IMG/VR virus record: IMGVR_UViG_3300035698_000956
Coordinates: 1 to 42,306 of that record
Origin: a virus
Length of the DNA stretch: 42,306 nucleotides
Strand: one strand, 5' to 3'
The position numbers were made by a program, and so were the translations under genes. Position 1 is the stretch's first letter; each line of letters starts with the position of its first letter. The notes beneath the pieces were generated by a model, which saw only the letters and a program-made list of their open reading frames with translations, was not told the DNA's origin and ran no database searches. Positions 1-42,306 of this stretch are shown one piece after another.

Positions 1-26
1 ATGTGCAGTACATGGTGATAAGGTTA
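1..26. repeat. Terminal redundancy, left copy (assembly overlap)
   Basis: The first 26 bases are identical to bases 42281-42306. An exact short overlap at contig ends is typical of a circularised or terminally redundant assembly. A gene reads in frame across the join, which supports the circular reading. It is too short to be a T7-type terminal repeat, which normally exceeds 100 bp, so it is probably not the physical end of the virion DNA. Confidence 0.9.
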
Positions 27-97
27 AATGTACACGCATACAAGATGAGCTACCTCTTGGACAGGTAGCAAAGGATGATACACATGAACAGACCTAG
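1..97 (+). CDS. Small Cys/His-rich protein, 3' part (continues from 42183)
   Basis: This is the downstream part of a 64-residue gene that starts at 42183 and crosses the contig junction. Reading 42183-42280 and then 1-97 gives 195 bases with no internal stop, ending at TAG 95-97. The part encoded here ends in DELPLGQVAKDDTHEQT and overlaps the start of the next gene (ATG 84). The whole protein has several Cys and His residues, including CGWGRPH and GHACAVHGDK, so metal binding is plausible. The function is unknown. The same C-terminal pattern (DE-PL-QV-K-TH) recurs inside the next gene, suggesting duplication. Confidence 0.7.
   Translation, partial: CAVHGDKVKCTRIQDELPLGQVAKDDTHEQT
39..86 (+). 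repeat. Diverged direct repeat, copy A (gene end plus ribosome site)
   Basis: Aligns with 226-275: both contain GATGAG, CACCTCTT or TACCTCTT, GACAGGTAG, AAAGG and then ATG. Copy A encodes DELPLGQVAKDDTH in the junction gene and supplies the ribosome site for the next gene. Confidence 0.6.
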
Positions 98-731
98 CCA
101 TTGGAAACCTAGCATACTCAGGTGTTTTGACTGTGGTAGCACTCGACTAAACTTAGTATCAATGACGCATAACACAAGGGAACACAAGTGTAAAAGCTGT
201 AGTTGTACGTTTCTATCTACATGGACATACGATGAGTCACCTCTTAGACAGGTAGACAAAGGTAACACACACATGGACGACAACGACTACACTAATAAAC
301 CACACCTCGCATGGAACAAGGCGATGGAACGTGGACTAGACTCACTGATACGTGCATTCAAAGAGCGTAAGCAGTACGAGACTGCTGATTCACTTGAACC
401 TGCTGACATGGAAGAACTCATGTACATAGTAACACTACGTGCTAACAACATGGAAGCTAACGTACACAAGCATGGTGATGTCACGGCTGACTGTCAGTTT
501 GTACGCAACAAGCCAACTACTAGAGACAAGCTACGCAAGGAACAGTACGAGATACAGTACGAGATACAGAAAGCAGGGTTCAACGTAGTATTGTGTGATG
601 GATGTGAGAAGCCTATCATGTACAGGATAGAGGATGTAGGTGATAACGCTATGCTTAGTTGCCCACACTGTACGCTAGAGCAAGACCTGTGTGACACACC
701 AGACATCAGCTTCGGTGGGTACAAGTCATGA
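84..731 (+). CDS. Two-zinc-site early protein, unknown function
   Basis: A 215-residue protein of unknown function. ATG 84 is preferred over ATG 75 because AAAGG at 70-74 abuts ATG 75 but lies 9 bases before ATG 84. Two Cys-pair zinc sites are visible: CFDCG with HKCKSCSC near the N terminus, and CDGCEK with CPHC near the C terminus. The middle is helical and charged. The segment around residues 49-64 and its DNA (226-275) repeat the end of the preceding junction gene and its ribosome site. A second good start (AAAGG 258-262, ATG 273) lies within the gene, so it may be a fusion of a small zinc-finger gene with a second gene. It belongs to the early cluster and is followed by a 4-base overlap (ATGA at 728). 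Confidence 0.75.
   Translation: MNRPSHWKPSILRCFDCGSTRLNLVSMTHNTREHKCKSCSCTFLSTWTYDESPLRQVDKGNTHMDDNDYTNKPHLAWNKAMERGLDSLIRAFKERKQYETADSLEPADMEELMYIVTLRANNMEANVHKHGDVTADCQFVRNKPTTRDKLRKEQYEIQYEIQKAGFNVVLCDGCEKPIMYRIEDVGDNAMLSCPHCTLEQDLCDTPDISFGGYKS
226..275 (+). repeat. Diverged direct repeat, copy B (inside the zinc protein)
   Basis: Second copy of the 39-86 segment. Here it is read in frame as DESPLRQVDKGNTH and leads into an in-frame ATG at 273. The match in both protein and ribosome-site sequence points to an ancestral tandem duplication of a small zinc-protein gene, with the second copy fused to the following gene. Confidence 0.6.
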
Positions 732-1330
732 TACAGAACCTACATAACATAACACCACAACAAAAGCGTAGCATGAGTAAACTTAAGTGGCTCAGCCGAC
801 ACACACAGAGGTTAGGTGTGTACCACTGGTTCTATGACAACATATATGATAGCCTGCCTCGTGGCACACAGCTTAGCCTTGACATGTTCACAACACCTGA
901 TGTCGTTGACCCTTACCATCTCGTAGGTATGCATGAGACTATCGAGAGTACAGCCCTAGCCTTGTATGAACGTGCTAGTGTAGAGGGTAAGCCTAAGCGT
1001 ACCGTTAGGCACACTATATTCTACCAGTGTGACATAGAATCTAGTGCCTTGTCTGAGTGTGAGTTCATCAACTGCTTGTTCGTGCGGTGTAAGATACGTG
1101 GCGTAGTATCACTAACTATCTTTAGATGTTGTGACTTCTATTCATGTGCGTTACTGTTACCTGACTGGCGTAACGTGACACATAACATCACTACTATGAA
1201 CTGTTGCACACAGATACATAACATGTATGGTGTAGAGGAGAAACTTGTAGGTTATCCTACACGTAAGCCTCCTCAACCATCCAAGCAACAGCGTGGTAAG
1301 TATGATACGTATAGAGGATGTACATACTAG
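728..1330 (+). CDS. Early protein with pentapeptide-like segment
   Basis: A 200-residue protein of unknown function. Its ATG overlaps the previous stop (ATGA), indicating coupled translation. The middle part (about residues 95-140) has a loose five-residue rhythm with Cys and Phe, such as FYQCDIES, CEFINC, FVRCKIR and FRCCDFYSC. This resembles a short, irregular pentapeptide-repeat helix, a fold found in some DNA mimics and gyrase protectors. The repeat is too short and irregular to assign that role. It is the last gene of the early cluster, followed by the 211-base promoter region before the RNA polymerase. Confidence 0.7.
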   Translation: MIQNLHNITPQQKRSMSKLKWLSRHTQRLGVYHWFYDNIYDSLPRGTQLSLDMFTTPDVVDPYHLVGMHETIESTALALYERASVEGKPKRTVRHTIFYQCDIESSALSECEFINCLFVRCKIRGVVSLTIFRCCDFYSCALLLPDWRNVTHNITTMNCCTQIHNMYGVEEKLVGYPTRKPPQPSKQQRGKYDTYRGCTY

Positions 1331-1369
1331 CACGCATGTGTTCTATTATAAATACTAACTAATGGAGTT

Positions 1370-1430
1370 GAGTCCACCGATGGCTACCAAAAGCCCTGCT
1401 ACTACTGAGCTGAGCCAATGTGGTGGACTC
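1370..1430. repeat. Inverted repeat upstream of and overlapping phage promoter 1
   Basis: GAGTCCACC (1370-1378) is the exact reverse complement of GGTGGACTC (1422-1430). Pairing continues inward: TGGCT after the left arm can pair with AGCCA before the right arm, with small bulges. The right arm lies inside the phage promoter, so the left arm is a mirrored half-promoter. In RNA reading through from upstream this could form a hairpin about 14 bp long with a loop of about 27 nt. No U-tract follows, so it does not look like an intrinsic terminator. Confidence 0.6.
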
Positions 1431-1438
1431 TTGGGAAA
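1416..1438 (+). promoter_or_regulatory. Phage RNA polymerase promoter 1 (upstream of RNAP gene)
   Basis: This 23-bp site matches two others in the genome (13146 and 39717) in 18 of 23 positions for the first. The shared core is ACTCTTG followed by a purine, then GAA. If the G at 1433 is +1, CAAT begins exactly at -17, as TAAT does in T7 promoters, and the transcript starts GGGAAAG, close to the T7 start GGGAGA. ACTGAGCT just upstream is shared with the 39717 copy. It lies about 100 bp before the RNA polymerase gene, implying autogenous transcription. Confidence 0.75.
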
Positions 1439-1541
1439 GACACTGACTCTAACTGGCTGTATACATACGCACACACATGTTAGAAAAGAACTCTAAGGGT
1501 ACTCTGTACGTACCTATCAAGGGAAAGGAAACTAAACACAC

Positions 1542-4058
1542 ATGAAAACTTATGACCCTAATGAACCTGTCATACGCAGGTCAAGGCTAGTAGAATTACA
1601 GAAGACACTTGAGGATGAAGCAACACAGCTTGGCATACATAAATATCGCAAGGCTTTACTCCGAGGTTCTCTCGGTGACATGCCTCCAGGTGTGGTACTG
1701 CTACGCTCTACCATCCAGAACTTTATCAAGGTGTTCAACGACTGGTATGATAACACGAAGCGTAAGACTGGCATGAAGTCAGTGTTCAACACCCTAGTAC
1801 AGGACATCACTAACACAACAAGCGAGGAGATAGCTTACATCGTGTGCAAGCGTGTGATTAACTCTATCGGTGTAGGTAATGAGTCGATTCAGACCGTTGC
1901 TAAAGGCGTAAGTGACATGCTCTTACGTCACAACGAGTATCGTAAGATGACGAAGGAACACAGGGGTATGGTCGAGACTATCAAGGACAAGATGGTCACG
2001 ACTAAGAGTTCGTTCAACAAGAACTTCATGATGAAATCTAAGCGTGAGTTACTACACATAGAGGACACGAAGTGGTCAGCTATACTCAGGTACAAGGTAG
2101 GACTCAAGCTCATCGAGTTGTTCCAAACAGCAACAGGTTTCATTGACACGTATGAGAACATGGAAGATGGGACACTAGGCTCATTACGTACACGTATAGG
2201 TGCAACACCTAAGCTAATGCACTGGCTTGAAGAACAGCACGGACGGTGCGAATTGCTTCAACCAGTGCTACTGCCTATGGTAGTCGAGCCTATGGAGTGG
2301 ACTAACCTCCAGTATGGTGGGTACTTGACCATCGCTAAGCCCCTCATCAAGACACGTAATAGACATGTGTTCAATGAGCTATGTGAGAGACATGATAGCT
2401 ATGACCTATGCCAACTCATGAATACTAAGATACAAAACACTCCGTTCTGTATTGATAGTGACGTGTATGCTGTGATGCAAGAGGCATGGGAACAGGGCAT
2501 AGCTATAGGTGACATGCCTGCACGTGAACTTGAAGTGTACCCCGAGGCAGCAGCAAGCAATCATCCTGATGATGTCAAGGCATGGCGTAAAGAACGTGCC
2601 TTTGTATACGAGCGTAACCGAGCCACTGTATCTAAGCGTATAGCATGGAGCATGAAGCTATGGGTAGCTGAGAAATTTAAGAACTATCCACACCTGTACT
2701 TCACGTGGTTTTTCGATTGGAGGGGACGCATGTACCCTGAGGCATCCTTCCTTAACCCTCAGACCGATGATGCCAAGGCATTGCTTCGGTTCACGAAGAA
2801 GGTAAGGCTAGGTGTACATGGTAAGTTCTGGCTGTACGTACACACAGCTAACTGCTATGGTATGGACAAGGATAGCTACGAGCAACGTATAGAGTGGGTG
2901 ATTGACACCTTGAGTGGACGACACCCGACTAGAGTAGAAGACTTATGGCGAGGTGCTGATGAACCCTTCCAGTTCTACACAGCATACAATGAGTGTCTTG
3001 CACTATTAAAGCATGAGCGTGCAGGTAAGAAGTCCAACAGTTTCATGTCCAACCTTATCGTAAGTAATGATGGTACATGTAACGGACTACAGCATCTCGC
3101 CGCATTGCTTCTCGATGAGGGCAGTGCGAAGGAAACTAATCTATGTGCATCGCGTAACAGTAATAAGCCTAATGATATATATGCACGTATAGCAGAGGAA
3201 TCATTACGATTACTACATGATGAAATAGAGAACACTAAGTTCAGTCGCATCTTGATACCTCTAGTGTCACGCAAGTTCGTCAAACATAATGTTATGACGA
3301 CTGCTTATGGTGTTACCATATACGGTATGCGTAAGCAACTCATGTCTTTCATTAAGAAGGACACAGACTGGCTGTTCACAGGTAAGATAAGAGCAGATGA
3401 CTTGAAATCTCTCGTATACTATTATGTAGACATCGTGTATGAATCAATCAGTAATGTGCTACCTGCTGTACGCGTAGTGATGGAGTGGTTGCGTAACATA
3501 TGTGATACGCTAGTCACCTATCATGTTAAGCCTGAGTGGGAGACAGACAGTGGGTTCACTATCATACAAGAGTATCGTAAGATGCAATGCAAGAATGTCA
3601 AAACCTTTTGGGGTAGCATGCGTATAGAACATAGTGTGCAAGAGGACATACCTGATACCATTGATGACAAGAAGCATCGTAAAGGTATCGCACCTAACTA
3701 CATACATAGTAATGATGCAGCACACATGGTCAACACGATACGAGCCAACAGTTTCAGAGAGCATAGCATGGTGCATGATGAGTATGGATGTCATGCAGGT
3801 AACATGGAAGAGATGCAGATGAACATAAGGGCTACGTTCATCGAGATGTATGAGCTAGATGAGGATGGGTTAGGACAACTGGATGACTTTCGCACACAGT
3901 GCATATATAAAATAGCAGAGGAGGGATACATAGTAGACGAGGATGGTTTCAAGAACACTATTGATGAGCAGGAAGCAGACGAACTGTTGCCTGCTGTACC
4001 TGCACGAGGTACGTTTGATATTAGAGAGGTGAGCAAGAGTGCTTACTTCTACAGCTAA
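1542..4058 (+). CDS. T7-type single-subunit DNA-dependent RNA polymerase
   Basis: An 838-residue polymerase (T7 gp1 is 883) that transcribes the phage middle and late genes. Catalytic Asp is D510 in SNDGTCNGLQHL (T7 D537). K581 and Y589 lie in KHNVMTTAYG (T7 K631 and Y639), and D746 lies in MVHDEYG (T7 D812). The C-terminal RGTFDIREV region matches the T7 end, but the last residues are AYFYS instead of FAFA. The loop before KGIAPNYIHSND corresponds to the T7 promoter-specificity loop and differs strongly in sequence, fitting the different promoter core. A purine-rich ribosome site (GGGAAAGGAA) lies about 10 bases before ATG 1542. The gene follows promoter 1 directly. Confidence 0.97.
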   Translation: MKTYDPNEPVIRRSRLVELQKTLEDEATQLGIHKYRKALLRGSLGDMPPGVVLLRSTIQNFIKVFNDWYDNTKRKTGMKSVFNTLVQDITNTTSEEIAYIVCKRVINSIGVGNESIQTVAKGVSDMLLRHNEYRKMTKEHRGMVETIKDKMVTTKSSFNKNFMMKSKRELLHIEDTKWSAILRYKVGLKLIELFQTATGFIDTYENMEDGTLGSLRTRIGATPKLMHWLEEQHGRCELLQPVLLPMVVEPMEWTNLQYGGYLTIAKPLIKTRNRHVFNELCERHDSYDLCQLMNTKIQNTPFCIDSDVYAVMQEAWEQGIAIGDMPARELEVYPEAAASNHPDDVKAWRKERAFVYERNRATVSKRIAWSMKLWVAEKFKNYPHLYFTWFFDWRGRMYPEASFLNPQTDDAKALLRFTKKVRLGVHGKFWLYVHTANCYGMDKDSYEQRIEWVIDTLSGRHPTRVEDLWRGADEPFQFYTAYNECLALLKHERAGKKSNSFMSNLIVSNDGTCNGLQHLAALLLDEGSAKETNLCASRNSNKPNDIYARIAEESLRLLHDEIENTKFSRILIPLVSRKFVKHNVMTTAYGVTIYGMRKQLMSFIKKDTDWLFTGKIRADDLKSLVYYYVDIVYESISNVLPAVRVVMEWLRNICDTLVTYHVKPEWETDSGFTIIQEYRKMQCKNVKTFWGSMRIEHSVQEDIPDTIDDKKHRKGIAPNYIHSNDAAHMVNTIRANSFREHSMVHDEYGCHAGNMEEMQMNIRATFIEMYELDEDGLGQLDDFRTQCIYKIAEEGYIVDEDGFKNTIDEQEADELLPAVPARGTFDIREVSKSAYFYS

Positions 4059-4087
4059 CACACACACAACACACAAGGAGAAAAAAA

Positions 4088-4828
4088 ATGGTAAGAAAAA
4101 AAAGAGCAAAGAGTCCAGATAAACTTAACGACAAGGTGACACAGATACACAGCAGACGACCAAGGGTCGACACGAATAAGGAAGCAGAAGCAGAGGTAGA
4201 GAACCAAGATACACTAGTCACTATGCCTGATGTTACATGCACTAAGAAGGGCGAGTACAAAGTAACCAGTGCTGTACCTACTGCACCACGCACTAAACGT
4301 AATATCCTCATGACAATCAGTAACCTGATAATAAGCAAGGCTGAAGCACACATGCGTGGGATAATCAATGGTGATGACGTACTCAATAGTGTGCCTGTGT
4401 CTGAGGTGTATAAGCACATGGATATACTGGTGATACATGACGAGGTTAACCTCCTGTTCAATGGTATACCCTTCTTCAAGGTGCGAGCATTCGAGTCTGA
4501 TGGACAACTGAAGCATAGACTTACACACATCACAGAAAACTGTATCGCTCTTAGGCACAAAGAAACTGTACTCACATCTGAGTATGACCTGTATGTCGAT
4601 AGCATCTATGTTGGTAGTGCAATCGCTAAGCTTTACGGTGCTGATGAACTGACGGGTGTCATACCAGAAAAATTCTTGTATGACATCTGTGTCAAGCTTG
4701 GACTAAAGGACTCAGCACTCAAGGGCTACCTGCTAGACAAAGCTAATGCTGCTGCTGCTCAGGCAGAGGTACAAGAACATCTTGATGAGCTTATAGGGGG
4801 AGACACTGATCTTCCTGTGCCTGAATGA
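4088..4828 (+). CDS. Hypothetical protein downstream of RNAP
   Basis: A 246-residue protein that I do not recognise. The N terminus is very basic (RKKRAKS), followed by a low-complexity charged stretch to about residue 60. A mixed alpha/beta region follows, and then a C-terminal Ala/Gln/Glu-rich helix (KANAAAAQAEVQEH). AAGGAG lies just before a run of A and then ATG 4088. It overlaps the next gene by four bases (ATGA at 4825). Its place between RNA polymerase and SSB is where T7 has small host-interaction genes (1.1-2), so a role in host takeover or nucleotide metabolism is possible but not shown by the sequence. Confidence 0.8.
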   Translation: MVRKKRAKSPDKLNDKVTQIHSRRPRVDTNKEAEAEVENQDTLVTMPDVTCTKKGEYKVTSAVPTAPRTKRNILMTISNLIISKAEAHMRGIINGDDVLNSVPVSEVYKHMDILVIHDEVNLLFNGIPFFKVRAFESDGQLKHRLTHITENCIALRHKETVLTSEYDLYVDSIYVGSAIAKLYGADELTGVIPEKFLYDICVKLGLKDSALKGYLLDKANAAAAQAEVQEHLDELIGGDTDLPVPE

Positions 4829-5394
4829 CTAGGCGCAAGCGTGGAAACACACAAGATGTTAAGCCTAGTAGACAGGAAGAGAAGCTTGAAGGTATCAATA
4901 TCACCTTTGCTTCTCGCTCGTGCGTGTACCGCTTTTACAGTATTGGCACTTATCCTATGCAGTATGTTATAGCTGAGGTTAAGACAAGCGAGAACGGTAA
5001 CACGTATGAGAAGGACGCAAGCTACTTCGATAGCATATTCGGTGCGCTTAACTACATAACACAGATTAAGATTCAAGGTATAACAGCACGAGACTTCGGG
5101 ATTCTATTCGAGAAGCTGTTTGCCTTACATAACGAGGGACTCACGTTCCTACGTACACTATCATTCAAGGAGGTAAAGAAGTATGCCACGACCACAACCA
5201 AGAAGGAGCAGGTCACGACCCCAACCACCAAGCGAAGACAGAGGGTCACGCAAGGTGAGAGCAAGACCGAGGGGTCAAGCAGAAGAAAGAGAAGCAATAC
5301 GCCACAGCAATCCGACACGACAGGCACGCAAAGGAAACGTAAAGCCTCGGCTAGTCCCTCTGTTTCTAATCGACGACCTCGAAGCAGGGTTTGA
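4825..5394 (+). CDS. Hypothetical protein with Lys/Arg/Thr/Ser-rich tail
   Basis: A 189-residue protein of unknown function, started by the ATGA overlap at 4825. The first 115 residues look globular (SRSCVYRFYS, VIAEVKTS, FGALNYITQIK). From about residue 118 to the end it is low-complexity and strongly basic (TTKRRQR, RRKRSNT, RKRKAS). That tail is encoded by 5183-5394, which is also the N-terminal coding region of the SSB gene in another frame. The overlap of 212 bases is much longer than others in this genome. The basic tail could bind nucleic acid, or could be a by-product of the overlap. Confidence 0.75.
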   Translation: MTRRKRGNTQDVKPSRQEEKLEGINITFASRSCVYRFYSIGTYPMQYVIAEVKTSENGNTYEKDASYFDSIFGALNYITQIKIQGITARDFGILFEKLFALHNEGLTFLRTLSFKEVKKYATTTTKKEQVTTPTTKRRQRVTQGESKTEGSSRRKRSNTPQQSDTTGTQRKRKASASPSVSNRRPRSRV

Positions 5395-6034
5395 GGTAGT
5401 CACCGAAGAATCAGAAGTTATGTGGGCTAAGATACACACACCTGACACGTTCAAGAACAAGACACAATACAAAATCAACATCATCAACGGTGGTACTGAG
5501 TGGTGGCAGGGATTCAAAGCACAGTGCATAGCACTAGCCGAAGCCTATTACACCGAGATGACATCGGACATGCACCAGAGTAAGATAGATGAGATTGAAT
5601 TAGTGTTACCCTTTCATGAGGAGTTTGATGACAAGGACGCTGATGGTACAGGTGAGTACCTCTTTGAATACATACAAGCTAAGATGTATGCGAGTTACAC
5701 GAAGAACGGTAAGACTAAACAGATGGCGCCCAAGGTTGTTGATTGCAACATGGTAAACACCAAGTCTGAACCCTTCAATGGTAGCACGTGTAAGGTCAAA
5801 GTCACAGTTAAGCCATACTTCATGGACACACGGGACAAGCTGATAGGTGTAACGATTTACTTTAGTGTGGTTCAGATAATCAAACTCGTTACAGGTGGAG
5901 CAGGAAACCTTGAAGGCTTTAGTAAAGAGGATGGGTACACTGACATGGGTGAAAGCTTCGAGGACACTGCACCTACTGATGATTACTATGATGATGACGT
6001 GGATAACTTCGACGCTAACGACATACCTTACTGA
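5183..6034 (+). CDS. Single-stranded DNA-binding protein (T7 gp2.5-like) with basic N-terminal extension
   Basis: A 283-residue homologue of T7 gp2.5 (232 residues), which coats single-stranded DNA and recruits polymerase and helicase through its acidic tail. From about residue 57 it follows the gp2.5 pattern: an OB-fold-like core with FEYIQAKMYASYTKNGKTK and CKVKVTVKPYF, then an acidic C terminus (DDYYDDDVDNFD) ending in an aromatic residue. The first 55 residues form an Arg/Pro-rich extension absent from T7 gp2.5. The start is well supported: AAGGAGG at 5167-5173 lies 9 bases before ATG 5183. The extension is therefore probably real and dual-coded with the previous gene. The stop and next start overlap as TGATG. 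Confidence 0.88.
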   Translation: MPRPQPRRSRSRPQPPSEDRGSRKVRARPRGQAEEREAIRHSNPTRQARKGNVKPRLVPLFLIDDLEAGFEVVTEESEVMWAKIHTPDTFKNKTQYKINIINGGTEWWQGFKAQCIALAEAYYTEMTSDMHQSKIDEIELVLPFHEEFDDKDADGTGEYLFEYIQAKMYASYTKNGKTKQMAPKVVDCNMVNTKSEPFNGSTCKVKVTVKPYFMDTRDKLIGVTIYFSVVQIIKLVTGGAGNLEGFSKEDGYTDMGESFEDTAPTDDYYDDDVDNFDANDIPY

Positions 6035-7017
6035 TGGGTAGGGCATGGAACAACCACTTCAGATTTAAACCTAAGCGAGTAGGAAAGTACAGGTCAAAGC
6101 TTGAGCATCGTGTAGCTTGCATGTTGGATAAGAGTGCAATCTCCTATGGCTACGAAGATACAACCATAGCATACATGATACCAGAGAAAGTACACAGCTA
6201 TACACCTGACTTCCGTTTGCCTAACGACATACTCGTGGAGGTTAAGGGGTTGTTTGATGCAGAGGATAGAGCGAAGGCTTTGTATGTACGTGACCAACAC
6301 CCTGATAGAGACATACGCTTTGTGTTTAGTAATCCGAAGAAGCGAATCAGTGGAAAAAAAATCAAAGGCACACCTATGACTTATGCTTCATGGTGTAAAG
6401 ATAATAAGTTTAAGTTCGCTAAGTCATACGTACCAACAGAGTGGCTACGTGAACGGAAGGAGGACATACTAAAAATGCAAGTGATAGAACACGGACTACA
6501 TTTAGAGGAGCATCTCCAAGCCTTGCAACTGCTTAACATACCATACAAGAAGGCAGTACCTTACGAAGATGAGTACGTGCAGTTGTTTATAGCTTATGAT
6601 TTGTGTGCATTACACAGGCTAAAGCTACTGATGAAAATCTATAAGCCAAGGTACTTCTGTGTGTTAGGTAACAAGGAACAAAAAGGATTCAGCAACTACC
6701 TCAATCGGGTATGTATACCTGTGCAAGCAGGACTTTACAGTGCTTGTGAGCAGATGTACTACGTGTGGACTAACATCCCTATCCTTAAAGACCTCGGAGA
6801 TAACACACACTACTCACTTGAAGGTAAGCACCCAAGATACAACCAAGCTTATAGTAAGAGCGTGCGTAAGAGGGAAGCAGCTAGAATACTCGGCGTAACT
6901 AGACCTGATACCATGTCAGAGATAGGGTTTAACCTACATGTACGTGAGGCTATACCAGTAGACTTCCTTGTCACACTACTTAAAGGATTGCGCCGACACT
7001 TTGGGACACCAAACTAA
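6034..7017 (+). CDS. Endonuclease I (T7 gp3-like Holliday junction resolvase) with C-terminal extra domain
   Basis: The first 150 residues match T7 endonuclease I, which resolves branched DNA and breaks host DNA. Active-site residues are in place: E24 in SKLEHRV, D59 in YTPDFRLP, E69 and K71 in VEVKGLFD. RDIRFVFSNPKKR and YASWCKDNKFKFAKSYVPTEW also follow the T7 protein. T7 gp3 ends at 149 residues. This protein is 327, with about 175 further residues (for example VPYEDEYVQLFIAYDLCALH and YFCVLGNKEQKGF) that I cannot assign. No stop or obvious ribosome site separates the parts. It starts inside the SSB stop (TGATG) and overlaps primase-helicase by up to 50 bases. Confidence 0.93.
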   Translation: MGRAWNNHFRFKPKRVGKYRSKLEHRVACMLDKSAISYGYEDTTIAYMIPEKVHSYTPDFRLPNDILVEVKGLFDAEDRAKALYVRDQHPDRDIRFVFSNPKKRISGKKIKGTPMTYASWCKDNKFKFAKSYVPTEWLRERKEDILKMQVIEHGLHLEEHLQALQLLNIPYKKAVPYEDEYVQLFIAYDLCALHRLKLLMKIYKPRYFCVLGNKEQKGFSNYLNRVCIPVQAGLYSACEQMYYVWTNIPILKDLGDNTHYSLEGKHPRYNQAYSKSVRKREAARILGVTRPDTMSEIGFNLHVREAIPVDFLVTLLKGLRRHFGTPN

Positions 7018-9316
7018 CTGTGAAGTGTGCGGTTCATCAGATGCAGGGTACGTGTATGATGATGGTGGTACATATTGTCACAAGTGTCACGCAGTAGGAG
7101 GGAGGAGAAAGGGAAGCATTCAACAAAAGAAGAAGATTAAGCCGTGCATTAACATTCCACGAGAGATACGGACGCTTCACGACAGGAAGCTCACTGATAA
7201 AACCTGTGCCAAGTATGGATATGCAGTCAGCACAAAGAAGTTGCGCTTCATTAGTGGCGGAGCTACAGCGCATGTTGCGGAGTACAGATGGGAAGGAAGA
7301 GTAGTTGCACAGCACATGCGTTCAACAGAGACCAAGGATTTCCTATGGTTAGGAGAGCGCAAGAGGGTTGAGCTATACGGACAACACCTATTTAGCAATA
7401 CGAAGAACACAAGATGGTCTACTGCTGTTGTAGTGACAGAGGGTATACCTGACTGCCTTGCTGTTAGTCAAGCGTTCAGAGGGAAGCGTGCAGTAGTAAG
7501 CGTACCAACAGGTGCGCCCTCTGCTTACAAGCATCTACGAAGAAATCTTGACTTCCTTGAGTCATTCGATGAAATCATTCTGTGGTTTGATGATGATGAC
7601 GAGGGACGTAAGGCAGTAGACAAGGCAATACCTTTGTTCACCGCAGGTAAGGTGAAGGTAGCCAAGGCTATGTATGGTTTCAAGGATGCAAACGCAATGA
7701 CTATGGCAGGCAAGCAGCTTGACATAGCTACATGCGTATACGAAGCACAACTATACAGACCCGATGAGATAGTACGTGGCAGTGAGATGAAAGTTAAGCT
7801 CAAGAATCGGACACGAGTTAAAGGTATTGATATACTATACCCTCAGCTAAGCGCAGGGTTACGAGGACTCAGACCGAAAGAGATAACTACATGGACAGCA
7901 GCCACAGGTATAGGTAAGACACACATGCTATCAGAGTTAGGGCTAGACCTTAACCAACGGGAGGACAAGAAGAACGTAGGGTTCATGTGTCTTGAGGACG
8001 CAGACATAGACACTGGTGATAAGCTAGTAGCCTTACACATGGGACGTAAGTTCCTTGACATAATGGAACATGAAGACCTGTCACCAGAGGAGCTGATAGA
8101 GTACGATAAGGCTCTTGATACGCTGTACTCTGACGATAGCTTCTGCTTTTACAATCACTTCGGTTCACTAGACAGTGAGCGTTTGTTCTCTATGCTTAGA
8201 CACATGGCTCTAGTAGAGGAGATGGATGTCATTGTACTCGACCATGTATCTATTATCATGAGTGGTATGGAGACAAAGGAAGGCGATGTTAAGGCGTTAG
8301 ACTTATTGATGACAGGCTTACGAGTATTAGTGGAACGAACAGGTGTAAACATACAGTTGATATGTCACCTACGTAAAGCTAAAGGACAAACTACACACGA
8401 GGAAGGAGCTAAGCCTAAGATGGACGACCTTAAGGGTAGTTCGGCTGTGATGCAGATAAGTGACAACATCGTTGGCGCACAACTGGTCAAGCAGAAGGAC
8501 GAAACCTACAAGGTACAGCTATGGCTGCTCAAGTGCCGAAAGAATGGCGCAGGTAGGGGACGCAAGGACATGCTTGTCTTTAACCCCGATACAGAAAGGT
8601 ATTCATGTGAGATGGACGAGGTAACTCACATGCCCACTACACACGGTAACACCTCAGCATTTGAATTAGATTCAGGAGATTTAACAATGGCTAGACGTAG
8701 TAAAGAAACAGTAAGCGTACAGGATAGAGCAGGAGTTGCACTCACAATAGGAACACCAGTAGTATTCGTAGCATCAGGCAAAAGAACACTTGAGTATGCA
8801 GAAGTAGCAGGATTTGGCAAAGCTAAAGTCAGCATCAACGTGTTCATTCCAGAAAACTCTAACAACGTAGAGAATACATTCCGTGAAGCAGGCGACCTCC
8901 TTGCTATCAGTGCTGACGACCTTCCAGAAGCAGAAGCTCTTGTGCTTGAAGACTGGAACAACGATGATGGTGAAGAAGAAGCACCTGCACCTAAGAAGAA
9001 AGTAGCACCTAAGAAGAAAGTAGAGAAGAAAGCACCACCAGTAGCAGGAGCAGACAACCCATCCATTGATGACATGCTTGACGAAATGATTGAAGCAGGG
9101 GAACTCACAGATGAAGAAGCAGACGCTATGGCTGATGACGAAATTATTGCTATGTATAATGACGCTGACGAAGACGAAGAAGAAGAAGCTTATGTTGAAC
9201 CACCTAAACCTGCAAGAAAACCAAGAGCAAAAGCACCTGTAGCTAAGAAACCTGCTATGTCTACACGTAACAGGAAACCAGCAGCTAAACCAGTAGCTAA
9301 ACGTAGAAGAAGATAG
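6968..9316 (+). CDS. Primase-helicase (T7 gp4-like), with in-frame C-terminal extension
   Basis: Bifunctional replicative primase and hexameric helicase. An N-terminal zinc-binding domain is visible (CEVCGSSD with CHKCH), then TOPRIM motifs (VVVTEGIPDCLAV and ILWFDDDDEGRKAV). The helicase Walker A is TGIGKT at residues 313-318, followed by VIVLDHVSIIMSG (Walker B type) and QLICHLRKAKG. No ATG precedes the zinc domain. The start is TTG 6968 or TTG 7001; AAAGGA at 6981 slightly favours the latter. A T7-sized helicase ends near residue 573 with an acidic aromatic stretch (AFELDSGD). The frame then continues for 209 more residues that look like a separate protein with its own start at 8687. Confidence 0.93.
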   Translation: MSHYLKDCADTLGHQTNCEVCGSSDAGYVYDDGGTYCHKCHAVGGRRKGSIQQKKKIKPCINIPREIRTLHDRKLTDKTCAKYGYAVSTKKLRFISGGATAHVAEYRWEGRVVAQHMRSTETKDFLWLGERKRVELYGQHLFSNTKNTRWSTAVVVTEGIPDCLAVSQAFRGKRAVVSVPTGAPSAYKHLRRNLDFLESFDEIILWFDDDDEGRKAVDKAIPLFTAGKVKVAKAMYGFKDANAMTMAGKQLDIATCVYEAQLYRPDEIVRGSEMKVKLKNRTRVKGIDILYPQLSAGLRGLRPKEITTWTAATGIGKTHMLSELGLDLNQREDKKNVGFMCLEDADIDTGDKLVALHMGRKFLDIMEHEDLSPEELIEYDKALDTLYSDDSFCFYNHFGSLDSERLFSMLRHMALVEEMDVIVLDHVSIIMSGMETKEGDVKALDLLMTGLRVLVERTGVNIQLICHLRKAKGQTTHEEGAKPKMDDLKGSSAVMQISDNIVGAQLVKQKDETYKVQLWLLKCRKNGAGRGRKDMLVFNPDTERYSCEMDEVTHMPTTHGNTSAFELDSGDLTMARRSKETVSVQDRAGVALTIGTPVVFVASGKRTLEYAEVAGFGKAKVSINVFIPENSNNVENTFREAGDLLAISADDLPEAEALVLEDWNNDDGEEEAPAPKKKVAPKKKVEKKAPPVAGADNPSIDDMLDEMIEAGELTDEEADAMADDEIIAMYNDADEDEEEEAYVEPPKPARKPRAKAPVAKKPAMSTRNRKPAAKPVAKRRRR
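8687..9316 (+). CDS. Probable independently translated protein from internal start in primase-helicase frame
   Basis: ATG 8687 lies in the primase-helicase frame with a strong ribosome site, AGGAG at 8674-8678, eight bases upstream. It falls exactly where a T7-length helicase should end. The 209-residue product has a small beta-rich N-terminal part (IGTPVVFVASGKRTLEYAEV, GFGKAKVSINVFIPE). Next comes a Lys/Pro/Ala-rich segment (APKKKVAPKKKVEKKAPP), a very acidic segment (DADEDEEEEAY) and a basic tail ending RRRR. This layout suggests a nucleic-acid-associated protein, but I do not recognise a family. It could be made both free and as a helicase fusion. A strong terminator follows at once. Confidence 0.65.
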   Translation: MARRSKETVSVQDRAGVALTIGTPVVFVASGKRTLEYAEVAGFGKAKVSINVFIPENSNNVENTFREAGDLLAISADDLPEAEALVLEDWNNDDGEEEAPAPKKKVAPKKKVEKKAPPVAGADNPSIDDMLDEMIEAGELTDEEADAMADDEIIAMYNDADEDEEEEAYVEPPKPARKPRAKAPVAKKPAMSTRNRKPAAKPVAKRRRR

Positions 9317-9334
9317 GCTAAGTACAGCACACAA

Positions 9335-9370
9335 GGGAGGGTACCTTCGGGTACTCTCCCTATTTTTCTT
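9335..9370 (+). terminator. Intrinsic terminator after primase-helicase
   Basis: An 11-bp stem (GGGAGGGTACC with GGTACTCTCCC, one G-U pair) closed by a TTCG tetraloop and followed by TATTTTTCTT. It lies between the primase-helicase stop and the DNA polymerase ribosome site. No phage promoter is visible between it and DNA polymerase, so it probably attenuates rather than blocks transcription. Confidence 0.92.
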
Positions 9371-9382
9371 ACGGGAGATGCT

Positions 9383-11341
9383 ATGGATAGAAGGACGCAA
9401 TATAATTTTAAGAACCTAAAGAACATACGCCTACGTAACACAGAGGTATGGGATTTAGAAACAGATGACCTGTACCCTTACGCTGATTCTATATGGTGTA
9501 ACCACACGATGAACGTACACACTAAGGCAGTAGTGCGAGCAGACAACGATAGGTCAGGTGCTATTGTAGTAAACGAAACCCTGACTAGCCCTAAGTTACA
9601 GGTGCTTGTCGGACACAACATAACCAACTTCGATATACCATTGTACGAGGCTATGGGTGGCAAGCTATCACCTGATTGTTTGTTTGTTGATACTTTAATC
9701 ATGTCACGAGTAGCTTACCCTGAGATTGCTCTTCAAGACCTACGCCTGCTCAAGCAGGGATTCCCTAAGAAACTTATAGGCAAACATGGTCTTGAAGCGT
9801 GGGGTTACAGGATGAAACTACTTAAGGGTACGTATGGTAAGCAGAAGGATGCTTGGACAGAGTGGACACAAGAGATGTCGGACTACTGTGTACGCGACCT
9901 CGATGTTACACGCTTAGTGTATCTACACTTGCTCGAAGGACTCGACAACCCAAGCCACAAGGGTTACATAAACATACAGAGTTTAATATTAGCACATCAG
10001 GTCGCACATATAATCAGTAGGCAAGAGAAGTTTGGTGTGCCTTTCAACTTACGCAAAGGTCAGCAGCTTAGTGCCAAGCTGATAGATGAGCAAGACCAGT
10101 TATGTCTTAAGATACAACGCACGATTGAAGGGATTACTACGGTGATGAAGCTACCTGCATATCATACTGCACCTGATGGAGTTAGACATCTAACACTCAA
10201 GGCAGCAAAAGAAGCAGGGTGGCACAAGTCACACATGATAGCAGCAGAACCAGAGAAGCGATATGAACCTTTCAATCCTAACAGTCACAAGCAGGTGTAT
10301 ACATACTTCATGAAGACATACGGTTGGAAGCCTACTGTGTTCACTGATGGTGGTAAGGACAAGCTTGAGGAAAAGAAGCAGCCTAAGATTGATGACGAGA
10401 TACTACAGGCACTACCATATCCAGAAGCTAAGGACATAGGTAGGTACATGATGTTGCAGAAGAGAATCAGTCAGCTACTCACAGGTAAGTCAGCACTGCT
10501 CCGCAAGTACGACCATGACACAGGACGTATCTATGGTGCAGTCAATACTGAGGGTGCTAATGGCGGACGAATGACGCACTTCGCTCCTAACCTAGCACAA
10601 GTACCACGTGTAGGTACTGAGTATGGCACAGATTTTCGTGATTGCTTTGAAGCTCCAGAAGGTATGGTTCTAGTAGGTGCTGATGCTAGTGGTATAGAAG
10701 CACGAGTGTTGGGACACTTCCTACATCCTTATGATAAAGGAGCTTTCACACACAGGGCTATACATGGAGACAAGGACACTAACGATAGCATCCATTGTAT
10801 CAACGCTAAGATACTAGGGTGTGATAGAGACACAGCTAAGACTTGGTGGTATGCTTGGCAGTATGGAGCAGGAGCAGGTAAGCTTGCGAGCATACTCAAC
10901 TGTGACATAGTAACAGCAGCAAAACTAAGTGCTAAGTTCTTGCGTGAAAACCCCGCAATCAAGCAGCTTAAGGAAGACTTAGGCTCACAGATTAAACAGT
11001 ATGGTTTTCTAGTAGGCATGGATGGACGTAGGTTATACAGTAGAGCTGAACATAGTATACTCAACCTCGCATGTCAGAGTGCAGGTGCTATCATTATGAA
11101 GGTGGCACTGGTGCTACTAGACTTCTCTCTTGAAGGTAAGTGTGGACTGCGTAAGGGTCTTGAGTATGAGTTCGTGTTGAACATACATGATGAATGGCAG
11201 GTAGCCTGTCTACCTCAGTTCGCTCAGCTTATAGGTAACGAATCAATCAAGGCAATGGAGAAAGCAGGTAAGAAAGTAGGGTGTAAAGCACCTATTACTG
11301 GTAAGTTTGATGTAGGTAAATCATGGAAGGAGACACACTAA
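9383..11341 (+). CDS. DNA polymerase, family A (T7 gp5-like)
   Basis: A 652-residue replicative polymerase (T7 gp5 is 704). The N-terminal 3'-5' proofreading exonuclease has VWDLETDD (D24, E26), GHNITNFDIPLY and YCVRDLDVTRLVY. Polymerase motif A is DASGIEARVLGHF (from D434), motif B is AKTWWYAWQYGAG and motif C is HDEW (D603). The motif B Tyr at the T7 Y526 position is retained, as in T7. GGGAG lies five bases before ATG 9383, immediately after the terminator. It presumably works with the primase-helicase and SSB. The stop overlaps the next start as TAATG at 11339. Confidence 0.96.
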   Translation: MDRRTQYNFKNLKNIRLRNTEVWDLETDDLYPYADSIWCNHTMNVHTKAVVRADNDRSGAIVVNETLTSPKLQVLVGHNITNFDIPLYEAMGGKLSPDCLFVDTLIMSRVAYPEIALQDLRLLKQGFPKKLIGKHGLEAWGYRMKLLKGTYGKQKDAWTEWTQEMSDYCVRDLDVTRLVYLHLLEGLDNPSHKGYINIQSLILAHQVAHIISRQEKFGVPFNLRKGQQLSAKLIDEQDQLCLKIQRTIEGITTVMKLPAYHTAPDGVRHLTLKAAKEAGWHKSHMIAAEPEKRYEPFNPNSHKQVYTYFMKTYGWKPTVFTDGGKDKLEEKKQPKIDDEILQALPYPEAKDIGRYMMLQKRISQLLTGKSALLRKYDHDTGRIYGAVNTEGANGGRMTHFAPNLAQVPRVGTEYGTDFRDCFEAPEGMVLVGADASGIEARVLGHFLHPYDKGAFTHRAIHGDKDTNDSIHCINAKILGCDRDTAKTWWYAWQYGAGAGKLASILNCDIVTAAKLSAKFLRENPAIKQLKEDLGSQIKQYGFLVGMDGRRLYSRAEHSILNLACQSAGAIIMKVALVLLDFSLEGKCGLRKGLEYEFVLNIHDEWQVACLPQFAQLIGNESIKAMEKAGKKVGCKAPITGKFDVGKSWKETH

Positions 11342-11508
11342 TGTTTTGGAGTGATACAATGCCACGACTCTCACTAATAATCACACACCACTGCTTCTGT
11401 CCTAACTGTCACAGGGAGTGGATATGTGTAAAGCCACGTGAGCATATAGCAGTGGTGTGTTCGTGTAACAAATGGTTTAGAGCTGAATGGGTAAAGAGAG
11501 AGAACTAA
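11341..11508 (+). CDS. Small zinc-ribbon protein
   Basis: A 55-residue protein of unknown function with paired cysteines (CFCPNCHREW and CSCNKWF), likely one zinc ribbon. ATG 11341 is chosen over ATG 11323 because it overlaps the polymerase stop as TAATG and has AAGGAG eight bases upstream. It sits between DNA polymerase and another zinc-binding protein, so a replication or regulatory accessory role is possible. Confidence 0.65.
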   Translation: MFWSDTMPRLSLIITHHCFCPNCHREWICVKPREHIAVVCSCNKWFRAEWVKREN

Positions 11509-11526
11509 CACACAGGAGGATTTATT

Positions 11527-12243
11527 ATGTTATGGTTGAAGAACGTAACGAAAAGGATTAAGGAGCGCAAGGCTAAGCGTGAGAGTAAGGAGCTTGTTGT
11601 AGTACAGGATAACACAGCTCTCGTAGCCTTAGAAAAGAAGCTTGCTATGCAGACACGTGTAATCAAAAAGATGAATCGTGACATAGCTAAGTGGAAGAGT
11701 ATAGCTGCTGAACGCCTAGTTGACTACGACATTAAGGACAACGAGTGCATAGCTAGTGATGAGAAGAGAGCAGGACTACAGGCTGTGATTATAGCAGCAG
11801 GTCTACGCATACCTATGGAGATTAATAAGAACATCAATGGCAAGTCAGCCGTAGGCGACTTGTACAAGAAGAAGATAAGTCAGCAGGCTAGACGTACAGC
11901 ATTAGACATGATGGCTAACATGGGACTAGAAGAAAACTCTGGTCTGGATGCTGCTATCACTGCTGGTTCAGAGGAAGCACGCAAGCAGCTAGAGGGTAGC
12001 AAGACCGAGAAGTTTTATAACCACATCACACAGCAAGAAGAAGAAATAGAAGTGGAAGACCTAGAACCTTATGATGACACGTGTATTCATCCTGAGCTTA
12101 CATGCAAAGAGTGTGGACACTGTATCAAAGAGGGCATCAAGTCAGTAGGTTTCGAGTGTGCTAACTGTGGCTGCAAGGAGTGTGACATAACTGATGTGAA
12201 CCTACCATGCACACGATGTGGCAAATCAGCTCATGATACCTAA
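11527..12243 (+). CDS. Coiled-coil protein with C-terminal zinc ribbons
   Basis: A 238-residue protein of unknown function. Residues 1-70 are basic and helical and probably form a coiled coil (KERKAKRESKEL, LEKKLAMQTRVIKKMNRDI). Residues 75-165 are helical. The last 60 residues hold several Cys pairs: CKECGHC, CANCGCKECD and CTRCGKS, probably two zinc ribbons. CAGGAGG lies before ATG 11527. It overlaps the next, membrane, gene by about 11 bases at its end. The layout resembles an oligomeric nucleic-acid or protein adaptor, but no family is recognised. Confidence 0.75.
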   Translation: MLWLKNVTKRIKERKAKRESKELVVVQDNTALVALEKKLAMQTRVIKKMNRDIAKWKSIAAERLVDYDIKDNECIASDEKRAGLQAVIIAAGLRIPMEINKNINGKSAVGDLYKKKISQQARRTALDMMANMGLEENSGLDAAITAGSEEARKQLEGSKTEKFYNHITQQEEEIEVEDLEPYDDTCIHPELTCKECGHCIKEGIKSVGFECANCGCKECDITDVNLPCTRCGKSAHDT

Positions 12244-12436
12244 ACTCCTACACCTTATAGGTGAGGGACTCGACACCATATCAGCCTGTATATTCATGGC
12301 TCTTGTAGTTCTTTTCCTACCGTTGATGTTCGCACTGGCAGCCTTCGGACTGCTAGGTGCTGTAGCCACACAGATATATACATATTTTACAGGAGGTACA
12401 TACGATGAGACCACGTTCACCGCAACTTTTGATTGA
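12233..12436 (+). CDS. Small membrane protein
   Basis: A 67-residue protein from ATG 12233 (a GTG at 12218 is also in frame). After a short N terminus it is almost wholly hydrophobic (FMALVVLFLPLMFALAAFG, LLGAVATQIYTYF), giving one long or two tightly packed membrane helices. It overlaps the gene before it and, by 32 bases, the exonuclease after it. Role unknown. Its position among replication genes rather than lysis genes argues against calling it a holin outright, though the hydrophobicity fits a small membrane-active protein. Confidence 0.6.
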   Translation: MIPKLLHLIGEGLDTISACIFMALVVLFLPLMFALAAFGLLGAVATQIYTYFTGGTYDETTFTATFD

Positions 12437-13145
12437 TGCCGACCTATTAGTGTATCGCTTCGCCTTTGCAGCAGAGACAGAGTTTGAAGGAGAGATAATC
12501 GTAGACGCAGAACATGCAGAGGAAAGGCTCGATGACTTCATGAATGATTTAATAGTACACCTCAAGCCTAGCAAGGTACACATGTGTCTAACTGATAGCA
12601 AGAATGGGTTCAGGAGAGGATTGTACCCTGAGTACAAAGGAGGAAGACCACCTAAGCCTAGACTGTATCGACATATGCGTGAGTACATAAAGGAACGCTA
12701 TGATTGTCTCGTCATGCGAGGACTTGAAGCTGATGACGTACTAGGAATCTATGGCACGTACCTACCTAATGCTATCATGTGTTCAATCGACAAGGACTTG
12801 ATGCAGATACAAGGCTACCATTTTAATTGGGAGCTATGGCAACTGTTACGTGTAGACGAGGATACAGCAGCGTACAACTTGTGGCTACAGATACTCATGG
12901 GGGACAGCACAGATAACTATGGTGGTGTACCATCAATAGGCAAGGGTAAAGCACCTGCTTACTTCGAGGACATAGACCCACATACCTATGGTATCACTGT
13001 AGCCAGTGTGTATCGTGCGTTCAGGCACAAGATAAAGCAGAAGTATGGCATGGGGTACAAGGACTACCTCAACATCATGTATAAATTAGCCAAGATTCTC
13101 ACCTATGAAGATTTCTGTGTATCGTCCTATTGGCGAGACATTTGA
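12405..13145 (+). CDS. 5'-3' exonuclease (T7 gp6-like, FEN family)
   Basis: A 246-residue exonuclease (T7 gp6 is 300) that removes primers and degrades host DNA. Metal-binding acidic residues are visible in order: D11 and D13 in LLIDADLL, the EADDVLG cluster (E108, D110, D111), D129 and D131 in SIDKDLMQI, and MGDSTDNYGGVPSIGKGKA, a helix-hairpin-helix-type region typical of this family. The GLYPEYKGGRPPKP arch segment also fits. AGGAGG precedes ATG 12405 inside the end of the membrane protein gene. The stop is followed almost directly by phage promoter 2. Confidence 0.92.
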   Translation: MRPRSPQLLIDADLLVYRFAFAAETEFEGEIIVDAEHAEERLDDFMNDLIVHLKPSKVHMCLTDSKNGFRRGLYPEYKGGRPPKPRLYRHMREYIKERYDCLVMRGLEADDVLGIYGTYLPNAIMCSIDKDLMQIQGYHFNWELWQLLRVDEDTAAYNLWLQILMGDSTDNYGGVPSIGKGKAPAYFEDIDPHTYGITVASVYRAFRHKIKQKYGMGYKDYLNIMYKLAKILTYEDFCVSSYWRDI

Positions 13146-13168
13146 TAATCTGGTGTACTCTTGAGAAG
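13146..13168 (+). promoter_or_regulatory. Phage RNA polymerase promoter 2 (late/virion region)
   Basis: TAATCTGGTG then TACTCTTGAGAAG, matching promoter 3 in 20 of 23 positions and promoter 1 in 18 of 23. TAAT begins at -17 if the G at 13163 is +1, the T7 geometry. It overlaps the exonuclease stop codon and is the likely start of the virion transcript. Confidence 0.8.
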
Positions 13169-13184
13169 TACGCTCTGCGTACTT
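13166..13184 (+). promoter_or_regulatory. Hairpin at the 5' end of the promoter 2 transcript
   Basis: AAGTACGC and GCGTACTT form a perfect 8-bp stem with a TCT loop. It starts at about +4 of the transcript predicted from promoter 2, so it would cap the 5' end of the virion mRNA and could protect it from 5'-dependent decay. There is no U-tract, so it is not a terminator. Confidence 0.65.
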
Positions 13185-13246
13185 AAGGTAACAATAAATC
13201 CTTTGGGTATACTCAGGTATACTCCCGTGTGTGCGTGGTGATAGGT

Positions 13247-13315
13247 AGGGAGGTAGTTTAATTGGGAAAACCGGACCTTACGAGGTGATGCAGGGTTCGA
13301 TGCCTGCTCTCCTTA
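13247..13315 (+). tRNA. tRNA-like element (degenerate or unusual tRNA)
   Basis: Several tRNA hallmarks occur in order. AGGGAGG can pair fully with TCTCCTT (acceptor stem, two G-U pairs). TA occupies positions 8-9. GTTT/AAAC forms a D stem with loop AATTGGGA, which has the expected GG. GCAGG and CCTGC flank a TTCGA T-loop core. ACC follows the acceptor. Against it, the total is about four to five bases short and the anticodon stem is weak (only ACC/GGT closing a loop with TTACGA). The T-loop also has an extra G. A possible anticodon is ACG (Arg). It may be a decayed tRNA, a tRNA mimic, or a processing signal in the virion transcript leader. Confidence 0.45.
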
Positions 13316-13375
13316 CCGATTCACTAAGATACATACGATAAAGCTAACCGCACAACACACACAAGGAGAATTATT

Positions 13376-13786
13376 ATGTCAAGCAAGAGACAAGGCAGAC
13401 TTAAGGATATGAACAAGAGGAGGAAACCAGAGCAGCCTACACTTAAGGCAATACCGCCACTAAGCGCAGACCTCGTAGCTGAGCTACTTAAGAACCATAA
13501 AGAGGCTTACATACATCACGAAGATTCCGATGTGTTTAGGCTACGCATAGAAGGGCAGCGCATTGCTATCCTCGACCTGAACAAGCAGTTCCTTAAGAAG
13601 AAAGTACCTGAGCTAAGCACTGACTTGATTAACATACTTCTTACCACGTACCCTGAGTCCTATGTGGACGATGGTGCTACAGATGTAACAAGGTTCAGGA
13701 ACGAAGGTAAACGTATGCTTGTACTCTCATTAAAACAACGCATGGAGTTAGCAAATGAACAAATCAAAACAGACGTTATCAAGTAA
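13376..13786 (+). CDS. Hypothetical protein upstream of portal, internally duplicated
   Basis: A 136-residue protein of unknown function, in the place of the small virion-associated genes before T7 gene 8. After a basic N terminus (KDMNKRRKP) there are two related units of about 50 residues. One starts near residue 29 (LSADLVAELLKNHKEAY, later RIEGQRIAIL). The other starts near residue 80 (LSTDLINILLTTYPESY, later RNEGKRMLVL). A clear ribosome site (ACACAAGGAG) precedes ATG 13376. Its end overlaps the portal gene by 32 bases. A minor head or head-tail role is inferred from position only. Confidence 0.75.
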   Translation: MSSKRQGRLKDMNKRRKPEQPTLKAIPPLSADLVAELLKNHKEAYIHHEDSDVFRLRIEGQRIAILDLNKQFLKKKVPELSTDLINILLTTYPESYVDDGATDVTRFRNEGKRMLVLSLKQRMELANEQIKTDVIK

Positions 13787-15326
13787 ATTAGGCACAGCAG
13801 GCAGCTTCTTTGAGAATGGTATCAGTGCAAGACAGGCAGTCCACGACCGTATGGTACAGGCTGCCGAACTCACTGTACCCTCACTGTACCTAGACACAGA
13901 CCATCCTGAAACAGAGGATGCTTACATACCTTACCAGAGCCTAGGCGCAGCAGGTATGCGAACACTAAGCTCAAAGTTTATGTTCGCTTTATTTCAGCCT
14001 AGCGTACCCTTCTTTGCTTTCAACACAGATGGCAAGGTAACACGTGAGCTAGAGCAGGTAGAAGCAGCAGGTGGCGAGGATGCTAATGTACGTACCGAAG
14101 TTATTGACATGCTTAAAGAAGAAGAAGAGTATGTACTCGATTACTTCGAGAGCTTGAAGATGAGAGGTGCGCTCACTGAGGCAGTCAAGCAATACATGCT
14201 AGGCAACGTAGCATTGGAGCTAGAGTTTGCTAAGACTAAGCCACGTAAAGATGTGAAGAGCATGATAGTACACAAACTTAATAGCTATGTATGTGAGCGT
14301 GCGCCTGATGGTATGGAGTTAAACCTAGGCTTCAAGGAACGCCTTAGCTTCCTGCAACTAACAGACGAAATGGTAGCAGCAACAGGTGTTACAGATGGTG
14401 AAGAAGTATGGGCGTATACCTTGTACCGTAAGGGTAAGAAGTATTGGTCATGTCAGCAGGAAGTGAACGGTGTAGAGATAAGCTACGAAGAGAAGGCTTA
14501 CACACATGAAAACTTTCCTTTCATCGTCCTGCGTGGCAGTGAGCGAAGCAATGAGAATTATGGGCGTGGTTACATAGACGAACTTATTGGTGACTTAAGA
14601 AGTCTTGAACGAGATGTTCAATCAATCAGTGATGCTAGTGTAATCATGAGCAAGATGATACCGATGGTACGCCCAGGCTCTAACATAGACATAGGCAGCT
14701 TATCACGAGCTAATACAGGAGATTTCCAGTACGGAGATAGAGCTGATGTAGGCTTCCTCCAAGCAGACAAGTTTCCTGACCTACAAGTTACACTCAAGCG
14801 CATCCAAGATGTCGAAGCTGCTCTAAGGTTTAGTTTCCTTATGCACGCATCAGCACAGAGACAGGCAGAACGTGTCACTAAGGCTGAGGTATTGTATATG
14901 GCAACGGAACTGGATGAAACACTTGGTGGACAGTACACGATGCTATCACCTCAGCTCCAAGACCCATTGCTTAAGCATCTTATACGTAAGAGCAAAAGCA
15001 AGGTATATAAGATGAAAGGTGTGAAGACTATCGTAACAACAGGTCTTGATGCCCTTGGTAAATCGAAGAACTTTCAACGCCTTGCACAGTATAAGCCTTT
15101 CGTGGACACAGACAAGGAAGGGACTATAGACAGTAAGGAATACAACAAGCGTGTAGCTACGAGTCTTAACATCAATCCTAATGGACTGATTAAAACTGTT
15201 AGTACACAGGAACAACAGCTCGCACAACAACAGCAACAGCTTGACCAACAGAAAATGCAGCTTGAGCAGGACGCTGCGAGCAAACCACAACCACAAGGCA
15301 CACCTCAGGGTATGCCTACACAATAA
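13755..15326 (+). CDS. Portal (head-tail connector) protein, T7 gp8-like
   Basis: A 523-residue portal (T7 gp8 is 536), the dodecameric ring at one capsid vertex through which DNA enters. The N terminus (AAELTVPSLYLD, YQSLGAAGMRTLSSKFMFALF) and the central ENYGRGYIDELIGDLRSLER are characteristic of T7-type portals, as is ERVTKAEVLYMATELDETLG. The last 40 residues are Gln-rich (QQLAQQQQQLDQQKMQLEQ). The start overlaps the preceding gene. It precedes scaffold and capsid as in T7. Confidence 0.95.
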   Translation: MNKSKQTLSSKLGTAGSFFENGISARQAVHDRMVQAAELTVPSLYLDTDHPETEDAYIPYQSLGAAGMRTLSSKFMFALFQPSVPFFAFNTDGKVTRELEQVEAAGGEDANVRTEVIDMLKEEEEYVLDYFESLKMRGALTEAVKQYMLGNVALELEFAKTKPRKDVKSMIVHKLNSYVCERAPDGMELNLGFKERLSFLQLTDEMVAATGVTDGEEVWAYTLYRKGKKYWSCQQEVNGVEISYEEKAYTHENFPFIVLRGSERSNENYGRGYIDELIGDLRSLERDVQSISDASVIMSKMIPMVRPGSNIDIGSLSRANTGDFQYGDRADVGFLQADKFPDLQVTLKRIQDVEAALRFSFLMHASAQRQAERVTKAEVLYMATELDETLGGQYTMLSPQLQDPLLKHLIRKSKSKVYKMKGVKTIVTTGLDALGKSKNFQRLAQYKPFVDTDKEGTIDSKEYNKRVATSLNINPNGLIKTVSTQEQQLAQQQQQLDQQKMQLEQDAASKPQPQGTPQGMPTQ

Positions 15327-15341
15327 ACACGGAGGAACAAC

Positions 15342-15716
15342 ATGGTAGAAGTAATAAGAAGAAGGAAGAGAACAGCTAGGGTAGAACCTAAAGAAGAAAC
15401 TATGGCAGCTGCAAAGGTAACTAAACCTAAGAAGGCTAAGCTTACACTTGAGTCTCTATCAGCTGAGATACGCAAGCTCGCTGACATTGTAATGGGTAAT
15501 GTTAATCCACATGCACCTGTTAAGAACACACAAGCTAACATCTTAGCTAACATGGACATTCAGAAGAACATAGGTGTAGACAAGAACATCGCTACACGTA
15601 ACAGACGACAGAAGGTCATACAGCCTACTCAGAACCTACCACAGACAGCTACGTTTGATAAAACTACTGATGGTGGAGTCCAGATGATTGCTGCGACTGA
15701 TAGCGCACTTGAATAA
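15342..15716 (+). CDS. Hypothetical protein between portal and scaffold
   Basis: A 124-residue basic protein of unknown function. GGAGG lies before ATG 15342. It has a charged N terminus (RRRKRTARVEPKEE), a Lys-rich predicted helix (TKPKKAKLTLESLSAEIRKL) and little evident fold after that. The stop overlaps the scaffold start as TAATG, so the two are probably translated together. By position it could be a minor head or head-assembly protein. Confidence 0.7.
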   Translation: MVEVIRRRKRTARVEPKEETMAAAKVTKPKKAKLTLESLSAEIRKLADIVMGNVNPHAPVKNTQANILANMDIQKNIGVDKNIATRNRRQKVIQPTQNLPQTATFDKTTDGGVQMIAATDSALE

Positions 15717-16531
15717 TGGGCATACTCGGAGATAGTAACTTAGGTAGTGACATTCAGCAACAGCAACAAGGCTTGCCTAGTGACCAGAACAGAGGTGGCG
15801 AAGGCACAGGCCTGCTTGCAGGTAAGTTCAAGGATGATGATGCTCTTATGTTAGGCATTAAGAACATCGCAGCCAAAACAGGCGTACCACTTGAAGAAGT
15901 ATACAAACAGCTAGAGAGTAAGCTTGGTGCTAACGGTGAGGACGGTGAAGAAGGACAGGATGGGTTCAGAGAAGGTGGTAAGTTCAGAACTGCGAAGCAA
16001 CAGCAGGCAGGTACTATCACTATCGAAGACCCTAAGTTCGCTGCATCTATAGACAAAGGTACATTCACCCCTGTTGAGTTGCAGGAGCTACGTGGACTAG
16101 GGTATACTGATAACATGATTGAGATATATCTGACAGGTACACAGGCACAGCTACAGCAACAAGACAATGTTATCATTGAGAGCATTGGTGGACAGGGTGA
16201 GTATGACAAGATGATGGAGTGGGTAAATGCTAACTGCACACAAGCAGAGCATGCAGCCTTCAACGAAATCATTGACAGTAGAGATATGAGCAAGCGTAAG
16301 GAGCTTGTACGTGACCTATACCAAGATTTTCTGAGAGCTAACGGTAGCCAACCTCACTTACTCAGACAAGGTAACGCAGGCATCGCAGCAGCAGCAGCCA
16401 CGTATGGTTCATGGGCAGAGCTGACAGCAGACATGGCTGACCCTCGCTACTCAGACCCTAAGAAGAGAGACCCTGCATATATGATGCAGGTAGCAAATAA
16501 ATTGGCAAGGAGTAGCCTAGGTAGCAAGTAG
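15716..16531 (+). CDS. Capsid assembly scaffolding protein (T7 gp9-like)
   Basis: A 271-residue protein (T7 gp9 is 307) expected to guide capsid shell assembly and then leave. It has the usual profile: Gln/Gly/Glu-rich and probably flexible N-terminal half (SDIQQQQQGLPS), then helical, charged segments with a conserved-type stretch GGQGEYDKMMEWVNANC and a small C-terminal helical part. It starts within the previous stop (TAATG) without a strong ribosome site of its own. Its position directly before the capsid gene supports the call. Confidence 0.88.
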   Translation: MGILGDSNLGSDIQQQQQGLPSDQNRGGEGTGLLAGKFKDDDALMLGIKNIAAKTGVPLEEVYKQLESKLGANGEDGEEGQDGFREGGKFRTAKQQQAGTITIEDPKFAASIDKGTFTPVELQELRGLGYTDNMIEIYLTGTQAQLQQQDNVIIESIGGQGEYDKMMEWVNANCTQAEHAAFNEIIDSRDMSKRKELVRDLYQDFLRANGSQPHLLRQGNAGIAAAAATYGSWAELTADMADPRYSDPKKRDPAYMMQVANKLARSSLGSK

Positions 16532-16639
16532 TTACCTTGGTTATCGTTTCGTAGACATTGAAGCCCACCTGTCGTGGACACCTTTAATAAACTATGCTAG
16601 TGACACACTAAACATTATTTATTATTAAGGAGTATTATC

Positions 16640-17620
16640 ATGGCAGCAGCAACAGTATCAAGAATAGGGCAAAAGAACAACGCAGGCGACGTAGACTCGC
16701 TATTTCTAAAGTTATTTATGGGTGAAATCCTTCTGACGTTTGAACAGCTTTCTTACACGCTCGACAAACACATGGTTAGAAGCATCATGGGTGGTAAGAC
16801 TGCTCAGTTTCCTAATTTCGGGCAGATTTCAAGTGAATACCATACAGTAGGTGCAGAAATCACAGGACTCACCATGCCACACAACGAAAGAACTATCAGC
16901 ATTGATGGTCTACTTGTGACACATGCGTACCTTGCAGAAATTGACGAACTTAAGTCAGCTGTAAGCGACCTTAGAGGCATCTACAGTACAGAGATGGGCA
17001 GACAGTTATCAACAGTGTTTGATACGAGTGTATTCAAGAACCTTGTACTTGCATCAGTAGCAACAGGTAACCTTACAGGTGCGCCAGGTGGTACAACTAT
17101 CACATCTGATTACTTTAAAGTGGATGCCTCAGGTAGTGCTGACATCAATGAGTTAGCTCAGTATGTAGCAGCAGCTTTGTACCAGATGGCTCAGTCATTT
17201 GACGAGAACAATGTAATCGAAGAACGATACGCCTGCTTTCAGCCTGCGCTGTACTACGCTCTTGTACAGGGTGTACAACTCTCTGGTTTCAGTGCTATCC
17301 ACGCTCTTTATGGTGGACGGGGTTCGTTTGCAGAAGGTAACATCGTAAGCATCGCAGGTATCCAGATTGGTAAGTCTAACAACGTACCAACAACTAACCT
17401 TACAGGTGACACTTATCATGGTGTTGACGCTAGTAAAGTTAGAGGTCTTGTATGGTGTCCAAGTGCTGTAGGTACAGTTAAGCTTATGGACATTAAAGCA
17501 GAACAGGGATGGGACATGAGAAGACAGGCTACTTTGCTCTTGGCTAAGTATGCAATGGGTCATGGTATCCTCAGACCTGAATGCGCAGGAGTTATGAAGC
17601 TTAACTCACTTAGCAACTAA
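16640..17620 (+). CDS. Major capsid protein (T7 gp10A-like)
   Basis: A 326-residue shell protein (T7 gp10A is 345). GDVDSLFLKLFMGEILLTFE, the IDGLLVTHAYLAEIDELKS segment and the C-terminal MRRQATLLLAKYAMGHGIL follow the T7 capsid pattern. TTAAGGAG precedes ATG 16640 after a 108-base AT-rich gap (16532-16639), in which I see no site I can call with confidence. There is no second ORF or slippery extension resembling T7 gp10B. A strong terminator follows. Confidence 0.95.
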   Translation: MAAATVSRIGQKNNAGDVDSLFLKLFMGEILLTFEQLSYTLDKHMVRSIMGGKTAQFPNFGQISSEYHTVGAEITGLTMPHNERTISIDGLLVTHAYLAEIDELKSAVSDLRGIYSTEMGRQLSTVFDTSVFKNLVLASVATGNLTGAPGGTTITSDYFKVDASGSADINELAQYVAAALYQMAQSFDENNVIEERYACFQPALYYALVQGVQLSGFSAIHALYGGRGSFAEGNIVSIAGIQIGKSNNVPTTNLTGDTYHGVDASKVRGLVWCPSAVGTVKLMDIKAEQGWDMRRQATLLLAKYAMGHGILRPECAGVMKLNSLSN

Positions 17621-17655
17621 CACAGTAGTTTACCAGAACTATACAATTATTTTAA

Positions 17656-17692
17656 GGGGGTACACGAGGCAACTTGTGTACCCCTTCTTTTT
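17656..17692 (+). terminator. Intrinsic terminator after capsid gene
   Basis: A 12-bp stem (GGGGTACACGAG with CTTGTGTACCCC, one G-U pair) and a GCAA tetraloop, followed by TTCTTTTT. It occupies the position of the T7 late terminator T-phi downstream of gene 10. This limits transcription of the minor virion genes relative to the capsid gene. Confidence 0.93.
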
Positions 17693-17703
17693 GGAGGACA
17701 TAT

Positions 17704-17730
17704 ATGACAAGTGAAAAGAGAGAAGCTTAA
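17704..17730 (+). CDS. Eight-codon leader ORF (possible)
   Basis: GGAGG at 17693-17697 precedes ATG 17704, which opens a frame of eight residues (MTSEKREA) ending in TAA at 17728. The next gene's ribosome site (AAGGAG, 17735-17740) follows at once. It may be a leader peptide that feeds ribosomes to the tail gene, or a decayed gene remnant. The product itself is probably of no consequence. Confidence 0.35.
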   Translation: MTSEKREA

Positions 17731-17747
17731 GACGAAGGAGAAGCGTG

Positions 17748-18341
17748 ATGACTGAGATACAAGCAATCAACATAGTATTAGAGTGCGGCGAATTATCACC
17801 TGTAAGTGCCATAGCAGAAGGCATCAATACAGATAGTAACAGAGCATACGTAAAATTAATTGAGAAAATAAGTGAAGTACAAGCTAAAGGACTCCACTGC
17901 AATACACAGTACGAGGTAACACTAGCCTTTGATGCTATTACAGGCTATGTGCCAGTAGCAGGTACAGTACTTAACATAGAAGCATACGAATTAGAAGTAT
18001 TGCGTGTAACACAGAGAGGTGATTACCTCTATGACCTAACTAATAATACACAGGTCTTCACTGCTGACGTAGTATGTAATATAACCTATGAGTTAGCATG
18101 GGCAGATTTACCTCTGCATGTACAGTCTTATATAGCACAATACGCAGGGCGTATATTTGCACAGAAAACTCTTGGTAACGAAGGAACTCTCAACGAGGAA
18201 GGTCGTGATGAAGCTATAGCACACGAAGAATTGAGACGTATAGAGCTAAGGCTCGGCAACAAAAACTTTTTAACAGGGAGCATAGGGGGACAGATAGCTA
18301 CTAACCAGTATCGTAACCCACACCCATATAGGAGATACTAA
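17748..18341 (+). CDS. Tail tubular protein A / adaptor (T7 gp11-like)
   Basis: A 197-residue protein (T7 gp11 is 196) that forms the ring below the portal and carries the tail fibres. AINIVLECGELSPVSAIAEG, YDLTNNTQVFTADVVCNITY and the central AQYAGRIFAQKTLGNE match the family pattern. ATG 17748 is preferred to GTG 17745 because AAGGAG then sits seven bases upstream. It directly follows the capsid terminator and the short leader frame. Confidence 0.92.
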   Translation: MTEIQAINIVLECGELSPVSAIAEGINTDSNRAYVKLIEKISEVQAKGLHCNTQYEVTLAFDAITGYVPVAGTVLNIEAYELEVLRVTQRGDYLYDLTNNTQVFTADVVCNITYELAWADLPLHVQSYIAQYAGRIFAQKTLGNEGTLNEEGRDEAIAHEELRRIELRLGNKNFLTGSIGGQIATNQYRNPHPYRRY

Positions 18342-18342
18342 C

Positions 18343-20712
18343 ATGACTAGAAAGACACTACCTACGAAGCATGGAGTACAAGGAGTCACCGCAAGTAAGA
18401 ACAGTATAGCAGATAGTGTCAAGGACATGGAGAATGTTATATTAGATTTCTACAAGAAGGAAGTACGCAGGCGCAGTGGCGCAGAAATAATAGGGTACAG
18501 GACACATGTGATAGATACGGTGAGCAAGATAAAATCTATTGCGCTAGGAGACTTAGTGGTCACTCTAGATACTAATACGTCTGCTACTAGCCCTGTAATT
18601 GAAGCAGTCAACACAAGTACGATGACGACTGCTACTATAGCACATGGACGATGGGATAAAGACGGTTTCCATGTAGACAGTGGATATACGGCGTACACAG
18701 AAGCCTATATTAAGAGTGGTTCAACTACAGCTAAGCTTAAACACATGCATAAAGGTCTTATGTGTATTAATAGCAATGTACTTCCTATAAAGGAAGCAGC
18801 ATCTGATGGGACTTATGAGTCAGGAATCACTAAGGCACTTATTGGAGTACACGCAGCTATCTCAGGCATAACTTATAGCTTCGTAGATGGCACGGGGCTT
18901 GTGACAGGGGCATACACAGCATTAGTAGGAGATACGCCTAATAATGTAAGAGATGGTCTAAGGGCGAGCCTGACACTTGCTCCTGCTATAACGAATTTTC
19001 CAGCGGGTACATCTAGTATTGTTGCACTTGTTACTACACATCATGATTTAGTGACTGACCAATATGAGACAGGCTATTTAGCCACAGCTACGGTTAACAA
19101 TGCAAGGTCTGTAGCTGACCTACCTAAAGAGGGATTTAACAATTACACTATAAAAATAGTGGGTGAGGGTGTAGCTACGAAAGGATACTATGTTAAGTAT
19201 GATGATTCCGTCCGTTCGTGGGTGGAGTGCTCAGGTGCAGCTTACAACATACCTGATTACAAGACACTACCTGTATACATGGAGTACAATACAACAACTA
19301 ACACACTAAACGTAGGACAGATTTCGTCTTTAGCCAGAGAAGCAGGGGACGACACATCTAATCCTGACCCTGCCTTCTTTGGAGAAGGTCTTCACATCAT
19401 AGATGCCTTTATGTACAAGGGACGAGCCTGTTTTATTACAGAGAAGTCGATACACATGTCAGACCTTAAGTCCGTATACTCATTCAACTTCTATCAAACT
19501 ACAGTATTAGAGAATCTGGCTACTGCTGCTATCAATGCATACATAGGTACGACAGGAGAGACAGAGGTGTACTTGTTAGAAGCTATTGCCACAGATAACA
19601 ATGTAATTCTCGTAGGTAAGAACCAAGCGTTCTCTGTATCAAGTGTAGGCGCTGTAACAAACACAAGTATTAAGGTAGAACCTATTGCAACAATCAATGC
19701 AGCCGATGGTGGACACTTCAAGCTAGGTAATAATGTGTTCATACGGAGCATAGAGGGTGACTACAGCAAATACTTTGAGATAGTAACGCAGAAAGATACA
19801 AATATCAAAGGCGCTTATAGTGTGACAGCTCATCTATTACAGTACCTTCCTAGCAACATAAAGGTAACAGCTACAGTACCTAACATGGGAATGGCTTTCA
19901 TCTCTAATGGTACAGACATATATGTGTATCAACAGCAGTACAACGGCAATACTAAAATGCAGGAAGCGTGGCATAAATGGACATACCCTGATACTATCAT
20001 AGCTATGTTGTCGAACGGTACAGATAAGTTGTATATACAACACCCAATATCAGCGTCAAACAGGCTATACCTCACCGGTACAGCCCTAAACATACCAGAG
20101 GATGATGCAGGACTAGGCTATTACATGCTACTAGATTATAAAGATACGATAAATGGGTCGTATACAGCAGGTACAGATACTACAGTTATAACTATACCCG
20201 CCGTTGGTAACGCAGATGCATCTAATTGGACGATAATAAACAAAAGTACAGGTGTAGAACTCACTAACTCAGAAGCTTCTGCTGCTGTTACAGTAAGTGG
20301 AGATTTCTCAGTTGGGGATAGTGCTGTCATCGGGCAACCTTTTGAGAGCTATGTAGTCCTTGACGACCCGATGATGCTGAATTATAGGCAAGATGCAAGG
20401 ATTACGTACCGAAAAGAAGTTATTGTCGGTGTTGACGTGTCCATACGTGACACAGGTTATTTCAAATTAGTGAATACAGTCGTTAATAAACCTGTTGACA
20501 CGAGAGAGTTCATTGCTTCTGTGTATGGTACAGGTTATGGTATCATAGCACCTATAATAGAATACGCAAAAGAATACTTTAGGATAGGAGACAGGGTTAA
20601 GTACACAACTATAGGTTTGTACACAGGTACCCTGTCTTACTTCCCATTTACGCTCGTAGGCTATACGTACATCATGCGTATACATAAGAAAGGAAGGAGG
20701 GGTCAGACATGA
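18343..20712 (+). CDS. Tail tubular protein B / nozzle (T7 gp12-like)
   Basis: A 789-residue protein (T7 gp12 is 794) forming the hexameric tail nozzle. The N terminus has the usual TKHGVQGVTAS, DSVKDMENVILDFYKKEVRRR, and later DAFMYKGRACFITEKSIHMS and QEAWHKWTYPD, typical of this beta-rich family. AGGAG lies before ATG 18343. The end overlaps the next gene by four bases (ATGA at 20709). Confidence 0.95.
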   Translation: MTRKTLPTKHGVQGVTASKNSIADSVKDMENVILDFYKKEVRRRSGAEIIGYRTHVIDTVSKIKSIALGDLVVTLDTNTSATSPVIEAVNTSTMTTATIAHGRWDKDGFHVDSGYTAYTEAYIKSGSTTAKLKHMHKGLMCINSNVLPIKEAASDGTYESGITKALIGVHAAISGITYSFVDGTGLVTGAYTALVGDTPNNVRDGLRASLTLAPAITNFPAGTSSIVALVTTHHDLVTDQYETGYLATATVNNARSVADLPKEGFNNYTIKIVGEGVATKGYYVKYDDSVRSWVECSGAAYNIPDYKTLPVYMEYNTTTNTLNVGQISSLAREAGDDTSNPDPAFFGEGLHIIDAFMYKGRACFITEKSIHMSDLKSVYSFNFYQTTVLENLATAAINAYIGTTGETEVYLLEAIATDNNVILVGKNQAFSVSSVGAVTNTSIKVEPIATINAADGGHFKLGNNVFIRSIEGDYSKYFEIVTQKDTNIKGAYSVTAHLLQYLPSNIKVTATVPNMGMAFISNGTDIYVYQQQYNGNTKMQEAWHKWTYPDTIIAMLSNGTDKLYIQHPISASNRLYLTGTALNIPEDDAGLGYYMLLDYKDTINGSYTAGTDTTVITIPAVGNADASNWTIINKSTGVELTNSEASAAVTVSGDFSVGDSAVIGQPFESYVVLDDPMMLNYRQDARITYRKEVIVGVDVSIRDTGYFKLVNTVVNKPVDTREFIASVYGTGYGIIAPIIEYAKEYFRIGDRVKYTTIGLYTGTLSYFPFTLVGYTYIMRIHKKGRRGQT

Positions 20713-21323
20713 GTTGGTTAAGCGCAATAGGGGCATTTATGCAATTCACTCCTTTCGCTCCACTTGGAATTGCTATAGGCTTATATGATGCCTATAGCAG
20801 TTATAACAAGGAGAAGAAGGAACGTGAGGTACTAGAGAATAAAGCAGAGGCGCAGGTAGTACAGGTCAAAGAAGAAGCGCAGGCTGCACAGGAAGATGTA
20901 GCTGCAACAACTGAGGGACAGCTTGATAACAATGAGTTGCAGCAGGTACAACTAATACGTAACCACGCAGTCAACAATGCAGACTTGTTAGCAGGATTAT
21001 CAGTAAGTGGTCTGGAAGGACAAGAAGATTACATGGCAGCTATAGGAGACGTGCAACTCTCTTATGATATTGGAGTCCTTGAACACAATGAAGACGTTAT
21101 CATGGGTGACATGGAAAGACGCAAGAGAGCTATAGGTAAGGCAGAAGCAAGAGGAATAGAGAACACAGCGTTACCTAAACGAGAGAGTCAGTTCAACAGA
21201 CTGCTTCACTTCGGTGCGGACTTCGTAAGAGGGTATGCTCAAGGTGACATGTTGGCACGAAGCTTCGGTGGAGCTAGCTCTAATAGCTCAGAGGGAAGTG
21301 GGACAGGCGGAGGTATACACTAA
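20709..21323 (+). CDS. Internal virion (core) protein A, T7 gp14-like
   Basis: A 204-residue protein (T7 gp14 is 196). The N terminus is hydrophobic (FAPLGIAIGLYDAYSSY), followed by a long Glu/Gln/Ala-rich coiled-coil segment (ENKAEAQVVQVKEEAQAAQ) and a Gly/Ser-rich end. gp14 of T7 is ejected first and forms the pore in the outer membrane. AAGGAGGGG lies before ATG 20709. The stop overlaps the next start (TAATG). Confidence 0.85.
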   Translation: MSWLSAIGAFMQFTPFAPLGIAIGLYDAYSSYNKEKKEREVLENKAEAQVVQVKEEAQAAQEDVAATTEGQLDNNELQQVQLIRNHAVNNADLLAGLSVSGLEGQEDYMAAIGDVQLSYDIGVLEHNEDVIMGDMERRKRAIGKAEARGIENTALPKRESQFNRLLHFGADFVRGYAQGDMLARSFGGASSNSSEGSGTGGGIH

Positions 21324-23746
21324 TGGCTAAAGTAATAGGAACACGAATAGAGCAGGAACGAGTAGAGCAAGGGTTTAACATACGTAGGTCTAATAGTCCT
21401 ACTGTCGTCATACCTGGAGCAGTAGGCACACAAGGACTAAAGGTACGTAAGGTTATCAGTGGTAAAACTAATAGTGTTCTAAGTGCCTTGGGCATAGGAC
21501 ATAACATGTTAGTAGACTACATGGAATGGCAGAAGAAAATAAAGCCTTTCAACGCTGAGTCTGCTTACGCTGATGCGGTACTAGACAACAATAGGAACAC
21601 TCCTGACACCTTACTTAACATAGGCTTCGGTTATGATGAAGCTTTCGATAAGCAACAAGGTGTCCAAGCAGGTGTAGACTTAATCAATGATATTGAGACA
21701 GGCATTAAACCGATACTTAAGAACACACCACCAGAGCTTCTTGCTGAAGCAGTAAGGCAGTATTATGATGAGGCTAAGTCCCGACACATGCCAGAAGGTG
21801 TCAATCAGGACTTTGTCATAGGCATGAGTGGAGCGTTAGAGAAGACAAGCGCACAGCTACAGCACATGGTTAATACCACAGTGTTCACTAAAGGTGGGCA
21901 GAAAGTGCAGCATGCTACGTCAGTGAAGCGTACTAGGATAATGGCTAACTTAGCTATACCTCCACAGTTACACGCTGCTGCTATAGAGCATGACAAGAAG
22001 GCTGCTATGCCTCTCTATGAGAGTTTTGGCATGGGTGAGCAGGAATACTACAAAGCTAATTTCAATGCTATGAGTGCTACGATACTCGACGTAATGGCAG
22101 GACTCTATAAGGGTAAGCTAGAGGGTCGAGGACAGTACGAAACAGCCAAGCGTATGTATCGTGCCTTTCACGTCAAGGATTCGACAGGACAATCCATGAT
22201 GCAGAAGGAAGATAAGGATGGTAACAGGTACATGCAGGAGAAGATACTTACCTTAGGTGTGAAGCTTGACCGTATGGCAGCAGCCGACTTGACTAAGCAA
22301 GGTAAGGACGAGACAGCTAGAGAGAATGGGCAGAGGTACACTAAGTATGAGGAATTAACAGAGCATGGTGTGACTATTGAAGCTCTTGAGCAATATGACG
22401 ATTACTTGAGGACACTTAATTACAAGACAGCTAGGGGAAGAGATTCCCTTAATAGGGACTTACGTACTAACGAAGCTCTGATTGTAGCTTACAAGGCTAG
22501 AGCCAAAGCAGTAGTGGAGAGGGCGGAAGGTCTGGACTACAGGGACGAGAAGGAAGCGAAAGGTGACAAGAGGTATCTCAGAGGTCGCTTGGACAGAAGA
22601 GAAAACATAGCACGCTCAGACGAAAGGTACGCTACAGGGCGTAGCGACCACGCAGAAGGCATAGTACGTGCAGGCACAGCTCTTGAACTAACAGCTACTA
22701 AGTACGAGAAGTCAGAAAACCGCATACTTAAGAAAGAACGAGAGCATGAAGCCAATGTTAAACTTGAGAGAGCAGAGCGTGTATCTGTGAAAGCTCTTGA
22801 GATATACAAGACCAAGTTCCTCAGTGCAGCTAACGTAGGTGAGTTAAAGGTTATGAAAGCTTCTGCGATACTAAACCCTAAGTTACAGGATAGGGAGAGG
22901 CGTAAGCTTATCGAGTCACACCTAGCACAGTACAATAGGCTAGATGGTCTTAAGGATAACAAAGTCAACGTAGAGATTAGTGATGCTTATGTACAGTCAC
23001 GCGAGAACAATAACATGGAACCTCTTAAGCTTATGTTCCGTAATGGCAATCTGTCGAAAAAGAACATGAGATACCTCATAGAGCGTATGGAGCAAGCTCA
23101 TGGTATGATGGGTAATGTGGCACTGTTTGAAACAGATGTCAGCTTAGTACAGTCTATCGAGTCTATATTGGCGTCAGGCAAGTTAGATGGTATGCCTAAC
23201 TTGACACATGCTAAGGTACCTAAAGCCCTAAAGCGTCATGTCACAGCTATGATGTTAGCTCAAGACACAAGAAACAAGAAGGAAGCTGCACAGTTAGCTG
23301 CTACTGAGGACAGGGACGAGCAGCGTCGCTTAGTAATACAGTATGGTAAGGAACGTGTGGCAACAACTCTTGGTAGAGAGAACATAGAGTCAGAACTACG
23401 AAGCCTAAGCATCTTCGGGTCTGCACAGGTAGGTCAGGGAGAAACAAATGTGCTACTAGCAGACTACAGAAAGGATGCTGCTGCTGAGCAAAAGCAAGTA
23501 GATGCTATTTCTAACGTAGTTATTGCTGACAAGATACGTACAGAGACACGTTGGGGTTTCTACTACGATATATCAGGGAAGACTAAGGACCCTAAGTTAA
23601 TACAGCTTAGCGGTGTCGAACTGATACGAGAAGCTAGTGACAAGTGGGCAGCAAGCGCACAGTTTAGAATCCAGAAGCTATTAAAGGACAACGATGCTCT
23701 TTTAAACAGACAGGCAACAGAAGCATTGAATAACAGAGTGAGGTAA
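21323..23746 (+). CDS. Internal virion (core) protein B, T7 gp15-like
   Basis: An 807-residue, largely helical and highly charged protein (T7 gp15 is 747). Order and size match gp15, which forms part of the inner core and the periplasmic conduit for DNA ejection. The stretch DYRDEKEAKGDKRYLRGRLD and following Arg/Asp/Glu-rich segments suggest long helices. Assignment rests mainly on gene order and overall character. Confidence 0.85.
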   Translation: MAKVIGTRIEQERVEQGFNIRRSNSPTVVIPGAVGTQGLKVRKVISGKTNSVLSALGIGHNMLVDYMEWQKKIKPFNAESAYADAVLDNNRNTPDTLLNIGFGYDEAFDKQQGVQAGVDLINDIETGIKPILKNTPPELLAEAVRQYYDEAKSRHMPEGVNQDFVIGMSGALEKTSAQLQHMVNTTVFTKGGQKVQHATSVKRTRIMANLAIPPQLHAAAIEHDKKAAMPLYESFGMGEQEYYKANFNAMSATILDVMAGLYKGKLEGRGQYETAKRMYRAFHVKDSTGQSMMQKEDKDGNRYMQEKILTLGVKLDRMAAADLTKQGKDETARENGQRYTKYEELTEHGVTIEALEQYDDYLRTLNYKTARGRDSLNRDLRTNEALIVAYKARAKAVVERAEGLDYRDEKEAKGDKRYLRGRLDRRENIARSDERYATGRSDHAEGIVRAGTALELTATKYEKSENRILKKEREHEANVKLERAERVSVKALEIYKTKFLSAANVGELKVMKASAILNPKLQDRERRKLIESHLAQYNRLDGLKDNKVNVEISDAYVQSRENNNMEPLKLMFRNGNLSKKNMRYLIERMEQAHGMMGNVALFETDVSLVQSIESILASGKLDGMPNLTHAKVPKALKRHVTAMMLAQDTRNKKEAAQLAATEDRDEQRRLVIQYGKERVATTLGRENIESELRSLSIFGSAQVGQGETNVLLADYRKDAAAEQKQVDAISNVVIADKIRTETRWGFYYDISGKTKDPKLIQLSGVELIREASDKWAASAQFRIQKLLKDNDALLNRQATEALNNRVR

Positions 23747-23749
23747 ACA

Positions 23750-26700
23750 ATGGACATAGATACAAACACAATAGAAGAACAAGGTGTAAGTGCGGAGCAG
23801 GGCATAGGCTCTGCTGCACTCGCCACTAATGAGTTAGATACAAGAGAATCTCATGCTCCTGTTACCCCTGAGGAGACAGTAGCACAGCAGTCCTATTCAC
23901 ATGCTCCTTTAACTCGGATGCAGGCAAATGAAGCCATGCTAGAACAGGAGTACACATATGAAGAAAAGGAACGAGTAAAGTACCTTAAGCGACTAGAGGA
24001 ACATGAGTATCAACAAGAGCAGCAAGAGAAGTTTAAGGGTGCAGCAGGTCAGGTTGCGGGAGAAGTAGCTGACAAGAGTTATCGTGCAGGAGTAGCAGGA
24101 GTACCCACAGAAGCAGAAGGAACAGCTTCTCTCGTAGGGGGTGTAGTGACTGACCCTGCCTTTTATGGTAATGTACTAGCAGAACCCTTCAAGCACCCTA
24201 TTGATACGACAGAACGTGCCTTTAGAGCTACAGGTGTAGCAATACACTCAACCCTAAAGAACGTAACAGGCTTCTTTAAGAACATAGCTGAGACTGTGGA
24301 GAAAGCTTCTTTCATAGGACGTGTGTTCAAAGAGTTCGGCGTATCGAAGAACCTAGAGTACGTTGAGAACAGGTTGAAAGCACAGCAGAAAGCTTATAAA
24401 CCTATGGATGCAGCAGAGCAGGTGTCTTCCTCTATAGGTGAGGTGCTGTTGATGTTAGATGTAGGGACTAAAGCATATAAATTAGGAGCATCTATTATTC
24501 CTTTCAGTATGGGAAGCACAGCACCACTAGCAGCTAAGATAGTCACACGGACTATAACTGCTGAGAAGACAACTAAAGCAGCCATAGCAGGACGAGCAAC
24601 TCTAGCAGCAGGACGTACAAGCATAAAGGCTTCGGTTATCAGTGCTATCGCAGCAGCTATATTTGACCCTAGCCATCCTAACGCAGCCCGTATGGTAAGG
24701 GAGCACTTCCCTGACATGGATAACTTCCTGTTTGAAGCACTAGCAGATGACAGTGATGATACAGACTGGATGAAGCGTGGTAAGAACATGGCTATTGACT
24801 TGACTATAGCGTTCCCTGTTGAGTTTGCTCTAGGTGGTCTATATGTACTGGGTAAGACACTTGGTGGTCTTAATCGTGCAGCTAAGGCTTTGCGTAAGTT
24901 AGACAAACACCAGTTAGCCAAGGCTCCTTCTAAAGTAAACCAGAAAATTGCTAAGTTTGAGAACCATGTAAGGTTAAACGAATTGCTTGACGACCTTGAC
25001 AACGTGTCTCTTAAGCCTACGAGTACAGGCAAGGTAAAGAAAATCAATGCAGTACAGCAGTCCTTCTCAGATGCCAGAGATGCTATACAGAAGCGTGTTG
25101 ATGCAGACACCGCAGCAGATGTACTAGCTGACAGCAAGCTGCCTCATAGCAGAGGTAAGCTGACTGTAGGTGAGAGTGTCACAAAGATGACACCAGAAGA
25201 AATGAAGGTATTGGCAGACAAGCTTGCTAAGTCTTTCAAGGACAACCCACATAATATCAACAGTTCCGCAGGTAAGTTATGGAACGAAGCTATACAAGAC
25301 ATGGATAAGTTCAGGAAGAACCTACCTGCCCTGTCTGATGCGGATAAGCACGCATCTAACAAGAAGTTTGTCCAAGAGATAATGAAACGCTTTCAGGACA
25401 TAGACATTGCAAGCAAGATAGTAACAGAGTTAGATAGGCAGTCGCTCTTTGGTTGGGTGTATAGTCACTCAGTAGAAGGGTTTAACAAGCTGATTGGTAA
25501 TGCAAACAAGCTTAAGCTTCTTACGTCTGACAGACTACCTACACCTCCTGGGCAGTTACGCCTACCCTTACACCCTAAGTTTGGTATGGGTAAGTGGCTG
25601 TTCGATAGGAAGACAGTACAAGCTATGTACGAGCAGAAGCAGATTGAAGGTGTGGTTATTGACTACATCAAAACTGTGTATAACATCACAGATATAAATG
25701 GCTTGGACGACCTCGTGAAAGCCACAGGCAAACCTCTTTCCGACATAATTGATGATTTAGTTAAGGCAAAGAAAGCTTTGGCTCCACAGCCGTATGACGA
25801 GTGGCTCAGAAACAATAACTTATTTGACAATGCAGAAGCCAAGGCACAGTGGGAACGACAGACAAGGACGCATCAGGCTATGATAGATAACATCGACCTG
25901 AACCTACAGCCACCTGAACGTATTGGCTACGATGCTAGTGACGTACCTGCTACACCTAAAGACGCTAAGTCAGTTGATGTAACTGATGCTGCTGATGATG
26001 TAGTAGCTAAGGCGAAGCCTGAACAACAAGACATAATAGCTGAACTAACACCTACTGAGAAAGCAGAACTCAGGAACCAGTTGTTAGGTATCACAGCAGG
26101 TGAAGACATAGGGAAACGCTTTAAGATTGGTAAGACACCTAAAGAGCTTAAGCACATAGATAAGATGAACAAGCTTAGACACAAAGTCTTGTACGCTAAG
26201 ATGGAAGAGACAAGGATAAAAGCTCTATACAACCTAGGCGTAGAGGTAGCACATCTCATCAAGAAGCAACGTGTAGAGATAAATCACTCAGTGGGATACA
26301 ATAAGCACTTGACTAGCACTAAGAAGTACCATACGCTTAACGAGATGAGCAAGAAGACTGATGAAGTACTTGAAGAAGTACATCAAGTAGGCACGAAGGA
26401 AGACGTGATAGAAGTAGGTAACGAGGTACATAATGCTGTTACTGACAGGTGGGCTAAGAACTTTATAACGAATGACTTGGATAGTCTCACACGTACAGTG
26501 AAGACAGACACCTTTGTACCTAATAATAAGGAGAGTCTTATCTCTACCTCTATGGCAGATGACTTCACCAGTGGCGTTGAACCACCTGAGAAGCTAGTAG
26601 AAATCTTTAGCGAACCACTGGATGACGAGTTCATCAACATGCTTAAGCGTCCGAAGAAGGGAGTGCTAGATGATACCGATGAGATACTCAGGCAGTCTGA

Positions 26701-29700
26701 TATAGCAGAGAAAGCTCGCATAGCTGAAGTAGGTGCTAAGGCTAAAGAATCTTACATGGCATACCTAGCAGCAAACAAAGGACTCAAGAGCTTTTGGGTT
26801 GTACCTGCATGGTTAGGGGGTACAGAAGAACAACGTGAGTACATCGCTATAGGTGGCGCACTCGCAATACTTGGAACACTTAGTGTCTATGTGATACCTA
26901 AAGTAATCAAGGGTATCGTAGCAGGTGGTAAGAAGGTTAGTAATGCACTCATGTATAAGAGCGCACTTAAGATAAGAGCAAAAGAACTAGAGACACAGTT
27001 CAACTCCTACATAAAAATCCTTACTGATGTAGAGACAACACCTGCGATGCACAGAAAGACTGTAGTAGCTTTAACTACCAACGTGTATAAGCAAGCTGCT
27101 ATAGGACAAGTAGACGACCTTGCTGCTGTGATGATGGCGTTCCCTAACCCTGAGATGAGAGAAGTGTTTAAGCGTATGTTTAATAACATAGACATCGTGA
27201 AGCAGAACTCTAAGAGTTTCAGTAAGGCACGTACAACAGCAGAGAAGTTAGAGATAGGGTCAAAAGTGTACAGAGAGATGCGTAAGGAAGGAATCCTAAC
27301 ACCTCAGTCAGGAGCAGACCTTAATGCTATGGTTAATCCTAAGGTAGATGGTAAGCGCACCTATGGTACAATGACACGAGAAGAGACAGAAGCAGCAGGT
27401 CTTGAGTTCATAAAGGACAAAGCTAAGAAGGGAGTAACCAAGAAGGAACTGCGAGCAGAGATGCTACCTAAGGTACAAGAGGGTAAAGATGCTCTGGTTG
27501 CGGACACATTGCTCAACCGTATAGCAGCTAAGGAGATAGGAGAACTCGTACAGGAGCTTAACAAAGTCCCTAGAGGGTCTGATGAAGCTCATGCTTTAAT
27601 ACAGCAGATACAACGAGAGTCTTCTGCGTTAGCTCCTCACTTGTATAACAACAGTGCAGGTAACACGCTATCAGGACAGGCAACAGACTTCACAGCTTAC
27701 ACGAAGACCGATAAGTTCAATGACATCTATGGGTATGCAGCGCAGCTAAACGGTAAGCAAGGGGAAGAATCTCTCTTTGCCTTAACCAAGATATTCGAGA
27801 CAGTAGGCAAAGACCCTAAGAACCTATGGGCAGCTATCAAGTCATTCCCTGCAAAGGTGTTTGACAAGTATGTTCAGTACATGTATTTCTCTATGCTTAG
27901 TAACCCTGTATCACAGGGAGCTAACATAGCAGGTGGTGTATTACAGACAGCATGGCACGCAGCAGCTTTGAAGATGGCAGGTGTAGGCAACGTAAGGTTA
28001 GCACTTGAATCACAAGCTTTCAACAAAGCTATCATGAATGGGTTCAAAGACTTGTGGAGAGGACTAAGGCGTAAAGGTAAGAGTGCAGGCTACAGCAATG
28101 CAGAGAAGTCTTTCTATACGAATGGCTCTACGACCTTACCTTGGAACAAGTTGATGAGGACAGGCAAGCAAGGAGAAGACTTAAGGAACACCTTCACCGA
28201 GCTAATGAAGCAGCCTAATGGTGTAGGTAAAGCTTACGGGCTAATCGCTGAATCTCTTGACCTTGGACTCACAGTACCTTCACGCTATCTCAACTACTTT
28301 GATGAGATGGTTGTAGGTGTGAATAAGGTCGGACGTACTGAGCAGACGATTATTAGGAAGGGTTGGGAGAACACAGCTATAGAGATGGGTATTAAGTACA
28401 AAGGCTCAGTGCTAGAGGGTTCGCCTATATGGATGAAGTATTACTACGAGGAGATAGCTAAAGGTGTGAACCTGCTGACGAAACAGGACACAGACAAGAT
28501 ACTTAACTTCACAGCAGTACAGACATTCAAAGACCCTCTCGACCAAGAATCTGTTATGGGATGGTTACTTAAGGGTACTAACTCAGACAGTCTGTTTGTT
28601 AAATCTCTTGCAATACATGCCTTCCCATTCAGAGGTGTAAGTACACGTATCAGTCTAGCAGGCGGAGCTAACACTCCTATCATTGGTAGGTTACCTGTGT
28701 TCAAGAACTACAAGGCACATCAAGGACTCAAGGCTGCAATAGACCCTAGAGTACAAGTAATGCAGAAACGTATGGGATTAGCTATAACATCTACAGCCTT
28801 GATGTACGGACTGACTTTCATGTCACAAGATGACAACCCTAATGACTTAAACTTTTCACCTCAGTGGACAGATACACAATACACATTAAGTGGTGGTAAG
28901 CTAGATACGATAACAAACATGTGGAGCATGGGTGCAGCGATGGGACAGTTCATTAGGAGAGCAGGTACGCTATGGGACGACTATGAAGACGTTGGTGCAT
29001 GGCAGACAGCAGTAGAAGCTACAAAGGCTATAGGCGACATATTCTCACAGCTCTACATTAAGAAGAGTATGATGGAAGGAATAGGTATGCTTGCAGCAGC
29101 AGGAACAGGACGCACAAAGCTTGACCCTTTCTTCGAGAGATGGGCAGCTACGTACATACCTGCTATTATGTCTACGATTACTCAGATATATGAGAACCCT
29201 GCTAACAAGGCTACCATCGAGTTCTTCGACAAGGCTCGTAGAAAACTGTGGTGGACTAATGATGAGCTAGGGGATATGTCAGATGTATTCTCAGGAGAAC
29301 CTCTACACGACAGCAGGATGGCTGTGCTGTGGAACTCACTGATACCTATTAGGTACTCGTCTAGGACTGTAACACCTACAACAATAGAAGTAGCAAAGCA
29401 GGGGTTCACAAGACGAGCTGTAGCTAGTAAGTTAAAGAAGTTACACTTTGGTGTTTTAGGTGAAACCTTCGGTGGTACACCATCAGGTAAGACATATAGC
29501 ATCATGGTATCTAACTTCGGTAAGATATTCCATAGGGGTGCTACTGAGCTGTTTAAGGATAAGAAGCTAAACTACTTCGCATCTACTACAGTACGTAAGA
29601 GACATCTCATACAGAATGAGATAGACTTAGCTACTGAGGTGGTAGTAGCATACGCTAAGAAGCAGACAGAGGTACTTGACTCAGCAAAGGTAGAAGTATC

Positions 29701-29896
29701 TGCCTTCGTTAATTCTATGCGTAAGCGACTGTCACAGCAGAGAGCAAGAAAGGAAAGGGAAGCAGCAGGGTTTGGTGGCGACACAGAGGACGCACCACCA
29801 CGTAAAGGCTTCCAACGGATTAACCTTGACTTCAATGAGCCTTCACAACGTGGAAGGACGAAGGACAAGAGCTTTAGTAAACCAGTAAATAGATAG
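23750..29896 (+). CDS. Large internal virion (core) protein, T7 gp16-like, 2048 residues
   Basis: By position this corresponds to T7 gp16 (1318 residues), the core protein ejected into the cell with the DNA, but it is about half as long again. I see no lytic transglycosylase motif at the N terminus, where T7 gp16 has one. The protein is mostly helical with extra disordered-looking spans (about residues 560-640 and 725-780). A strong hydrophobic segment lies near residues 1030-1055 (AIGGALAILGTLSVYVIPKV). The C-terminal third has YMYFSMLSNPVSQGANI, ARRKLWWTNDELGD and a basic Arg-rich end. Long size alone is not evidence of a second enzyme; none is recognised. Confidence 0.85.
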   Translation: MDIDTNTIEEQGVSAEQGIGSAALATNELDTRESHAPVTPEETVAQQSYSHAPLTRMQANEAMLEQEYTYEEKERVKYLKRLEEHEYQQEQQEKFKGAAGQVAGEVADKSYRAGVAGVPTEAEGTASLVGGVVTDPAFYGNVLAEPFKHPIDTTERAFRATGVAIHSTLKNVTGFFKNIAETVEKASFIGRVFKEFGVSKNLEYVENRLKAQQKAYKPMDAAEQVSSSIGEVLLMLDVGTKAYKLGASIIPFSMGSTAPLAAKIVTRTITAEKTTKAAIAGRATLAAGRTSIKASVISAIAAAIFDPSHPNAARMVREHFPDMDNFLFEALADDSDDTDWMKRGKNMAIDLTIAFPVEFALGGLYVLGKTLGGLNRAAKALRKLDKHQLAKAPSKVNQKIAKFENHVRLNELLDDLDNVSLKPTSTGKVKKINAVQQSFSDARDAIQKRVDADTAADVLADSKLPHSRGKLTVGESVTKMTPEEMKVLADKLAKSFKDNPHNINSSAGKLWNEAIQDMDKFRKNLPALSDADKHASNKKFVQEIMKRFQDIDIASKIVTELDRQSLFGWVYSHSVEGFNKLIGNANKLKLLTSDRLPTPPGQLRLPLHPKFGMGKWLFDRKTVQAMYEQKQIEGVVIDYIKTVYNITDINGLDDLVKATGKPLSDIIDDLVKAKKALAPQPYDEWLRNNNLFDNAEAKAQWERQTRTHQAMIDNIDLNLQPPERIGYDASDVPATPKDAKSVDVTDAADDVVAKAKPEQQDIIAELTPTEKAELRNQLLGITAGEDIGKRFKIGKTPKELKHIDKMNKLRHKVLYAKMEETRIKALYNLGVEVAHLIKKQRVEINHSVGYNKHLTSTKKYHTLNEMSKKTDEVLEEVHQVGTKEDVIEVGNEVHNAVTDRWAKNFITNDLDSLTRTVKTDTFVPNNKESLISTSMADDFTSGVEPPEKLVEIFSEPLDDEFINMLKRPKKGVLDDTDEILRQSDIAEKARIAEVGAKAKESYMAYLAANKGLKSFWVVPAWLGGTEEQREYIAIGGALAILGTLSVYVIPKVIKGIVAGGKKVSNALMYKSALKIRAKELETQFNSYIKILTDVETTPAMHRKTVVALTTNVYKQAAIGQVDDLAAVMMAFPNPEMREVFKRMFNNIDIVKQNSKSFSKARTTAEKLEIGSKVYREMRKEGILTPQSGADLNAMVNPKVDGKRTYGTMTREETEAAGLEFIKDKAKKGVTKKELRAEMLPKVQEGKDALVADTLLNRIAAKEIGELVQELNKVPRGSDEAHALIQQIQRESSALAPHLYNNSAGNTLSGQATDFTAYTKTDKFNDIYGYAAQLNGKQGEESLFALTKIFETVGKDPKNLWAAIKSFPAKVFDKYVQYMYFSMLSNPVSQGANIAGGVLQTAWHAAALKMAGVGNVRLALESQAFNKAIMNGFKDLWRGLRRKGKSAGYSNAEKSFYTNGSTTLPWNKLMRTGKQGEDLRNTFTELMKQPNGVGKAYGLIAESLDLGLTVPSRYLNYFDEMVVGVNKVGRTEQTIIRKGWENTAIEMGIKYKGSVLEGSPIWMKYYYEEIAKGVNLLTKQDTDKILNFTAVQTFKDPLDQESVMGWLLKGTNSDSLFVKSLAIHAFPFRGVSTRISLAGGANTPIIGRLPVFKNYKAHQGLKAAIDPRVQVMQKRMGLAITSTALMYGLTFMSQDDNPNDLNFSPQWTDTQYTLSGGKLDTITNMWSMGAAMGQFIRRAGTLWDDYEDVGAWQTAVEATKAIGDIFSQLYIKKSMMEGIGMLAAAGTGRTKLDPFFERWAATYIPAIMSTITQIYENPANKATIEFFDKARRKLWWTNDELGDMSDVFSGEPLHDSRMAVLWNSLIPIRYSSRTVTPTTIEVAKQGFTRRAVASKLKKLHFGVLGETFGGTPSGKTYSIMVSNFGKIFHRGATELFKDKKLNYFASTTVRKRHLIQNEIDLATEVVVAYAKKQTEVLDSAKVEVSAFVNSMRKRLSQQRARKEREAAGFGGDTEDAPPRKGFQRINLDFNEPSQRGRTKDKSFSKPVNR

Positions 29897-29912
29897 GTAA
29901 AGGGAGAGAAGC

Positions 29913-30419
29913 ATGATTATCGCAAATAAGAAGAGTGAGTTTTACGAGGACTACGTTGATGAACCAGAAATACATGATGATGACGTGTTCATGCACGAGG
30001 TAGTAGCACAGCTTATGAAAGATGAAGGCTTCTCTCCCAAAGCATATTGGGACATAAAGCATTACAGCATAGGCTTTGGTACACAAGCAGCAGACCAGTA
30101 TGAAACGATAACAAAAGGAGAAGCTATGATTAGATTAAACACAGCAGCTAGTGTAGCCTATGAGGACATCAAACGAATATTCGACAATGACTTTACAGGC
30201 ATCAGTTCTGCCCGACTCAACGTACTAGTCAACATGAGGTACAACTTGGGAGCGACAGGATTCCGAGGGTTCAAGAAGTTGATTAAAGCGGTCGAAGATA
30301 GAGACTGGGTTAGGGCAGGACGTGAAGCTTTAGATAGTAAGTGGTATACGCAGGTAGGCAAGAGAGCGCAGTACATCGTGTGTGTCTTGGAAACAAGTAA
30401 TGCACCAACGGAGGACTAG
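29913..30419 (+). CDS. Endolysin, T4-type lysozyme (glycoside hydrolase 24)
   Basis: A 168-residue muramidase expected to cut peptidoglycan at lysis. The active-site region MKDEGFSPKAYWDIKHYSIG lines up with T4 lysozyme: E38 for E11 and D47 for D20 (same spacing). S52 falls near the T26 position. NVLVNMRYNLGATGFRGF and DSKWYTQVGKRAQ match later family motifs. There is no signal peptide or membrane anchor, so it needs a holin. T7 itself uses an amidase (gp3.5) placed among replication genes, so this is a different lysis enzyme in a late position. GGGAGAG precedes ATG 29913. Confidence 0.9.
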   Translation: MIIANKKSEFYEDYVDEPEIHDDDVFMHEVVAQLMKDEGFSPKAYWDIKHYSIGFGTQAADQYETITKGEAMIRLNTAASVAYEDIKRIFDNDFTGISSARLNVLVNMRYNLGATGFRGFKKLIKAVEDRDWVRAGREALDSKWYTQVGKRAQYIVCVLETSNAPTED

Positions 30420-32860
<2,441 letters not shown>

Positions 32861-32861
<1 letters not shown>

Positions 32862-33241
32862 TGAGCGAATCAGAGATAAGCTTCTTAACGAACTTAGTGA
32901 CGTCAAATGCAGAGCATATAGGAGACGCTATAGCAGCCATTAACAAGCAGGCGGTGAACGTAGCAGAACAGGGTATCCACATCAAGAACTTGCTCAAGAT
33001 AGTGGATAGCTGCCCTGAACATAAGAGCGAGGTAAGTAAGCTACACGAGGAAGTAGGTTTACTTAAGAAGGATATTAAGGGCATACTAGAAACGTACAGA
33101 GGATTCAAGCGCTCTGTTTGGGCGTTCCTACTGGCAGTAATAGTGGCAGCAGTAACAGGATGGTTTAGTAACCCTAACATGTTTAAGACAACTGTAGCAC
33201 CTATGAAGAACAAGGTGCGTGCAGCAGCAGTAAAGCCTTAG
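32861..33241 (+). CDS. Coiled-coil, single-membrane-span protein (XhlA-like; holin or spanin candidate)
   Basis: A 126-residue protein. Residues 1-75 are helical and heptad-like (SKLHEEVGLLKKDIKGILE), followed by one membrane span (VWAFLLAVIVAAVTGWF) and a short basic tail ending RAAAVKP. The layout resembles hemolysin XhlA-type lysis helpers, though the tail after the span is longer. Its start overlaps the tail fibre stop (TAATG). Lysozyme lies one gene upstream, so a lysis role fits. It could instead be an inner-membrane spanin partner, but no outer-membrane lipoprotein partner was found nearby. Confidence 0.7.
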
Positions 33242-33254
33242 GAGGGCTAGAAGT

Positions 33255-35375
33255 ATGGAAGATTTTACAGTAACGAAAGAACCCTTTAGTGGGCGGGTCG
33301 TAACGACAGTTCCTAGTGGGATAACACTGCCAAACCAAGGCACGTCAGTTAAGTCAACAGACGAGAGTTCTGGTGACGTATTGACAGCTAATGGGTCTGG
33401 TGGGTCTACATGGGAGACACCTGCGGCGGGGGTGTCACCTGCTAGTACGGTAACAATAGCTGCGGCAGGTGGGGATTACACTTCAATACAGGCAGCTCTA
33501 ACAGCTAATGCTGTAGCAGGCACGCTGTTCCTAGTGTACCCAGGCACGTACGCTGATGACACTATTGTGTTCACAGCTAACAACCAGTGTATTAAGAATA
33601 TAGGCTGTTCGCCAAAAGGAGTATTGGTAACCAAGGCTACAGGTATCGTAGACTATGGTGCATTCACAGGGTGTGTGATAGATAACATCAAGATGGTTAT
33701 GACACTAGCAGCTAACGCTGTAGACACAACTGTCACTGGTACGGGTAGCTGTAACTTTAAGTTCTGTCATACCGAGTGTATCGTTAGCGGTACTAACTCG
33801 GATGCAAGTGGCGGTGCTACGTGTTTCAGAGGTACAGGGACTAACAAGATAGTTGAAGGTAGTGTAGTATACACTAACACAGCTAACAGAGGTTCTAAAG
33901 GTAAGAAGGCTATACTGATAGAAGCAGGAAGTGCATACATAATTGATGATGTACAGATTACGTGTACAGGTAGTGGGACTAGTAGCGCACATGCTGCGAT
34001 ACGGGACAACTCAAATGGTACGCTATTGATTGATAAGTGTACTGTTGACGTAACCGACAATGCCACCACAAAAGCCTATGGTCTGAACATAGACGATGGT
34101 TCAGGTGAGGTGGAAGTGAAGTTTAATGATGTACATGTAAGTAACTCTACAGGAGATGCAACAGCGATACGTATAGGGTCTAGCAGCTCTCTTACAGTAC
34201 GTAGTATGTACAACCACTTCGACGCAGTAGCAGGTAGTGGAACAGCTAACGTGCTTGAGATTGATGATGCTAACACCACAGCAATAAGCCACTTCGATGA
34301 CCTTGTTGGCGCAGTAGTTAACAATGGTGGTACGTATACACAGGTGAATTCTCCTAGTGATGGTGACCTCACTGTTAGTGGTTCGCTCACAGCAACTACG
34401 TTTGTAGGTGTTGACGCTCCTGTGTTTGCTACTACGTCAGGTGTAACGTCCAACGAGGATGGTACGTATGCAACTGACGACTTCGTGTTTGGTTCACCTA
34501 CACTAGAAGACGCAGGGAACGCAGACCACGACAACAGAATGTTCTTCGATAAGAGCAAAGGAGCATTCCGTGCAGGTACGGAAACAAGTACTAACTGGGA
34601 TGATGCCAACGTAGGTGCTAGCTCAGCCTGTATAGCTAGTAATGGAGGAAGTCGAGCAAGTGGTGTTGCTACCCTTGTTACTTCCTCTAATAATTGCAGA
34701 GCGCAAGGGGCGTACTCTACTGTATTAGCTTCATCAGGGAACGTTAACATAGCAGCAGGTCCTAATTCTATGATACTATCTGGTTTAGGTGGTTGCAGAA
34801 CACCTGCGTACAATGGTGTGACTATAGCATCGGGTTACGGGGAAGCTGAGGGTACTCAGTCCGTAGTTCTCACTGGCAAATGGACAAAAGTAACAGCCGA
34901 GCATGGTGTAGTAATCGGACCTCAATGTATAGGGCATCTGTTTGGTTCTATAACACATGGTTCAGGTCAGATTGCTGCTGTTGCTGATTCACAAAACTTC
35001 TCTGTGAATGTGTGTGCTGATACAACGGATGCTACACCAGAAGTTCTGTACATAGAGAATAATGTAGACAACAAGTTAATCCTCGCTGCCTCCTCATGTT
35101 GGTCGTTCTACGGACGAGCAGCAGTAACCGAGCAGTACACAGCTAACACAGCAGATATAGAAATTAAAGGGCAGATTAAGAGAGACAACGCAGGTAACAC
35201 TGCTATGGCGTACGCAGCAACAGTTACGGTGCTTAATGATGACATCACTATTGGTGGTATCACAGTAGCGGCTGACGATACTAATGAAGCGCTTCAATTC
35301 ACCTTTACTGGTAAAGCAGCTACGAATTTACATGTGACTATGAAGTTAGACGTTACGGAGGTACGATATGCTTAG
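33255..35375 (+). CDS. Beta-helix tail protein (pectate-lyase-like), probable second receptor-binding protein
   Basis: A 706-residue, Gly/Ala/Thr/Ser-rich secondary structural protein. Residues of about 75-130 (GDYTSIQAALTANAVAGTLF, LVYPGTYADD) have the standard opening of pectin-lyase-fold tail spikes, and repeated short beta strands continue to about 350. The C-terminal half (SNGGSRASGVATLVTSSNN, GYGEAEGTQSVVLTG) resembles the repeating head units of trimeric adhesins. No catalytic motif is recognised. AGGAGGGC precedes ATG 33255. It probably works beside the tail fibre, possibly in polysaccharide binding or cleavage. Confidence 0.82.
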   Translation: MEDFTVTKEPFSGRVVTTVPSGITLPNQGTSVKSTDESSGDVLTANGSGGSTWETPAAGVSPASTVTIAAAGGDYTSIQAALTANAVAGTLFLVYPGTYADDTIVFTANNQCIKNIGCSPKGVLVTKATGIVDYGAFTGCVIDNIKMVMTLAANAVDTTVTGTGSCNFKFCHTECIVSGTNSDASGGATCFRGTGTNKIVEGSVVYTNTANRGSKGKKAILIEAGSAYIIDDVQITCTGSGTSSAHAAIRDNSNGTLLIDKCTVDVTDNATTKAYGLNIDDGSGEVEVKFNDVHVSNSTGDATAIRIGSSSSLTVRSMYNHFDAVAGSGTANVLEIDDANTTAISHFDDLVGAVVNNGGTYTQVNSPSDGDLTVSGSLTATTFVGVDAPVFATTSGVTSNEDGTYATDDFVFGSPTLEDAGNADHDNRMFFDKSKGAFRAGTETSTNWDDANVGASSACIASNGGSRASGVATLVTSSNNCRAQGAYSTVLASSGNVNIAAGPNSMILSGLGGCRTPAYNGVTIASGYGEAEGTQSVVLTGKWTKVTAEHGVVIGPQCIGHLFGSITHGSGQIAAVADSQNFSVNVCADTTDATPEVLYIENNVDNKLILAASSCWSFYGRAAVTEQYTANTADIEIKGQIKRDNAGNTAMAYAATVTVLNDDITIGGITVAADDTNEALQFTFTGKAATNLHVTMKLDVTEVRYA

Positions 35376-35658
35376 TATAACATTTAAACAGGCAGCACAA
35401 GTAACAGATGGTATCATCTGCATACTTACGCAGTTCACAGAAGAAGACACCTTTCTAGGGTACAAGGAGAGCATCTTAGCTAATAGCCCTGCTTCTGTAG
35501 CAGCCTTTAGGAGTACTACGCTACCTGCATACAGGGAGAAAATGCCGACATTACTGGCTAAGGAGTATCGCAAGGTAGATGGCGAAGTAGTAGAAATCTT
35601 GCCACGGCAAGAGAAAGCTTTAGAGATACAGCCATTTGAAGTAGGTCAAGAGCTGTGA
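35368..35658 (+). CDS. Hypothetical protein after the beta-helix gene
   Basis: A 96-residue, mainly helical protein of unknown function. GGAGG precedes ATG 35368 inside the end of the beta-helix gene (8-base overlap). Tail fibre assembly chaperones often occupy this position, but I see no sequence support beyond context. Its stop overlaps the GTG start of a tiny membrane peptide (GTGA at 35655). Confidence 0.7.
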   Translation: MLSITFKQAAQVTDGIICILTQFTEEDTFLGYKESILANSPASVAAFRSTTLPAYREKMPTLLAKEYRKVDGEVVEILPRQEKALEIQPFEVGQEL

Positions 35659-35726
35659 ACGAACACATCGTAGTTATCATAGGAACAATCCTAGGCTTGA
35701 TACTATGGTGGTGGGTTGAGCGATGA
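35655..35726 (+). CDS. 23-residue single-span membrane peptide
   Basis: A tiny gene opening with GTG in a GTGA overlap with the preceding stop and ending in an ATGA overlap with the next start. The frame therefore fills the gap exactly. The product is a short polar N terminus, then HIVVIIGTILGLILWWW, then a charged end (VER). That is one membrane helix with a Trp belt and a basic/acidic tip. Four-base overlaps on both sides argue that it is translated. It could act in lysis timing, as a mini-holin or pinholin-like helper, or in superinfection exclusion. Function is not known. Confidence 0.65.
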   Translation: MNEHIVVIIGTILGLILWWWVER

Positions 35727-35935
35727 GTACTAAGTGTAATGAGGAGTGTGAAGTATACAGCAGGGTGGTAGGCTTCTACCGCCCTGTTAAGCAATGGAAC
35801 GAGGGTAAGAGAGAAGAGTTTAAAGATAGGCTAGTGTATAACACAGATAACCCTGAGGGTGCAGGTGTAGTACGTAGCTCCAACCGCTATATGAGCATCC
35901 TAAAGGATGAGGAGATTAAGAACGATGACGACTAA
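35723..35935 (+). CDS. Small protein resembling the C-terminal glycyl-radical region of anaerobic ribonucleotide reductase (NrdD)
   Basis: A 70-residue protein. Residues 10-36 (EVYSRVVGFYRP, then VKQWNEGKREEFKDR) strongly resemble the end of many class III anaerobic ribonucleoside-triphosphate reductases, where the Gly of the RV-x-G motif carries the radical. Here that is G17. C5 and C9 precede it, while full NrdD has a four-Cys zinc site. The rest of NrdD is absent from the window. By analogy with YfiD and T4 Y06I/GrcA-type proteins, which repair pyruvate formate-lyase, it might act as a spare radical domain for host NrdD. It could also be a domain reused for another purpose. It starts in an ATGA overlap. 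Confidence 0.7.
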   Translation: MSTKCNEECEVYSRVVGFYRPVKQWNEGKREEFKDRLVYNTDNPEGAGVVRSSNRYMSILKDEEIKNDDD

Positions 35936-36890
35936 GACTTTATCAGTAACAAAGAAGAATCAGGCAGGTGACGTAGTTTCAACAGCGATACTAGGAACAA
36001 GTGAGTACCTGACCCTACCACTGCAGGAAAAGACACCTGTTAATGGTGTGGCAGCTACAGGGACACTTAGTGTAAGTGGTGCAGTAATCAGTGGAGAAAC
36101 CATTACGCTTGGTTCAGACGTATATGAATTTAATGCAGCAGATGTATTCGTACCGAGTACAGCAGGCAACATTGAGGTTGACATTGCTGGCTACGCTACG
36201 AAGTCTGCGTGCCTAGTTACACTCGTTACCATACCAACAGCAGCAGACACGCTTAAGTTCGGTGACCAGCTCTACACCTTTGTAGCTCTCGGAACAGCCG
36301 CAGTACAGGGTGACGTAGACCTTGGTGCAAACGTAGCAGCAACTAAGCTTGCTCTTGTTGCGGCGATTAACGGTACTGATAGTGTTAACACAGCCAACGC
36401 TGACTGCTCTTGTGGTGACTTTAACGATGGGGGTGGAGCTAACTCTGCAATAGTCACAGCACTCGTAGGAGGTGTTCTAGGTGATTCTCTCGCATCCGAG
36501 GAAGTTATCACACCTGCTGATGGTACTACTGATGCTGAAACCTTTGGCACAGAAGTAGCTGGTGCTGACTGTATTGCTGCTAACGCTATACTTGCTGTTG
36601 CTATATCCGTAGCAGCTAGTGATACTAGTGGTATCGGTGCAGTAGACGCAGCAGATGACACAATGACAATGACAGCAGATACTAAAGGTGTTGCAGGTAA
36701 CCTACTGGCTACTACCGAAACAATGGCTAATGCTTCTTTCGGTGCTGCACTACTATCTGGTGGTATTGATAGCACAGCAGGCGTAGCAGGAGAAATGTGC
36801 TATGACTCTAGTTACTTCTATGTAAGCGTAGCTAAGAGTACGTTGGCTACCGACAACTGGCGCAGAGTCTCATTAGGCTCGGCATACTAA
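35925..36890 (+). CDS. Probable virion decoration or tail-associated beta-rich protein
   Basis: A 321-residue, Ala/Thr/Val/Gly-rich protein. ATG 35925 is preferred to ATG 35907, since AGGAG at 35909-35913 lies 11 bases before the former. Two related beta-type units are visible: one with GETITLGSDVYEFNAADVF and another with ADTLKFGDQLYTFVALGTA followed by VAATKLALVAAINGTDS. Such units (a strand, then GxxxYxF, then a helix) occur in phage structural proteins. The end (GEMCYDSSYFYVSVAKST, NWRRVSLG) looks like a tail-fibre-type terminal motif. A virion surface protein is inferred, not proven. Confidence 0.7.
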   Translation: MTTKTLSVTKKNQAGDVVSTAILGTSEYLTLPLQEKTPVNGVAATGTLSVSGAVISGETITLGSDVYEFNAADVFVPSTAGNIEVDIAGYATKSACLVTLVTIPTAADTLKFGDQLYTFVALGTAAVQGDVDLGANVAATKLALVAAINGTDSVNTANADCSCGDFNDGGGANSAIVTALVGGVLGDSLASEEVITPADGTTDAETFGTEVAGADCIAANAILAVAISVAASDTSGIGAVDAADDTMTMTADTKGVAGNLLATTETMANASFGAALLSGGIDSTAGVAGEMCYDSSYFYVSVAKSTLATDNWRRVSLGSAY

Positions 36891-36891
36891 T

Positions 36892-37251
36892 ATGGCTAGA
36901 CGTAGACCTACAAGGTTCGACAAGGTAATCGAACCGTCAGTACCTGCGTCTACGGTAGCAACGATAGAGGACAGGCTTAAGGCTGTATACGGTGAAACAC
37001 AACTGTTACAGGCTGAGGCTGTCCTCGAACTCGTTAAGCTACGTGGAGCAGAGATGAGTCCTGCTGAACACCTGATGGTAGCAAGACTCATGAAAGATAA
37101 TGGTATCACGTTGACTAAAGATAGAGATGACTACTCACATCAAATGCCTGTAGAGAAGCAGGTAGAGATACGTGATAAGCTTATGAGTAAAACTGTAGAT
37201 GGTGGTGACCTGCCATTCAACACACCCCTAGATGATGGGAACAGGAGATAA
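36892..37251 (+). CDS. Probable small terminase subunit (DNA maturase A)
   Basis: A 119-residue protein with a basic N terminus (ARRRPTRFDKV), a helical middle (DRLKAVYGETQLLQAEAVLE) and a charged end. T7 gp18 is 89 residues and lies shortly before gp19. Here position before the large terminase, size and helical, basic nature support the role of DNA recognition and ATPase regulation during packaging. There is no decisive motif, and two genes separate it from the large subunit. Confidence 0.6.
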   Translation: MARRRPTRFDKVIEPSVPASTVATIEDRLKAVYGETQLLQAEAVLELVKLRGAEMSPAEHLMVARLMKDNGITLTKDRDDYSHQMPVEKQVEIRDKLMSKTVDGGDLPFNTPLDDGNRR

Positions 37252-37256
37252 TTTGA

Positions 37257-37667
37257 ATGAAAAACTTTCTAATGGAAAATGCGATTGTGATAGTGTATAT
37301 GGTCAGTGCCTTGCTGTGTATCTTAATAAGCCTCGCGTGCAAGTGGATGAAGACCAAGATGGCAGGTCAGGCATCGCAGGCACTGTGGGACGAGATAGAA
37401 CGTGCAGTGACCCTCGCTGTAAAGGCAACGACACAGCAGATAGTAAAGCCGTACAAAAAGCTGAACGATTCTGGCTCTCTAAGCGCAACACAGGGTAAGG
37501 AAGCATTACAGTTTGCTAAGCAGATAGCAATGTCAGAGCTAGGTGAGCAGGGTAAGAAGTACATCGCCGATAAGTCAACACAGGCGTTTGACTATCTTAA
37601 GCAGCGCATAGAAGCTGTACTGCCAACGGTAAAGTACAATGCGGTGGTGAAGGTAATAGAAGGCTAG
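37257..37667 (+). CDS. Probable LLH-family holin
   Basis: A 136-residue protein with one N-terminal membrane span (AIVIVYMVSALLCILISLAC) and a helical cytoplasmic or periplasmic part. ERAVTLAVKATTQQIVKP and QGKEALQFAKQIAMSEL follow the pattern of the phage LL-H holin family: membrane span, then Ala/Val-rich helix, then a Gly-Lys followed by an amphipathic helix. It would release the lysozyme. T7 places its holin (gp17.5) just before terminase genes as well, which supports the call. Confidence 0.7.
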   Translation: MKNFLMENAIVIVYMVSALLCILISLACKWMKTKMAGQASQALWDEIERAVTLAVKATTQQIVKPYKKLNDSGSLSATQGKEALQFAKQIAMSELGEQGKKYIADKSTQAFDYLKQRIEAVLPTVKYNAVVKVIEG

Positions 37668-37704
37668 ACCTAGTAGTCACCGCAAAATTTTAAGGAGGAA
37701 GCAC

Positions 37705-37890
37705 ATGGGAGATAAGTACGACAATAAACACTACTGCATCAAGTGTGGTGCATCTAACATCATTAAGGTCGAAGGTATTGAAGCTGGCGTAGTAAGCGAG
37801 GTGCGCACAACGTGTTCCGCTTGCAGGCACAAGGACTATTGGTCTTTCGGGTATTTCGAGTCGAGGGCAGATGAACGCACACAGAAATGA
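37705..37890 (+). CDS. Small zinc-ribbon protein upstream of large terminase
   Basis: A 61-residue protein with CIKCGASN and CSACRHKD, a typical single zinc ribbon of the four-Cys type. TTTTAAGGAGGAAGC precedes ATG 37705. It overlaps the large terminase start by 20 bases, so the two are probably co-translated. Role unknown; it could help terminase-DNA contact or be regulatory. Confidence 0.75.
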   Translation: MGDKYDNKHYCIKCGASNIIKVEGIEAGVVSEVRTTCSACRHKDYWSFGYFESRADERTQK

Positions 37891-39682
37891 AACACATGAA
37901 GAACGCAAAGCACGCAGGAGACAACGTGCAGCTAGGAGAGAAGCTAACCTAAAGCAGCGTGCTATACGCAAGGTAGTCACCTCTCCTTTCAGTAATACAG
38001 AAGTTAAACGGTTGTCGGCTATGTCCGACTTCCGTAACTTCATGTATGTGATATGGACGCATCTAGGCAAGAAGCCTACACGTCTACAGTATGAGATGGC
38101 TAAGGAGATACAGCTCACCAATGGCAACCGTATGCTAGTAGGGTTTCGTGGGTTCGCTAAGAGTTGGGCAACAGCAGCCTATGTCCTCTGGCGCCTATGG
38201 CATGACCCTGAACTCAAGATACTTGTTGTGTCAGCGAGTCATGGTAGAGCCACCGACTTCACACACTTCTGTCTGGAGCTATTACGTGAAGTACCAATGC
38301 TAAGGCATCTTGCACCACGTAAGAACCAGAGACAGTCAGGAACGAAGTTTGATGTGTCACTTAGTACAACATCTCAGTCACCTAGTGTAAGGTCATTCGG
38401 TATCTTCTCCACTATGGTTGGTAGTAGAGCCGACCTCATCGTTGTAGATGACATGGAGTCACCGAAGAACAGTTACACACAGCTTAACAGGGAGAAGCTT
38501 ATTAAAGCAGCCGAAGAGTTTGGTAGTATCCTGTTACCTAATGGTGAAATCATTATATTGTGTACACCTCAGACAGAGGAGACAGTGTACCACGAGTTTA
38601 TAGACAGAGGGTTCACACCTGTCTACTTCCCTGCACGTTACCCAACGGCAGAGTTAATGAAGGAGTACGGTAAGTACCTTGCACCCTGTCTAGCTAGGGA
38701 ACTAAGGGAAGACCCATCGCTTGTAGGGCAGCCTACTGACCCTGAACGGTTTGACGAGCTAGACTTACGCTCAAGAGAACAGCTTAAGGGCAAGTCAGCC
38801 TTTAGTTTACAGTTCTTACTCAGTACAGCTATGAGTACATCGGACAAGCACCCATTGAAGCTACAGGAACTTATGTTCATGCCACTAGACAGAACGAAGT
38901 GTCCTATGAGTGTAGCCTTTGGTGGTTCGGCTCAGACCCTTATAGAGTTTCAGCACGTGGGCTTCCGTACCGACAAGTGTTATCGACCGTTCTACATAGA
39001 TACAGACTGGTCTAAGTACACGAAGATAGCTATGGGCATTGACCCATCGGGACAAGGAGCTGATGAGACAGCTTATGTAATAGTAGGCATGTTAAATGGC
39101 TTGCTCTATGTACTTGAATGGTGGCACGTTAAGGGTGGGTACAGTCCACTTGCTCTTGAGGAGCTTGCAGCAGTAGCAGCCAAGTATAATGTTAATGAAG
39201 TAATCATCGAGAAGAACTTTGGTGGTGGTATGTTCACTGCATTGTTTAAGCCTGTGCTACATAGGGTACATAAGTGCCATGTAGAAGAGATTAATGAGAC
39301 ACAACAGAAGGAACGTCGTATCATCGAGAGACTTGAACCTCTCTTTGGACAGCACAGGGTCGTCATGGAGCAGAACCTCTTAGGACGACATAACGATAAA
39401 GACATTGTGTATAACTATTTTTATCAACTAACTAGGTTGACCAAGGAAAGTGGGTGCCTAGGACATGATGATGGGATAGATGTACTAGCTATGGTAGCCT
39501 TCTGGCTTCTTAAGGACTTTGAAGTAGATGTAGACGAGATGAAGGAGCGTCTTAAGCAGCAGGAACTAAATAAGGTAGCACTGTCCATGCAGCAGGGACT
39601 ACTTAACATGGGTGTCAACGGTATAATCAATGGCATGACACGTCCACACAGTAATCGCTATAGTGCTAACAGAGTACATTAA
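37871..39682 (+). CDS. Terminase large subunit (T7 gp19-like packaging ATPase and nuclease)
   Basis: A 603-residue packaging motor (T7 gp19 is 586). The ATPase has a Walker A-like GFRGFAKSW (K97) and Walker B LIVVDDMES (D193, D194). The RNase H-like nuclease has GIDPSGQGADETAYVIV (D391) and CLGHDDGIDVLAM for later metal-binding acidic residues. The N terminus is very basic (RKARRRQRAARRE). It cuts concatemeric DNA and drives it through the portal. It is the last gene before phage promoter 3 and the long noncoding region, as gene 19 is close to the right end in T7. Confidence 0.95.
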   Translation: MNAHRNETHEERKARRRQRAARREANLKQRAIRKVVTSPFSNTEVKRLSAMSDFRNFMYVIWTHLGKKPTRLQYEMAKEIQLTNGNRMLVGFRGFAKSWATAAYVLWRLWHDPELKILVVSASHGRATDFTHFCLELLREVPMLRHLAPRKNQRQSGTKFDVSLSTTSQSPSVRSFGIFSTMVGSRADLIVVDDMESPKNSYTQLNREKLIKAAEEFGSILLPNGEIIILCTPQTEETVYHEFIDRGFTPVYFPARYPTAELMKEYGKYLAPCLARELREDPSLVGQPTDPERFDELDLRSREQLKGKSAFSLQFLLSTAMSTSDKHPLKLQELMFMPLDRTKCPMSVAFGGSAQTLIEFQHVGFRTDKCYRPFYIDTDWSKYTKIAMGIDPSGQGADETAYVIVGMLNGLLYVLEWWHVKGGYSPLALEELAAVAAKYNVNEVIIEKNFGGGMFTALFKPVLHRVHKCHVEEINETQQKERRIIERLEPLFGQHRVVMEQNLLGRHNDKDIVYNYFYQLTRLTKESGCLGHDDGIDVLAMVAFWLLKDFEVDVDEMKERLKQQELNKVALSMQQGLLNMGVNGIINGMTRPHSNRYSANRVH

Positions 39683-39716
39683 ACTCTGACATACACTACT
39701 ATCACTGAGCTAACCC

Positions 39717-39739
39717 TAATCTGTCGGACTCTTGAGAAG
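39717..39739 (+). promoter_or_regulatory. Phage RNA polymerase promoter 3 (genome right end)
   Basis: TAATCTGTCG then GACTCTTGAGAAG, matching promoter 2 in 20 of 23 positions. TAAT falls at -17 if G 39734 is +1. ACTGAGCT just upstream is shared with promoter 1. No gene lies directly downstream for 700 bases. This recalls T7 phi-OR, a promoter near the right end that aids replication and packaging rather than expression. Confidence 0.8.
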
Positions 39740-40335
39740 GGGTTCGATAGGCTACACACGGATGTAGATGAATCTCTCTTACACCTCAAGCAAGTGATAA
39801 TGTGCGGCTAACGGGGGGTAAGGGGGGTTCTTCTGGACTACTACAGGATGCTTAGGGACTACTCAGGTGATGCTAATAGGGATTACAAATCAGGCTTAAG
39901 CTATAAAAATTCAAATCAGGACTACACTACTAGGCTAGTAGGTGTATAAAGTACCTTGTACTCTAGTAGTACTCTGGTTTTCTGTCGTACAAGCCATAGG
40001 TAAGGTAGGCTACATGGGTTCTACCTGTGTTCTATGGGTATGCGACAGGTATGGCTCAGGTGGGCAGGTATGCTAGGTGTACGCATCTCGAATTTAGGGT
40101 CGTGTATCTAAGGGGGTACCCGTACTATACGCGCGTGGCTAAACTCCCCCGTAGCCCAGTGCCATATACGTGACCAAGTCGGGCATAAATATCTTGGTTA
40201 ACGGGGGTACTAACACCGTGTATGACTGCGGGACTGTCCAGAGTACTGTCTTGCGTGTTAAACTACGGCTGTATAGATTGGTGTGACCCCTTTTTTCCGG
40301 ACCGCTGAAAACCTGCTGTATGACTGGGAGGGTGG
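39740..40335. other. Noncoding region, probable site of the physical genome ends
   Basis: About 600 bases without a credible gene on either strand. It lies between the large terminase plus right-end promoter and the early sigma70-type promoter, where the terminal direct repeat and concatemer junction lie in T7. It holds degenerate direct repeats at 39835-39925, a G-run stretch (39812-39828), an inverted repeat CCAAG/CTTGG near 40175-40199, and CCCCTTTTTTCC at 40287. The exact termini cannot be seen. Confidence 0.6.
39835..39925 (+). repeat. Degenerate tandem repeats next to the presumed genome end
   Basis: Successive units GGACTACTACAGGATGCT, GGACTACTCAGG then TGATGCTAATA, and GGATTACAAATCAGGCTTA, followed by TCAAATCAGGACTAC. 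The unit is about 21-25 bp and imperfect. T7 has short imperfect repeat arrays (SRL and SRR) flanking its terminal repeats, so these may serve packaging or end formation. Confidence 0.65.
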
Positions 40336-40388
40336 CTCATCGACTTGACACCAAAGCCGATTTTTGCTAGAATTGGTGAGTCGATGAG
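40336..40388. repeat. Inverted repeat enclosing the early promoter
   Basis: CTCATCGAC (40336-40344) and GTCGATGAG (40380-40388) are perfect inverted copies. Inner arms CACC (40349-40352) and GGTG (40375-40378) continue the symmetry. The repeat exactly encloses the -35 to start region. It could be an operator for a dimeric regulator or a cruciform-forming element. Confidence 0.8.
40345..40373 (+). promoter_or_regulatory. Strong sigma70-type host promoter for the early unit
   Basis: TTGACA (-35, 40345-40350) and TAGAAT (-10, 40368-40373), separated by exactly 17 bases. The -35 is perfect and the -10 matches five of six. This is the only convincing host-type promoter I find in the window. It drives the gene at 40446. 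Confidence 0.88.
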
Positions 40389-40445
40389 GCAGGGCAACGA
40401 AGTCCTATCGGAACGACTGTAGTACCAAGCCATAGGAGGCAATGC

Positions 40446-41027
40446 ATGACACTAAGTACAAAAGAATACGCACAATACCTACGTATGAAAGAGAAAATCG
40501 AGGGGAAGACAAAGCCCAAACCCAAGAACCGCAAGGCAGAGCCCATACTCATGACCACGATACAGGAGTCGGGGAAAAACGTGTGGATTATCATGGATGA
40601 CCACAAGGCTAAATGCAATATCAAGGGCAAGACACATAAACTCACGTGGCATCAGTGGGACGAGGAGGACGAAAACTGGGGTGCAAAGCCCCTGAAAAAA
40701 TTTGGGACTGGCGTGAAAGTTGACTCGGTCAAGGTTGCTCGTGAGTACTTTGCACGGTGCATCGAGAAGCAGACCCTCTTTGTCTATAATACTCCTGAGG
40801 TCGAAGAACCAAGCACACGAATGAACACACGAAAGGTCGAAGAACCTGAGATTTTCACGGTGCAAGAGACTTGGACTTGTGTTTATTATGCAGACGGCTT
40901 TGAAAACGCCTTCACGAAAATCACGACCTGCTTTTCACGTCTTCTTCTTGAACAGCATATCAAAGAGACTTACTGTGCGGACGATTGTTACGAATGTGCT
41001 GACAGCAATGGAGACCCCATAGAATAA
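40446..41027 (+). CDS. First early gene, monocistronic, atypical codon use; unknown function
   Basis: A 193-residue protein of unknown function, first to be expressed from the strong sigma70-type promoter and closed by its own terminator. AGGAGG lies six bases before ATG 40446. The N terminus is Lys/Pro-rich (GKTKPKPKNRK), the middle has WHQWDEEDENWGAKPLKKFG, and there are Cys residues near the end (CADDCYEC). VEEP occurs twice, from a 13-bp DNA repeat (AGGTCGAAGAACC at 40798 and 40834). Codon choice differs from its neighbours: CCC, GGG, ACC, GTC and GTG are common and GTA and CTA nearly absent. It may be a recent acquisition or be tuned to host translation. A host-takeover role is inferred from position. 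Confidence 0.85.
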   Translation: MTLSTKEYAQYLRMKEKIEGKTKPKPKNRKAEPILMTTIQESGKNVWIIMDDHKAKCNIKGKTHKLTWHQWDEEDENWGAKPLKKFGTGVKVDSVKVAREYFARCIEKQTLFVYNTPEVEEPSTRMNTRKVEEPEIFTVQETWTCVYYADGFENAFTKITTCFSRLLLEQHIKETYCADDCYECADSNGDPIE

Positions 41028-41042
41028 CATATACATAGGTGC

Positions 41043-41073
41043 GACCCCTCTCACATGAGAGGGGTCTTTTTTT
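41043..41073 (+). terminator. Intrinsic terminator after first early gene
   Basis: A perfect 10-bp stem (GACCCCTCTC with GAGAGGGGTC) with an ACAT loop, followed by seven T. It should stop most host RNA polymerase, isolating the 40446 gene from the early cluster beyond. Confidence 0.95.
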
Positions 41074-41227
41074 ATGCCTATTTTTTCATAAGTATTCTAT
41101 CACGTATACACACAAGAGCCACAGCTATTTCTATCTTTTCCATGTATACATAAGGATACTTGAGGTTTAGGCATGTCACAAGGGACTGACAGACTCCCTC
41201 ACATATAAAACACACAAGGAGAATCAC
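41074..41227 (+). promoter_or_regulatory. Early-cluster leader; weak candidate promoters only
   Basis: About 150 noncoding bases before the 41228 gene. Some start for the early cluster is expected here because the preceding terminator is strong. Host-type matches are poor (TTTTCA and TATACA, spaced 16, at 41083-41110). A partial match to the phage promoter core occurs at 41155-41165 (GGATACTTGAG against GGACTCTTGAG), with TA and C positions agreeing further up. AACACACAAGGAGAA at the end is the ribosome site type used elsewhere in this genome. Confidence 0.3.
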
Positions 41228-41653
41228 ATGAACAAATTACTTAACAAGGTCGCACATATTACACTAGATGGTGATGCTATACCTGATGGAGCAATGGCTT
41301 TCGATTCCATGCGTAACATGAGTATCGCGGAGCTAGACCAACAGCTTCCACGTCGCTTGTTTGAGCTACGTGAGGACTCAGAGGATGAGGAAATCACAAT
41401 GGAGGACATGAGAGTAGGTCTTGACGTTGTTATCATGATGCTTGATAAGGTCACACGTTTGAAGAACGCAAGGAAGAACACCATCCTCGTGCTAGGGTCA
41501 GAACACACGCTGCTCACTCTAAATAACTGGCTCTTTGATATTACGAGGGAGTACACAGCACATGACCACGTGATAACAGACGAGGAACGTAAGGAAATGA
41601 GGATGGTACGAGAGGCAATCAGCACACTCCGTGCAAAGAGAGGCAAGCAATAA
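41228..41653 (+). CDS. Early hypothetical protein, acidic
   Basis: A 141-residue acidic, helical protein of unknown function. AAGGAG lies just before ATG 41228. LFELREDSEDEEITMEDM is strongly acidic, and the C-terminal half is helical and charged, ending RAKRGKQ. It opens the early cluster after the isolated first gene. Strong negative charge is common in phage proteins that inhibit host nucleic-acid enzymes, but there is no specific evidence here. Confidence 0.75.
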   Translation: MNKLLNKVAHITLDGDAIPDGAMAFDSMRNMSIAELDQQLPRRLFELREDSEDEEITMEDMRVGLDVVIMMLDKVTRLKNARKNTILVLGSEHTLLTLNNWLFDITREYTAHDHVITDEERKEMRMVREAISTLRAKRGKQ

Positions 41654-41654
41654 C

Positions 41655-41924
41655 ATGTTTAATCCATCAGACACATTCATACAAGAGACTATGGTAACAC
41701 AAGGACAGAAGGCACTCATGGACATAGCGAGTGACCTTCTAGCTGAGGCACAAGGCAATGGAGTTGACATGCTTCAAGTAATAGGTAACGCACACATTAT
41801 ATGGCAACACCACCTCTCAGGTGAGGTACTGCCTCTTACGTTTGATTGCACAGGGTATGCAGAAGAACTATCAAAGGTGTGGATTGAACTCGCACGACTA
41901 AATGAAGGAGGGACACATGAATAA
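41655..41924 (+). CDS. Early hypothetical protein
   Basis: An 89-residue protein of unknown function. ATG 41655 is preferred to GTG 41631, since it follows the previous stop (TAA 41651-41653) almost directly. It is mainly helical (GQKALMDIASDLLAEAQ, GYAEELSKVWIELARL). Its end contains the ribosome site (AAGGAGGG) of the following gene and overlaps it by eight bases. Confidence 0.7.
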   Translation: MFNPSDTFIQETMVTQGQKALMDIASDLLAEAQGNGVDMLQVIGNAHIIWQHHLSGEVLPLTFDCTGYAEELSKVWIELARLNEGGTHE

Positions 41925-42186
41925 GATACAAGCCGTAACAGGACATGGGTGTCAGGAGTATGAGTACAGGTCAGGTGGTAGAGTACCTGACTTTGTTGAG
42001 GTTGGTGTCGAAGCATACAACCCACGTACAGGTGAGGTAGAGGTGTTGCTGTTCAGTGACATCGTGTACTCATCAGACTCAGACGAGGAAGAAATTTCAT
42101 ACACATGTGTAGTATGTGGTCACGTCACCACCTACACACAAGACTCTGACATTGGGTGGGAGTGTCCTCAGTGTGGCACAGTGTGA
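41917..42186 (+). CDS. Early zinc-ribbon protein
   Basis: An 89-residue protein. ATG 41917 is chosen over ATG 41902 because GAAGGAGGG at 41905-41912 lies between them, at the right distance from 41917. The N-terminal half has many acidic and Tyr residues. An acidic linker (SSDSDEEE) leads to a C-terminal zinc ribbon, CVVCGHV and CPQCGTV. The stop overlaps the start of the junction-spanning gene (GTGTGA). Function unknown; it belongs to a series of small zinc proteins in this cluster. Confidence 0.75.
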   Translation: MNKIQAVTGHGCQEYEYRSGGRVPDFVEVGVEAYNPRTGEVEVLLFSDIVYSSDSDEEEISYTCVVCGHVTTYTQDSDIGWECPQCGTV

Positions 42187-42306
42187 CTACACATGTATGC
42201 ACACGAGCTGACTCCTGCCACGTAGCTGACTACTGTGGTTGGGGTCGTCCTCATAAGCACGATAGTATCTTTGGTCACGCATGTGCAGTACATGGTGATA
42301 AGGTTA
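42183..42306 (+). CDS. Small Cys/His-rich protein, 5' part (continues at the start of the window)
   Basis: GTG 42183 overlaps the previous stop in a four-base GTGA overlap. The frame stays open to the end of the window and, after merging the 26-bp redundancy, ends at TAG 95-97, giving 64 residues. The part encoded here includes CHVADYCGWGRPHKHDSIF and then GHACAVHGDK. Cys and His spacing suggests metal binding. No family is recognised. An ORF search that treats the contig as linear would miss it. Confidence 0.7.
   Translation, partial: MTTHVCTRADSCHVADYCGWGRPHKHDSIFGHACAVHGDKV
42281..42306. repeat. Terminal redundancy, right copy (assembly overlap)
   Basis: Exact copy of bases 1-26 at the other end of the window. 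Removing one copy gives a circular map of 42280 bp. Confidence 0.9.

Follow-up and report, generated by a model that had tools for sequence, protein, structure and literature searches.

Among the closest described systems, T7 carries 17 promoter sites of the form TAATACGACTCACTATAGGGAGA, with GACTC at positions -11 to -7. Of these, phi6.5 lies right behind the exonuclease gene and phiOR right behind gene 19, and phiOL is followed by phi1.1A, with none lying directly before gene 1. The specificity loop of the T7 RNA polymerase (RNAP) reads part of this element through N748, which contacts -10 and -11, R756, which contacts -9, and Q758, which contacts -8 (PMC5937735). The T7/T3/SP6 branch has the promoter core CACTATAG, in which positions -4, -3, -1, and +1 are conserved (PMC13029058). 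In the temperate phage LUZ100, transcription starts mapped by ONT-cappable-seq place phi1 directly before the RNAP gene, phi6 in the gap between exonuclease and virion genes, and phi8 after the terminase large subunit gene (TerL; PMC10134795). EM1 RNAP, a metagenome-derived phage polymerase, was shown in vitro to use its own promoter, which T7 RNAP does not use (PMC9596486).

We analyzed a stretch of 42,306 nucleotides (the window) that makes up positions 1 to 42,306 of IMG/VR virus record IMGVR_UViG_3300035698_000956. The window, the genome of a T7-like podovirus, encodes its own single-subunit RNAP and, in a T7-like co-directional order, homologues of gp2.5, the endonuclease, gp4, gp5, gp6, portal, scaffold, capsid, tubular proteins, and TerL, as is expected of a member of the Autographiviridae (Table 1). 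As in EM1, the phage is uncultured and the enzyme is of the T7 class with what appears to be its own promoter, but the EM1 promoter TCAGAAGTCACACTATAA retains the T7 CACTATA core, unlike the elements described below.

Table 1. Features of the window, with positions counted from its first nucleotide
Feature	Coordinates	Strand	Details
Promoter site 1 (predicted)	1416-1438	+	CAATGTGGTGGACTCTTGGGAAA; predicted +1 is G at 1433; RNAP start codon 109 nt downstream
Single-subunit T7-class RNAP, 838 aa	1542-4058	+	PHROG 414, E=1e-175; T7 RNAP, E=7e-73
Specificity loop (beta hairpin), residues 679-707	3576-3662	+	From alignments; hairpin in model
gp2.5-like ssDNA-binding protein	5183-6034
Endonuclease	6034-7017
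Primase-helicase	6968-9316
DNA polymerase	9383-11341
gp6-like exonuclease	12405-13145	+	Abuts site 2 upstream; PHROG 107, E=2.5e-51
Promoter site 2 (predicted)	13146-13168	+	TAATCTGGTGTACTCTTGAGAAG; predicted +1 is G at 13163
5'-terminal hairpin of predicted site 2 transcript	13166-13184	+	-9.7 kcal/mol; equaled by 4 of 200 shuffles
Portal	13755-15326
Scaffold	15716-16531
Capsid	16640-17620
Intrinsic terminator right after major capsid gene (T-phi position)	17655-17686	+	-24.6 kcal/mol for 17640-17700; z -5.65
Tubular proteins	17745-20712
Tail fibre	30420-32861		Collagen-like and other internal repeats
Holin	37257-37667
Terminase large subunit	37871-39682	+	Next upstream of site 3; PHROG 38, E=1e-99
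Promoter site 3 (predicted)	39717-39739	+	TAATCTGTCGGACTCTTGAGAAG; predicted +1 is G at 39734
Sigma-70-like promoter, TTGACA-17-TAGAAT	40345-40373	+	11/12 consensus; ahead of ORFs 40446-42186

A preliminary description of the window, made from its letters alone, had reported three related 23-mers that share 18 to 20 positions. All three sites were found where they had been placed, but pairwise identities were 18/23, 17/23, and 20/23, which widens the range to 17 to 20. Scanning the whole window with their consensus at three or fewer mismatches returned exactly three matches against 0.01 expected, although this consensus was derived from the sites themselves, so that unbiased tests carry more weight. 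One such test, a query-free repeat search of the window, recovered the same sites as a repeat family (D17). In another, a search for any equally similar triple of 23-mers yielded only this family and one ribosome-binding-site leader family in the window, and 1 of 60 dinucleotide shuffles yielded any triple of such similarity. Intergenic sequence makes up just 5.0% of the window, and the sites, all on the plus strand, occupy its three largest intergenic gaps (1331-1541, 13146-13375, and 39683-40445). A position matrix, the scan that the preliminary description had proposed, scored the three sites at 33 to 35 and the next-best position at 10. This leaves no weaker tail of additional sites, and the set is therefore three. 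The sites thus present what defines a T7-class promoter family: an element of about 23 bp, repeated in the direction of the genes and ahead of gene blocks.

Read from -17 with a G as +1, the sites are CAATGTGGTGGACTCTT-GGGAAA (site 1), TAATCTGGTGTACTCTT-GAGAAG (site 2), and TAATCTGTCGGACTCTT-GAGAAG (site 3), the start G in all three being placed by alignment. Each has an AT-rich block at -17 to -13, with YAAT at -17 to -14, followed by a specificity segment at -12 to -5. These features bear out the T7 geometry that had been proposed, with TAAT or CAAT at -17. The 23-bp layout of T7 is preserved, and T7 and all three sites have in common A-16, A-15, T-14, G-11, A-6, C-5, T-4, T-2, G+1, G+3, and A+4. 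In the T7 register the window core reads GACTCTTG or TACTCTTG instead of CACTATAG. The preliminary description had considered the T7 core to be replaced; we find it modified instead, with departures at three of eight core positions (-7, -3, and -1). The window keeps T at -4 and G at +1 but has C at -3 and T at -1, and its sites consequently do not carry the core of the T7/T3/SP6 branch. The same departures at -3 and -1 occur in LUZ100 phi1 and phi6 and in many of the motifs that we identified de novo, indicating that the CACTATAG core marks a branch and not the whole class. Upstream of the core, the sites have G[GT][TC]G[GT] at -11 to -7, against GACTC in T7. Together with the replacement of N748 by K and of Q758 by E, as judged by alignment, this sets the sites apart from T7 promoters proper, which are readable by T7 RNAP.

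The positions of the sites have counterparts in other phages. The first base of site 2 is the base right after the exonuclease stop codon, with the virion genes downstream, and this is the position of T7 phi6.5 and LUZ100 phi6. Site 3 begins 35 nt past the large terminase gene, as T7 phiOR and LUZ100 phi8 lie just past TerL. Counterparts of site 1 are LUZ100 phi1 and the sites before RNAP in the Roseobacter phages CRP-113 and CRP-114. Of the earlier proposal that the sites stand where T7 logic wants them, the placements before the virion genes and at the phiOR position hold, but the placement before RNAP does not, as gene 1 of T7 is not directly preceded by a T7 promoter. A self-promoter there is instead the arrangement of LUZ100, CRP-113/114, and several metagenomic relatives, and the annotation of gh-1 includes a putative one. 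Likewise, site 3 had been described as lying at the right end; it has a phiOR-like position, but the end of the contig is 2.6 kb away. The window also lacks a site before the capsid gene or immediately behind RNAP, where one is often present in relatives.

LUZ100 resembles the window in having a promoter before RNAP, before the virion genes, and after TerL, each with an AT block upstream, and the start box of its phi1 and phi6 ends in TCTTGG, similar to that of the window. It differs in its specificity segment (TACCACACAG), in a distance from AT block to start that is one base longer, in its number of promoters (eight versus three), and in having D at the polymerase position corresponding to T7 748, where the window has K. 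The LUZ100 polymerase is 29% identical to that of the window. LUZ100 also carries the temperate genes MarR and integrase, which we did not recognize in the window.

For CRP-113 and CRP-114, an unsupervised search returned a five-member family with one site on either side of RNAP, one behind lysozyme, one ahead of the virion genes, and one where DNA maturase B ends; in control runs this search recovered the 17 promoters of T7 and 7 of 8 in LUZ100. For jiawei and S2B no promoter family could be named, as GC-rich coding repeats swamped the motif search. The CRP-113/114 motif, GATTAGGTTGCACCATAG, comes from this analysis and not from experimentally mapped promoters. In CRP-113 the motif shares G-11, G-8, A-6, and C-5 with the window. 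In both phages, the sites ahead of RNAP, ahead of the virion genes, and at the TerL end correspond to the three sites of the window. In contrast, the AT block of the motif is ATTA, its core is CACCATAG or CACCTAAG, and the sites after RNAP and after lysozyme are additional. The CRP-113 polymerase is about 30% identical to that of the window and, like it, has VKT at loop positions 747 to 749. In CRP-113, a further repeated sequence, TCTAACCCGAAA, lies close to promoters or to the ends of genes (5479, 11224, and 39001), with related copies at two of the metagenomic loci surveyed below (L080 and L082).

The window polymerase is 28% identical to T7 RNAP and is full length, with the catalytic residues D510, K581, Y589, and D746 invariant in alignments. 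Its AlphaFold model (mean pLDDT of 87) has the T7 enzyme fold and matches T7 RNAP elongation complexes with Z scores up to 40. The confidence of the specificity loop within this model is low, with a mean pLDDT of only 66 for the loop and 57 for residues 681 to 700. Alignments confirmed the earlier observation that this region differs from T7. K687 corresponds to T7 N748, R694 to T7 R756, and E696 to T7 Q758, with K687 being placed by a multiple alignment that contains a one-residue gap and is not certain at this position. A pairwise loop alignment that put V at position 748 was set aside, as the multiple alignment with this gap gives K.

SP6 and K11 promoters have G at -11, as do the sites of the window, and the SP6 and K11 polymerases likewise have a basic residue at 748. 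They are unlike the window in their CACTATAG core, in the bases at -9 and -8, and in the remainder of the loop. We compared residue 748 with base -11 across polymerases, in a table for which promoter register was set by eye and whose sequences are related by descent: of 14 polymerases with a basic residue, 11 had G at -11, and of 16 with an acidic residue, none did (Fisher p = 7e-6); the association persisted after near-duplicates were thinned (p = 0.0015). The window was left out of this table and fits its trend, with K687 and G-11 in all three sites, and HTVC031P (K at 748; AAGGTTCCCATAG) also fits. Exceptions were three metagenomic loci (L021, L038, and L067) and CRP-403, which has R at 748 and a family of two members only. 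The pattern is consistent with recognition of the three sites by the window polymerase, as support and not as proof. It may also reflect a readable natural code across the Autographiviridae, a proposal that we regard as tentative and somewhat short of probable. Under such a code, residue 748, and probably also 756 and 758, would predict bases -11 and -10 (and -9 and -8), so that the sequence of a polymerase would partly predict its promoter, with mutual orthogonality among many pairs. If the code holds, the window pair (K687 with G-11 and [GT]-10; E696 with G-8) would contribute a natural example of E758 paired with G-8.

To place the window among its relatives, we surveyed 79 IMG/VR polymerase loci. 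About 30 had a repeated promoter-like motif beside the polymerase gene, and many of the remainder are short contigs on which the motif test has little power. The cores found include CACTCTCGC, CACCTACAC, CACCCTTAG, CACTTAAGC, and GCACAATTGG, and none is the motif of the window. Across the loci numbered L014 to L093, together with L097 (CRP-113) and L098, we observed many distinct T7-class promoter families, often directly before and after RNAP. Since about 30 loci have a motif or core of their own, a private core is common, and a distinct pair is not exceptional; the window motif is new in sequence but ordinary in kind for this part of the family. In many of the divergent Autographiviridae surveyed, conserved positions carry a promoter family particular to the phage, often with one member directly before the polymerase gene, and such families make a comparative test of recognition rules possible from metagenomic sequence.

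The window motif was found in no other phage genome searched. A strict exact scan of IMG/VR (2.9 million viral contigs) returned one non-T7-like locus, present in two contigs and within coding sequence. A looser exact scan of the same database returned 69 stretches with one match each, and those examined encoded no relative of the window polymerase in the part of the contig covered; four of these matches lie antisense at one shared position of a terminase gene with 35% identity. Searches for closely related RNAP, terminase, or capsid proteins in IMG/VR, and for a closely related RNAP in GTDB genomes, returned none, and a search of phage records found nothing near. The closest polymerases were 27 to 33% identical. 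The most similar loop tip (TFWG) occurs at two surveyed loci (L022 and L031), neither of which has a window-like motif.

These comparisons indicate that the three sites are very probably the promoter set of the phage's own single-subunit RNAP. The distinct polymerase-promoter pair put forward in the preliminary description is also the best reading of our sequence analysis, with comparative positions, an intact T7-class polymerase, and a divergent specificity loop in agreement. With such a pair, the list of phage polymerases and promoter sets useful as orthogonal transcription tools would gain one more of distinct sequence.

The alternative that survives best, though we consider it improbable, is that the repeat binds another phage protein, as a repressor operator, a replication-origin element, or a packaging signal, and is not a promoter. 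T7 phiOL and phiOR double as secondary replication origins, and site 3 adjoins 763 bp of non-coding sequence in which the genome end may lie; an origin role would, however, add to promoter activity and not replace it. MarR sites have been proposed to flank the promoter before RNAP in temperate T7-like phages (PMC10134795), but among the early ORFs tested in the window we found no family match to a MarR-like regulator or tyrosine integrase, an absence that is weak evidence. Binding sites of this kind would also leave unexplained why every copy is oriented with transcription and keeps T7 geometry, why two copies come right after one gene and ahead of the next block of genes, and why relatives carry promoters at exactly these places. 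Reading of the three sites by host RNA polymerase is less probable still. The sites do precede genes, and no host, and hence no set of sigma factors, is assigned to the phage, but no sigma-70-like hexamer pair is reported at any of them, whereas a near-consensus one stands at 40345 before the early genes. Moreover, the conserved block covers +1 to +5, which is unusual for sigma-70 promoters and normal for T7-class promoters. A chance or compositional repeat, which the one shuffle with a comparable triple might suggest, is the least probable reading, given the expected number of consensus copies, the location of all three sites on one strand in the three largest gaps, and the finding of only single matches per stretch in the looser scans.

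Taking the sites as promoters of the phage polymerase, we propose the following course of transcription, in which we infer polymerase binding, the +1 positions, and the order of events. Host polymerase would first transcribe the early genes, from 40446 onward and across the contig join to 1330, reading into the polymerase gene. The phage polymerase would then bind the AT block at -17, with its specificity loop reading the -12 to -5 segment, melt the TCTT segment, and initiate at G. Initiation at site 1 would amplify the polymerase gene along with the downstream DNA-metabolism genes; initiation at site 2 would yield transcripts of the head and tail genes, up to and partly past a terminator that follows the capsid gene as in T7; and initiation at site 3 would yield those of the genome-end region. 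The sigma-70-like site at 40345 is likely the host-read early promoter, although it is a consensus match only, and the whole scan showed no excess of such sites over shuffles. It lies at the right end of the non-coding stretch that separates TerL from the early ORFs (39683-40445), which probably holds both the end of the packaged genome and the early control region. The contig would accordingly be permuted relative to the packaged genome, with site 3 corresponding to phiOR.

Other elements of the window were also recorded. Rfam and tRNA searches of the window returned no match. Besides the terminator after the capsid gene, two other strong intrinsic terminators lie in the gap between primase-helicase and DNA polymerase (9334-9361) and after the first early ORF (41043-41066), and all three have z scores of -4.65 to -5.65. 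A second repeated element, ACACACAACACACAAGGAGAA, at 4059-4087, 13347-13375, and 41200-41227 precedes ORFs 4088, 13376, and 41228 as their ribosome-binding-site leader. Finally, the hairpin at the 5' end of the predicted site 2 transcript begins three bases past the predicted +1, with none at sites 1 and 3, and recalls the stem-loop at the 5' end of the phi10 leader in T7.
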